A DNA stretch of 64,000 nucleotides from Posidonia oceanica (lineage: Eukaryota > Streptophyta > Magnoliopsida > Alismatales > Posidoniaceae): positions 70,434,001 to 70,498,000 of the forward strand of contig JAZBRS010000075.1 of NCBI GenBank assembly GCA_037176725.1, read 5' to 3'. Both the position numbers and the translations under genes were made by a program. The notes below the pieces were generated by a model. The model ran no database searches and was not told the origin of the DNA. It worked only from the letters and a program-made list of their open reading frames with translations. Of the stretch, positions 1 through 64,000 are shown piece after piece (position 1 is the first letter of the stretch; every line of letters begins with the position of its first letter).

Positions 1-1
1 G

Positions 2-892
2 TCCAAGCACTGCCCTTATCATCAAAACCATGGGCACACCCTTGAAGACTGTTTCACTGTCAAAGATAAAATACATAATCTTAATGACAAGGATGAAATC
101 ATGTGGCCTGAGCTTAAAGCCAGACTGAAGGTAACTCAAGGACAACAAGTGATGCAGATACATCAAGAGCCCTTGTTTAACCATCGAGTGGCTTACACGG
201 ATGCAGAGATCATCCTAACAGCTGCTCGGTCTGAACTAGCATGCATCCAGTGCATACAAACATATCCAGAACAGAGCCCATGAAGGAAAGAGGACCTTGA
301 TCCTAAGGCACCCTCAACACCTACTCTGAACTCACGGGACATGATCCAGGAAGACTAGCCACCCACTTATGATGAGTACACTAACACTGATTGGTGCGAT
401 GAAAAGACAGTGGACTCTCAGATGTTCCAGGACTTAATAAAGGAAAACCAGTTGCCCATCTATGATGAATATGCAGATTCAGACCGGTACGACATACTCA
501 ACTCGTCGCTCCCAGCAGCACAAGCAAGAGTTGATCCTCCTCCCAAGCCGCCTAATCCTACAAGAGGACACACTAGGGGCAGTCATGAGCACTGTGTTCA
601 TAAAGGAGAGGTTAATACAGAGCACATCAGTGGTCGTACTTCAAAAGGAGGAGGAAATCTGATAGCCTCACTCCAAGACAAAGCCACCAAGGGCACACTG
701 CCTGGAACGAGTCAGAATGAGTCCGACTCTGACCCTCTGAAGGCAAGGACTGGGCGCAAACCAAAGGAAAGACAAGAATATGCGCCACAAGCACCTGACT
801 ACTACACGCCAAGGGCAGACTCCCGCAGTCACCCCTCAGGTAAGCCCCCTCATCTGGGAAGGGAGGTGCGAAGTTCCACTGAACCCGACTGA
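2..892 (+). pseudogene. gag carboxy-terminal fragment with zinc-knuckle-like motif
   Basis: One frame reads across this stretch with two internal stops (281-283 and 356-358). Near the start is a Cys-x3-His-x3-His-x4-Cys type motif (CPYHQNHGHTLEDC), the variant zinc knuckle typical of gag in plant Ty3 elements of the Tat/Ogre group. The remainder is hydrophilic and rich in Pro, Glu and Asp, with two similar phrases containing YDEY. No retropepsin DTG motif follows before the final stop at 892. The amino end lies outside the window. Confidence 0.65.
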
Positions 893-3316
893 GGGTAGTG
901 GTTAATTTAATTAAAAACTTGTAAATAAGACATTTTCTTTCCGTACTCTGTTTTCCCTTATTTGTCTTTATTTATCTCTAGTGCTAAGTTAAACTATAAG
1001 TAATAAATAATAAAAATGATTGATGAGTGTGGACTATACCCAACAACTTAAAAGCATTAAGCAGAGTTGGCAAAATATTACCTGAGGTTTCCTAAGCAGA
1101 GACCGTAACACCCAGGGAAGGTCCAACCACTGGTAGTGACAACCTAAAGGCATCTTTAGATCCGTGGGAGTTACATACAATACACCCTTAATTAGCATGC
1201 CAAAATCAAGAAAGGAACCAAAGACAAAGTCCTAGCCAAAGAAAGAAAGTTGTGTCTCAAATAGAAAAGGAACTGAACAACTAGGATAACCTCAACCTTG
1301 TCCTGTCTGCACATACATTTGCATGGGGAGGTAAGAGAAAGGCAAGCTCGGAGCAAAGGCTTACGGTACGAACCACTTGCCAAATAACTTAGAAAACGTC
1401 CAGAAAATATGACACCAAAAACTGCCCAAACAGAGAGGAATGAAGGCAACAAAGAAGCTGTCCAAGTGAGGAACAAATGAAAAGAGACAGTAAAAGAAAC
1501 TGTCCAACTGAAAGAGGTCAGCAAAGAGCTATCCAAAGAGTAGAAAAAGAGCATGGCAAAAGCTATCCATGAACCTAAGGCATAAATCCTAGAAAGACGC
1601 ATTAAGGATCAAGGAAAGGCAAGTGGAATTTAAGACCTGAGCCAAAGTCGAGAGCTTACTGTACTTCAAACCTCCTCCACCTATCTCACTCACAGACAAG
1701 GGGCAGGGAATCCTAGAAGTTCAGGGACTGATTAAATGAAGGAAACAATAATCAAACCAAGGCTAGTATGAGGTTCTAAGTTCTCAAAAGATTAGGCATG
1801 TTAGAAGGGAAAGTTCTCTCACCCTATATAATACAAGGCAATACTACAAGGTCTTTAAGTAAGAAGGTTATGACCACATTCATCAATCCAAAAAAAATAC
1901 CAAAAAATCAGAAAAACCCAAAATACCAAAAAAATTAGAAAATCTCAAAATTCAAAAAAATTTATTATTAGAAAATCAAAAATACCAAAAATGATAAAAT
2001 TACAAAATTAAGAAAATTAGAAAATTCAAGAAAACCAACAAAAAAGAAGCACCATCCACCCTACATACAAGTGAAAACTTTGTAAGTAGGAAAACTGGAA
2101 TTAGTCTTTGCCGATGATGCAACAATCAACTCGCTCGGATTTGGAAATAGCATCCTACTCAAGCATGTCTCACGGCTTAGGTGTGTTTTCTCAACAAAGA
2201 CATTGCTTCTGCAAATAATCTTTAGAGCATCTACGGATGACTCACAATCGGCGTCTGCTGGGCTCCGATTTTCCATCTCCCTGCTGAGGCCAAGACTAAT
2301 CCCCTCCACCTAGTTCTCAAGTAGTGTTGATTAAGGGATTACTTTATCTTCTACAAGTATAACTTAGTCAATCTCCCTAGGAACTGGGAAAGGTTCACCT
2401 GTGATTACTAACATCTTTTGTTATGTGTGCAGGTACAAATCTCAACATAAAGAATGAGCTCACGCCTAAGGGGCTCATATAGTGTGCAAAGGCACACCCA
2501 CTTTGACTAAAAGGCAAACCCCGATTTGGCAAAGAAAGGGTTCACTCCCTCACCCGATTCTTTAATCATAGAACTCCTTTATTTGCCAAATCAAGCTGTG
2601 GGACGACAGTCCTTTCCTGAGAGTACAGGTCGCACTCAAGGACGGAAAATACTTGACCACAACGAATTGCATTCATTCATTTTGCATATGTCCATATGGT
2701 TTGGGACCAACCGTACCCCGCCGGCCTAACCTAGCATATGAACCATTCATTGCATCGTATGTTGACTTGCATTTGCATTATCATTGTTTGCTTGAATCAT
2801 GCATCCATGCATTTTCTCATATCATTGGAAGTGGAGCACGGACGGAGCCAAATGACCTTCAAGAGGGTTAAAAACCCTTAGGACATGTGATTCTCTTAGA
2901 GCCAACCTAGTTCCTACCGATCCTTCTATCAATTCCAATCCGAGTAAAATCTCAAATAAGATGCCACAAGAGCACTCCTTTTCGATCGTGTAAGGGTCAC
3001 GCCCTACGATCTCCTCCTTAGCTTCTGCTCCATTGAAGTATATCTCTACATGGTTGACAGGTCTTGACATCGGCTGCGACACATAGCACTGACTTGACCC
3101 CTCCATGCCTGAGTCTTCAATATGACGATAATTAATCGAACCACTCGGCCGTTCGGCAATCTCCCGACACCGAGTCAATTCACCCCTTCTTCCTTTTTTG
3201 TTATCTTTTTTCATCCCTAGTGGCGGATTGTTTGAGACGAAGCTCTCCTTTTCAGGAAATGCTCAATAGGACATTTGTTCTTACCTTGGACCCGATCTTG
3301 TTCCAAGATCAACTCC
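893..3316 (+). other. non-coding region between gag remnant and polypurine tract
   Basis: About 2.4 kb with no reading frame that looks like a known protein. It holds an A-rich low-complexity tract (1885-2045). By position and composition that tract resembles the T-rich stretch at about 28750-29010, which on the minus strand is A-rich and also lies downstream of coding sequence in the large Tat element. I see no host gene here. Confidence 0.6.
1885..2045 (+). repeat. A-rich low-complexity tract
   Basis: Irregular runs of AAAAAT, ACCAAAAA and AGAAAAT dominate. The tract sits in the 3' non-coding region of element A and looks like a family feature rather than a poly(A) tail, because about 1.3 kb of element sequence and the LTR follow it. 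Confidence 0.6.
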
Positions 3317-3327
3317 AAGGAGGGGCA
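3317..3327 (+). promoter_or_regulatory. polypurine tract of element A
   Basis: The purine run AAGGAGGGGCA lies directly before the LTR start TGTAGATATC at 3330. It would prime plus-strand DNA synthesis in retrotransposition. The same words (AAGGAGGGGCAA) precede the 3' LTR of the 24-kb element on the minus strand at 18361-18372, which supports the call. Confidence 0.75.
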
Positions 3328-3329
3328 TC

Positions 3330-4923
3330 TGTAGATATCTCATTTTCACATTTCCCAAAGTTCATAGAGGACAGGAACTTCTGAGGCACCCAGATCACAC
3401 AAGTAAGGCTTAATAACATATTTTTCCAGAGTTTTCACGATTTGCTTAAAAACAAGGCTTGATTTTACTTGACTTAAGGTTATTGGCTGTGGCATAGCTA
3501 ACGCACTCAGACTCGTGGCAAGTTCGAGTACCTTTAGCACTCTTTATCCCACTCAAATCCATGGCAGATTTGAGTTAAAGAAGACATTTTTATGATTACA
3601 TGAGATCTCTGAAGTTTTTAGGCTTTTATCGAGCTTTTCTGGATCAAGCTTAAAAGACAGGGTTAAAAATGCAAAAGACTTAGCTAGTTGCCTCCCAGAG
3701 TGGCGACACAATCAGGCACCTTTTAGAGGGGCGACTGGACTGTGTAGGCGCTAGTGAGACAGACGACTAGCACCATTTCCTTTCTCTCCAACTAAATACT
3801 AATATCCTGGGCATTAATATAACATACGGGAATTTTATAAGCTATTATCACATTTTTCCGTAAATTATTGATATTCATGTGATTTTCTAGCATTTAATAT
3901 ATGGTATAACACATATATCGTAAATAAAATAATTAAAGAACAATCTAGAAAAGCCTAGGTGGCTTCAAAACAAATATCTTGATTTTTAACACGTTTTAAT
4001 GTGCTAATCAAATCCCTAAAAATCAGAAACTAATCCCTTAGAATCTCCTAAAAATCAGAAACAAATATTTTAGTTGCTGGAATAGTATTATAGCTAGGCA
4101 CCACTATATACGGCGACTAGCTGACGTGAACTCCGCTGACCTGGTCACGCGGTGTTTCCCCGGCATTTTCCTCTATCTAGGGAGATATTTGTTCTAGTCA
4201 CCCCCTTATGCGGCGACTAACCCTAAAAATCAGTGTTCTTCTAGAAACTTCTTAGGGTTGAGCCACCCGTGTCCCACAGACCTATAAAAAGCCTCCGTAA
4301 GTCAATGCACAGGAGGAGGCCAATTTTAAGATTTTAGGGTTTGGGATCCATATCCAAGAGAGAGATCAAAAGAAAAGAGAAAGTCTTAGCCTCCACCTCC
4401 AATCCAAAGAAATCCTAGATCCTAGAGATCACCACGTCCCAACCTAGATCCTAGAGATCTCGAGTATAGCTGGAACTCCAACCGTGCCTCCACTTCCTTA
4501 CTCCACTGCATATAGCACAAGGGTGAAGGGAGTATCTTCCTCCAATCTACTTTTTATTACATTTCATTATTGCATTCCTTAACATAGGACTCATAGCATA
4601 TGCATGCGAGGAACAACCCCTGGTTAGTATTAGATTCATTTGTTCATATTATTCTTTGTCTTTTCTTACTATCATTTACTACACACAAACTTATCTAGAT
4701 CTCTTATTTTTATTTGTTTTGAAGGAAAAGGAAAACACTCACGTGACACGAGGAAGCTACTAGACGACATCCTGCCGTCGATCCATTGAACCGAGTACCT
4801 ACATCATCTACAACTCCCTAGGCGCCTTGTCCGTCCATTGATAAGTGGCGATCACAACAAAGTTAACAACGTCGTGGAAGCATTATTATCTTCATCCAAA
4901 CACCCCTAAAATCCACATCCACA
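3330..4923 (+). repeat. 3' LTR of element A
   Basis: It starts TGTAGATATC right after the polypurine tract and ends CCACATCCACA. The last about 320 bp align with 42827-43151, which ends CCACATCTACA and is followed by a primer-binding-like site, so the right boundary has independent support. A TATA box (TATAAAA, 4283-4289) lies two thirds of the way in. The U3 part carries several GGCGACTAG-like words (near 3731, 4112 and 4213). The 5' partner LTR is outside the window, so a target duplication cannot be tested; the 132 bp up to the copia LTR are unassigned. Confidence 0.8.
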
Positions 4924-5060
4924 GATATGAACTACTATAGATTGAAAAATAGATTACAGTAATTTATGCGGTTCTCTTGTATTCGAATGCCACTAGACAG
5001 TATTTCTCAATATACATATACGTTATAATTGATACAGAAATTAAAAGTTAATATTGCAAC

Positions 5061-5223
5061 TAATATGGAATATTTGTAACTTCCATATGTATTTTATTGT
5101 ACCCATTCTACTCCTATATTTGTCTATAAATAAAGAGGAGAGGTTTATACCTCCATAAGTTTTCATGGTTACTTTTTTTCTACATCTTCTCTACGTCTCC
5201 CTATATTTTTCCTAGTTGCAACA
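5061..5223 (+). repeat. 5' LTR of the copia element
   Basis: It shares long words with the 3' LTR (AATATTTGTAACT, CTATAAATAAAGAGGAGA). Its first base pair has changed from TG to TA. It contains the TATA box CTATAAATA near 5124 and ends GTTGCAACA. The next bases, CGTTATTAGCAC, are the priming-region phrase usual for Ale/Retrofit elements. Confidence 0.8.
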
Positions 5224-6344
5224 CGTTATTAGCACACTCTTAGAACGAGAAAACTGACGAGTGATTATTCTCCTACATTTTCTAAGGTTTTAGAATCGGT
5301 TATCCCCAAAGGTCAGTCTTTTTTACACATTGATTAGAAAAGAACTATGGTTTTACCCTCTTTTTATGCATGTAATCGTAGAAAATTGACTTTTGTGCTT
5401 TGATAATATGATTTTTCATTGTTTGTCGGCCATTACTGGTTGTTTTCAGCCATTTCCGGCCTTTACCAACCATTTTCAGCATTTTTCAACCATTGTCGGT
5501 CGTCTTCCAACCTTTGTCGACTGCTTCTGACCTTTTCTGGCGTCTGTTTGCGGTTGCTAGTTACCTCAGTGGCAGCGGCCCCCCTCCTCTTGGGAGAAAC
5601 CTATTAGGGTTTTCCCGTTATTGTTATTGTATTTTAGTCCCTGTAATATTAGTTTATTAATTCTGGGTCTTATATTTTTCATAAGAAAATACTTTTAGTT
5701 TTACATAATTAATAAATACACCATGAAGTTCTCTTTTTATTGCTTCAAAGTCCTCTGTAATTAATGAAAACTTTATGAAGTTTACATATTTTTGTTATAA
5801 ACCCCTAGAATTATGTAATTTTGCATATCAGTACATCTATATTCCAAAATACACTGTAGTTCTGAACTAGAATAAACTTCTAATATTTATTTAAATTACA
5901 TTTCAATCCTAAATCTTGTGCTTTTATGTTAATACATTTTTACAGTGCATGTTTTATGCAAATTAAGACTAAAATTTTGGGATTTAATATTTTGGAATGT
6001 TACTTTATTTGTATAATTTTTGTGGATTTTTCTTTTAAATGAATAAAAATTACATTGCAAATTACATTTAAAGACAAATTAGACTTACATGCAATAATTT
6101 TTATCTTTTATGATACCCATGCTATTATAAAACATGTTTTATTGCTTTTAACATGTTGCAAAATTAATTCAGCATGATTAAATTTATTTTTAAACATAAT
6201 TAGTCCAATTTCTCTATGGGATTATGAAATACTATATATAATGAACTCTTGAATATTGCATCCACATGAGATTAAATTCAAGAATTTTCAGAATAATTTA
6301 ATCTTTTATGATCATTGAATCATATTTTCCTACCACTTAATAGA
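5224..6344 (+). other. copia 5' leader, expanded and non-coding
   Basis: About 1.1 kb between the 5' LTR and gag, AT-rich and without a convincing reading frame. A short block at about 5425-5540 repeats CCATTGTCGG/CCATTTTCAGC-like words and looks like local tandem duplication. The leader is longer than usual for this lineage, so part of it may be a further insertion that I cannot delimit. Confidence 0.5.
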
Positions 6345-8142
6345 TCACAGCAAACTTAGCAAAACTTGAGTTCGTTGCCCTTGACATTTCTAGGATAATT
6401 ATTTATCATGGGCACTAGATGCTGAAATTCATTTTAACGCAAAGGCATTAGCTGAGACCATAGTGGAACCAAATGAATGCTCTGTCCAAAAGAAGGCTAA
6501 GGTGATGATTTTCATATGCCACCACCTTCATGAATACCTGAAGATAGAATACCATACAATAAAGGACCCAACAATCCTTTGGAAGAAACTAAAAAAAATG
6601 TTACAAGCACCAGAAAACTATAATCCTCCCACAAAAATTCTGGTGGAAACAAAAACTTTGCTGGGAACAAAAATTATGGTAGATCCAACAAATCTCAATC
6701 CAAATACAAAGGCATAGGAAAAGGTAATGCAAAATTTAACAATATCTGGAGGAATGAAAATGAAAATTAATCATCTCATCAGCCTTAGAAGGACTATGAA
6801 GATAAATGCATCAAATGCGGCATAACTGGACATTAGCTTTGCATTTGTCGTAAATCAAAATATTTTCAGAACCTCTATCAGGAAAGCCTAAAGCAAAAAG
6901 AGAAAGCCACTATAGTTTATACTAACCTTGCCATTTCCAACCGTTGATGATTTTTCCAATTATGATCTACTTGACTATTAGATATTATTATCTTTGTTTT
7001 TAGACTATGATGGACATTTAGGTTATTTCTTTTTGTTCCTAACATTTGTATTTTCATTTTATGTCTTTAACACATCAAACTATGTTTAATGTTTATTCCT
7101 TTTTGGATATTTGCATAGTTTCCTAGTGATTTTTTCCATGATTTCATGATAGATGCTAAAATCAATTTCATGCCTAATAAATTGTGCTACTAGTCTACTA
7201 CGCACTCGATCCTCAAGGACCGGACCTTCTTAAAGGACATTTCTCCTTTTGAATCATATGTAAACACAATATCTAGACCATCTAGAATAATAGAAGGGTC
7301 AGGTCAAGCATTTGTATTCCTTTTAAATAAAACCAAACTCCTCATTAAGGAAGCTTTATTCTCTCCAAAATCACAAAGAAACTTAATTAGTTTCAAGGAC
7401 ATCTATGCTAACGGATATCACCTTAAAATAGGTGATAATGATGGGAAAGAATCTTTTTTATAACTTCTTGATCCCCAGAAAGGAAAAGTAATTTCAGAAA
7501 TTCTCTCAAGACATATCTATGGCCTTTATCACACCATCATTTATAACTTAGAGACACATGCCTTAGCCAACTTGATATCTCATGATTACTTATTGTTTAT
7601 TTCATGGCATGATCGTCTTCAACATTTAAGATCAGCAATAATGCGATGGATAATAAGGAATACATATGGGCATTCCTTAGAGAACCAGAAGATCCTCCAA
7701 CGTAATGATTTCTGATGCTCTGGTTGCTCAAAAGGTAAATTGATTATTAAACCATCACCACTTAAAGTTAACATTAAACCCCTATCTGTCCTAAAGAAAA
7801 TTCAGGGGGATATATGTGGTCCTATTCACCACTCTAGCGGATCATTTAAGTATTTCATGATCCTCATTGACATATCTTCTAGATGGTCTTATGCCATGTC
7901 TTCTCTCGACCCATAATCTAGCATTTGCAAAATTATTAGCTCAAATTATAAGATTACATGCTAATTTCCCAAATTGTCCAATTAAGAAAATCTGACTAGA
8001 TAATGCGAGGGAATTTACATCTAAGTTATTCTTAGATTATTGCACTTCGGTTAGCATTGAAGTTGAACATCCTGTAGCTCATGTTCACACTCAAAATGGG
8101 TTGGCTAAGTTTATTATTAAAATACTCTAATGGATCGCTCAC
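6345..8142 (+). pseudogene. copia gag, protease and integrase fragment (first part)
   Basis: Gag reads from about 6350 (phrases KLEFVALDIS and KVMIFICHHLHEYLK, typical of UBN2-type copia gag), with an internal deletion near 6600. It includes a zinc knuckle CIKCGITGHxLCIC (about 6801-6843) interrupted by a stop. The protease/pre-integrase part follows (about 7260-7560, phrases IIEGSG and NLISFKDIYANGYH), then the integrase core (about 7780-7900, GDICGPIHHSSGSFKYF). Many stops and frameshifts make it non-functional. The frame is cut at 8142 by the solo LTR and resumes at 11311. Confidence 0.8.
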
Positions 8143-11100
8143 TGTAACCATCCTGGCGACGCGATGTGCGCTACCAAAGCTTGCGCGCACCGACCGATGA
8201 GAGGTCACGGCCAATGGTGAATCTGAGGAAGGACACTCGACTTGAAAACACCGGAGAAGGTGAAAGACGCAAAGGAAAACAAAAGAAAAGACATGAAGTC
8301 GCCACTTAATCTATTAAAAACTGGAAGACTAGGAAAACCGTATATGAAAACATGCAAAAAAACTCATGCGGTTTAAAAATATGCTAATCCGATCCAAATG
8401 TATATAACACAAGGTCAATGCGATTCAGAGAAAAGGTAAGGACTCCTATTACGCATGGGGAAGGTGTTAGACACCCCTGACACATCCGAGGAAGTCAGTC
8501 TTTCTTGGCTAATCCGCTCTTATGTGGCTAATGTTGGCGTATAACGCCGGTTTATGTTCACCCAAGGGCGGTATGCAACATGCATTTATAAATCATGCAA
8601 AGCTTAGCAAATCATGCCAAAATGACTAATTAAAGTTAAAATGCCGCGATGAAATGATAAACAAGTTAGGGAAACAAAACAAAGGCATAAAACTAGAAAC
8701 CAGTATCAAACCACATGTCTGGATGCTGGAACATACACGTGGAAGCGACCAAAGGTGGAAACGACGTTCAAATTGAAAACTGTGCTAAAAAACAAGGTGT
8801 AGTAAGTTTTAAAACGTTGGACGCTGGAGTACCCCACGTCTTATGTAAGACGTTGGAATACTCAGCATCCAGCACAGAGGGCAAAAATCTGCAGAAAGCA
8901 TGCATATTTTGGAAAATAGGGATTTTGATGTCACATGAAAGCTATGGATAAATAAACCAAGCTAAATAATCAAAGAAATAACGATCAAAGCATAGAAACA
9001 AAAGCAAGCATGAAATCTGGATGTTGCAGACTCAGGGTGTTAAACACTACAAACCCTACGTCTTACATAAAACACAGGTGTCCAACACAGAGAGCATGGA
9101 TTCTGTAAAAAACTGGCATGCATGCAGGGATCGACAGCCTTGGAAATCACAGAGCAACTGAAAATGGATAAGAACTTGGCAGGCATTCATAACTCAAGCA
9201 AGCATTTCAAAGAGAAGAGATTTAAAGATGCCATTAAGCTAGACAGTAACCTGGGATGTAAGACGCTGAGATCCCTACGCCTTACATAGGACACTGGGAT
9301 TCTCAGCGTCCAATGCCCAAGAAGGTCATTTTGAAAAAAGGGGAGGAGAATCCCAAAAAAAATCATTAGCAAATGATCTAAAACAAGATATTCAGAGGCC
9401 CACAAGAACATATACATCATATGGATCCATGAAAGAACATCCAAACCATATCTACAGAAGAGAACAATTTAAAAGGGAGACTAAGGTGTAAGACACTGGG
9501 ATAGCACGCGTCTTACATAAGACGCACAATATCCTGCGTCTTACACTCAGGAATGCTGTTTTGAAAAAAGGGATGAAAACCAAGCAAGATTAACACAAAA
9601 TCTAACTAGGCATGCATGAATCCATGATAAGAACACTCACCAAGCTTCAAATATCATAAAACATTGATCCCACTTGCAAAAGGAAATAGCAAGCATCAAA
9701 AGAGCAAGCAGGGCATAGGACGCTGGGAAAGGGTGTGTCTAACGTAAGACGCACCAGTTCCTGCGTCTTACAAGTCAAGGTGCTTCCAGGCATGATCCAG
9801 CATCCAAATCGATTAAAAACTAAAACTTAATTACCTAGTAAGCAAGAGTAAGTGAAAACGAACACAATCATATATTTAAAGCATGAAATAGGTGCGTGGA
9901 TTGCTCCACCCACCACCTCCCTCTTGCCGCCAGCGTTCATGGCATTTCCGGCCATCTGAGAGGCCGGAGAACCATGAAACTCGACTGTGAGGCTTCATGA
10001 GGATGAGGGAGGAGTGAGGAAGAGAGGAAAAGGCCAATGTCCCTTCCTCACCTCCACTGACGATCGCTAGCGGCCACTCGCATCACTGGCCGTTGAGACG
10101 GCCGGGAGCTCAACGAACAGGCATGACGAGTCGAACGGAGGAGGAAGAGGATCGGGAAGCTTCCCGTGACCTCAAGCGAGCCACGTCGGCCAAGACAAGG
10201 GTTGCCAAGCACTCACAGGCTGGCGGCCTCGTGCGGGCAGCGAACCCATCACCGGACTCCAAGGAACGACGAGAAACAGGAGGAAAACATGCAATCTACG
10301 TATACAGGAGGGCATACACAACTACCACGAATGTTCCTATGCTAAGGGCGAAGAGGAATTACCACTGTGCTGCCCAGAGAGACGCTCTGCAGTTGGCCGA
10401 CAAAGGTGGACGGCGACAGACGACGAGCTCGAAGGGTGGCCAGGAGGCAAGGGAACACTCGGGATCGCATCTCACACACAAGGGGAATGCTCTGGATCGC
10501 TCGAAGGTGCTGGGGATCTCTTGGTTTTCTCAGAAAATCGGTGTGGTTGCGGTGGAAGAAATGGGTTCACATGGCTTTGTCGGCGAGGTTTGCACAAGAA
10601 GGATAGTGGTAGGGAGGTGGAGAGGTGACAGAGGTGATGGAGGGTGGCAGGGAGTAAGTGTCGCAGGGTGGCAGGGGCCGCGAAAGTCCTCCTCCTGTCA
10701 GGGAGGTGACAGTGAGCGGCGGTAGTAAGTGGCTTGGTCGGGTAGTAAGTGGCCGCTGGTAGCTTGTACGGGCGACTCCAAGGAGAGGCGCCGGCTCCTA
10801 GGGTAAGCCAGGTGACGGGGCAATCCGCGAGGAGCGACGAAGCTAGCAGAGGACGGCCCTGGGTGCGGCGGAGCTCGGGCCAAAGGGGCTGGCACGGCCA
10901 ACGTGTTGGACGCTCACCTGAGCTGAGTCCAACGTAAGACGCAGGCACAGGCAGCGTCCAACGTTGGACGCTGTCATGCCTAGCATCTTACATAAGACGC
11001 TAGCCCAAGCAGCGTCCAACGTCCCAGGGAGGTTTTAGGAGTTTTTCTTGGGATTTTCTAGGATTAGCTTAGCTTAAGGTTTAGGCTTAGGATTAGGGTA

Positions 11101-11310
11101 GGCTTAGGTGGGGTTCAGGTGAAGCTTAGGTGAGGTTCAGGTGTGGTTTAGGTTTTGGGATTAGGGCTTGGGTAAGTTTGATGGTTTTGGGTCAAGTTGG
11201 AGGTTGAGGTCTGGGTTAGGGTTTGGGTAGGTTTGAGGTCTGCCAGGCCACGATCCGAGCAAGCTTCTAGAGAAAATCCACCGACTGGGTGTCAAATTGG
11301 GGTGTCTACA
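8143..11310 (-). repeat. 3.17-kb solo LTR (Ogre/Tat type) inserted in copia integrase
   Basis: On the minus strand it starts TGTAGACACCCCAATTTG (from 11310) and ends GGTTACA at 8143. It is flanked by a 5-bp target duplication with one mismatch (ctcac 8138-8142, ctcgc 11311-11315). Removing it with one target copy rejoins the copia integrase frame. Inside I see no gag, pol, polypurine tract or priming site, so it is a solo LTR. It holds at least five clusters of palindromic words with the core TTACGTAA or AACGTT (near 8815, 9250, 9495, 9725 and 10915-11010). The GC-rich block 9900-10950 has long open frames on both strands that look like composition effects, not genes. Confidence 0.85.
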
Positions 11311-11401
11311 CTCGCCTGCTTCTAATGAAATCCCAATTGCTAGTGACAGACATGTTGTCTTGCATGTAGCATCCTTGATCCGTCTTTGACCTATTGGGTC
11401 A
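11311..11401 (+). pseudogene. copia integrase fragment (continuation)
   Basis: Directly after the solo LTR the frame reads RLLLMKSQLLVT and LSCM, matching the copia integrase segment that normally follows WIAR. It is cut at 11401 by the next LTR, which begins TGTAGATATCCC. Together with 8131-8142 it shows exactly where the solo LTR entered. Confidence 0.75.
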
Positions 11402-12873
11402 TGTAGATATCCCGTTTTAGGCACTCCCCAATTTTTCCTTAAGTTGCATTACATCATATCATGTTGCATTCAACCTTAGAGGCCTTTCTCTCAGTCCAAG
11501 AACTCTCCTAATGCTCATTTGCTAATCCTGACATAAGACGCGTGTTTCATAGTGTTTTACATAAAACGCAGCATGAGCTGCGTTCTATGTTGAATGCTGA
11601 AAGTTCAGCGTTTTACAATGTCAGATTGTTTTTCCCAATTGCAGTCAAACCTTTCTTTTTGGACTCGAGATAATTTCTCATTATTTTAAACAAGTCCACT
11701 TGCCTTATTTTAAGGTCGTTATTAACTATTTTAAATGACCCAATTGACCATCTTTGACCTAGCACCCAAATTTGACAAGTTTTGAGTCTCGGTGTGTAAA
11801 ACGCTGAAACATATGCATTTTACATTAAACACTAGATTCTATGCATCTTACACCTGACAGTTGAGCCATCCTTTGCTGCCACCTTTCCTTTCTAGAATAA
11901 TTTTAAATTCAAATTATTTCCATTTAAGGATAATCTCATTGATCGTGTGTGAACTCAATTACTTAATAATCATGCTTTATTCTCCACTAATGGGGGGGAT
12001 ATTGTTTCATTAATGTGGCTAGACATCTGGAGGTGTAAAACGTAGTAGATGCTGTGTTCTGCATAGAACGCAGTTATGATTGCGTCTTACACCCCAGATA
12101 TGGAAATTATTTACTGCAGTTGGACTACCTTGCCTTTTTAGGATTTTTACCTTTTCTTGACTCACTTATACCTTATAAATACCTAGACACCTCAGCCTTT
12201 AAGGGGGAATTGGAATTCAGGGAGAGACAGAATTTTGGACAAATTTTTGAGTGAGGAAAGGAGACAAAATTAGAAGAGAAAAATTGAGAGAAATTGGAGT
12301 CATAAATTTGTGAAAAAAGAGAAAAAGAGAGAAAAGAAAGAGCTTAAGATTTCTTCCAACGACACCGATCCCAACCATTGTCGTCTCACATTTCGTGCAT
12401 ACATTCCACGAATTAAAAGAGGATTTTCTTTTTAAAGCTTTTCATCTTGCATTTTTTGCATTTTGTAGCTAGGCATTCATACTTAGTTGTAACCAGGAAG
12501 GATAAAACCCCTGAATAAGTATTTTCTTTTGATTTCACTTCAATTATAATTTACTCTATCATTCCATTTACTTCACCTTATTAATTTGTAAATTTTAATC
12601 TTATTTTTGCAAGGAAAAGAAGAAGAGGAAGAAGCTCATCAGCACGGGCATCCTTAAGCAATGCTGGTGTTGTCCTAAGGTAGCTGAACCCACATCCACA
12701 TCAAATCTCCCCAGGTGTCTCAAGGGCTAGTGAGAGCGAACCGAGAGTGGCGATCACAACGACTTCAACATCCGTGGAGTGGAGGAGCCGTACATAAACA
12801 AAGGGACACCGAAGAGAGCGTAAACTGAAGCAGCACCTTACAGATACGCTATGCCAAAAATCCTGTATCTATA
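11402..12873 (+). repeat. LTR of family X, plus orientation
   Basis: It starts TGTAGATATCCC and ends TGTATCTATA, and is followed after a few bases by a priming-site-like word, so it is a 5' LTR. A TATA-like box (CTTATAAATA) lies near 12170. Palindromic words built on TTTACATAAAACGC, GCGTTTTAC and GCGTCTTAC occur at about 11530-11610, 11795-11850 and 12030-12090, upstream of that TATA. Its last 650 bp are related to the U5 side of the 24-kb element's LTRs. Confidence 0.75.
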
Positions 12874-12876
12874 AAT

Positions 12877-12897
12877 TGGTGATCACAATGGGACGGC
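12877..12897 (+). promoter_or_regulatory. primer-binding-like site after family X LTR
   Basis: The word TGGTGATCACAATGGGAC follows the LTR end by three bases. The same site, TGGCGATCATGGTGGGAC, follows the 5' LTR of the 24-kb element on the minus strand, and TGGCGATCACGGTGGGACC follows the LTR remnant at 43151. I cannot name the tRNA from sequence alone. Confidence 0.6.
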
Positions 12898-12993
12898 TAA
12901 AAGTGCCCCCATGCTAAGTGAGCATCCTCCTCTTCCTTCTTCTACATTTCCTTGCTATCTTATTTCTACTTCGCAAATTTTCGAGCTCGTGGT

Positions 12994-13645
12994 TGTGGAT
13001 ATGGGATTTATGCGTTTCGTTGCTCCGCTTCGTTTGTATCCCTTTCGCTTATTCGCAGCTCCTTTACTCCACAGGTGATGAAACTAGTGTGATCACCACT
13101 CTCAATTCGCTTTCGCTGGCCCATGAGACGCCTGGGGAGATGTGCTATTGAAGTGAGTTCAGCTACCTTAGGACAACGCCAGCGTTGCCTAAGGATGCCC
13201 GTGCCGGTGAGCTTCTTCTTCCTCTTCTTTTCCTTGCAAAATCAAATTAAAATATGCGGATTAATAAAGTGTAATAAATAATTCGACGAAATAAATTACA
13301 ATCAACATGAAATAAAGGGAAATGCTTACCCGATGGGTTTTATCCCCATGGTTGCAACTAAATGTAAATGCCTAGCTACAACAAGCAAAGTATGTAATAT
13401 GCAAAATACTAAAAGAAAACTCCCTTTTATTTATGATGTATATGCATGAAATGGAATGGCTAGAGATGGATTCGCCGAAAGTTGACTTCGAAATCTCTCT
13501 TTTCTCCTTTTTTATAAAATTCTCACGTACTCTCTCAACTCAAGGCTTTTTCTCTCCAAATTTGTATCACTCAAACTTCTCTCTCTAATTTTCGTCCCCT
13601 CTCAAAGGCTGGGATACCTATGTTTATATAAAGGCACGGGAGGAT
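12994..13645 (-). repeat. LTR of family X, minus orientation, truncated
   Basis: It begins TGTGGATATGGG like the minus-strand LTRs at 16943 and 39744, and is an inverted copy of the last about 650 bp of the LTR at 11402-12873 (for example the shared GTTGTCCTAAGGTAGCTGAAC). It stops just beyond a TATA box (minus-strand TTTATATAAAC, near 13622-13632), so it represents the transcribed side of the LTR. At about 13645 it abuts a Ty3 integrase fragment. Confidence 0.7.
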
Positions 13646-14005
13646 GAAGATGTACCAGGACTTGAAGAGAAATTTCTAGTGACCTGCGATGAAGAGGGAT
13701 GTTGCTGATCATGTGGCAAAGTGTATGACTTGCCAGATGGTCAAGGCAGAGCATCAAAAGCCTGAAGGAACTTTGCAGCCCTTAGACATTCCTGTGTGGA
13801 AGTGGAAACACATATCTATGGATTTTGTGACTGGTTTGCCGAGAACCAGGAGGAAGAATGGCACCGTGTGGGTGATTATGGATCAGCTGACCAAGTTTGC
13901 GCACTTTCTAGCCCTTCGGGTGAATCTCCCTATGCATCGGTTGGCAAAACTATATGTATCAGAGATTGTTCGATTGCATGGTGTTCCTGTGTCCTACATT
14001 AGGAG
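13646..14005 (+). pseudogene. Ty3 integrase fragment (zinc finger and start of core), inverted
   Basis: It reads on from about 13646 with a stop before MKRDVADHVAKC. The end of the HHCC zinc finger (CMTC) is followed by VWKWKHISMDFVTGLP, containing the first catalytic Asp of the integrase core, and a segment ending RLHGVPVS. It breaks just before the second catalytic Asp. The wording is that of Tekay/Del elements and so matches the minus-strand gag-RT piece next door, although it lies on the other strand. Confidence 0.8.
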
Positions 14006-16292
14006 AGTATACTAGCACGTCATCCACAAAAACTACCACAAACTGATCCAGATAGGGCCTGAACACCCTGTTCATCAGGTCCATGAAAGCTGCTGGCGCA
14101 TTGGTCAACCCAAATGGCAAGACCCTGAACTCAAAGTAGCCATACCGAGTCCGAAAAGCTGTCTTCTGAACATCGGACTCCCGAATTAGAAGCTGGTGAT
14201 AACCCGACCTCAAGTCTATCTTGGAGAAGACAGACGCTCCCTGCAACTGGTCAAACAGGTCATCAATCCTAGGCAAAGGGTATTTGTTCTTGATGGTAAT
14301 CTGATTCAGCATTCTATAATCAATGCACAATCTAAGAGTACCGTCCCTCTTCTTGACGAACAAAATCGGCGCTCCCTAAGGAGAAACACTAGGCCGAGTG
14401 AACCCTCTGTCTAGCAGTTCTTGCAACTGACAACTGAGCTCCCTCAATTCAGCAGGTGCCATTCTATATGGGGCCTTCGAAACAGCACCAGAACCAAGCA
14501 CCAAAACTATCTGGAACCCCACCTCCCTATGTGGCGGCATACCAGGTAGATCCTCTGGAAACACATCTGGATACCCACAAACCACTGGTATGTCCTGTAT
14601 CCTCACAGCTAATGAAGAGGACACAGTCACACTGGCCAGGTAGCCCACACTGCCTCTTGCTAAATGGCGGTAGGCCTTCATTGCTGAAATAATCTTCTTT
14701 GGCCCACCAGGTTTAACCCCTTGGACCAAACACCATCCCTGGCCAAGACAATCCGCCAACACAGTCTTCTTGGCACAGTCAATTACAGCTGAATACTGCG
14801 CCAGCCAGTCCATTCCCAATATGACATCGTACTCCCGCATGTCCATAACTATCAGACTGGCCTCAAAGTCCATCTCTCCCAACTTCACACCAATGGACCT
14901 CAGAAACTTCCATACCAGGCTGTGCTCCCCTAAAGGAGTCACCACATCAAGATGAAATGCTAATCTTGCCGGTCTCAAGCCAAGCTCAGCTGCAAATGAC
15001 TCAGATATAAACGAATAAGAACTCCCTGAGTCAAACAAAACTCTGGCCATGTTACCAGCCACAAGAAAAGAACCTGGTAAAGCACAACACAACAACAAAC
15101 CACACCAACATTAATAGGGAAAAGTACTAGATACACACTACAACACTGAGGTCCACAGTACAAATCACTCTCGCTCCTTACCCTCAACAACATCCCCCGA
15201 GGGTCCAGCATCAGGAGCAGCGATGGAAAATACTCGTCCCCTGGTCAGCTGACGAGGTGCATCCCCAGCAGGCTTTGGAGGCTCAAGACAGCTCCGCTGA
15301 ATATGCCCAGTCTTCCCGCAATTATAACATCTCACGGGACCTGGGTTCTGTGGTTTACTGGTGCAATACAAAGCCACATGCCCTGGCTTCCCACACTTGA
15401 AACAGGTTCTTGGACCTCCACTCGAGCCTATCTGGTTGTATCCAGAACTCCCCCTTTCAAAAGAACTGCGTCCCTCCTCAGCAACAGAGTCTAAACGTTC
15501 CTTCCTCTTCTTCCCTGAGCTCCCAGAACTACCAGAGCTCAGCCCACCAGAAACAGAAGGCCGCTGAGAGGATGACTTCCCCTTCACTTTGGGGTGTTCT
15601 TCCAGAAACAGCTTGCGGTCATCTTCATACCTGGCCGCAAGCTCCACAGCATCAGCCAAGGTCGGGCATCTGAAACCCAGAACCCTTGACCGAAGAGCTG
15701 GCACCAACCCTTCCACAAACTTCTTTGCTCGGCGTCTTTCCATGTCAAACACCTGAGCAAACTGCTCCAACCGCGTGAAAGCTGCCTCGTACTCTGCCAC
15801 AGACGTGCTTCCCTGCTTCAAATTCTGGAAGTCCCTATCCAAGCGATCCCGCTCATACTCGGGGAAATACCGCTCATAAAACACCTCCCGAAACTCTTCC
15901 CAAGGTATAGTTAGCAAATCTGCATCAGGAAACTTGAGACGGCGCGCAGACTTCCACTACTGGCTGGCTTCACCTTTGAACTGGAAGGTTGCCAGACGAA
16001 CCCACTTCTCTTCCGGACACTCCAGACTCTACAGGATCTTCTCAACCTCCGAGAGCCAAGACTCTGCATCCTTTGGCTTGCCCTTGCCATCGAAGTTCGG
16101 CGCACCAAGCCTACGAAACTGGGAAATCCATGGGTCACCCTTGGCCTCACTGGAACTGCTCTTTCCAAGCGATTGCACAAGTCCCCGCACCATTTCCCCC
16201 AACTCTTGCCGAACTCCCTTCCAACCGCCCTCATCCTCCAAGCCAGAAATAGATGCAGAAACCTTCCCCTTGCCTTTTCCCTTAGGTGCCAT
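14006..16292 (-). pseudogene. Tekay-like gag, protease and reverse transcriptase (decayed)
   Basis: The start codon at 16292 opens a Lys/Gly-rich gag amino end (MAPKGKGKGK). One frame runs on with TAG stops near 16027 and 15957. Gag ends with two zinc knuckles (CFKCGKPGHVALYC and CYNCGKTGHIQRSC). The retropepsin has DSGSS near 15030 and ILGMDWL downstream. The reverse transcriptase carries [25 protein letters not shown] and the catalytic FVDD near 14030, after a TAG at 14376. It stops at the inversion point, so RNase H and integrase are absent on this strand. Confidence 0.85.
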
Positions 16293-16410
16293 CTAGCTAT
16301 AGCCACAAACAAAAACACGAAACAAAAGATCAGGTGCAAAAACACAAATGGCATAGTCCTACGTAGCCACTAGACCGGACACTACTAAGCTGGAGCACTT
16401 AGTGAACCTA

Positions 16411-16424
16411 GAGCTCTAATACCA
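16411..16424 (-). promoter_or_regulatory. primer-binding site of the Tekay-like element
   Basis: On the minus strand TGGTATTAGAGCTC follows the LTR end TGTGACA by five bases. It differs at one base from TGGTATCAGAGC, the site complementary to initiator methionine tRNA used by many plant chromoviruses. Confidence 0.8.
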
Positions 16425-16429
16425 CTCCC

Positions 16430-16942
16430 TGTCACACCCCAGCACGACCAAAATAGCATCAACTACCTAAATGAATTTAAAAGAGATAAACAATTAATTA
16501 CATTTGAGAATAAATTTAAAACTTTTACAAAACTATTAAAATACTCCCAAGATCCCCAGTGTGCGGCTACGTGGCTCCTAAACAAGCACCAGACTGGACT
16601 GTACCTCGACCCTGCACCTGAAAACCAAAACACAAAACATGCATGAGTGACATCTAAGTCACCCAGTACGTGCCACCCAAAACACAGCAAACGGAAGCAG
16701 AGACATTAACCAAAGCAAAACTATCAATTAGGGCAGTAAATATCCAACACATCGCAAATCATAGTAATCCACGCTATTTAAAAGCATAACACTCATTTTA
16801 TAAAACCACATGCTTTTTATAAAGCTATCCACATTTTTACAAAACATGCATTCTCAAATCTGTCACAATTCATCTCAAATCCACACTCACACACACACAT
16901 CGATTCCAAATCTAATCGAACACCTTGGCCACAGGTGAACGA
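16430..16942 (-). repeat. Tekay-like 5' LTR, downstream part
   Basis: This is the priming-site side of the LTR, ending TGTGACA at 16430. It is contiguous with 41162-42826 once the 24-kb element is removed; the join carries the duplicated target AACGA (16938-16942 and 41162-41166). Confidence 0.75.
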
Positions 16943-18358
16943 TGTGGATATGGGGTTTTTGGAAGGTGAGAAGAAGGAGGAGGAGGAGGAGCTTGTTTTT
17001 GCTCTTTTTTGGCTCTTTCCGCTCTTTCTCGGGGTCCCCTTTTTATATCCAACTCCGTCACTCCACGTGTGATGGAATTGGTGTGATCGCCACTCTCGAT
17101 TCACTTTCACCGGCCCTCGAGACGCCTTGGGAGAGATGTGATGTAGTTGCGGGTTCAGCTACCTTAGAACAACGCCAGCGTTGCCCAAGGGTGCTGTGCT
17201 TGGTAAGCTCTTTCTTCCTTCTTCTTCCTTGTATGACAAACGTTAGCAAAACAAAAGAAACAAAGTAATGCAGAGATGGATCAATATGTGTAGTAATTTA
17301 TCCAGAATGAGTAGAAAAGAAAATAACAAAGCATAATGAAATACGTACTCGAGGGGTTTGATCCCCCCGGTTGCAACTAATTAGAGATGTATGCTTAGCT
17401 ATAACAATATATGAACCCAAAATAAAATGCTTGATTATGCTATGGAATTGAACATGTGATATCAGAAATGAAAAGAAAATAAGAATAGAGTCCCCTTTAT
17501 CTATGCACAAAGTGCAAACTGTGTTGACATGAAGCCAACAACGACAAAGGGACACTCAGGCTTTTCGAAGACTCTTTGCCTTTCAAGATCTCTCTTCTCT
17601 CTTTCAATTCTTAAGGACCTCACTTCTCTAGGATTTTTAATCTCAAGAGAACATGTGAATTCCCAAAAATCCTTTTCCTCTCTCAAGATCCCTCCTCTAT
17701 CTGTCAACTTTTCCCCCCATCTATCAATTTTTCCTCCTTGATCCTAGTGGGGGTACCCCTGCTTTTATAGAAGCAGGGGAGGAACAAAAAAAGACACAAA
17801 TGCCAAGTCAATAGAATTCCCTGTTTTAGAAGTGTTATACGTTTGAAAACCAGCGTATAACGTTATAAGCGAGAGTACCCGCGTATAACAACCTCCGAGG
17901 CATAACTGCTAGGATCAAAGAAGATTCTCCAATTAAAGAGTCATTAAGTGTGTTTAAACTCGGCTTTGATGGCTTTGACCGGTCAACATATTCCAAAGAA
18001 GGCAAAAAATGATTTTTGGATTAGGCCAAATATGGAAAGTTCTGGGCTGACTGGGTTGCCACGTTGGATGCTGGAAAACCAACGGCCAATGTTAGCCGCT
18101 AAAGAACCAGCAGCCAACGTTGCACGCTAAGAAGTCAGTGTACAACACCCTCAGTCAACTTGACTTCCAAATTTGGTCAGGACATGAAGAACACACAAGT
18201 TGATGATACTTGGGGCTTAGATAAGGATAACATTATGGACTCGAGAGAAAACATTTGGCTCAAGTGAGACATTCTGGATTGGGCAGAGGGCTTCTAAGAG
18301 CGACCTAATGCAAGAGACTACACTAATATAAAGGAAGTGCCAAAACGGGGTATCTACA
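16943..18358 (-). repeat. 3' LTR of the 24-kb element
   Basis: Plus-strand edges are TGTGGATATGG and GTATCTACA. It is 1416 bp against 1418 bp for the other LTR, and both share the same GGA-repeat, poly-T and CTTTC-rich stretches. On the minus strand a TATA box (TATAAAA, 17763-17769) is preceded upstream by palindromic words (17825-17900) and a second cluster (18060-18150). Confidence 0.9.
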
Positions 18359-18360
18359 GA

Positions 18361-18372
18361 TTGCCCCTCCTT
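18361..18372 (-). promoter_or_regulatory. polypurine tract of the 24-kb element
   Basis: Minus-strand AAGGAGGGGCAA lies two bases before the 3' LTR start TGTAGATACC. It is nearly identical to the tract before the LTR of element A. Confidence 0.8.
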
Positions 18373-18515
18373 GAAGATGGCTTCAGCACGAAGCTATCTA
18401 CAAGGCGAGACGATACCCCCGTGTGGCGCTACCTAGAGATCCTAAATGAAATCCAATGCCTGCTGCCACCAAACTTGGACGGGACACAAAGAAGGTCGGC
18501 TAAAGAAACACGGCT

Positions 18516-18620
18516 ATGGGGATTGCCCAAGGGGAACAAACTAACGACATGCCACGGGGATTGCCCGCGGGGGTCAAACTAAAAGACATGCCACGGGGAC
18601 TGCCCGCGGGGGTCAAACTA
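18516..18620 (+). repeat. short tandem array, GC-rich version of the 43-bp unit
   Basis: About two and a half units containing ACATGCCACGGGGATTGCCC and CGCGGGGGTCAAACTAAA. The unit is a diverged relative of the longer array at 19850-20490 and lies near the 3' LTR. Confidence 0.75.
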
Positions 18621-18876
18621 AAGGGATGGATAGCTAATGATTCCGACGACCACTCAATGCGAATGCAATACAATGCGAATGCAATAAAATGCGCTATGCA
18701 TAGATGCGTGCTGACGGGAATGCAAAAAAGAGGTCATGATATGCAATGCATGACCCTAGGTAATGAGGTTCCTCCATCATCGTCGGATTTAATTTGTATA
18801 CCGGGTTGGCTTAGGAATTTTTCTCACCACCTAAGGTGGACTGACACATGTGTGAATGCAATTTTGCCATGATCAG

Positions 18877-19235
18877 GTACCCTTTCCTTGAGTGTAGCCT
18901 ACACTCTCCCAGGGGACCGTCGTCTCATGATACACGGGTTGGTGAGCGAGAGGTTCATAATGCTACCAAGCAAAAGGGAAAATAATCTCTTTTTTTCAAC
19001 CACATTGGCTCTATTTGTCACAATTAGGTGTCCTTTCATTGAATGTCGCCTACATTCTCGATAGAGACCGTCATCTCGTGACCCGGAATTAATGAACGAT
19101 GAGTCCATCAATACCGTTGGCTTTATTCGTCAGAATCAAGTGTCCTTTCATTAAATGTTGCCTACATTCTTGATGGGGACCATCATCTTCTGACCCAGGA
19201 GTTAGTGAACAGTGGGTTCACTAATACCGTTGGCT
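18877..19235 (+). repeat. three imperfect tandem units of about 110-150 bp
   Basis: Each unit has the order: TCCTTTCATTGAATGT-like start, CCTACATTCT, GACCGTCATCTCGTGACCC-like middle, and a closing phrase about CACTAATACCGTTGGCTTT. The units start near 18877, 19027 and 19138. No protein-like pattern is visible. Confidence 0.65.
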
Positions 19236-19850
19236 TTGCTTTGTTGACCCGGTTATGCTCCGGGGATCTTGCTATTGATTGGTTTTACTTTGTTTGTCCG
19301 GTTGTGCTCCGGGATTTGCTTTGTTTGTCCGGTTGTGCTCCGGGGTTTGCTTTGTTGTCCCGATTACGCTCCGGGGATCTTTGCTTTGGTGTCCCGGTTA
19401 TGCTCCGGGGATCTTTGCTTTGGTGTCCTGGCTATGCTCCGAGGTTCTTTGCTTTGGTGTCCCGGTTATGCTCCGAGATTCTTTGCTTTGGTGTCCCGGT
19501 TATGCTCCGAGGTTTACTTTGTTGTCCCGGTTATGCTCCGAGGATCTTTGCTTTGGTATCCCAGTTATGCTCTGCGGATCTTTACTTTCGTGTCCTGGTT
19601 ATGCTCCGAGGTTCTTTGCTTTGGTGTCCCGATTATGCTCCGGGGTTCTTTGCTTTGGTTTGCTTTGTTTGTCCGGTTGTGCTTCGGGGTATCCACTTTG
19701 ATTTGGTCTGCTTTGTTTGTCCGATTGTGCTCCGGGGTATCCTCTTTGATTTGGTTTGCTTTGTTTGTCCGGTTGTGCTCCGGGGATCTTCTTTGATTTG
19801 GTTTGCTTTGTTTGTCCGGTTGTGCTCCGGGGATCTTCTTTTACAGACTT
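19236..19850 (+). repeat. tandem array of a unit of about 40 bp with CCGGTTATGCTCCG
   Basis: More than a dozen copies of a unit built from CTTTGGTGTCCCGGTTATG followed by CTCCGGGGATCTTTG. Towards the right, units of about 50 bp use TTTGTTTGTCCGGTTGTGC. Because units vary little, all three plus-strand frames stay open for long stretches; I treat those frames as repeat artefacts, not genes. Confidence 0.85.
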
Positions 19851-20490
19851 ACCGAGGAGATTGCCCAAGGGGGTCGAGAATAAAAACATGACATGCCAAG
19901 GAGGATTGCCCAAGGGGGTCAAAAATAAAACCTGACATGCCAAGGGGATTGCCCAAAGGAGTCAAAAATAAAAACATGACGTGCCAAGGGGATTGCCCAA
20001 GGGGGTCGAAAACAAAAACATGACATGCCCAAGGGGGTCGAAAATAAGAACATGACATGCCAAGGGGATTGCCCAAGGGGGTTGAATATAAGAATATGAC
20101 GTGCCAAGGGGATTGCCCAAGGGGGTCGAAAATAAGAACATGACGTGCGAAGGGGATTGCCCAAGGGGGTCGAAAATAAGAGCATGACGTACCAAAGGGA
20201 TCGCCCAAGGGGGTCGAAAATAAGAATATGACGTGCCAAGGGGATCGCCCAAGGGAGTCGGAAATAAAACATGACGTGCCAAGGGGATTGCCGAAGGGGG
20301 TCGAAAATAAAAACATGACGTGCCAAGGGGATCACCCAAGGGGATTGCCCAAGGGGGTCGAAAACAAGAACATGACGTGCCAAGGGGATTGCCCAATGGG
20401 GGTCAAAAATAAGAACATGACGTGCCAAAGGGATTGCCCAAGGGGGTCGAAAATAAAAACATGACGTGCCAAGAGGATCACCCAAGGGGG
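19850..20490 (+). repeat. tandem array of a 43-44-bp unit containing TGACGTG
   Basis: About 14 copies of a unit made of ACATGACGTGCCAAGGGGAT followed by TGCCCAAGGGGGTCGAAAAT. About ten copies keep a TGACGT core (for example near 19980, 20098, 20230, 20274, 20319, 20372, 20420 and 20462); the others have TGACATG. The long minus-strand open frames here (repeating DPLGQSPWH) follow from the periodicity. The array ends about 100 bp before the motif cluster of the first antisense gene. Confidence 0.85.
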
Positions 20491-20594
20491 TCGGAAAGAA
20501 TACTTCTTTGGCTTTGCTTGCTTTGTTGGCCTGGTTGTGCTCCAAGGCTTGCTGATCTGCTCTCAATTCTGCTTTGACTTATTGGATGCTTGAT

Positions 20595-20772
20595 TGTTAG
20601 CGTTCAACGTTGGACGGCTAAAGCACCGCGGGTAACATTGGACAGCATTGTAGCTACGTATAACGTCGCGAGACAGACTGCTGTCTTTCCTGTTCGGGCA
20701 CCACCGTTTTGGCAATAAATCTCTGATTTTCTTTGGGTTTCCATTCTGATGAAGGCTCCACGGCCTATATTA
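20595..20772 (+). promoter_or_regulatory. putative promoter of antisense PMD gene 1
   Basis: A cluster of palindromic words (CAACGTTGGACGG, GGTAACATTGGAC, CGTATAACGTCGCG) at 20595-20690 is followed by a weak TATA-like box TATATTA (20766-20772). The first in-frame ATG of gene 1 is at 20862. The same word cluster plus TATA layout precedes genes 2 and 3. Function is inferred from position and recurrence. Confidence 0.5.
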
Positions 20773-20861
20773 ATCCCCCTCTTGGCATGGATCTTGTACT
20801 TCAAACACTTATCTTCCTTTCTTTATTGATTTTTTGCTTGCTAGGGATTGTGCTTCTCCTC

Positions 20862-22221
20862 ATGGATTTGAGTGATATTCCATGCCATGCCTTCCAAGTG
20901 GCCATCTTTTCCTCTCCTTCTGACATGGTGCAACTCTGGCTGGAGGCCATACCTAACCATTTGGTGAACCTCTTGGTGCATGAGAAGGTACTCTCTGTTT
21001 TCATCATCTCCCCATACTCCTATTCTCGTATTTCTTTATCTCTGCTGATTTTTTCTTATTTCATAGCCCCTATCCTCTGCCAACAACAACCGTGACTCGA
21101 AAGCCTATCAGTTGGACTGGGTTCAACAATTCCGCTCTTGGGCTTTGAAGAGGTATCGGGAGCGTTTGGAAGAGGCTGGTCTTTGTCAAGCTCTTCGCCT
21201 GTTGCGGCAGCCTGTTGACTGGAAGGTGCTTTTCGGCCTTTGCGGGCTGTGGAATCCTTTAACCCACACGTTCTTTTCCTCTTCAGGGGAAATGACCATT
21301 CTTTTGGAGGAGGTGAGCGCCCTTTTGGGTACTCGACAGGGTGACCCATCCATTTACTGCAGGGATGCCTACCTTTTGCCAATCGGGGTGGTAGGCTCTT
21401 TTTCTCTTTTAAAGCGCATTTTTGGCTCCGTTGTTGTGTCGGAAAATCTGGTGCTAGATGGCTGTATCAAACTCTCCTCCTTGTGGAAATTCTTCTAGAA
21501 ACAGCGTGACAGCATCCGCTTTGAGGCTTCCTGCTTGGAATGTGTCTTTATTCTGATCAGGGGACTAGTGCTCTTTCCGAATGAAGCTCTGACCATTAGC
21601 ACCTACCATGCTGAGCTCATGTGCATCTGCGTTCGCAATCTGGAGAAATGCTTGAGTCAGTCTGTTTTGGCTTTCACCATCTGGGGCTTATCCAGTGCCT
21701 GCATTGGGAGACCATTCTTCGACTCACCGTTCCTAATTCTGCGCTGGTTGGAAGAGCATTCTCTTCTGCCTGCTCTTGATGCTAGCCTTCCCTTGGAGGA
21801 GTACATTCGCCGTCTATGCGCTTGCGAGGTCAAATCCCAGATGGACTCCTTCAGTCCTCCCTCGTCTTTCAGGATAGTGTCTAACCCAGAGTACTTCCTG
21901 ACGCTGATTGGGGCGACCGAGTTTGTGAGGTACAACCCTCAGCGATGCTTCTCGATGCTGGGTACTCCTCGGGCTATACCTCCCTTGCCTCATTTCTTCA
22001 ACATGATTCTCCCGCACTTGAGAGACACCCCTGGGGGCATTATCCAGGTCTTTTATCAGGCTGATACTTGGGACGGGAAGGGGTGGAACCGAGTCCTTTC
22101 TGCATGAGAGAACTCGAACGCGGACCGCGAAGCCATCTCTCTTGCAACTTATGACGCTTGGTACAAAGGCGTGCGGCCTAAGTTCTTCATTGAATTTCCT
22201 TTAAAAAGACAAGAAATGTAG
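20862..22221 (+). pseudogene. antisense gene 1: PMD-type protein (two exons, decayed)
   Basis: Exon 1 is 20862-20987, the intron 20988-21066 (GT...AG, phase 0), exon 2 21067-22221. The protein would be about 385 residues. After an amphipathic amino end (LWLEAIPNHLVNLLVHEK) comes the segment LCGLWNPLTHTFFSSSGEMT plus LLEEVSALLG, the signature region of the plant mobile domain (a W-x-PET-HTF, EMT-x-TLEDV type pattern). Two in-frame stops interrupt it: TAG 21496-21498 and TGA 22105-22107; the frame then continues to TAG 22219-22221. A polyadenylation-like AATAAA lies at 22245-22250. It is a diverged paralogue of gene 3. It lies opposite to gag-pol, inside the retrotransposon. Confidence 0.75.
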
Positions 22222-22359
22222 TTAGAAATGTATCATTTATCATCAATAAAATTTATTTCGTCTCTTTGGACTCTTTTGAATGAATTTGTATGGGTTGAAA
22301 TGAAAGCATCAGAATTCAGAACACTTCCCTGAACTTAAAGCATTGTACACTGAAATTGG

Positions 22360-22504
22360 AGCGACCAACGTTGTACGCTGGAAAACCAACGGCTAACGTT
22401 TTAACTCTCAAAACGTTGGACGCACCATAGGACGCATATAACATTCCTTCTCCCCGAGGTGTTGGACGTGGCAATTCACGCGGATAACGTTGAAAAGTAT
22501 AAAA
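22360..22504 (+). promoter_or_regulatory. putative promoter of antisense PMD gene 2
   Basis: The palindromic words CAACGTTGTACGC, AACGGCTAACGTT, AAAACGTTGGACGC, GCATATAACATTC and GCGGATAACGTTG crowd 22360-22495, ending three bases before a good TATA box (TATAAAA, 22498-22504). The phrase GCTGGAAAACCAACGGC is also found in both LTRs of the element (near 18068 and 40871), linking this promoter to LTR sequence by descent or shared function. Confidence 0.6.
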
Positions 22505-22610
22505 CCCTCGTCCTACGCTACGGTGGTCATCTGCTTCTCTTTTCTTCTTGTTCTCCGGCACCAACGAGCTCTCCGGCGATCTTCCCTCTTATTCTGGCAA
22601 GATTACTCTG

Positions 22611-25600
22611 ATGGAGAAGAGGATTTCTCACTTCTACACCCAGACGGCGAAACAGGCTCGGACGGGGCCTTCGCCCTTCGGCGAGCCTTCGTCGGAGGCG
22701 CCAACAGTCGGCCCAACTGTGGAAAAGGCGGCGGCGAGGGCTGCGGAGGCCGCCGGCGAGGCTGCGGCAGGCAGTGCTGAGCCTACGGGAGCTGGTGCTG
22801 CGGCTGTGGAGGCGGTGGTCGGTCGAACTGCGGCTCGAACGGCGCTTGGGGAGGCTGTGGCCAGGGTGGCTGAAGCTAGGATGGTGCCTGGGGAGGCCGA
22901 GGAGGCCGGTCGGATTGCGGCGGAGGTAGCGGAGGCTGGTGGTGACGCCACAGGGCCTGAGGCGACGAAAACAGGGGTTGCCGGTGGTGGTACCACGAAG
23001 GCTGAGGTGGCGGGTGGTGGTGATGCTGTGGAGGCTGAGGCGACGGCCAGCAGCGATGCCGCAAAGACTGAGGCAACTTCCGGGGAGGCCGTGGAGACTG
23101 AGGTGGAGGTGGACTCTAGTTCTAACAGCTCCTTTAGCTACGAGGACTCAGAGGAGACGATCTCGGAGACAAGGCCCGAGGCTGGCTTGGATGAGGCGGG
23201 GCCTGCGGAGGTGCCAGAGGCAAGGCCGGTCGACCCCTTCCTCGCGCGGTTTGGCGAGGACGACGGCTAGTGGCAGAACATGGTCGACTTCGTTCGACGG
23301 GAGGCGAAGGGCGTCGCAAGGGATCCCCCGGACTACTGGCGGAGCAGATCCCTCGGGACGAGGTGCAGGCGTCGGGACTGCGTAGGGACGCGTCTCGATC
23401 GGAGTATGTCACTGCCACGCTAGCTTCGAGGGGGCAGGTAGATTTTATTTTCCCTTCAGTTTATTCAGTTACTTCAGCTTGACTGATGATTCCCTCGTTT
23501 GTTTGCAGAGTCGAGCACCGACCGTGACCTGTTGTTACTGGGGTCAGGTCCACCGGTCCTACGTCCTGTTGGCTACTTTCCAGCAGGAGCGTCTGAATCA
23601 GATGGGATTTGGGTACTTTCTGTCCATCCCGGACTTTCCCCTCCATTCGATGTTCTTGGAGACTGTTGCGGAGCGGTGGAACTTCCGCACGAGCTCGATC
23701 GTCACGAGGGCGGGCGAGTTTGTCCTCTCCCTTGAGGACATGGTGCGATTGACCAGTCTTCAAGTCACAGGCCGACCAGTGACGGGGCGGGTGCGCTTGG
23801 GCTATTCAGCTTGTTGGGCGGCAGCTAACCATGAGCGGGGAGCAGCTTGTGGTGATCAGCTCTGCGGTCCGCCGAGTCAGTGAGTTGGCGGAGACGGTGG
23901 CTGGACCGAGGATGGAGGTTGACCAGCAGCTGCGGGCTTTCCTCTTAATGCTGTTCGGGGAGGTGCTCTTTTCGCACTTCTCGAAGTTGTCGGCATGGTT
24001 CCTCCCTCTTTTAGCGGATTTGTAGCGCGTGGGAGAGTATGCCTGGGGCGCGGCCAACTTGGCGCACCTGTACTCCACCCTCTTCCGCTTTACTGATGCC
24101 AGTTCTCGCCAGCTGGGCGGGAACCTGCCATTCCTTCAGGTAAAATCTGCATATTTAAGCTTGCATTGGATATTACATTCTTGCTAACAGCTTCCTTGTT
24201 TTGCATGCAGATGTGGGCGTGGGACCACTTTACTTTCCTGCGTCCTGCCCCTCCTCCAGTTCCTCCGACCGGTATCCCCTTCCCACGGGGACTGTTCTGG
24301 GCTGCTGCTGAGTAGGCCCTCGAGCCCGTAGATGACAACCGCTATGTCAATCGTCTGCTTTTCGAGCTCCTTGTCCTGGCTCAAGTAACTTGCTTCTTTT
24401 AATTTCAGCTTCTGTTTATTTATTTATGCTACTTGCTGACATGCATTGCTTCTTTCAGGTGGTTTGGCGTCCATATGCTGAGGGAGAGCATGCGGACGTC
24501 CCTGAGATTACACGTGATCGGGCCATTTTCGACCGGGACGTATGGATCCACTGCTGGAACCACTGCCACTTCCAACAGATTGGCAGGACGCTACGACAGT
24601 TGGGGCGCTGGCAGATTCAGCTTCTACCTCCTCCTCACCGAGTTTGGCGAGAGACACGTGGTGGGGGTAGCCGTGCTTGTCATTGGGTGGACGTCTACAG
24701 TCCACAGCTCTTGGACTGGGCTCGTCGTGGTTCTCCTGCTCCGACGGATGCCATAGAGGAGGACGAGGCAACATGGGCCAAGTGGATAGACCGGGAGTTC
24801 TCTTCTTTAATGATCTTTCACCGGTCCCACTTCCTTGGGCGCGAGAACCTTCCTTTGGGGGACACAGATCCCGAGGAGGCAGTGGTGTCCCGTGCGGCCC
24901 TACTGGAGGAGGTTCAGTCTTCCCGAGCCCAGCTGGAGATAGCGGTGAGCTTCTGAATTTTATTTTGTAGACTGTTGATTCAATTTGGCTGACTTGCTTT
25001 CTTTCTTCTACAGCTCAAGGCGGCGGATGAGCGGGCTCAGCAGGAGCACCACTTGACCCAGCAGCTCTCTGTTCTGACTGGGGAGATTGATCGCCTGCGT
25101 GCCTCTACCTCTCAGGTATCTTTGCATGTAGCCTTTATAGTCTGACTATGAATTGTAACTGACTTGAATCCTTCTTTTCAGCCTTCGACCAGTAGTGCTC
25201 CTCCCCCAGGCCACTCAAAGGAGATTTCCCATCTCCAGGAGAAGGTAAACATGCTTTTACTTTATTTCTGCTTTTAAAATTCCCTTGGTCCTGACACCAT
25301 TGCTTGTAGATTGCTTATTTGGAGAGCGAGCTGAGGGAGCAGGCTGGTGACTTTATAGCTGCCAGCTCTGTCGGGAGGTTGGTGGAGCTGGAGGGGACAG
25401 TCGCCGCTAGCAGCGCTCGGATTCGGGAGCTGGAGCAGTAGGTTGCTGATAGGGACGCTGAGATTGCCCAATCTCAGGTAGTATGATTTAATTCAGCGCT
25501 CCTTTATGTCTTTCATGTCTTTGCTTGTATCTGACATTTTGGGTTGCTTCTCCTCTTAGGGCACGGCAGGGGTTATCTCCCAGCTTGAGCTTGAGCTTGG

Positions 25601-25808
25601 GCACTACCGGAGGTTCGCCTTTTCAACTGGTGCCAGGCTCGGGGTGCCTGTTCCTTCCGTACCGAGCCGCCGGTCAAGTAGCCACCATTCTCGGTCTGTC
25701 TCCAGGGCTCCGTCAGGCGTTTCGGTTCGGCAGTCGCCTCGTCCCCCTACTGCCCCTTCTCCGGCTCCTGCTTCAACTCCTGAGGATGAGGGAGAGAGTG
25801 CTCCTTAG
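22611..25808 (+). pseudogene. antisense gene 2: eight-exon PMD protein with coiled-coil tail (lightly decayed)
   Basis: Exons: 22611-23437, 23509-24139, 24211-24384, 24459-24944, 25014-25115, 25182-25244, 25310-25477 and 25560-25808. All seven introns are 65-82 nt, GT...AG and phase 0. The protein begins with an Ala/Glu/Gly-rich acidic region (exon 1). The plant mobile domain is in exons 2-4: ERLNQMGFGYFLSIPDFPL, ERWNFRTSSIVTRAGEFVLS, DMVRLTSLQVTGRPVTG, then LRAFLLMLFGEVLFS and VGEYAWGAANLAHLYSTLFR. Exons 5-7 are heptad-like and rich in Glu, Leu and Gln (coiled coil). Exon 8 is Ser/Pro-rich. Damage: TAG at 23268, 24023, 24313 and 25439, and one net frameshift in each of exons 1 and 2. A related host family is MAIN/MAIL1; whether this copy was taken from the host is inference. 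Confidence 0.8.
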
Positions 25809-26289
25809 CTTTTGTACTTCAGGGGTATGCCCCGGCGACCTTGTAGAACAACTGTATATTTTGAAATGATATAGATTTTTGCACACTCAGTAAACTTGTC
25901 AAATACTTCTTTTAAATTACCTTTCCCAAAGCTAAAATGAGGTTAAGCGACCAGTATGGTAAAATAATGGCCCTTAATCCAAATTAACTTGAAACCAGCA
26001 TATTCAAGTGAAATAGCATGTAAATGACATAGTTATAAGGAGAGATTCCACCTGGAAGCTTAAAAATTGAATTTTGAAGTCGTCGATGCCTTAACGAGCC
26101 ATTTACTTGATGAAATGAACAACCAGAGATTCCGACTAGCCCGGATGTCCAAAAAAATATTAAACCAACGCTCACACGCATCTTTCACCTTGGTTAAACT
26201 ACGAGGGCGGGTAAAACCGGTTCATGCAACTCAATCATGGATTAGGGGACAGTCCAGCCAAGTTCAGCAACTTAAGTAACTGATAAAAT
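25809..26289 (+). other. intergenic stretch between antisense genes 2 and 3
   Basis: The 3' flank of gene 2 has no canonical AATAAA; AATGATATAG near 25865 is the nearest candidate. The remainder is unremarkable AT-rich sequence. Open frames on either strand are short and show nothing recognisable. Confidence 0.5.
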
Positions 26290-26538
26290 GTTATACGCCT
26301 CATCTGCTGTGGCCAACGTTATCTGCTTCAAATTCTGCGTCCAACGCCGGTAGCTGATCTAAACGTTATACGCTTCAAATGGCGCGGCTAACGTTGGACG
26401 CTCTCTGTTTCGCGTACAACGAAGCGAGCCCAGAAACTTTTCTTCCCTTTTCTGTTCTTGGCTAATCTTCCGGAATACTGTGAAATTTTCTCAATGCCCG
26501 CGTGAAGGATTTCCGACGGCCCTCCTGTGCTTATAAAA
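26290..26538 (+). promoter_or_regulatory. putative promoter of antisense PMD gene 3
   Basis: The words GTTATACGCC, CCAACGTTATC, GCGTCCAACGCCGG, AAACGTTATACGC, GGCTAACGTTGGACGC and GCGTACAACG occur between 26290 and 26425. A strong TATA box (TATAAAA, 26532-26538) follows about 110 bp later, and the ATG about 100 bp after that. This matches the layout at genes 1 and 2. Confidence 0.6.
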
Positions 26539-26635
26539 GCCTTGCCACCCCTTGTATTTTCATGCATATTTGCCCCTTTCCTCCCTACTGATATCTTCTT
26601 GATTTGTGCTTTCCCCTTTCCTTTCTTTTGCTTTC

Positions 26636-27981
26636 ATGGCTTCTAGTTCAGTTGCCAATGTCTACATGCACAACAAGAAGGGAGTTGCAAAACCTTTGGA
26701 AGAAATTGAAGGGCATATGATGTCCCTTATCAAGACGGAGAAGGTATGATCCTCTTTATTGGTCTTTTCCCTCTCCTTTGCTTCTCATGCTTTCGAATTT
26801 CTTTGCAGGAAATCCTCAATTTTACCAAAACACATTGCTTTGATAATGACTTCCCCTACTACTCCACTTGGGTGAAGGACTTTGTACTTTGAGCTCGAGA
26901 AAGGAAATCTGTTTTGGCCCATACACGCTTTGACAGACTTTTGGATTTATTGGATACAAACTTGGACTGGCCCCTGCTTCATGCCTCATGTGCCTTTTGG
27001 AGTCCTGAGACTCACACTTTCTTCTTTGGGGGTTGTGAGGCGACAATCCTAGTAGAGGATATTCATGGCCTGCTTGGTGTGACTCAGATTGGAGCGGCCC
27101 AGCCAAATATTGACTTCCCATTGCCATATGGAACAGCAGATATGCAAACATTCACAGACCGTATCTTCACGCTTCCGCCTACCTTCCCAGTGATTAGAGG
27201 TCGCAGGCTTAACTTGGCACATCTGTATTTCAGCTTCCGACGGATTGAGGACTCTTCCTCTCAGGATCAGCTGTTGGTGTGTCCGCATTTACTGATTAGA
27301 GGCCTCACTTTATTTGTCACCAAGGATTTCTCCTTGGATGTCTATCACACCGAGTTCCTGATAGGCCTTACTGAGCACTTCTGGCATTCTCCTTCAGTTG
27401 CCATTCTTGCCGCTACATATCTGGGCCTGACCAACGTTTCCACCGGAGGGGATTTTGTTGGCTCTCCTTTCCTTCTTTCGAGGTGGCTAGAGGTCCACTT
27501 CCCGAGGCTTGGGCCTGTGAAGACAGATTTGATCGAGAAAAGGGTTTGCTCTTTGTCCTCTACCTCTATTGATATCTCCATGCCTTCCACATCCTTTTGT
27601 CACAAGCACCAGGCGCGAGGCTCCTCAGTTGAGTTGGAATTGATAGGGCCCACCCACTTTGTAGTGTACAACTCTCATCGCTGCTTCGAGATGGTGGGGC
27701 AGAAGAAAGGGGTGCCACCTCGACTAAGCTTTATTCCTCGTATTCGGGTTCGGGAGCGCAGTCTCCCATCTGATGCAGTAATGGTGTACCACATCCGGGC
27801 TCTTTGGTCGTCTCTGGATCGCCCTAATGGTTTAGAGGGACCATCAGTTGCTCCTTCGACTTGCTGCCTACCACGGGAGGATGCGCATTGGAAGTGGTAT
27901 TCAAAGCTACCACCCAAACCCAAGGAGTGGGTTGAAGCAACGGGCGTGCTATGCAGGAAAAGGAAGAAAATGATTAGATAG
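26636..27981 (+). pseudogene. antisense gene 3: PMD-type protein (two exons, one stop)
   Basis: Exon 1 (26636-26743, 36 codons, MASSSVANVYMHNKKG...) is joined by a 65-nt phase-0 intron (26744-26808) to exon 2 (26809-27981). The only damage seen is TGA at 26890-26892; otherwise it is open for about 425 codons. The signature FWSPETHTFFFGGCEATILV plus EDIHGLLGVT is the plant mobile domain core; further phrases (LLIRGLTLF, DVYHTEF, SPFLLSRWLEVH, HFVVYNSHRCFEMVG) align with gene 1. The carboxy end is Lys/Arg-rich. An AATAAA signal lies at 28032-28037. Of the three antisense genes this copy is the least damaged. Confidence 0.8.
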
Positions 27982-28149
27982 GCAATTATTGTATCTTTTA
28001 TTTTTTTAGGAATCATGTATCTTTTCAAGGGAATAAATATATATTTCATTTTTCATCCTTATTCATGTGTTTTGGACTGTTCTGAGTTTAGAAATACTCC
28101 CTGGTGGCTTTGATATTTGATTAAGGGCCCCTTTTCCACATTCTGCAGT

Positions 28150-28290
28150 TTAAGTCACAGTTAAAATGTAAGACGCTCAATCTGGCACTTATAACGTAAG
28201 ACGCATGATATCACGCGTCCAACGTCCCTCTGTTGATCGTTATATGTTTCAAATGGTGCGTCCAACGTTGGACGCTGATTTTTGCTCGTT
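28150..28290 (+). promoter_or_regulatory. palindromic word cluster without an obvious gene
   Basis: Contains GTAAGACGC, ATAACGTAAGACGC, CACGCGTCCAACGT and GCGTCCAACGTTGGACGC, the last a perfect 18-bp palindrome (about 28260-28277). No TATA box or reading frame follows on the plus strand within 500 bp. It could belong to a lost gene or serve another purpose. Confidence 0.5.
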
Positions 28291-28749
28291 TAATGCTCCT
28301 GAACTGTTTCCTGCATTACCTCAGCAAATTTGTTAGTTCATCTAGGGATATTATTGCCCATAGTCCAAAGTGACCTCTGAAAACTTAGAAATATCCTTAA
28401 CACTGTGAAATCAGCATGGTTACAGAAAATCTTGGTAATGACCTATATACAATGCATACTTTAAGCAAACCTAATGCTATGAATGGGAAAGAAGTCTTAA
28501 TGCAATGGGGGGGTTAAGGGAAACTTAGGTTTTGAATAACAAGTATTGGCCTCAGCTTTATTTTCTAAAGATGATATGCCAGACGATGGACTGTCTCTTC
28601 TCGAGATCCCAGTCTTAGCTCGTAGGCGAATACCAAGCGACCGTCCCGAATAGGAAGGGTCGAGTACGACGTGGAGTCGTAAAATGTTATAGATTTTTGC
28701 ATCACTGGCCTTACTTGTTATCAGTTTCATGAGATGATGTTGGTTGGGT

Positions 28750-29010
28750 AGGTTTAACCCTACTCATTATTTTTTAATTTTTTGTTTTTTCATTTTTTTT
28801 TGGATTTTTGGTTTTATCATTGTTTGGATTTTTGATTTTATCATTTTTTGGATTTTTTATTTTTATGATTTTTTTAGAATTTTGACTTTATCATTTTTTT
28901 GGATTTTTTATTTTATCGTTTTTTTTTTGATTTTTTATTTTTATGATTTTTTTGGATTTTTTACTTTATCATTTTTTTTGGATTTTTTGGATTTTTATGG
29001 GAGACAAAGA
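28750..29010 (+). repeat. T-rich low-complexity tract
   Basis: Runs of TTTTTGGATTTTT and ATTTTTATGATTTTTTT. The long plus-strand open frame across it (Phe/Ile/Trp repeats) is a composition artefact. On the element's own strand it is A-rich and lies between integrase and the antisense genes. Confidence 0.7.
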
Positions 29011-29795
29011 ATCCTCCGGGAAGTTGGGAAACTGGGGACCTCTTGGTTGGAAAACCTTGACAGTTTGGTCCCTTGTGCATCTTAGAGTCAGAAAACATCT
29101 AGGGCTTGCTTCGGCACCTAACTACCCCTAGACCTAGGCTTCTACTCCTTGTCTCTAATGTTTACGGTGCGGGACGTGGGTGAAAGGAAAGTCCATGTCC
29201 TACCCTAAGATGTTGGTTGAAGATTTGAAGCCTAAACCCCTCCTAGTTCAAGGTTGATTCCTACTGCGCTTAGTATTCCCCAGCTTTTCAGTTTTGACTC
29301 TTGGACAGCTTCTTTACTGCCGTCTTTTCCATTCTCTTTCTTTTCATGCACATGGATAGCTTCTTTGTTGCCTTCTTGTCCGACCCTTTTTGCTTTCTTT
29401 TATGGGTACTTCGGTAAGTAGTCTCACCCCTTCTGAGTACTCGGTCGATGGATACTCATTCCTTAACGAACCGAGACACTCTTTTATTTGGTACACTCCC
29501 TTCTTTTCTGCGCTTCTAGGTTTTGACCTTAAACGCCTACCCGATTTTTACTAGGGTAACGTGTCTGACTCGAGAGATGTGTGTGGACTTATTATTCATG
29601 AACTGGGAGGGGGCTCCTTATGATTTGCCTCTATCTCAATGTGGGACCATTTCCTTTCCTTCCCCCATGAAGTGTTTGTGGGGTGAGGCTAAGGCATGAT
29701 TCCTAGGCTTCAACAGCAGTAGGTCCTTTAAGCATGGGTAGTCTAATGGCTCAATGTGCATGTCAAGGGTAGTACCTCTTCAGGTGCAGTGCATT
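29011..29795. other. non-coding spacer downstream of integrase
   Basis: About 790 bp between the low-complexity tract and the integrase end. Neither strand shows a protein-like frame. Confidence 0.5.
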
Positions 29796-30918
29796 CTAGG
29801 GATATTCAAGCCTAGTGCCATCCTCTCTAGCCAAACAATAGGCATTTCCCGGATATGCCTCAACCACCAAGTATGGTCCTTTCCAATTTGGTCTCAGTTT
29901 CCCATGCTTGCGAGGAAGGATTTCTTTAAGCACCCATTCACCAATATTGAATTTACGTTCAATTACTTTCTTCTTATATACTCTTGCAAGTCGTTCTTGG
30001 TAGAGGCGTGCATGCTCAGCTGCTTGCAACCGTTTCCCATCTAGCAAATCCAACTGTAGACTTAATAATTGCCTCTTATTCTCGACAGTTATCTTATTGT
30101 CGAGTTGTATCCTTGATGAGGGGACCATGACCTCAAATGGGACTACCGTTTCCATACCATAAGTAAGTGCGAACGGGGTTTGACCCGTAGGCGTTCTTAT
30201 GGAGGTTCAATAGGCCCACAAGGTATCAATTAGCTTATCTGTCCAGTCATGTCCCTTGATTCCTCCTACCGTTTTCTTAAGGATTCAGATTAACATTTTG
30301 TTAGTAGCTTCAGCTTGCCCATTACCTTGGGGGTAATATGGCGATGAATGATGCAATTCAATCTTAAACTTCTTACAGAGCTTTTTGAAGTCCTGGGATA
30401 CGAAGAATGCACCATTTTCTGCTACTAATTTCTTTGGGATCCTGAACCTTGAGAGGATATTTTTCCGCACGAACTTGCAAAGATTTGAAGCTTTGATTTC
30501 AGTGAACGCTTCTACTTCAGCCCATTTAGTGAAGTACTCAGTGGCTGTGAGGATGAACCTATTCTGCTTCTCGTTGTCAAATGGTCCCACGACATCAAAT
30601 GCCCACATAGAGAAGGGCCACACCGCTTGAGTCAGATTCAGCTCTGATGCTGGTGCATGTATTCTGTCTGCATGGATCTGGCACTGCCTGCACCTTCTCA
30701 CCTTATTTGCACAATCTGCCTCCAATGTGGGCCAGTAGTACCCCCCTGCGTAGTATCATTTTTGCCATAAATTGAGAGTTGATGGGTCCTCCGCATATGC
30801 CTTCATGTATTTCTCCGATGATAACTTCAAGCTCCTCATATGTGACACAACGCAGCTCTATTCTGCTGAAAGACCTTTTGAAAAGGATCCCGGCTCTCAT
30901 GAAGTATCTTGTGGCCAT
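29796..30918 (-). pseudogene. integrase
   Basis: The zinc finger keeps the CRQC pair but is split by a frameshift at a C6 run near 30740, and the expected second His reads Pro (GGPINS). The core has MWAFDVVGPF (first Asp), AENGAFF where DNG is usual (second Asp replaced by Glu), and YYPQGNGQAEATNK (Glu). The carboxy domain (30155-29796) ends with a GPY/F-type word WKGPYLV. No chromodomain follows. Confidence 0.8.
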
Positions 30919-30984
30919 CCTCCGAACTGCTTCTTTGTCTTGTGAAGTTGCGTAGTCGGAGAAGATCCCGTCTTGAATGTAGTT

Positions 30985-31963
30985 CTAGATGTCAAAGAAC
31001 CATGGGTTCCCGTCATCCTCTATGTTGTAGCAAACTTCAAACATGCCTACCCTTGATTCCCCAGCTTTCTGTCTAAGCTCCACGGCCCATGGCTCAGTTG
31101 AGTCAATGGCAGGCATCCCGTGTTGCTGAACCATTATTGTTTCCTTCCGGATATTGATTGGGAACTCGATTGAGGAAGCCAGCGAAGCGAGAGCATCCAC
31201 CAGTAGGTTATCACTCCGGAGGGTGTGGACATATACCACTTGTTGAAACCGTGCTAATAGGAGGCGAGCAATACCTTTGTATTCTTCGAGCCTTGGATTG
31301 AGGGTCCTGTACTTGTTCAGAATTTGTCTTAGGACCAATTAGGAGTCTCCAATGAGTTTCAACCGCTTTGCCCTAGCTCCAGTGCTAGGCGTATTCCGAG
31401 GATCAAGGCCTTGTATTCTGCAACATTGTTGGTACTTGCGGCGAAGTTTAGCTGTACTGCTCGAGGAATGAGAACTCCTTCTGGAGTGAGAAGTGCTACT
31501 CCAATGCCTGCCCCTTGTCTGTTAAATGCTCCATCAAAGTAGAGAGTCTATTGTCGAGTGGGAGACTCGGTGGCCTATATTTCCAGTATTTCCTCATCGG
31601 GAAAGTCTATTCAAACTAGTTGATAATCTTCTATTGGTAGTTCTGCCAGTGATCTGCAATGACTTGCCCCTTGACCGCCTTCTGGGACACATATTGTAAG
31701 TCAAATTCAGTGAGGAGGAGTTGCCACCTTGCCAATCTTCCAGAGAGGGCTGGCTTCTCGAACATATATTTGATTGGATCCATCTTGGTGATGTAACAGA
31801 CTTTATGGGCTAGGAAGTAGTGTCTCAACTTTTGAGATACCCATACCAAGGCCAAGCAGTGCTTTTCTATGGCTGTATACTTTTCTTCATAACCCAAGAA
31901 AGTTCTACTCAGATAGTAGATAGCCTTTTCCTTCTTTCCATCCTCATCATGTTGAGCTAACAC
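30985..31963 (-). pseudogene. RNase H followed by a second, plant-type RNase H
   Basis: First RNase H 31963-31631 (AIYYLSRTFLGYEEKY, LARWQLLLTEFDL). The second is at about 31545-31100, with LYFDGAFNRQGAGIGVALLT at its start and NNVAEYKALILGIRLALE after it, giving the Asp and Glu of an archaeal/plant-like RNase H. This tandem arrangement is diagnostic of the Tat lineage. A stop near 31340 breaks the second domain. Confidence 0.8.
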
Positions 31964-31969
31964 TACCCT

Positions 31970-33009
31970 ATCGATGATGCAGTGACTGCCACGTAAAGTA
32001 GTAAGGGCTTTCCTGACACAGGTGCTGACAAGACTGGGGGGGTCATGAGATATGCTTTGAGTTTATCAAAAGCTTTCTGGCATTTCTCATCCCAAGTGAA
32101 TTCCCTTCCTCCTTTCAGTAACTCATAAAATGGCTTACATCGATCTACATGCTGTGAGATGAATCTCCTAATGAACAGTAAGCGGTCGATAAGTCCCCTG
32201 AGTTCCTTGACGTTTCGGGGTGGAGGCATTTGTGCTATTGCTCTGGTCTTCTGTGGGTCCACCTCGATCCCTCTTTTGTTGATGATGAAACCCAGTAGCT
32301 TCCCGGTAGTTACCCCGAACACACATTTCTTTTGGTTCATTTTTAACTGATATTGCCTTGCCCTGCTCAGTACCCTTCTTAGTGCCTCAAAGTGTGCCTC
32401 CCTTATTCTTGATTTGACCAGGATATCGTCAACATACACTTACATGCAATCATGCATCATGTCGTGGAAGATGGCCATCATTGCTCTCTAATATGTCACG
32501 CCAGCGTTTTTGAGACCGAATGGCATGACTACATAGCAGTACGTCCCCCATGGTGTGATGAATGACGTCTTATCTTGGTCCTCCTCTACTAGCTTGATCT
32601 GGTTGTAACCGAAGAAGCCATCCATGAAAGATAGCATCTCGAATCCTGCTGTATTGTCCACTAGCAAGTCAATATGTGGCAAAGGAAAGTCATCGTCGGG
32701 ACAAGCGGCGTTGAGGTTGCGATAGTCAATGCAAACCCAAACCTTCCCGTCCTTTTTGGCTACTGGTACTATATTTGAGACCCAACTGGGATACACGACC
32801 ACCTTGATGAACTTCGCTTTATAGAGTTTGTCGATTTCATCCTTAACTTTTAGGGCGAGTTCCAGCCTTAGTCGTCTTAGCTTCTGCTTGACGGGTTTGG
32901 TTCCAAAGTTTAGCGGAAGCAGGTGTTCCACTAGGGCTGATTGTAGACCAGGCATATCCTCGTACTTGAAGGCCAGCACATCCACAAATTCTTTCAAAAT
33001 TTGGACCAT
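31970..33009 (-). pseudogene. reverse transcriptase of the Tat lineage
   Basis: Recognisable blocks in order: VYPSWVSNIVPVAKKDGKV, CIDYRNLNAACPDDDFPLPH, DNTAGFEMLSFMDGFFGYNQ, ITPWGTYCYVVMPFGLKNAG, and the catalytic YVDDILVKS near 32430, then thumb phrases (GFIINKRGIEVDPQK). Two stops interrupt it (32488 TAG, where Gln is usual, and one next to YVDD). The wording is that of Tat/Ogre elements. Confidence 0.85.
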
Positions 33010-33041
33010 TTCCTCCCGCTCTTCTAGGCTCAGGTTTGCAC

Positions 33042-34142
33042 TTATGAGTATTGGTTTTGCCTCAAGTGGACCTCCACGGTCTCTTCCTCAGCTGCTTTGG
33101 TTTGCTCATCATACTTGTCCATGAGGTGCTTAAGGAGGTCTGAGTCGGCCTCTTGATCATCTTCCTCATCATTGCAGTTAACCAGCTCATATGCCTCCAT
33201 TCCTGCACACTTCCCAAACTGATTAAATTCTTCTACTAGGAAGACCATGTTAGCAGTAGCCAGCTCCTGAGGCAATGCCTCCGTGTATTAACACACGCGC
33301 ACAATTTTGGAAGCGGTGGTCGAAGTTGACCGCGAACTGCTACAACTAACATGGTGATCAACTCCCTTATTGAAAGTAGAAAGTAAACTACTTTTATTCT
33401 TAGGAAATGAAAACAATGCGGAATTAAACAAAGTTTTATTTACAGCATCTAGGGGGATGCCCCTAGAGTTACCTCCATCAGTAGAGATAGGAGCCTTTCT
33501 AGGTGGACTCGTCATGGTCGACGTTCCCACCATCTTCGAGAAACTCATGGTCGGCCCCTGCATCGGGGTCAACTTCAGATCTCTGAGGTTGCAGACCTTC
33601 AGAGAGATCAGCCATGAGACGGCGGACCCTATCTACGAGTCGTTGCGACTTGCGTAGAGTTTGCCCCGGCCTTTGCTCCAAAGAGGAAGAGATGTTCGGA
33701 ACTGGAGGAGGCGGAGGCTTGGAAGCGACGGTGCCGGAAGAAGAGGGAGAAGAAGAAAGAGGTGGCCGATCCGGAGGCTTAGAGGCGGCGGTACCGAAAA
33801 AAGAGGGAGAAGAAGAAAGAGATGGCCGATCTGGAGGTTCGGGGGCCGGTGCGCCTAACAGTGGTGGCGGTGATGTTGCAGTTTGGCCTTCGTGAGGTTT
33901 TGCTGGCAACTCTTCTACAGTCTGACCTTCGTGAGGCTCTGCTACTACAGTCTAGCCTTCGTGAGGCTCTACTGTCAACTCCCTTGCAGTCTGACCTTCG
34001 TGAGGCTCTGCTGGCAATTCAAGTGTTTGGAATAAGTCAGAAATGTTTACGTCGGCTGTGTCCTCTGCACTTTGGAGAGTGTATTTGGTTGATTGCGCCA
34101 AAATAATATTTCTCAGGGGGGATGAATTCGGGTCGAATATCC
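33042..34142 (-). pseudogene. linker between G-patch and reverse transcriptase
   Basis: The part next to RT is acidic (NCNDEEDDQEADSDLL). The middle has Pro/Ser repeats (33614-33895; SSSPSFFGTAASKPPDRP-like units) and a short repeat of TGACCTTCGTGAGGCTCTGC at about 33880-34020 on the plus strand. A frame change occurs somewhere here. No catalytic domain is visible. Confidence 0.55.
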
Positions 34143-34331
34143 CTACACTGGTAAAATGTCCTTGTAGATTCCACTGTAATGGTCGTCCGTCGGAGAACTG
34201 GTCGAAACAAGTCCTCCCCTTCCTTCTCTGTCACAGGCTTTCACTGGCTCCTTCATTCCCTTTCCTTCTGGGTCTAAGCCCTGGCCTTCCTTGTAGCCAA
34301 TTCTCCTCATGATCTCCCATCCCACATTCAT
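34143..34331 (-). pseudogene. G-patch domain
   Basis: The sequence GWEIMRRIGYKEGQGLDPEG, followed by KG and then PVKACDREGRGGL, fits the G-patch pattern of spaced glycines (G-x2-hh-x3-G-a-x2-G-x-GL). The domain is in the same frame as retropepsin 2, with two stops between. G-patch domains bind RNA or activate DEAH helicases and occur next to the protease in some retroviruses and plant retroelements. Confidence 0.7.
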
Positions 34332-34466
34332 GGAGGGTCTTTTGCTTTTTTAGAGTTCCTTCCTTTTGTGAAATAGCCTAGGCCTGGCCCACTTGTCCCT
34401 TAGCTCGACCATTGATACTACATTCTTGCCCTTTTCGGCACGGATCGGCTTTTCTCGCACACTAAA

Positions 34467-35099
34467 CTAGTGCAGCAGGTATATTACATTTGCCTCTACT
34501 TCTTGGCCTGGTATGTCCCCTGCTATCTTGATGATTTTCCCATTATGAGGGAATTTCAGACATTGGTGCCGAGGAAATGATACTCCTTTTAAACTGTCCA
34601 GCCATTGCCTCCCCAGGATGATCTGATATGGGACATTGATGTCTATGATGATTAGTTGAGTTAGAACCTGAGCTGGCCCTATCCCTATTTTTGTAGTCCA
34701 CTTGCCGTGTGCTTTTCTTTTGCTGTTATCATACCCGGCAATCTTCATATCAATGAGGGTTAAGGATGCCTCATTTACGCCCAAGGCTCGTATTGTATTT
34801 AACGAGCAAATGTTCATTGATGCACCGGTATCTATGAGCACTTCAGAAATTAAGTGATTGTTTATAGAAATGGTTACATTCAATGGTGCTTTTCTCCTCT
34901 CTATTGGCGCCAACTCGCAATCAGCGAAGGTAATGATAAGTTCTACAAAGGCTGCTGTAGCTATAACATGGAGTTCCTTTGCTGGCATATCTAGGGCGAC
35001 TTGGGCCTTCTCTAGCACCTCTTGCAGAGCTTTCCGGTGTTGATTTGAGCTATTTATGAGATCATAGATCGAGATCCTGGCCTGCGTCTTCTTTAACTA
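34467..35099 (-). pseudogene. retropepsin 2 (aspartic protease)
   Basis: Upstream phrase ARISIYDLINSSNQHRKAL, common before the protease in Ogre/Tat polyproteins, then LIDTGASMNICSL and IILGRQWLDSLKG. The frame is open from the stop at 35097 to TAG 34467. All key protease residues are present. Confidence 0.8.
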
Positions 35100-35584
35100 C
35101 TCTAAGATGTCATATTCCCCTAACTCGGGTCCTACTTCAGGTCTGACCGGCTCTGTTTGCTCTGCTGGTGGTATGATTCGGTTTGACATCCTCCCTCCTC
35201 TGGAGATGGGTGCGACAGCCTCATTTCCTTTACACGAGTCGCTGGATACTCCTTTCTTGATTGGCCAGGCAAAGATGGACTTCCCCCGTATAGATCCGCC
35301 AAGCTCTGGTGGCTTTGTGGCCCTAGCTTGATGCTCTGTTGGCACTCGGAAGATTGGGGATGACGGAGTAGTAGTGCTCCGAAATACCGAAGTGTTGAGG
35401 ACCGACGATTGATCTGATGGAGGCCTAGCCGCCCTGAAAATTGGGGAGACCGGTGGCGACAGTGGCTTGGGATCCCATAATGGTGATTTTCTCCATGGCA
35501 GATGTTGTGACTCCTCCTCTTCCCGAAGGGTTGCAATTTGTGGCTCCGGCATCTTGAATGTGCATAGAATCCCTGGTCGATTAG

Positions 35585-35960
35585 CTAGAATGCTGACGAC
35601 GCTCCTTGGTATTTGAATTTTAGCATTTGATGAATCAAAGATGCTACAGCCTCGACCTCTGCTAGCCAAGATCTTCCTAGGATGAGTGGCTCCAGGACTT
35701 CCTCCTTCATGATGATCACCAAGGTGACACTGGTCAAAGGACCGACTGTGATTTCCATGGGCATTGTCCCTAGTGCCAATTTCTCCTTCTAATCAAACCC
35801 AGTGCACATAAAGGGAGTTCTATCTAGCTTACCCTCATTTAGCCCTAAGCTCCAGAGTGTGGAGAGAGAACTGAGGCTTCGGCTTGCTCCAGTATCAACC
35901 AATACTCCCTGCAGCACGTGATTGTTGATGCCCACTGTGATGACAAGTGGCAGCTCTTGC
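35585..35960 (-). pseudogene. retropepsin 1 (aspartic protease)
   Basis: Active-site motif LVDTGASRSL near 35884 and the partner motif LILGRSWL near 35670, in the same frame apart from a TAG at 35789. The size and spacing fit a single retropepsin monomer. It precedes a second complete retropepsin about 750 bp downstream. Confidence 0.75.
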
Positions 35961-38185
35961 TTATGTGGGGGTGGAAGCTCTGAATCTTTGAAAACTATAT
36001 TTTCCCGTTCAAATTGCTGATTGGCTTTTTGAACTTGTCTTTCTTCCTCTATATCTTCTTGTGGTTCCTCCACTACTACTGTGAGGTTGAACTGGCTAAG
36101 GAGCTCCTGAACTGTTAGTCCCTCATTTGCCTCGCTGTCCCAATCATCATCTGAGATTACTTCCCCATGTTCAACTTGGCTATCCCTGTTTGCTTCTGGT
36201 ATAGCATAGTCGCTCCAGTCTTTTGATGTTAGCGGATTAGGGAGCCGTTCGTCTTGGAATGCCATGACTTGGTGCTTAGGGAGAGGATCACTATAGACCT
36301 GTTGAGACTTCCCTGTCTGCTTTCTCTGTTTGGCTCTTTTGACCAGGACATCCCATTCAAACACATCTGCTTCTACCATGTCATAGACTATGTCTCTGAA
36401 AGTCCAACAGTCATTGATGTGACCATGTACCCTATGGAACAGGCAGTATTTGTTCTGGTCACAATTTGGCAATTCAAGCCTGGCTGGCGGGAGTTCGATT
36501 GCTTTTGCTTCCTCTAGCTCTATGAACATATCTGCCAGTGTGACTGGTAGACGAGGGTAATGGTCTCTTCTTCCCCTTTTACGTGGCAATGGAGGGGGAA
36601 CATTGTGATAACCGCTCCCGTTCCCAGTGTTGTTGGGGGGATTTCTGTTGTTAGCTTGGCCATTTTGATTGCCCCTAGTCCATTGCTGTCGGGGAGCATT
36701 CCACATAGGGCGGATTTGTTGCTGAGGGGGAGGGCTATTCCATGCCTGCTGTTGCTGACGAGGGCGGCTCCATGCTTGCTGTTGCTGAGGAGGAGGATGG
36801 CTCCATGCTTGCTGTTGAGGAGGAGGAGGGTGGCTCCATGCTGGCTGTTGCTGAGGAGGAGGGTGGCTCCAGGTTGGCTGCTGTGAAGCTAGTATAGCCC
36901 TTTGTTCGAATGGCCTGAGTGCGGAGCCCATCTTGTTGACGACTTCGGTCATGCCCTCTACTACCTGTGTTTTACGGCTCTTCTTCGGCTCCTCCATGAA
37001 TTCATGTAGATTTTCTTTAACGGAGGCCGCCACTTCATATAAGGCCGTCACATTAGGACAGTAGGCATTTACGAGCCCCTTCTTCATTGGTCCAATGGTG
37101 TTTGCAATGAGGGTCAAGACCACCTGTCTCTCTGGAATGGTCAGCCCTGATCTGGCCGCCATTTCCCGCCATCTGTTGGCGAATGTCACCCAACTTTCGC
37201 CTTGCTTCATGACCTCCTTGCTTAGGTCGTGGAAGGTTGGCTTGGGGTCTATCTTGTGCTGGTATTTTGTGAGGAAGCTCTCTCTGATTTTATCAAAGCT
37301 GCTGAGGTCTTCCTTGGAGAGAGTGAGAAACCAATCCATGGGCTCTCCTTCGAGTGAGTAGAAGAATAGGTGTACCACAAGCCCCAAATCGTGAAAGTAG
37401 GGGGCTGACTCCATTTGGAACCGCACTAAGTGACTGAGTGGGTTAGTGGTTCCGTTGAACTTGGGAGTTTTCGGATATTTGAAGCCTGGAGGTAATCTGA
37501 ACGGGGGAAACCGGCTCATGTCAAAGTTTGCCGGAGCCTGGGTATGTATCCCTAATGTACTGAGCATTTTTCTCATCTCATCCAAATTTGTCATCCCGGC
37601 TGATGGGGTTGGGACATGTGAATTGAAGGACGGATGGTTCTGCTGCTAATGGAGGTAGCTGTTGCAGAAGTGTTGAGGTGCGACCTGCTCGTATCGCGAG
37701 GGAGATGCCTGATGGTAGTGATGATCTGGCCTAGGCTGATTGCCTGCCAAAGGTGGTTGGAGATGATGTCTTGGATAGACTCCTTCCTTGTACTCGCCAT
37801 ATGGCATGTAATTGTGTTCTTGAATCAAGGGGTTGGCCCTTGAGTTATAAGCTACGTTGAGCGCTGTGCCCTGACCTGGGTGGTTTGTGTCCGACAGTGG
37901 GTTGCCATTTTGTCCCTGGTATAGATCTTCAGGGGTATGGACCGCAACTGGCCTTCGTTGTCCTTCACCGAGATGGGGTGGCTGCTGGAGGTTGTTCTGA
38001 CATGGCCTCGTTGGAGCTAATGTCTCTTCGTTTAGGAACTGGTACATGACTTTGTACTGGATTGAGTCCGGATCCAAAGCTTCTCCAATGATCGGGTGGT
38101 AGATTGTGGGCTCCTCTCTTGAGGTACTTACTGAGTCAGACCTCTCTCTTTCTGGCTGTTCAGCTTCAAGAATTTGATTCATCAT
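35789..38185 (-). pseudogene. gag and first half of retropepsin 1
   Basis: The amino end (MMNQILEAEQPERERSDS) is separated by one TAG (37646-37648) from a 601-codon open frame. That frame holds the gag capsid-like region (DWFLTLSKEDLSSFDKIRES, MKQGESWVTFANRWREMA), a Trp/His/Pro/Gln repeat (about 36720-36895), a variant zinc knuckle (CLFHRVHGHINDCW, about 36430) and the first retropepsin half with VDTGAS at about 35884. Another TAG (35789) lies between the halves of the protease. Confidence 0.8.
36720..36895 (-). repeat. tandem repeat in gag encoding Trp-Ser-His-Pro3-Gln units
   Basis: Five to six units of about 30 bp encode AWSHPPPQQQ-like words. Such Pro/Gln-rich, Trp-containing repeats are low-complexity linkers; in gag they could act as a flexible RNA- or protein-binding arm. 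That role is inference. Confidence 0.7.
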
Positions 38186-39723
38186 TGCAGTAATTTTGAG
38201 ACGGAATTGGCTTCAGGGCGTAATACGCCTCAGATGCGGTGTATAACGTTGGACACAGTAAATCACGCGTTCAACGTCCCCAGTTGTATTTCCTCTAACT
38301 CTTTTCCTATCTTCTCTTCTCAGCCTTTCTCTCTTTTTTTTTTAGGCTTTTCTGATTTTTTTTTATGATGATTTTCCTTTTCCCTTTTTTTTTTGCTTTT
38401 CCTTCTTTTTTTTTTGCTTTTCTTCTTTTTCTTTTTTTTCTTTTTTTTTTGAAGGATTACAAGTGCGAAGAAAAGGAAATTACAAGAACTTTAATACAGA
38501 TTCCTAAAAAGAGGTAAAAATAAACAGAGCTGCCCCTAGCTGATACTGTCACTGTTTTGGGTTTTTCAATGTCTTCCCCTGCCAAACAAATCACACAAAG
38601 GAGCAAAAATATAACAGCCACACAGAGAATGCGTTAGACACGAAATCTGCTGCGTATAACGTTAAACGCAGAGATCCTAGCGGCTAACGCCCTATTTTAG
38701 AGAACTGGACAGAAACACTTTCAAATAGCGATTTAAGGTTTTAATTTTTGTTTTCGCTTTGAGATTAATACTTTAAACCTGCTGTAGCTCTCTGGGTTCC
38801 TTAAGGCTTAGGTATGGCTTCTTTTTTTTGGAGGGGATTTCTAAGGCTCCTCACAAAGATAGATGAATATTTTTGGTACTACCCCCTACCTCAACTCCTG
38901 AGAATGTTAAGGGGAGCCCGAATACACTTAGGTCCCTACCCCGTAGAGGTAGAGCCCAGTGTACTCAGGATTGATTGGGTCACTCTCGTATCCACACACC
39001 AAACACAATCAAATCACCGAAAGGGGGAGGGAGGAATACGAGTCAAAGCTTGAGGTTCTAATTATCCTTCACAAAAGGCCAATGAAGAAGGAGGGCCCCT
39101 TGTGAAAGAAAATTACAGCGCAAGTACCTTTCCTAATCCCTTTGCAACAGAGGTGCTTGGGACCTAGATGATTACTTGTATAGCTCAAGGAATGACACAA
39201 ACAATTAGTTCCCAATGAGGGCCATGCAAGTCATAAAAAGATTTGATTTTTTTTGTTTTTTTTAAAAGCACCCGAAGGAAAATAAGGTTCCAATCCCTAC
39301 AGCAAAGCTAATCACCTCACACCTCTGTCCTTAGGCTAGTTATAACAAGAAAACTAAGAGGAATTTTAAAAACAGAAAGGTTTCTGTTCAGTAGTTGTTA
39401 GACGTGGATATTGCAACGTCCAATGTTAGACGCGCCAAATCACGCGTATAACGTACTGACAGTGTTTTTTTCAGAAAAACAGTAATTTTTACAGATCACC
39501 CCCATACCCGAGAATCCAGAGAGAAGGGGGAGGTGATTTCAGTTATTCAAACGTAGAAAACAAACAAAGAAAGATCACGATGCTTCAAAACACTACGAGG
39601 AATTTCGTCGCCTCTTTAAAACATACGAGAAAATAAGAAACTAAAACTAAACTAAGAATGTCAATAATGAGGAAGAAGAAAAAAGAAGGGCTTACTCACC
39701 TTGCACGGGGGCACTTCTAGCCG
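38186..39723 (-). other. 5' leader of the 24-kb element
   Basis: About 1.5 kb between the priming site and gag with no protein-like frame. It holds three more clusters of palindromic words (38215-38275, 38630-38695 with GCGTATAACGTTAAACGC, and 39400-39460) and a T/C-rich tract (38330-38452). Confidence 0.6.
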
Positions 39724-39740
39724 TCCCACCATGATCGCCA
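39724..39740 (-). promoter_or_regulatory. primer-binding-like site of the 24-kb element
   Basis: Minus-strand TGGCGATCATGGTGGGA starts three bases inside the 5' LTR edge. The same site follows two other LTRs in the window (12877 and 43157), so three related elements share a primer. The tRNA is not identified. Confidence 0.65.
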
Positions 39741-39743
39741 GAC

Positions 39744-41161
39744 TGTGGATATGGGATTTTTGGAAGGTGAGAAGAAGGAGGAGGAGGAGGAGCTTGTTTT
39801 TGCTTTTTTTTTGCTCTTTCCGCTCTTTCTTGGGGTCCTCTTTTTGTATCCAACTCTGTCACTCCACGTGTGATGGAATTGGTGTGATCGCCACTCTCGG
39901 TTCGCTTTCACCGGCCCTCGAGACACCTTGAGGGAGATGTGTTGTAGTTGCAGGTTCAGCTACCTTGGAACAACGCCAGCATTGTCCAAGGATGCCCGTG
40001 CTTGGTAAGCTCTTTCTTCCTTCTTCTTCCTTGTATGACAAACGTTAGCAAAACAAAAGAAACAAAGTAATGCAGAGATGGATCAATATGTGTAGTAATT
40101 TATCTAGAATGAGTAGAAAAGAAAATAACAAAGCATAATGAAATACGTACCCGAGGGTTTTGATCCCCCCGGTTGCAACTAATTAGAGATGTATGCTTAG
40201 CTATAACAATATATGAACCCAAAATAAAATACTTGATTATGCTATGGAATTGAACATGTGATATCAGAAATGAAAAGAAAATAAGAATAGAGTCCCTTTT
40301 ATCTATGCACAAAGTGCAAACTGTGTTGGCATGAAGCCAACAACGACAAAGGGACACTCAGGCTTTTCGAAGACTCTCTGCCTTTCAAGATCTCTCTTCT
40401 CTCTTTCAATTCTTAAGGACCTCACTTCTCTAGGATTTTTAATCTCAAGAGAACATGTGAATTCCCAAAAATCATTTTCCTCTCTCAAGATCCCTCCTCA
40501 ATCTGTCAACTTTTCCCCCCCATTTGTCAATTTTTCCTCCTTGATCCTAGTAGGGGTACCCTTGCTTTTATAGAAGCAGGAGAGGAACAAAAAAAGACAC
40601 AAATGCCAAGTCAATAGAATTTTCTGTTTCAGAAGTGTTATACGCTTGAAAATCAGCGTATAACGTTATAAGCGAGAGTACCCGCGTATAACGACCTCCG
40701 AGGCATAACTGTCAGGATCAAAGAAGATTCTCCAATTAAGGAGTCATTAAGTGTGTTTAAACTCGACTTTGATGGCTTTGACCGGTCAACATATTCCAAA
40801 GAAGGCAAAAAATGATTTTTGGATTAGGTCAAATAAGGAAAGTTCTGGGCTAACTAGGTTGCCACGTTGGATGCTGGAAAACCAACGGCCAATGTTAGCC
40901 GCTGAAGAACCAGCGGCCAACGTTGCACGCTAAGAAGCCAGCGTACAACACCCTCAGTCAACTTGACTTCCAAATTTGGTCAGGACATGAAGAACACACA
41001 GATTGCCAACACTTGGGACTTAGATAAGGATAACATTATGGACTCGAGAGAAAATATTTGGCTCAAGTGAGACATTCTGGATTGGGCAGAGGGCTTCTAA
41101 GAGCGACCTAATACAAGAGACTACACTAACATTAAGGAAGTGTCAAAACGGGGTATCTACA
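39744..41161 (-). repeat. 5' LTR of the 24-kb element
   Basis: Starts (minus) TGTAGATACCCCG at 41161 and ends TCCACA at 39744; followed at 41162-41166 by the target duplicate AACGA. TATA box TATAAAA at 40566-40572 (minus). Upstream of it lie palindromic words (40626-40700, GCGTATAACGTTATAAGCG) and a second cluster (40862-40950) with GCTGGAAAACCAACGGCC. Confidence 0.9.
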
Positions 41162-42826
41162 AACGACACCAACCACAAGCAGTTGCAAATGACACACGCA
41201 TCTCTTGGTTGCAATACCGCGAAAGACTACCCCGTGTGGGAGAACAATCCGCCCCAACAACTCAGCCCTCAATTTATATCAATATCATTTCCATAATCCA
41301 CATCATATCAACACAGGGTTACGCACTCTAGCGCTCCTTTGGTACCCGAGCGTCTGGGGACTCCAACCCTAGCCCCAGCCAGCACCGGCACAGAGGGTAA
41401 ACCTTCTGTTTCAACGGGGCCTACTGTACCGCTAACCTCACCGTAGGCTATCTAACTCTCGAACCTTAGAGTGTATTCAAACACCCCTAGTTACCAGTCA
41501 GAAGCTTCGATCTCTTGGTCCTTCAAAACCACAGAAATCATTTCCAACTCTTTTCACAAACATGCATTTCTTTTCCAAAATCATTTGTAAAATCTTTTTC
41601 AAAATCATTCCTCATAATCCTCAAAACCATACCAAATCATAATGAAACCAAACGCATCGAAAACCCAAATCCTTCATCTTTGGAAACCACTTTTCTCCTG
41701 AAACGGCACACCGAAAATGCCACCGGTCGACCGAAAATTCCTGATTCAGAAGAGCCAAATCAACCGATTGACCGTTCTAGGTACCGAGTCCAGGTTCCAG
41801 ACCAAAAACGGCATACCGAAATTTACCCAAGTCGTACCGAAAATCCCTGATTCGGAAGAGCCAAATCCACCAGTTGACAGATCAACGCAGTAATCGGCAG
41901 ACTGAAATCAGGTTCTGGTCACAAACTGATGGCAAAACGGAACACCAAAATTGACTGGTTGTACCGATTTCTACAGAAATCGGCACACCGCCCAAAAAAG
42001 GCGTACCGATCTGGGTGATTTCAGAAAACCAAAACAGAAACCCAAAACGAATCGCCCGAGCTGGGAACCTCAACCGATTCTACCACAAAAATCCATAAAT
42101 CACGAGTAAATACTAGAATCAAAGCCTCACGAGTGCTCTACACTTGGGCACAAAAATCAAACCAATCCATGCATCATGCATCAAGATACAAAATCGCAAA
42201 GCTCAAGAGGTCAAAACGAAACCCATTCTACATTCAATCCAAAACCATTCAAAACCAAATAAAATCCTACAATTATCATGGCATAGCTAGATCACATGCA
42301 TTCAAACATTTAGGCATGAATTTAGAAAAAGAAACGAAGGGGAGAAACATGCACCACTCCGGTGAGGTCTCAACCTCCGACACCGGTCAACCGACGAACT
42401 CCGCCTCCACCGGTCGACGAGCACCACCCTCCACACTCCGACTTGCTTCTGCGCCTCCCCCAGCGCCAGCCGCTCCTCCTCTTCCTCCTCCAACTGCTGG
42501 CGATCCACAAAGTGGCAGCAGCAGTCGGCAACGGTGGTGGAAGAAAATGAGGAAGAGAAAGAAGGGAAGAAAGAAGAAGAAGAGAGGGCACGTGCGGGAA
42601 GAAAGAGGGAAAATTGCATTTCTCTCTTTTCCTCTCCACAAACCACAAACAAGCCCCTAACTTCCTTTCAACCAAGCCCTTACTTTCTCTCGGCCACCCC
42701 AAACAACACCGAGGAGCTAGAAACAAAACCACCAGAGACACACAAACACCAACACATCACAACAACAGGGAATGATTTTCCAAAATATTTAACTCATATT
42801 ATATTATGAAAAATCAGGATATTACA
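41162..42826 (-). repeat. Tekay-like 5' LTR, upstream part
   Basis: Minus-strand start TGTAATATCCTGATTTTT at 42826. It continues at 16942 after removal of the 24-kb element, giving an LTR of about 2.17 kb. Between about 41690 and 42080 it repeats words such as ACCGAAAAT, CGGCACACCG and ACCGATT, like the block at 56215-56600. Pro/Ser-rich open frames near 42300-42700 look like composition effects. Confidence 0.75.
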
Positions 42827-43151
42827 ATATGCATGCGGGAAACCACCCCGGTTAGTATTAGTTGCATCTGTTTATGTTATTTCTTATTTATCTGATGCTG
42901 CTGACTACACCTGAATTTACCTAGATCTACTCTCTTTGTTTTGAAGGAAATGAACTTGCTCCCTAGCACGAGGACGTCGCCGGACAGCATCCTGCCGCTG
43001 ATCTGGTGAGCCGACGACCCACACCCATTTACATCTCCCATAGGCACCTTGTCAGCCGGTACAACAAATCGACAAGTGGCGATCACCTCAGTCGTCGACA
43101 TCCGTGGAAGTGTCGATGCCTTTATCAACACCTCCCAATTCCACATCTACA
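42827..43151 (+). repeat. LTR end fragment related to element A (element B)
   Basis: Aligns with 4600-4923: shared GCATGCG, GGTTAGTATTAG, CGAGGA..., CATCCTGCCG and AAGTGGCGATCAC. It ends CCACATCTACA. The missing front part was cut off by the Tekay-like element. A priming-like site follows at 43157-43175, so this was a 5' LTR of an element running rightward. Confidence 0.7.
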
Positions 43152-44639
43152 AAAACTGGCGATCACGGTGGGACCGGCTTGAGCCAACCCTCCATGCTAC
43201 GTGAGCCTATCCTTTCCTTTCCTCATTTATTTTCCTAGATCTAGGTATTATTTTTGGTTTGGTGGTCGTGCATATAGGGTTTCACGACACCCAAACCCAT
43301 TATCGGGTTTTTTTTCCTAACATTAGAAAAGACCTCACTTCTAGTCGCCTCTGCTTAAGGCGCCAAGTCTCGTTAGCACTTAGAGGCAGTGACTAACTTC
43401 GGTGTCTATAGCTTCGACGACTAGATTGGCTCTTTTCTGACGACAGAAAACTTCCGTATCTAGCCGCCTGTTTACGCTGGCGCCTGGTCTCGTCGCATTT
43501 AAAGGCGGCGACTTACATAGGCACCTGTACAACCGGCAATTGGATCTGGATCTGGCTTCCCATGCAAATTTTTTATTTTTTTTCTCTGTTTACCTTGTGT
43601 TTTTAGATCTGCAATCGCATAAAAATAAAATAAAAAATCCCTGTCCACTGTATTTTAGATTTTTAACGGTTTCTAGGCCTGCTTGTGTCCACTGCTAGGG
43701 TGGAAACTAATTTTCTGATATTAGAGTTAAAGTTCCTTGAGGGAATCTCTCTCTAACTAAAACAATCAAGTCGAGCGAACCAGGCCAGTGCAAGTCACTC
43801 TCCCATTCTCAGTGTTTGATTGTGATAATTAAATTGAGAACTCAAGGTGTCCTAAGGTTTTGTTATTGACTCCTTTTTTCTCCCTAAGTCAATAATAGCC
43901 CTTGGTAGATACTTGATACTCTAATATTCTGTGTTTATTTATCGCTTTGTGGTTTGTTAGGATACGACCTTAAGGATAAAATCCTAGGTTGTGGGGCCCT
44001 CTTTAGAGAGACAAACCCACCACCTAGGTCCTCTTAGTGGACCCTAACGAAGGTCAAAGGAAGGTATCTAAAGTGTTAAAAATCCCATTGTGTGACCTTT
44101 AGATTCCACGAAGTTGTCCTTACCCCCCAGCCTAGGAACCCAACTTTCGAGAGCACGCAGGTTAAATCAAGCAATTAATTAACCATTTGAACAATTAAAA
44201 CCCGCGTTCTGTTTGAAATTTGCTTCTTTAGTTAGTCTTGTTTGACCCGTGGTCTATCGAGGACAAATTTCGATTGCCAGAAGGACAGGCACTCGTGCCG
44301 CCTGTCTTACCAGCGTCAAGTTTCATCGCCTTCCTTGCCGGTGACTAGTTGAGCCGCCGATATTATCGGCGACTCTAGGTAGATCACGCTTAGGTGTCTT
44401 GTTTGCAGGATGGTTTGTTGAGACTGATGACACAGACTACAGAGACGTCAGAACAGTTATTGGGTGGTTATTTTGTTCAAGAGTTATAATTACTTTCCTT
44501 TTATCAAGTCTGTAATTTCTTTTCAAGATACTTGTATTAGGAAGTAGAGTCAATATGGAGTCTGTAATTTTTTTTCCTAAGAATCTTGTGTAAGTTGTTT
44601 TTTAGAGTTTGTAATTTATTTTTGCAGGATTTTATCTGA
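43152..44639 (+). other. priming site and non-coding leader of element B
   Basis: Begins with TGGCGATCACGGTGGGACC (43157). No coding region is seen. GGCGACTA/GTCGCC-type words recur (43341, 43418, 43462, 43502 and 44335-44380), as in the LTR of element A. Confidence 0.55.
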
Positions 44640-44885
44640 CTTGGTTAATTCGTTAGCTGATATTTATCCCAGTATTGACACATGTGTAAAATGTGAATTT
44701 AACTTCTCGACGTAGCTGCATAATTTTTCATGCAAAATTTTTTCTTTTCTGGCACATTTATTCTTTTCCCCTCATTTTTGTAAATTCTTTCTAAGTCCTT
44801 AGGTTCCTGCAAAATTTACACAAAACACCTCGAGTAACATTATTTATATACATTAGTCAATAAATATGGAAAATAAAATATATAT
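44640..44885 (+). repeat. direct repeat copy 1 (with 46025-46300)
   Basis: Shares in order GCTGATATTTATCC, GCACATTTATTCTTTTCC, TTCTTTCT, AAATTTACA and CATTATTTATATACA with 46025-46300. The two copies flank the surviving copia RNase H end, suggesting two insertions of the same element family or an LTR pair. Confidence 0.6.
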
Positions 44886-44889
44886 GAAT

Positions 44890-45003
44890 TATGAGTTAAT
44901 CAGCAAGAATCTAGCAGATCTATTCACAAAGTCTCTCCTTATCATGACATTCAAGAAGTTAGTCTAGAAGATAGGAATGAAGCGTCTTCAATACCTTATG
45001 ATG
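44890..45003 (+). pseudogene. copia RNase H carboxy-terminal remnant
   Basis: Translates as ISKNLADLFTKSLLIMTFKK, then a stop and KIGMKRL. This is the highly conserved end of copia pol (LADxFTKxL ... IGM). It is on the plus strand like the copia gag-integrase part and lies between that part and the 3' LTR, so it most likely belongs to the same element. Confidence 0.75.
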
Positions 45004-46307
45004 TCAAATTTTAATATACCACAAGTACACGGCGTACTATGTAGTACGTATGCAAATACGGGTCGATCCCACAAAGAATAGAGTAATATAGCAAAAATTA
45101 ATTGTCAATTAATAATGGATGAAGAAGATGGATTCAAGATATCGGATTGGAGTGATTATTTAAGAGTTGATTGATTTTAAACACTTAAACAAATTTCAGA
45201 AGAAAAGAGAACTAGGGTTTTTGAATCCATTCATATAAGTACAAGATGCATAATTAAATCCACTCTCTATCTCTTTTCCTTATCTAAATAGTTTAACTCA
45301 ATAGCTTTTATCCTAACAAGTATAAGCTATACGCAATGCACCATAGAATATCAAGTACTAGATAAAAACATATAAATTAAACTAAATCAAATGATATACA
45401 TTAGACCTAAGTTTATACACATGATCCCCAATTATTCTTCCCTAATCATAAACTAAAAAGATGTAATCAATATTATGCTATCAAAGTTTATCAATACAAC
45501 AGATATTCATGTAATATATATCTAGTCTAAGTAATCATGACATTAAAACATGAGAAGACAAAGAGAGATTTAATCACAACATCTGAAATTTACATGAACG
45601 TCATATGAACCTTAGATCTAGAAATTAGTTGCACATGGAGATGACAGAAAATAAAAACTTAAATATAGGAATTGAAATAAAAGACATAATTGAAGAGTTT
45701 TATTGATAGAATCTAGTATTACAGCAAAGAGAATACTTGAAGCTCTCTAAAATAAGAGAAGAAAAGTCTAAGCCTAAAGGGTGAAAGATGATCTCCTATA
45801 GATCTACAACAATGGTCTATTTATAAACTTACAAAATCATCTCTCACGTCGAAACAAATTCGATTTAAAACTTTAAATTCTAAATTCAAATACTAGATAT
45901 TTATAACTGAACAACGAAATTCCCGAAAGATTGAGTCAAATATCTACTCTATGGGCATCTAGAGTCGCCACCTGCGCTTTTGGGCACCTAGGAGCGCCCA
46001 AATAATCTGAAATTTACTTTTTTTTTGTTCCGTCGGTTTAGCTGATATTTATCCAAATCTTCATACGAACATTTGGATTTGAATATTCGACATGGTTCTA
46101 CATTCTTTGTGCAAAATTCTTTTCTTTTCTAGTTCAAATATAATCTGAATTTGAATTCAGATTTGAATTCTTTGCACATTTATTCTTTTCCTTTTCTTTT
46201 TCTAATTTCTTTCTGAGTCTCCAAGTTCCTGCGAAATTTACATAAAACATCTCGAATAGCATTATTTATATACAAAATAGATAAATATGAGACATGAAAT
46301 ATGTAAC
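45004..46307. repeat. LTR-like insertion in the copia 3' end
   Basis: Starts with TGTCAAATTTTAATATACC and includes ACCACAAGTACACGG and GGGTCGATCCCAC words common to plant LTRs. It ends near ATATGTAACA, after which copia-like sequence resumes. Its right part is copy 2 of the direct repeat (46025-46300). No coding sequence. The boundaries are approximate. Confidence 0.5.
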
Positions 46308-46577
46308 AATAATGTGCTCATCACCTTACTTCATAATTATTGTAATTTTAGTTTGTAAGTCTTCTATTAATCAGGAGGAAATAGTGAAAATTATATTCAT
46401 TTTCCTTCGCTTCAGCTTTTTCCTATTAGTTTTTTCCGTAAGCAAGGTTTTGACGAGGTAGATCTAATTTTCTTTGTATCTTGAAGTATTTATCCCATAT
46501 TTCATTCGAATCCTGAAGTATACGGAAGTATTTATTTTCTTCATATTATTTCTTAGATACAATTAGATAAAGATGAG
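46308..46577 (+). other. copia 3' untranslated region before the 3' LTR
   Basis: Contains TTTTCCTTCGCTTCAGC and AAGCAAGGTTTTGACGAGG, phrases usual between pol and the 3' LTR in Ale-type copia elements. Confidence 0.65.
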
Positions 46578-46726
46578 TGTTATGAAATATTTGTAACTAC
46601 CATATATATCTTTTTGTACCCATTCTATATTTATACTTGTCTATAAATAAAGAGGAGAAGTTTATTCCTCCGTATGCTTTTAAGGTTAATTTTTCTCTGC
46701 ATCTCTTCCACGTCTTCGTTACAACA
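46578..46726 (+). repeat. 3' LTR of the copia element
   Basis: Starts TGTTATGAAATATTTGTAAC and ends TTACAACA. It carries CTATAAATAAAGAGGAGA like the 5' copy; followed by tcaac, which resembles the 5' flank gcaac. Confidence 0.8.
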
Positions 46727-48284
46727 TCAACAGTGTTTTATTTATTTTTACTATTTTTTTACCATTGAGCATCGTTGTGATCCACAGCTGAGATGTTGGG
46801 CTTTTTATTGTTGTAAAAGGTACCTACCTCGCCTGATTAATGTTCCAGGATGTACCCACGACTAGTTAATATAACAATCATATTCCATTTTTTGTTCTAA
46901 TACAAAAGGGAAAAGAAAAAAGACGTAACTGACATTTTAAAAAAACATAAATATGCTGACCATTCTTCGTATATGGCCTTCTACTAGTGTCCTCCAGCTG
47001 GTCTCGAGAGCCGTTTTGTAACATCAACTTCGCAATGGCAGATAGATGAAAAGCCGAGTAATGTATTTGTTTTATTATTTACCTGTCACCTTGTTCGTCA
47101 ACGAACCACCACCAGTGTGGAAACCGCCTAAAAGCTGTCGTAGCAGCGAACAAGGAAGCCAAGAAAAAGCAAGAGTGCAAGCAATTTGATCAACTTCCAC
47201 CGACACTGCTTAAAAAGAAAAAAGGCTGCTAGCACAATGTGAATCACATCAATAGAACTCCATGCTCGTGTAACTTCTCCCCTCGTGTGTCCACGTCCTC
47301 CCGATCCACAACTTGGCAAAGGACTAGATCTCCCAGGAGTCGCAGACGTCATACATGATAAATATTGACTCACCGGTTGGATAGGTTTGAAAACAAACTA
47401 GCCGACCTACTATCACCTGCCAGCCAACATTGCGCTAATTGGCGGACAAGATTATTTTGTACTCCACACCGACAACATCAACGATATGTTAGATTCTGCT
47501 CGATCGTTGGCCAAGTCTATGGCTTGAACGTCGTAGCGGCAATTTCACCTCAATGATTGGAGCTGACTTTAGTGTTGTCTTATAATCTTCTTTAATAAAA
47601 TAATATTTTTGACCTTTGACTTTTTTTTGTCGGTGGAACTACGTAAAAGGGGATGAGGTCAGTGTTCCATTTTGATTTTTGAATTGATCAAAAGTTACAT
47701 ATATTTTATTATATTAACAAGAAATCTTTTTTTAATTGATGTAATATATATTTTTTATGTTTCTGTTAATTCCGTCCTAGGGTTAATTGCTTAAGGTGTT
47801 AAAATGTTTGTCTAATATTATAAATCATTAAACACTAAAATGATATTTTTTAAACTTTAAACATTAAAATAAGATTTCGTTCAAATTTTAATATACTATT
47901 GAGTAATTTTCTCAAAAAACTAATTCCATTGTTGACACGTCAAATAATCTCAAGTGCGAAACCACATTGGTGCCAAAAATCCAACTTTGATTAGCTTGAA
48001 AGAGAAAAAACTACCATCTCTAAACAATCTCAAGCTTTTATCAAACAATATTATTTGTTTATAACACCATCTTTAAATAACCGAATGTTAAAAATATTAT
48101 TATATCAGTAATGGATTATAATACTATACTATATTACCTTATGGACCGCATACCATTCCCAGTATCCCACTTTTTTAAGTTCCATGGATTTTTTTATCAA
48201 ACGGACCCTCAGTTTGTTTCATCCGTGTCCCAAGTCAACGACGCTGAGTCGGTACCGTACGCCAACTTTCTCTCCATCTCCTCC
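46727..48284. other. intergenic region upstream of the GH3 gene
   Basis: About 1.6 kb, AT-rich, with no convincing gene or transposon. Short open frames (for example 46674-46865 and 47365-47556) show no family features. Confidence 0.5.
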
Positions 48285-48294
48285 TATATATATA
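48285..48294 (+). promoter_or_regulatory. TATA box of the GH3 gene
   Basis: TATATATATA, about 300 bp before the start codon. The presumed leader from about 48320 to 48399 has no ATG and is followed by an intron in the 5' untranslated region. Confidence 0.65.
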
Positions 48295-48399
48295 TGCTTC
48301 TAGTCATTTGAATTCGAATTCATCAATCTCAAGTTAACTACAAAGTTAGTTTCCTCTTCCTTTTGCCGTCTTGCTCGGTTTTCTCTCTTGATTCGGAAG

Positions 48400-48565
48400 G
48401 TAAGTGAAGGACTCGATGGATTAAGATTGCCTCATATGTTCTTGTTCAAGTTCAGTTTCATCACCTTATGTGTGTGTATATATATATATATATGTGTGTG
48501 TGTATATGTATGTATGTATATATGTAGTGAATTTTACTGAAGACCGGCTATAAGTTTCTCTGCAG
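48400..48565 (+). other. 5' UTR intron with TA/TG microsatellite
   Basis: Donor GTAAGT after GGAAG and acceptor TCTGCAG; the coding ATG lies 16 bases into the next exon. The intron holds an alternating purine-pyrimidine tract (about 48471-48528: TG, TA and TATG units) that would be length-polymorphic. It is predicted from splice signals only. Confidence 0.6.
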
Positions 48566-48581
48566 TGTTCGAAGGATTGAG

Positions 48582-50657
48582 ATGGGGAATTTAAGCTTTG
48601 AGGGTGTGATAGAGGAATTTGAGGCTCTCACCCAAGAAGCCATCCAAGTTCAGCAACAGACACTCCAAAGGATATTAGAAGAAAACGGTGAGGCGGAGTA
48701 CTTGCAGAAGCTGGGTCTTGACGGGAGAACAGACGCTGAGAGTTTCAGGCTTCTTGTTCCTCTGGTGACCCACAAAGATATTGAGCCGTACATCAGGAGA
48801 ATTGTGGATGGTGATTCCTCACCTGTTCTTACTGGAAAGCCCATTCCTCGCATTTCTCTGAGGTACATATATGTACTTGCTACTGCTTAATTAATTTCGT
48901 CTTCTATGATTGTATATATAATGTTATATTTTTTTCACTTATCTGTTAATTTCTAGTATGGGTTTTTCTCCTTCAGCTCCGGTACCACTCAGGGAAAACT
49001 CAAGTACATACCATTCAATGAGGAGCTAGTGGCGTCCACCATGCAGATTTTCAAAACTTCCTTTGCTTTCAGAAACAGGTGCAGTGTCTTCAATCTCATT
49101 CTACCATCCATTATTATTTATTTGCAATTAGCATGAGTATGTATACAGATTCACACCAATTATATATATATGAATGCCGATTCATGTTCTTCATTCTTGC
49201 AGGGATTTTCCACTAGGCAAAGGCAAAGCGCTGCAGTTTATATACAGCAGCAAACAATTCACTACCAGAGGTGGTCTAACTGCAACCACAGCAACAACAA
49301 ACGTGTATAGCAGCAACCAATTCAAGTCTACCATGCAAGACACCAAATCCCAATGCAGCAGCCCGGACGAAGTAATCTTCGGCTCCGACTTCCAGCAGTC
49401 ACTTTACTGCCACCTTCTCTGCGGCCTCATCTTCGCCGACGAGATCCAATTCCTCTCCTCCACCTTTGCCCACAGCCTTGTTCAAGCTTTTCGAGCGTTC
49501 GAACAACTCCACGAAGAACTCTGCTCCGACATCAGAGAAGGTGTGCTCTCCGATAGAATCACGATTCCGTCCATGAGAGAAGCTGTTTCGGAGCTTCTCT
49601 GTCCAAACCCAGAACTTGCAGATAAGATATACCAGAAGTGCATAAACTTGAGCGATTGGTACGGAGTGATACCCGAGCTATGGCCAAACGCAAGATATGT
49701 GTATGGGATCATGACAGGGTCCATGGAGCCATACTTGAAGAAACTGAGGCATTATGCTGGGGAACTGCCCTTGGTCTGTGCTGATTATGGCTCTTCTGAA
49801 GGATGGGTAGGTGCTAACGTCATTCCCATGTCTCCACCTGAGACTGCGACTTTTGCCGTGCTGCCAAACATAGCATATTTTGAGTTCATACCCATCATGG
49901 ATGATGAGAAGAAGAAAAATGGTCGGTGTACAGAGTTGGAACCAGTTGGCCTTGGAGATGTGAAGGTTGGAAGAGAGTATGAACTTGTTGTGACCAACTT
50001 CAGTGGTACGTTCATTTCTTACCTTTCTTGAATTATTATAGAGTTTCGTGCTTTTCATTACTGCAATATAACTCTCTGCTAATTTACAACAACCGCTTGT
50101 TCCATTAATTCTCAGGTTTATACCGTTATCGTCTCGGTGATGTCGTGAAGGTTGCCGGATTCTACAACTCCACGCCTCTCCTGAAATTCAGGTGCAGAAA
50201 AGGCCTCCTGCTGAACATCAACATAGACAAGAACACCGAGAAGGACCTGCAGTTGGCGGTGGAGGAAGCCGGCGAGCTTGTGGCGGCGGAGAAGCTGGAG
50301 GTTCTGGACTTCACTAGTCATGTCGACCTCTCAACCGAGCCAGCCCACTACGTGGTCTTCTGGGAGCTGAGCGGTGACGTCGCCGACGATGTGCTGCATA
50401 GCTGCAGCAATGCCATGGACCTGTCATTCGCCGATGTTGGATACAGAGGTGCGAGGAAAGCAAGCGCCATCGGACCACTCGAGCTCCGGCAGCTGAGGAG
50501 GGGAACGTTCCAGAAGATTCTGGAACATTTCTTGGGGATGGGGGCAACAGTCAGCCAGTTCAAGACCCCTCGATGCGTGGGAGCTAACAATGCCAGGGTT
50601 CTTCAGATATTGAATGATAATGTTGTTGGGAGTTATTTCAGTTCTGCTTATGATTAG
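48582..50657 (+). CDS. JAR1: GH3 acyl-amido synthetase, JAR1 type (jasmonoyl-amino acid synthetase)
   Basis: Exons 48582-48862, 48977-49078, 49203-50005 and 50116-50657 give 575 codons, the length of Arabidopsis JAR1. All introns are GT...AG and I see no stops or frameshifts. Family knowledge: GH3 enzymes adenylate a plant acid and join it to an amino acid; JAR1 makes jasmonoyl-isoleucine, the active jasmonate hormone, in the cytosol. Visible motifs: nucleotide-binding SSGTTQG (residues 94-100), YGSSEGW (323-329) and YRLGD (400-404). The segment [20 protein letters not shown] and the ending [19 protein letters not shown] are those of the JAR1 group rather than auxin-conjugating GH3. Substrate is inferred from the group. 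The gene lies only 1.9 kb from the copia 3' LTR. Confidence 0.92.
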
Positions 50658-51574
50658 AAGACTAAGTGTTTGTTTTGTGTAAGCAAGATGGTCATTGCTT
50701 AATGCTCGTTCATATGTATGTGTTTTTTTTTTTTTCGAAGATAAGATAGATTATTAAATTAAAAGGCAAAGGTTGGCTATGAATCCACAGCACAACCCCA
50801 GTTTGATATGTATATGTTACTTCTCACTGTGGTTCAATCTGATATGCTCAAACACATGTTGCCTTAAAAAACACAGTTTCATTTACCACTTTGAAATTAA
50901 TATAAGAAATTCCTACCACTTCTAAAAAAGAAAATGGAGCAAGTAATATCTGTTCAAACACTAGAAGAATAGCTAGTTTAGTTGTACTGAGCTCAAGCAA
51001 GTAATTAGAAAATGACCCTGCTAAAAGCAAGTGATAAGTAGATTTGGGAGTTGAAGAATTCAGTAGAAGGATGATGAAGCCGAAGTGGTACCATCGGAAG
51101 TTCAGAAGCTTGAAGAAACAAAACAAAATTCATGTAACACTCAAGTTTTTTGATGGGTCGGGCATTGATTTTAGATCATACTATGCTGGGCCTGCTTTTA
51201 GTGTTCCTCCATATGGGTTCTCTCTCCATCAGCCTGATTTATGCATCTTCCTTTTATCACTTGCGTTACCCTACATGAAATGAGTCAGCTTGCGTTAACC
51301 TTATGTTAAGCTCAAGTGCTCAAGTGTGAACTGATCAAGTCTTGTTGGAAAGATCCCAGAATGCACTAAATCATAACTCAAATAATAATTAAACGAACAT
51401 GACATAATCCTGATGGCTGGTTCTACCTCTTTTCCAAACTAATTAGATATGATACTCATTAGTTTACATAAGAAAAGTTTATCCTTGCCTAAGATTAACA
51501 GCTTAGAAAATGCTTAGTTCAATATCATATATTTGCTTTGATTGAGTTGCAAATTTCTCGTGTTTAGATAGAAG
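50658..51574. other. 3' flank of GH3 and intergenic DNA
   Basis: A T13-type run near 50727 is followed by AAGATAAGATAG and AAATTAAAAGG. An 80-codon open frame at 51044-51283 has no recognisable features. Nothing else is supported. Confidence 0.45.
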
Positions 51575-51769
51575 CAGTGGCAGAGTCAGAATTTTTCATA
51601 GGATGTAGCACTATATAAAGTATAGCGACATTATAATCAATTTAAAAAAATATGGTGTATGTAAAAAAAACGTGAATTCAAAATATAGTGAATATATAAA
51701 AATATTTTTTATAAGATAAAGTTGCTACAATAAATTTTAAAAAAATATCATAATAAAAATACATCACTC

Positions 51770-54700
51770 TTCTCAAAGATTACCTCGTCGAAGACGCATA
51801 CTTTGAAAGCACTTTATGGTGATTTCGTTGTCAACATCTTTGATAACATCAAGTTCAATATAGACAATCAAATGATCATTTATAAACTCATCCCCTAGTT
51901 TATTCCGCAAGCGATTCTTTATGAAGAATTCATCGCTGAGAAAACTCTTTCCATAGAAGAGATAACAACCGGTAAAAGTAATGTTAACTTCAAAAGTCGG
52001 TAGACCAAAAATAAACCTAATCTCGCATTAGTTCCACAAGCTTTTGAGAAAATCTATTAATACTATTGATATTATGAAATGTTGATTCTTCACGAACATC
52101 CAAAATATATGCATTAAGTTGTCTACTAAGCTTTTCAATATCTTTGGCAAAGAAATCATTAGGATAAAGTTAGGCAAGACGTACCAAGTTGCCTTTGTTA
52201 AAAAAAACAAATCCATCACTTGGATCAAGACATGCAACACAAAGACGTAACTCTATGTTTCTTTAATTGAAACGATCATTCAATTCATTCAACAACAAGT
52301 TAATCAATGTGTAACAAATTTCAAATTGAAAATGATGCATTTTTTTTCTTGTCCATGTCTTAGCGTTCCTAGTTCTTGATAAGCATCATTCATCTCTTTA
52401 ACTTCTATATAATTCTCTTCACAAATTACAAACACTTCTCTAAGAATTGAATCCCACATGCCATCATCACTTCTCAATGAGTTCAACTGACACTCGCACA
52501 ATTTAATCGAGTTCATAGCATTTACAATATCTTGATCTTTTCTCTGTAATACCTCTAGCAACTCACATATTATTTCTGAAAGAGTTTTCATTAGAATTAA
52601 CATGAAGACAACATCAAATGTTTGTATAAGATTCACATATGTGTTTACTTGGACCTTTGTCTTTATTAATTCACCATCTATTCAAAAGATTTTAAGCACT
52701 TTAACCACAGATGAAAACATAATAGATACATTCACTAAGTTGTTATAATGTGAACCCCAACATGCACTCCCGATTCTTTTATCACAAAGTTCTTGATTTT
52801 TTTCCCTTACCACTTGCAATATCACTTGACTCAAGCTGATTAGCAACTTTTTCAACTTCTTTTGCTCTAAGAGTATCATAATGCTTACATGACCCACCAA
52901 CACAGTTCATATTAGTGGAAACTGTGTCAAAAAGTGAAGCAACATCCAGATAATTTTCTACCATTGCTACAAGTATTAACTAAAGCTGATGAGCAAAACG
53001 GTCACGACCTCTGTCACAAAAGTCCTAATAAAAACCTAAAACAGTTCCTATTTAATCATCAATCACAAAGTATTATATTAAATAAGCAACAATTAAGCAT
53101 ATTACCTAAGAACTTGTGATGTATAGCAACGTCGCTCTATCTATATACACTAGAAAGTGAAACCACCATTAATCTGTACCTGCAAAACTAAAACCACAAG
53201 TACACGTGAGTGACTATCAAAAATGGTCATCCAACACACACTCCACAATAAAATCGAAAAACTCAATGACTCTGAAAACCAAACGTGCGAGACAAATGTG
53301 CGTCTCAAACGCTCAAAAGCTAATTCTACAGTTCAACTGAGTGCAAACAGACCTGAGGTTCACCTCTAAAACCAAAGGCACAAAAAAAAACTCAAAATCT
53401 CTTGTGAGCATACAAAGATCTCTAAAACATGCATCTCTCTCAAATTTCGAAGCCTCAAAGCACAAAATCACCAAAAAACATGATGCATTCAATTTATATG
53501 ACCTTTGAGAAGAGTTTAAAAAAGTGTGGAGGAGGCCAAACCTCACCTTGCATGCTGAAGTGGATCTTGTGGCAGACCTCTGGTGACGTGCTTGGCTTAG
53601 AGATCGTCGTTGGTTGTGGTCCTTCTGGCGGCTGCAACAACTGCAGTTCCAAGGTGAAGTGTTTTCTTGAGTTCTTAGAGATGTTTTTTTTCCCTTTTCC
53701 TCCTTCACTTACTCAAATTCTGTGGGTAAAACTCCTCTTTTTCTATGTTGCATGTTCTGATTTTGTGGTGTGTTACTTGAGGGCTGAACACACACCACAT
53801 CAGCCTACCAGAGGACGTGTCTTCTAGGTCACTATCCTGATGCAGAACTGTCTTGTGATGTTGTCGCGGAGGGAGAGGTGCAGTAAATGACTACATCTTG
53901 TGTGATCCTCCATGTTTGCTATTTGTGATCTTTTGTTTCCTGATTTTGTGGTTGTTGGAGTGTTTTATGTGCGACAGAGCATTTAGGCACTGTTAGTTGT
54001 CTGAGCTGTAAGTTGAATATACGAGTTTAAATCGGGTGTTTTTGAGTTACTCAAAGAGAGTTGAAAACTCAATGCTGTGTTGTGATTTCAGCAAATTTGA
54101 TATAGAATTTTGGAAGCATGCTTTTATGATAATATGCATCATGTTTTCTGTGAAATGGATTTGGGATGCATGCTTTAGAGTTTTACGTGCATACTTCTGG
54201 TTTGGTTTTGATTTATTGGATTTTGTTGCATGAGTGGGCTTTGGGGCGAACTACAGATAGAGGATTTGCAGTACGTCTGACACGTTGGACTCACGCGTTT
54301 GTGGCATGCGTTTAGCGTGTGCGTTTTGACTAATTTGTGGTTTGAGATTTCAGTGGATTTATTTGGATTTTCTGATGCATACAAATATGGCTATGATGCA
54401 TCGTGTTTTTAATGAGTGTGTATTGGGTGACCTTTTTAGTGGTCACTCATGTGTATTTGATTTGTATTTTATAGATGTATATTAGAAGTTGGATATCTTG
54501 CTAGTGCATATAAGGAGGAGTCACTCAACTACACATCGAGAGTCTTGAGTAGATGTTTTGTTCTGAAATTATTAATAATGTTATAGCATTTTGATTATAT
54601 ATTTGAATTTAAATTCGGTAATGATATATGTGTAAAAAAATGTGTGAATTTACTAGGAGGGTGACGACCGAGGTCGTTACAAAAATAATGAATATAACAT

Positions 54701-55620
54701 GCACAAAAAGTTTCTTTCATAATCAAAGTTTTTAAGCTGTTAAACTCTCCTTACATATTACTAGCACCAGCATATCCCTATCCTTGTAGCTTATTGATGC
54801 TCAACCCAAATCTACAAAATAAAGCATCAACAACTGCTTTCAGTGATAAGACAGATGTGTTACTGACATGTACAAGGCCAAGAAACCGCTCAATGATTTT
54901 TCCTTTTATATTTACATATCTCAAGACAACAGCTATCTATTCTTTAATTGATACATCACATGACTTATCAACTAAAACAGAAAAAAGATTATCTCCAATA
55001 TCTTTGATAATCTCCTCAGATGTTTCACTTGCAATTGTACTTACGATATCCTTTTAACTTATAGGTGATGAGAGCTTCAGATTTTCAGGTGCATTATTCA
55101 ACACAACATTTTCAATGTCCTTATTGTATTCGACAAGAAACTTTAAAAGTTAAAAAAAATTCTCTTGATTGGATGGTTCATCAAATTCATCATAGCCACA
55201 AAAGAAAAGACCTTGTTTTAAAAGAAACTGTATGTAGTCAATTGTAGCACCCAAGCAAATACGCATAATCTTTTTTGACTTCCTCTAATTGATTAGTGAA
55301 ACAACCATAGATTTAATGCTTCTCATTTATTAAGGTTTCACATTTTCTTCTTACCACAATGTGAGCACTATCATGTTCATCAACATGAATATGTAGCCTT
55401 TTCTTTTCTTTCTAATAAGAAAATCCTCATGAAACAAAAGCCGAATCAGCATCTACATCAACAAAGATATAACAAAACAAGCAAAATGGTGCATCTTTTT
55501 CTACATTGTACTCTAGTTAGTTATACTCATCAAATCATGTAGGATTAAACTGACATCGTTTTGATCCAAATTGAGTAAATGGAAAAGTATGTCTACGAGA
55601 CCGACGGACACTCTTTTGCA
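51770..55620 (-). pseudogene. hAT transposase with TTF zinc finger and DUF4371 (ZMYM1-like), decayed
   Basis: Read on the minus strand: a TTF-type zinc finger (about 55600-55430; HTFPFTQFGSKRCQFNPTWF, then DAPFCLFCY), a DUF4371 region (about 55035-54690; EIIKDIGDNLFSVLVDKSCD, KIIERFLGLVHV, SLKAVVDALF), a part after the LTR-like insertion (52998-52680; CVGGSCKHYDTL, SACWGSHYNNLVNVSIMF), a helical region (52636-52304; LLEVLQRKDQDIVNAMNSIK) and the hAT dimerisation region (about 52030-51780; KNRLRNKLGDEFINDHLIVY). It has several stops and frameshifts. Confidence 0.8.
52999..54681 (-). repeat. LTR-like insertion (about 1.7 kb) inside the hAT transposase
   Basis: Minus-strand start TGTAACGACCTCGGTCGTC at 54681, end about GTCGTGACCG at 52999. 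The hAT frame resumes cleanly on both sides (YIH... to FAHQL). Short A-rich flanks (caaaa) could be a target duplication, but the boundary is ambiguous by a few bases. No coding sequence inside; probably a solo LTR of a Ty3 element. Confidence 0.65.
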
Positions 55621-55633
55621 AATAAGCACGTTT

Positions 55634-56920
55634 TGTTAGGATCTAGTGACGCTTTAGAGGGGGTGAATAGAGTATTTAAAATATTACAGTGTTTTTTGAT
55701 TAATTTAGCTTAAAATTACTTAAACAATTATACATGCACAGTCTATGATATTGAATTTTAATATAAAACATACAAAGAAGGGGAAGAGAGGCAATTTGAC
55801 TCAATTATGTATAGTGATTCAGCCACCCGGCCCAGTCCACTCTCAGATCCCTTCTGGAATTCCCTTAATCTTAATCACAGTAAAGTACACTTACTTGATG
55901 AAGATTATAGCTTCCTCTGCAAACCCAGCAGAGCTCTTCTCTTAGCAGGAGAAGAATAACCACCTTTTTTACAATTTGCTTTACAAATACGTAGCTTTTT
56001 TGATCTCCACAATGCTCTTGACACTTGAACACTCTTGTTGATGCACTTTATAGCTTGCTTGGGAGATATCTCACTTAAAGTAGGCTTTTGGAGCTTGAGA
56101 GATGGAGCATATGATATCACTTGAATAGGTGTTTTTTAGTGAGGTCCTTGGGGTCCTATTTATAGGTTTAACAAGATCACAAAGTGTGTCTAACAGCTAG
56201 CCCAATGGATAGACCAAGACAACTGAAACGGTATGCCGAAAATAACCGATCGACCGAAAATCTTAACGATCAACAGTATCAGTAGATCGATAAATTACGG
56301 TTGTGCCGAAAACCTATAATGGTAAAAAACAAATGATTCTTCTGATGAACCCTAAATCATTATACCGGTACAAAATGATTTTGCTGATTTTGACTTAACT
56401 CATTTTTCTCAGTTTAACAATCGAAAGTAAATGATTTTCTGATTAACTCTAAATCGGTATGCCGGTGGAAAAATGGTTTTACCGATTTTGACCTAACTTC
56501 TATTTTTTGATATAATAGTTAAAAGTAAATGATTTTCTAATTATCTTTAAATCGGTATACCGGTAGAAAACGGTTTGCCAATTTTAACTTATCTTCTATA
56601 CTCTATCTTTTCTCAATTGATTTCTTCTGGTTTTTGGGTGTGGATATTTCCTAAGATCTTTTTAGCACACCATACACCTTAGGAGATCTATTACATTCAC
56701 ATAGTACAATAATGAAGAAAAATCATACAACATATTACATCAATTGAAATAGTCTTCTTGACATTTCTTCTTGTCTTCATGAAGGCTTTGATGTGGTATT
56801 CTTTTCTGCTTCTGATGCTTCACTTGACGAGTATCATATGTTGATCTTTCCCATTTATATTTCCTATCTTAGAATAAACTCAAATATAATAACTCAAGTA
56901 ATTTGTTATCATCAAAATTA
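55634..56920 (+). repeat. LTR-like block starting TGTTAGGATCTAGTGACGC
   Basis: The opening phrase TGTTAGGATCTAGTGACGC and GGGGGTGAATAG, and the closing TTTGTTATCATCAAAAT (near 56912), are familiar from copia-type LTR ends in plants. No gene is seen. The exact right edge is not fixed. Confidence 0.45.
56331..56620 (+). repeat. 98-bp tandem repeat, three copies
   Basis: Copies start AAATGATT at 56331, 56429 and 56527, exactly 98 bp apart. Each has the order AAATGATTTTCTGATTA, AAATCGGTATACCGGT, TTTTACCGATTTTGAC and a TTCTATTTTT-like end. The word ACCGGT sits at the same place in each copy. Confidence 0.8.
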
Positions 56921-59307
56921 AATATCTCGTTGATTATTTTCGACACGTTTAACCTTATTAAAGTCATTAACATCATAACTAACTATTGATAGTCGCAGCT
57001 CAGCATCTGAAATTAATTATTCTATGTTGAATTCCAAAGATCTTAAAGTTTTATTTATACCTTGTTGTCAAATCTTGGCCTCTCTTTTCATCTCACGTGC
57101 ATAATCCTACCCCTCAAACTGGACGAGCTAGTAGGCCGACTCAAAATTACACAAGATTGTGTATTAGACAATCAGATTAGCACAAAAGGTTGATTTCTCT
57201 TGGGCAAAAGACGCAGATCATTAGGTCCTCCATTTCTACTGTTACGTGGTTATGTTTGGATAAAAATCGAGAGTGCACCAAATTATCGAAAGTTGAGGAG
57301 TCTTTAAACAATGTTCAAAAGCATCTACATTCTCATCTGTCCGGCTAACGATGTGATGACATGGACCATGGACTAAGAAAAGAGGGAAGGCAAAAGAAAA
57401 GGTATAATAATATTCTTCGACCAATGGGCTGCGCATGAGCATCTCCGCAAAATCGAACCAAACGAACGCGTTCTGGGCAATATATTTAAGTATTTAACTG
57501 ACCAAGTGACCAGTGGCTGGAGCTCTGCCGACGCCGTGCCCTTATCCAAAGCACAAGTGGGACACGGAGCACCAACCTGAATCACATCTTCTCTACTCTT
57601 TTATAGGCTTCTTGCAACACCGGTGATGGAGACTTCCATGAAGAGATGAGCCATAAGCTTTGCACTCGTTAACAAGCCAAGAATTCTGACTTGTTGATGA
57701 GGGGTGCTTGTGGTCAAAACTAAATCTCATTTCATCAGTATAAACGTAGATAGATTACTTTGGAATTGGAAGTATACATGTAGAGAAAATGGAGCAATGA
57801 AATATCAATACGTTCTTCTTCTTCTTCTTTTTGTTTGTTGACTGAGAAATAGAACCATAGTTATAAATTTCTTCCTCCTTTGGTTTTAAGGTTCCTCAGT
57901 ATTGCCGTGACTATTTTTTACTGCTTTTTGTAATCTAATTTAAAACCTTTTTCTTTTTTTGTACAAGGAAGAATAAATTTATTAAAATGATGTTGCATTG
58001 GCAGAAATTTTATAGAATTTCATCTACTCAAAAAACTTTTGCGTACATCTATCTTAGGATATATGCAGGATTTCATCTTACACATGTTAATGTTATGTTA
58101 GTTTGTAAATGATCTTCTGTAAAAAAGGAATTTACAGATATTACACTCTCGTTTTACTAATGTATACGATATGAAGGAATTTCCCGCGAGAAGTTGGAAT
58201 AGACATGATTAGAAAACATTAAAAAAAGTCAAGATTAGCAAATGGGGATACATACTCCCAACTGGATTACAAAAATAAATTTTGTGATGTGACTTTCAAG
58301 ATTCAGTGTATTGGCATCTCTCTTCTAATGACTTTTGGTTGAATTTTGTGTGAAGAAAATTTTGCCTCGGGTTATTTTGTAATGAACTCGGTAACGAATT
58401 TAAAACCTTAGTTGGAATTAAAAAAGGACGAAGTGATGCAAGAGGCTAAAAGCTAGGTTTTGCTTTACAGAGAGAAAATTCTCACCATGTAGAAAATCTT
58501 CATCTTCAATATGTGTGATGTGTCCCGTGAAAAGGCTCTCCTTTGCCTCAGAGTTGGGAATGTAGTCATGTAGATTGTTATAGGTATGCTTATCCAAAGA
58601 TGTTCTTATATGTAACCATGCCTTCCAACAGAACATCTTGACCAAATAAATTCCCTTCTCAAAAAAAATCTCCTAAAAAAAAAAGGAAAAAAGTAGGAGA
58701 AAACCTAAAGACTATCTTACTTTCCTCAGAACAACTCAGCACAAATGACTCACAGACTTCTAACTTAAGAACCAACATTCCTAAAGCCATGACGAATCGA
58801 ATCATACACAAGTCACTGTCTCGCTATAAAAATCGTGGGGTTCAAGTTTTTTCTTCTCTGTTGAGCACTTTACATTACATGATCGAGAAGGAACCTCACA
58901 CCATGTATTTTGCAGTAGGAATCTAATGTGGATGGGGAAGCTGTGGCCCCACTGCTCTATAGCCACCAACTGCACCCATTGCAGTTGGTCCACGACTCTC
59001 GAGTTATTGAATCAGAAATGACTCAACAATGCTACTGGCTCCACGTCACACAAGCTCGATTCGGCAACAATTTGTAAGAAACCTCGTCTTATCTGGTTGA
59101 GATCGGGTCTCACTCGATCCACATCGCTTCCGGTACAACAACTTCTTCCTACGTCTGGCCCAAGAGAGACATGGTGTGCGATGGGTTCGGACAAGTTGTA
59201 TCAGGATTCTACAAGATGATGATTATTTAGCTGCCGTTTATTAGGTTTCCGTTTCCCCCAAGCCAAAAACCACATAAATCACAGACCAAAACCTCCCACT
59301 CCCACCT
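56921..59307. other. intergenic region upstream of the carrier gene
   Basis: About 2.4 kb without a gene I can support. Minus-strand open frames (57585-57373, 58645-58418 and 59194-59012) are short and featureless. The last few hundred bases must include the carrier promoter. Confidence 0.45.
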
Positions 59308-59315
59308 CTATAAAT
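59308..59315 (+). promoter_or_regulatory. TATA box of the carrier gene
   Basis: TATAAATA in a C/T-rich setting, 306 bp before the start codon. Transcription would start near 59340. The leader carries a C10 run (59379-59388), CT-rich and CCG-repeat stretches and a long G run. Confidence 0.75.
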
Positions 59316-59453
59316 AGGTCTGCAGACGCCGCCAGCGGATTCTCGGGGCCTCGTTTTTTCTTTAGCAAAAAGTACACTCCCCCCCCCCACGCGCCCCTGG
59401 CCCTTCCCCCCTCCTCCTCGTTCTCTCTCCGCCTCCGCCGCCGCCGCCGCAGA

Positions 59454-59474
59454 ATGGCCGCGACGGCGAGATAG
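59454..59474 (+). CDS. six-codon upstream open reading frame in the carrier leader
   Basis: ATG at 59454 followed by five codons and TAG at 59472. It lies between the TATA box and the main start (59614) and would reduce or regulate translation of the carrier if the transcript starts near 59340. That depends on the real start site. Confidence 0.45.
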   Translation: MAATAR

Positions 59475-59546
59475 GCGCCGGGAATTGGTTGTGGTCAGCT
59501 GGATTCTAGCCCGATCGAGCTCGGACAAGGTGTGGTTTTGGTTTTT

Positions 59547-59568
59547 GGGGGGCGGGGGGGGGGGGGGG
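59547..59568 (+). promoter_or_regulatory. G-rich run in the 5' leader
   Basis: G6, one C, then G15, with more GGGG groups up to 59615. Such a stretch in an mRNA leader could form a G-quadruplex. It is also prone to length variation and sequencing error. Confidence 0.5.
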
Positions 59569-59613
59569 CTTGTGGAGGCGGGGGAGGGCTGGGAAGGGAA
59601 GGGGCGGGGGTTG

Positions 59614-62600
59614 ATGGCGTCGGAGGATGTGAAGACGACGGGGGATTCGGCGGTGAGTACGATCGTGAACCTTGCCGAGGAGGCGAAGCTGGCGAGGGAA
59701 GGGGTCAAGGCGCCTGGCCACGCGATCCTTAGCGTGTGCAAGTCGCTTGTCGCCGGCGGCGTCGCCGGCGGAGTGTGAGTTTGCTGTTTGTTTCTTCATC
59801 TGCTCTGGAATTGTTGTTTTAATAGTGGTAGTGGTTTCTGAAAAAAAAAAAAGGTGCTCTATTGTCGAAATAGGTATTGACACTTGTTGATAGATCTGGA
59901 TATGTATTAGGGAATATTTTGGGTACCTTTTTGTGCTACCTGATCTCTGGGTTTGTACCTTAAACTCCGGATTTAGGGTTTTGGGAAGTGTTCGTACAAG
60001 TTAGCAAGTGATATTGTTTGTTTAGGCAACATCGAGCTTATATTCGTGATTCGTGATTGTATGCGTGTTGCAAGGTCAATTATCCTAGTTTGTTACTTCC
60101 GTGTGAGTGTGTTCTATGCACATGTTAGAGGATGTTTTAGAGTTTATGGTATCCTTTGGACTTGGTACCGCAAGGCTATTGGAGTTCTAGATCACAGTGA
60201 ATTGTTCTGATGGGGATTTGCTGCAATCGACTGTTGTTCTTTTGTTGCTCCTATTAGTGCTTACAGATTCTTTTGCCATTTCAAGTGAGATCAAACTACA
60301 AAAGTATGTTTTTCTGATTTCTTGTCAAACTTTCACCATGATTAGGAAAAAAAGGGCAAACGAACATAGTGCACTTGGCTCCCATCAATGTGGGGAAATG
60401 GGGAAGGTTCATATGAATTGATAATTCTATTTGCTAATGCTAAGTTTTGTGGAAGTTGCTTTTAGAGCATAGCATGATTGTGACTTGACAATTGGCATGT
60501 ACTCATAGTAGTAATAAAAAGGTATCGTAGGTCTGTCAATTCCCAGGACAGATGTTCACGTGTCCCTGGGGACTCCATGAAGTGTAGAGTTTAACTTCCT
60601 CATACTATCACTTATCTCAAGTATGTAAAATTACTCTACTAATTACATCCAAATGAGCATGGTGCAAAGTGTGGCGCATTCCCCTCTGTTCTGATTGAAT
60701 TTATGGAACTGAAACTCCCCTCGTTTACAATGCATGAGATGTGATGTCATTAGCATCGCAGAGTACCTTCTAATTGTTCCATGTCTTGACAAATCACAAT
60801 CTTTAACACTTTCCCTTCTCTACACCCACTGCCGCCCACCCTCTAGAAATTAAATCATGGTAGAGAGTCAGATATTCTTAGTTTCCCACTCATAGTGGAC
60901 TATAGAGTATATTTCAAGTTCTCAACTACTGTGGTTGACTGCCCGTGGCTACTATCTGATGTCACAGCTGTGTTTTATAAAATATGATCCTTCTTCTTTA
61001 GCATCACATGCCTGTGAAATAGTCTTCTGCTTTGCTATTGATAGAAGATTGGTGTAGCTCATTAATATATTGTGCATTTATTTTATCTCATGTTGCTAAA
61101 CATAAAATTATGAATTCCTTCTTCAGGTCACGTACTGCTGTTGCTCCATTGGAACGGTTGAAAATTCTACTTCAGGTGATTTCTTTGCCCATTAGATGGT
61201 TTTCATGCATTTAAATTTTGTATTACGTTGTTCATTACATGTTTTTTCACTATTGCAAAATTTCTGATTATACTAGTGACAGATGCCCTTTGGCTTCTTT
61301 TATTTCTTTGTATAATTCTCGCACTTCTACATGTAGCTCCTTTTGGTAAAGTAAACATATCCCACAAGCATTTTGCATTTAATTTTCTTCTTCTTCTTCC
61401 CATTTTAGCCATTAAAACATTGATTTGTATTTATTCTGTTTATTTATACTTTTGCCCACTCCTCCCAAGTAAAGCAACAAAAAAAGCAACAGAGATGTGT
61501 CCGTTTGTGTAAGAATGGATCAGATTACATACAGCTGACTGAAGTAAGGATAGAGATCCACGGGTCTTTGCTTCAGAACTTATTTACAGCTCTTTCGAGC
61601 TGCTACCAATCAATCACGTGTAAAATAAATTTGTTTAGGAGAAGTGTGTACTTGAAAGAAAGACACATAAATTGATTCTCGGTGCCATACGAAATGAAAC
61701 AAGTTAAACACTTGATTCATGGATTAAATAGGGCTCTCATAAAGTTAGGGCATCATTGCTAAAAAAAATAAAGTTAGGGCAAAAAATAAAGTTAGGGCAT
61801 CATGAAATTTTGTTTGCTTTAATTTTAGTCATAATCTGTTATATTTTAATGGATATATTTGGGAATACTAACGAAAATGTGTTACTGTAATCATTTACTT
61901 CTGCTAGTTTCACACTCATTTTTCCGAGGCTTCCTTCTAAAGAGCAAATGTTGCTTGCTTATTGAAACAAAACAGGTCCAAAACCCTCACAATATCAAGT
62001 ACAATGGAACAGTTCAGGGTTTAAAATATATTTGGAATACTGAGGGTTTTCGAGGACTGTTTAAAGGCAATGGTACTAATTGTGCTCGAATAGTTCCAAA
62101 TTCGGCAGTCAAGTTCTATAGCTATGAGCAAGCAGCGAGGTTTGGTCTCATCTTTTCTTCTTTAAAAATTCGACTAGTTAGAGTTTCCCAAGTTTGTATG
62201 ATTAATATTTTTATGTGACATCCCATATTGTAGTAATATACATTCTATCGAGGGAACTGGTTAACAGTGCATCTGCTCACTCATATTTTGTGAAGTATGT
62301 TTTGTTTGAAGCCAATTTAAAATTTTAATTAGACAAAGAGAGAGTAGTAGTTGCAAATACATACATGCAGTGGTCTTATGTTGACCAGAAATCAGTCTGC
62401 TAAGTTGCTTAGAGATTTTAAGGATGTTGTCCAGTTTTATTGCTTCTCTTAAAGGGAAATGTGCGTTAAATTGCTCATGAATCCTGATCTATGAAATGGA
62501 TGAATTTCACAAAACAAGGCCACTTACTAATGTCCCAAACTCTCTTTAGGGTTTAAGCATGAATTTGTTGGAGGGTGTTCTCTCTAAACCTTTTATTCTA

Positions 62601-64000
62601 ACAACGAATTTTAATATGGTACAATTCAATAACTTATTCCAGTCCAAGGCCTAGCTAAGCTGGCTTTGTAAATGACAGTCAATGTATCTTATTTTTTTAA
62701 CCAAACAAAGCATAGCTCATTTGGTACGTGACTATTACTCCAGTTAAGGGGTTGCGGATTCGAATCCCAATAGGTGTAGAACTTTTAAGAAAATAAAAGT
62801 ATCTTATTTTTTTGAAGGAACAGATGATGTAAAATTTTATTTTCTCTAGGAAGCTTATGTAAAGTCATAAAGTAGTTGACTTTTGCACAAACTTTGGAAA
62901 ATCATGAAAATGTTATGAAAAGTAGAAACAAGCTCTCACATTTGAAACCATTTTCAATCCAATCCTTAAGTTAACCTGCTGTTACGTGGTCATCAAAAAA
63001 GGAATTTGCTGTTACAAAAACATTTCACAATGTCGGTCCACTAGTGGACCATGTTATCCTTCGGCTTTGTCCCCTTTTCAACCATTCGCTTTCTTGGCAA
63101 GCGACTGTTGTCTCCTGTTCATTAGAAGAAATGATTATTGGATGGGAGGCAAACACAAGGGGTATCTAGCACTTGAGGAAAGTTGCTCTTCTTGTGAATG
63201 GGCAGTGCAAAGGACACGGCCTGAGGGAAAGATAGCTGGAAGAAAACTGATTTGTTTGAATGAACCATAGGACACTAAACTTAAACAGGTCTATCAGTTT
63301 GTTATTTGATTAATCCAACCATTTCTTAAGAAAGGTTAGGTATCTCAATTGCATGGTGGTAACTGATTCCATTAAACTACCATGGTGACTTCAATGCAGT
63401 TTCTTCCTCCATTCTCTGTTTTTCTGTTTGTACCAGGTAGATGACTTAGTATATGTCTTGCCCGTTTACTCGAGAGAATCTTTACCTTTTTTGACTTTAT
63501 ATCTTTCATGGGATCAAAGTAAGAATGCTGGAAAATGTAAAGGGAAGGATTTTCCAGGGTTTTCTTAAATTCTAACAAAAATTTGAGGATATTATGCAAT
63601 TCTCCATTTTTTATATCATGGAATGCACACTAGTACATTTGGATCTGCATTAATTGTTTCTTTTTAAATGTTGACCATTAATCTTGTTATTTGAGTAGAC
63701 CTTGCTGCTCCAAGCATGGCTAGAGATGACCTACATATTCATTTTAATTTAGGTTTATTATGGAAGCATCTTGAGAAGTTACTATCTTTTTGTATTTGCA
63801 TCTATCAATTATAAGCTTAGCTTAGAAACTTCAGAAGAATCATATTTCTTCTAAATTACTCATTGGCCTAATTTGCGTAGTCTTTGGTTCCGAAGGAGTT
63901 ATCTCTGGCTTGCGCACTATAGTTGTCTATCTTGAAAGTGGTTTGCGTCTTTCTTACTTCTTTCTTATATTATTTTGCAGTGGCATTTTGTGGCTCTATC
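59614..64000 (+). CDS. ADNT1: mitochondrial adenine nucleotide carrier, ADNT1 type (partial, runs off the window)
   Basis: Exons 59614-59774, 61127-61175, 61976-62139 and 63981 onward; introns of 1352, 800 and 1841 nt, all GT...AG. The first 125 codons match the ADNT1 family: MASEDVKTTGDSAVSTIVNL, then AGGVAGGV, the carrier signature PLERLK (residues 61-66), KYNGTVQGLKYIW, GLFKGNGTNCARIVPNSAVK and FYSYEQAAS-GILWLY. Members of the mitochondrial carrier family have three such repeats with six membrane helices; only the first repeat and the start of the next region are in the window. ADNT1 exchanges AMP/ADP for ATP across the inner mitochondrial membrane (established for the Arabidopsis protein). 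The start was chosen because it matches the family and follows the TATA box. No stop or frameshift is seen. Confidence 0.92.
61740..61810 (+). repeat. short tandem duplication in carrier intron 2
   Basis: Three copies of AAAGTTAGGGCA separated by A-rich spacers; two of the copies continue ATCAT. It lies in the middle of intron 2 and looks like local slippage. Confidence 0.65.
62700..62815 (+). mobile_element. tRNA-derived SINE in carrier intron 3
   Basis: Box A-like TAGCTCATTTGG (62713-62724) and box B-like GGATTCGAATCC (62756-62767) are about 32 bp apart, the spacing of a tRNA-type RNA polymerase III promoter. A T-rich tail follows (TCTTATTTTTTTG). No full tRNA cloverleaf is evident, so it is more likely a SINE than a tRNA gene. 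Confidence 0.6.

Follow-up and report, generated by a model that had tools for sequence, protein, structure and literature searches.

Does a plant retrotransposon own the intron-bearing genes that lie on the strand opposite to its own, or does it carry them as cargo? The question is raised by a 64,000-nucleotide stretch of the Posidonia oceanica genome (the window), in which an initial annotation placed three plus-strand, intron-bearing genes for plant mobile domain (PMD)-like proteins between the integrase and the 3' LTR of a complete element. This arrangement was borne out by the LTRs, by the 5-bp target duplication AACGA outside both of them, and by gene models (Table 1).

A decayed Tat-lineage element

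The element was described from the one copy in the window. A PBS-like sequence, TGGCGATCATGG, lies three bases past the 5' LTR, and the domains follow the order gag, protease, reverse transcriptase, RNase H, and integrase, with the gag match below the curated cutoff. Pieces of an additional RNase H (aRH) matched RVT_3 on 31362-31547 (E = 5e-7) and weakly, under the cutoff, on 30988-31338. The C-terminal part of the integrase (29799-30206) gave MLVIN_C and SH3 matches that were likewise weak and below the cutoff. Because the second RNase H sits between RNase H and integrase, the domain order points to the Tat lineage of Ty3/gypsy, and the element is most likely of the Ogre type. The LTRs are 95.4% identical (K2P distance, 0.046), which gives an insertion age, indicative only, of 1.8 My with a rate of 1.3e-8 substitutions per site per year and of 3.3 My with a rate of 7e-9. 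The gag-pol region of this copy is broken, as are all three antisense genes, and the copy is dead. Tandem repeats are abundant in the element, with 34- and 44-bp units at 19.2-20.5 kb.

Table 1. Features of the element and of its antisense genes (positions in the window)
Feature	Position	Strand	Details
LTR retrotransposon, 24.2 kb	16943-41161	-	Complete; TG...CA ends
3' LTR	16943-18358	-	TATAAA near 17764, minus strand
3' LTR arrays	17832-18130		Same as in 5' LTR
Array upstream of gene 1	20600-20668		28-bp-phased palindromes
Gene 1, PMD-like	20862-22221	+	Exons 20862-20987, 21067-22221; stops at 21496 and 22105
Array upstream of gene 2	22361-22492		Palindromes
Gene 2, PMD and coiled-coil-like tail (tail by eye)	22611-25808	+	8 exons: 22611-23437, 23509-24139, 24211-24384, 24459-24944, 25014-25115, 25182-25244, 25310-25477, 25560-25808; stops at 23268, 24023, 24313, 25439
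Array upstream of gene 3	26287-26424		Palindromes
Gene 3, PMD/DUF7745-like	26636-27981	+	Exons 26636-26743, 26809-27981; stop at 26890
Fourth internal array	28165-28276		No attached gene
Integrase core and C-terminal pieces	29799-30755	-	rve E 2e-10 on 30288-30755
Additional RNase H (aRH)	30988-31547	-	Broken pieces
RNase H	31634-32062	-	RT_RNaseH E 8e-23
Reverse transcriptase	31966-33087	-	Two pieces, frame interrupted; RVT_1 E 3e-8 and 4e-9
Aspartic protease piece	34470-35096	-	gag-asp_proteas E 2e-6
gag ORF	35792-37645	-	Retrotrans_gag E 4e-4, under curated cutoff
5' leader arrays (5' LTR to gag)	38239-39456		38239-38279, 38652-38670, 39416-39456
5' LTR	39744-41161	-	TATAAA near 40567, minus strand
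5' LTR arrays	40634-40931		Upstream of LTR TATA box; 40634-40698, 40863-40931

Three antisense genes and their relatives

The stretch between pol and the 3' LTR is ∼11 kb long and holds the three plus-strand genes. One, seven, and one introns are predicted in genes 1, 2, and 3, respectively. All nine are GT-AG, in phase 0, and 65 to 82 nt long, which agrees with the short introns first proposed, and their GC content is 0.32 to 0.40 versus 0.43 to 0.67 in exons. The TATA-like boxes ascribed to each gene were also recovered, 96 to 113 bp ahead of the ATGs: TATATTAA at 20766 for gene 1 and TATAAA at 22498 and 26532 for genes 2 and 3. TATAWA is present also at 28038 and 28444.

The interruptions amount to seven in-frame stops, four of them in gene 2, which also has at least two apparent frameshifts. 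The gene frames hold these 7 stops in 1,748 codons, whereas the two remaining plus frames hold 139 in 3,468, so that stops per codon are ten times rarer in the gene frames. Neutral decay since insertion predicts a mean of 3.7 stops (95% range, 0 to 8). The observed number is within this expectation, and the breakage of the genes therefore fits decay after insertion. The initial annotation had recorded neither the broken genes and gag-pol nor the palindromes ahead of each gene.

Seven gene pieces of this broken copy were scanned piecewise against Pfam. Four matched PMD (PF10536), and three matched no family. One piece per gene resembled PMD at E = 1e-7 to 4e-7, but at 30.0 to 31.6 bits, for pieces of a broken copy, the best match of each gene stayed below the curated (gathering) cutoff of 34.9; a second gene 2 piece matched at E = 0.12. 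Gene 3 matched DUF7745 just over that family's cutoff. Genes 1 and 3 share 33 to 38% identity and an intron at the same position, and their promoters align with a score of 94 versus a maximum of 56 in 200 shuffles. By these comparisons, genes 1 and 3 are paralogues. The alignment of the gene 2 and gene 3 promoters scored on the margin of its shuffles (56 versus 55), that of the gene 2 and gene 1 promoters was not above shuffles (51 versus 51), and none of the pairwise alignments of the three 3' flanks exceeded shuffles. A candidate fourth PMD gene remnant at 28.3-28.7 kb, which by eye resembled the end of gene 2, was rejected because its score of 60 fell inside the range of 200 shuffles (maximum, 71), which leaves the array as the one supported feature there.

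In a protein database, the gene 3 piece had 1 relative, a gene 1 piece had 9, and exon 4 of gene 2 had 13; these relatives retain reading frames and the edges of two introns. Ten of the 13 exon 4 relatives reach the exon end, and all 10 stop three residues beyond the same exon edge; the GTN codon at the donor is kept in 9 of these 10, P0011 being the exception. In the relative P0023, 22 residues separate the exon 3 and exon 4 parts, which matches an unspliced intron 3 of 66 nt. In the relative P0006, a start like that of gene 1 is fused to an end like that of gene 3, a structure expected if another copy holds both gene types in the order seen here. When six relatives were scanned against Pfam, four had no match, one had a weak PMD match, and one had a weak DUF7745 match. 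Searches of collections that are not of plants returned no relatives of gene 3 or P0002 (IMG/VR) and none of gene 2 exon 4 (bacterial and archaeal genomes), and no convincing sequence match to gene 3 turned up in the PDB (best E = 0.03).

Phased palindromes tie the genes to the element

An 18-bp palindrome, GCGTNNAACGTTNNACGC, with an AACGTT core and conserved GCGT/ACGC arms, recurs through the element, often at exactly 28-bp spacing. Copies precede each of the three genes, lie ahead of the TATA box within both LTRs, and recur in the 5' leader and at 28.2 kb. Its half-site has 34 matches with at most one mismatch versus 1.6 expected; 28 lie inside the element, and none lies in the 14.3 kb of exons, introns, and gag-pol. 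Two-mismatch half-sites occur in coding DNA at 22146 (gene 1) and at 31899, 37227, and 37853 (gag-pol). Eighteen neighbor pairs in the element (at most two mismatches) are exactly 28 bp apart, versus 0 in each of 30 shuffles. This spacing recurs in nine blocks (eight with the LTR copies counted once). Apart from the one at 28.2 kb, each block is in an LTR, in the leader, or upstream of a gene. The region of the 28.2-kb block (28136-28289) aligns to 26258-26415 at 67% (E = 5e-15). Three IMG/VR contigs had one exact palindrome each but, over the stretch retrieved, lacked any other half-site at one mismatch; we took these as chance.

A motif common to the gene promoters and the LTR, whose half-site is absent at up to one mismatch from the exons, introns, and gag-pol, ties the genes to the element and supports the earlier reading that these antisense genes belong to it. 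The occurrence of the same palindromes ahead of the genes and in the LTR suggests a shared operator, a candidate control system for the LTR and the three genes.

The initial annotation had gone further and proposed a retroelement that transports a gene set. As cargo, the set would consist of host PMD genes captured by the element. Introns and individual promoters do resemble those of host genes, and passages of PMC11963269 refer to transduction by LTR elements, with Bs1 as an example. The paralogy of genes 1 and 3, whose promoters can be aligned, and the motif that the promoters of all three genes have in common with the LTR make cargo less likely than element-owned accessory genes. According to passages of the cited papers, PMD extra ORFs are present in 57% of Ogre elements (PMC6317226; Neumann 2019), and PMD-A1 and PMD-A2 proteins come from Gypsy elements only (PMC5418596), a statement general to the PMD-A clades that does not place the present genes. 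Capture from the host is therefore very unlikely. Still more improbable is a series of independent nested insertions of PMD-bearing DNA transposons or host genes into an ordinary element. PMD is known in MULE transposons too, as passages of PMC9289625 and PMC5418596 state, but the three genes share a strand and have the motif of the LTR, and an inverted-pair search of 20500-28800 found no terminal inverted repeats flanking them; its nine pairs were five array matches and four short pairs of 20 to 27 nt at 74 to 81%.

Two further alternatives accept element-owned genes and dispute one step each. The arrays might be products of tandem-repeat expansion without function, which would deny the operator alone. 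The richness of the element in tandem repeats is in keeping with this, as is the 43% identity of the spacers in adjacent 28-bp units. The palindrome positions are nevertheless more alike (55%), in a comparison favored by choosing sites by motif, and the restriction of the 28-bp blocks, with one exception, to LTR, leader, and gene-upstream DNA also argues against expansion, which we consider unlikely.

Alternatively, the palindromes could be sites for a host transcription factor, with the PMD proteins uninvolved; this reading departs from our favored explanation at the PMD step alone and otherwise overlaps with it. The AACGTT core resembles the ACGT-core "T-box" of plant bZIP proteins, and palindromic ACGT-core sites suit a dimeric bZIP. 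Each gene, like the LTR, has an array ahead of a TATA-like box, and similar sites (the remaining 6 of the 34 one-mismatch half-sites) occur beyond the element at 8.8-11.0 kb, apparently within another one. Exact 28-bp phasing and conserved arms exceed an ordinary bZIP site, and a host factor seems to us possible without being the better guess.

A probable co-regulated antisense cassette

The explanation that we favor, and hold to be probable through the operator step, is a Tat element that owns three antisense spliced PMD genes predicted to be co-regulated with the LTR via a palindrome operator. Between pol and the 3' LTR, the element would own three antisense PMD genes that contain spliceosomal introns; each would be transcribed on the plus strand from a TATA promoter of its own, and the transcripts would be spliced. 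In the sense genomic RNA the splice signals are reversed, so the introns would stay and the intron-bearing cassette could be copied through reverse transcription, as first proposed; this is supported in principle. With less confidence, the palindrome may be a dimer-bound operator that puts the LTR promoter under the same control as the three antisense genes. The least sure step is that at least one PMD product acts through the palindrome to activate or unsilence the element. The fourth array, at 28.2 kb and without a downstream gene, counts against this explanation. The PMD products might act on the phased palindromes in the LTR, the leader, and their own promoters as a self-regulating, sequence-specific control or anti-silencing regulon, a tentative extension that we consider less likely than not. 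As lead mechanism we propose an accessory cassette that is antisense and co-regulated, with a possible anti-silencing role resembling that of VANC in VANDAL transposons.

Ogre/Tat elements with PMD extra ORFs were reportedly described by Steinbauerova in 2011. The present element resembles Ogre/Tat elements in its aRH between RNase H and integrase, its extra ORFs, and its PMD domain; it differs in having a set of three PMD genes, nine predicted introns, and phased palindrome arrays, none of which the passages of PMC6317226 mention. In Retand elements, antisense ORFs downstream of pol are the rule, and passages of PMC11963269 (Vicient 2025) call the role of the proteins unknown and propose a regulatory one. 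Retand elements likewise have a long region between pol and the 3' LTR, antisense (TRP28) ORFs, and tandem repeats, but that region is 2.9 to 6.6 kb versus about 11 kb here, their common domain is Transposase_28, and the words "PMD" and "intron" occur 0 times in that text.

VANC/VANDAL is an anti-silencing system in which an element-encoded accessory protein is paired with short motifs repeated in noncoding DNA (Hosaka 2017, PMC5735166; Sasaki 2023, PMC10398659). The 28 half-sites in the element provide such a motif. VANDALs are a different kind of transposon, their motif YAGTATTAY is not a palindrome, and binding by VANC has been demonstrated (PMC5735166), whereas binding to the palindrome here is hypothetical. 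Because Pfam named only PMD and DUF7745 in the three genes, we propose VANC as an analogue in function rather than as a member of the same family. MAIN and MAIL1 (PMD-C) share the PMD domain and act in transposable element silencing and gene expression but are host genes, unlike the element-encoded genes here (passages of PMC5418596 and PMC7156037).

The initial view of the locus as exceptional is less well supported for its kind, which is not new, since PMD ORFs in Ogre and antisense ORFs in Tat/Retand elements are known from passages of PMC6317226 and PMC11963269. The phased palindrome common to the LTR and three antisense genes is apparently new. Among the literature matches listed, titles and abstract openings mentioned neither introns in antisense PMD genes of a retrotransposon nor phased palindromes of this kind; the novelty of either in print is unproven.

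A countable DNA motif ahead of the LTR and every antisense gene makes the function of antisense extra ORFs assayable by binding. Artificial antisense-intron reporters are used for measuring retrotransposition, and the antisense intron-bearing genes described here are a natural counterpart of them, whose introns should persist through copying of the sense RNA.

Anatomy of the element

As the initial annotation had proposed, the minus strand carries a complete LTR retrotransposon, whose two LTRs (63 differences in 1,416 aligned sites; K2P, 0.046) have TG...CA ends and which is flanked on both sides by AACGA. Profile searches of stop-free pieces recovered the order gag, protease, reverse transcriptase, RNase H, second RNase H, integrase, with the gag match and some smaller domain matches scoring under their curated cutoffs. 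According to the available sections of Neumann 2019 (PMC6317226), Ogre and Retand, Tat clades of angiosperms, are marked by an additional RNase H that lies between RNase H and integrase. The gag-pol frames are interrupted at several places, and the copy in the window is therefore dead. Protease-like DTGAS stretches occur at two places, ∼35.9 kb (within 35792-37645) and ∼34.9 kb (within 34470-35096), and might reflect duplication of the protease or a recombinant. Between gene 1 and the 3' LTR lie two arrays of tandem repeats, one built of 34-bp and the other of 44-bp units. Outside the element, a stretch encoding gag, a zinc knuckle, and protease looks like a different Ty3/gypsy element, and GH3-family gene pieces are the clearest host gene among ten flank ORFs scanned.

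Features of the element and its flanks (window positions)
Feature	Position	Strand
Probable LTR of another element	8300-11310	minus
Gag, zinc knuckle, protease	13959-16354	minus
3' LTR	16943-18358	minus
Tandem arrays	19230-20500	
Gene 1 (predicted)	20862-22221	plus
Gene 2 (predicted)	22611-25808	plus
Gene 3 (predicted)	26636-27981	plus
Palindrome array without downstream gene	28165-28276	
Protease-like stretch	34470-35096	
Protease-like stretch	35792-37645	
5' LTR	39744-41161	minus
GH3-family gene pieces	49174-50657	

The antisense genes and their relatives

In agreement with the initial annotation, three genes are predicted on the plus strand between integrase and the 3' LTR; genes 1, 2, and 3 have two, eight, and two exons, respectively. 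Their intron-bearing nature was also borne out: all nine predicted introns are GT-AG and fall between codons, with a T fraction of 0.39 to 0.51 and a GC content lower than that of the adjoining exons. The assignment of the products to the plant mobile domain (PMD) held in part. One piece of each gene matches the PMD profile at E values of 1e−7 to 4e−7, and a second gene 2 piece matches at 0.12, but these matches (4 of 7 pieces) all score under the curated cutoff, and the other three pieces matched no family in the profile search. Gene 3 additionally matches DUF7745.

The predicted exons contain 7 in-frame stops in 1,748 codons, compared to 139 in 3,468 codons when these exons are read in the other two plus frames, a low count that is slightly favored by the choice of the fewest-stop frame for two gene 2 segments behind apparent frameshifts. 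Simulated neutral decay at the LTR-derived rate (substitutions only, without indels) produced 3.7 new stops on average (95% range, 0 to 8). Because the stop count fits this decay, genes 1 to 3 may well have been intact when the element inserted.

Genes 1 and 3 are paralogues (33 to 38% identity) with a common intron position after a Glu-Lys pair, and their promoters can be aligned over the interval that runs from the array almost as far as the start codon, with a score of 94 versus a maximum of 56 in 200 shuffles. The gene 2 promoter is at the edge of the shuffled range against that of gene 3 (56 versus 55) and not above it against that of gene 1 (51 versus 51).

A database of 5.8 billion proteins yielded one relative of a gene 3 piece, nine of a gene 1 piece, and 13 of gene 2 exon 4, all from ENA contigs of 0.5 to 2.4 kb. 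At three of the seven stop positions (21496, 22105, and 24313), the frame is open in the relatives covering them; the remaining four have no covering relative. Ten of the 13 exon 4 relatives reach the exon end (P0013, P0017, and P0023 do not reach it in frame and were excluded from this count), and all ten stop three residues beyond the same exon edge, within the intron. The GTN codon at the exon 4 donor is kept in nine of these ten and is absent from P0011. In P0023, 22 residues, the first V and the last Q, separate the exon-3 and exon-4 parts, which is what an unspliced 66-nt intron would give. At the level of protein sequence, the edges of two introns are thus kept in relatives. Another relative, P0006, fuses a gene-1-like part with a gene-3-like end, and at the junction point genes 1 and 3 in the window have a common 58-bp block (76% identity). 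The simplest reading is that P0006 would come from another copy, its genes arranged in this order, in which a deletion joined genes 1 and 3. It is protein fragments that suggest recurrence of the genes in other copies.

The view of the element as exceptional needs narrowing. ORFs encoding PMD have already been reported from Ogre elements (portions of PMC6317226), and antisense ORFs from Retand elements (portions of PMC11963269). A literature search limited to titles, abstracts, and selected passages turned up neither nine introns, nor three PMD genes in a single element, nor phased palindromes.

Palindrome arrays and a common promoter layout

A motif upstream of each gene, GCGTNNAACGTTNNACGC, was first spotted by eye. 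At ≤1 mismatch, the window contains 34 occurrences of the half-motif AACGTTNNACGC (counting both strands and each half of a palindrome separately), versus 1.6 expected and at most 5 in 100 shuffles. Twenty-eight of these lie in the element: seven in the LTRs, seven in the 5' leader, two, four, and four upstream of genes 1, 2, and 3, and four at 28.2 kb. None was found at this threshold in 14.3 kb of exons, introns, and gag-pol or within 18359-20598; at two mismatches, weak matches to coding DNA appear in gene 1 (22146) and gag-pol (31899, 37227, and 37853). A separate search for near-palindromes with the arms of the motif recovered 15 across the window versus 1 in 20 shuffles combined. Nine of the 15 have an AACGTT core, and nine lie within the element, including one without this core inside pol (33281).

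With two mismatches allowed, the element has 18 pairs of neighboring centers at a spacing of exactly 28 bp, versus none in each of 30 shuffles, although two of the pairs, which recur in the other LTR, are not independent. Across the window, 28 bp accounts for 18 of 27 neighbor spacings up to 60 bp. The CpG observed/expected ratio is 1.7 in the arrays versus 0.62 in the element, but because the motif itself contains CpG, the difference indicates no more than that decay has spared many sites. The array without a downstream gene aligns to the gene 3 promoter array; it may mark a lost fourth gene, for which a separate alignment gave no support. In the left flank, a stretch ending in TGTAGACACCCC, probably an LTR of another element, carries the same palindrome (perfect at 10954), a variant, GCGTCTTACATAAGACGC, at 9508, and, near 10.9 kb, neighboring sites 29 bp apart. 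Different elements may have this motif family in common.

The TATA-like box expected before each gene is present: the array of gene 2 and that of gene 3 are each followed by TATAAA, as are those of the LTR on the minus strand, and gene 1 carries TATATTAA in its place. Sense and antisense promoters therefore have one layout. That genes 1 to 3 are instead host PMD genes nested inside the element is made less likely by this layout, common to the LTR and all three genes, and by a search that found no long inverted repeats around them.

Possible control of the antisense genes

Introns of an antisense gene go unrecognised in the sense RNA and therefore survive reverse transcription, an established principle. 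The anatomy, the paralogy, the phased arrays, and the retention of two intron edges in relatives are established here. Genes 1 to 3 would be expressed from the plus strand and spliced, a dimer would be bound at each palindrome, and the LTR and antisense genes would be co-regulated. More speculatively, PMD products might form part of that complex and lift silencing. As a working model, the closest is VANC of VANDAL transposons, an element protein that binds short motifs in the element's noncoding DNA and causes loss of methylation (PMC5735166, in part); the likeness is one of function, and homology is not claimed. The available portions of three papers report that MAIN and MAIL1, PMD proteins of the host, have a role in silencing (PMC5418596), that many genes needing MAIN/MAIL1 have a promoter motif (PMC7156037), and that phased siRNAs arise from PMD genes in tea (PMC10673657). 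As the tea case indicates, host control acts on genes of this kind as well. The array common to the LTR and the genes is the part most worth following.
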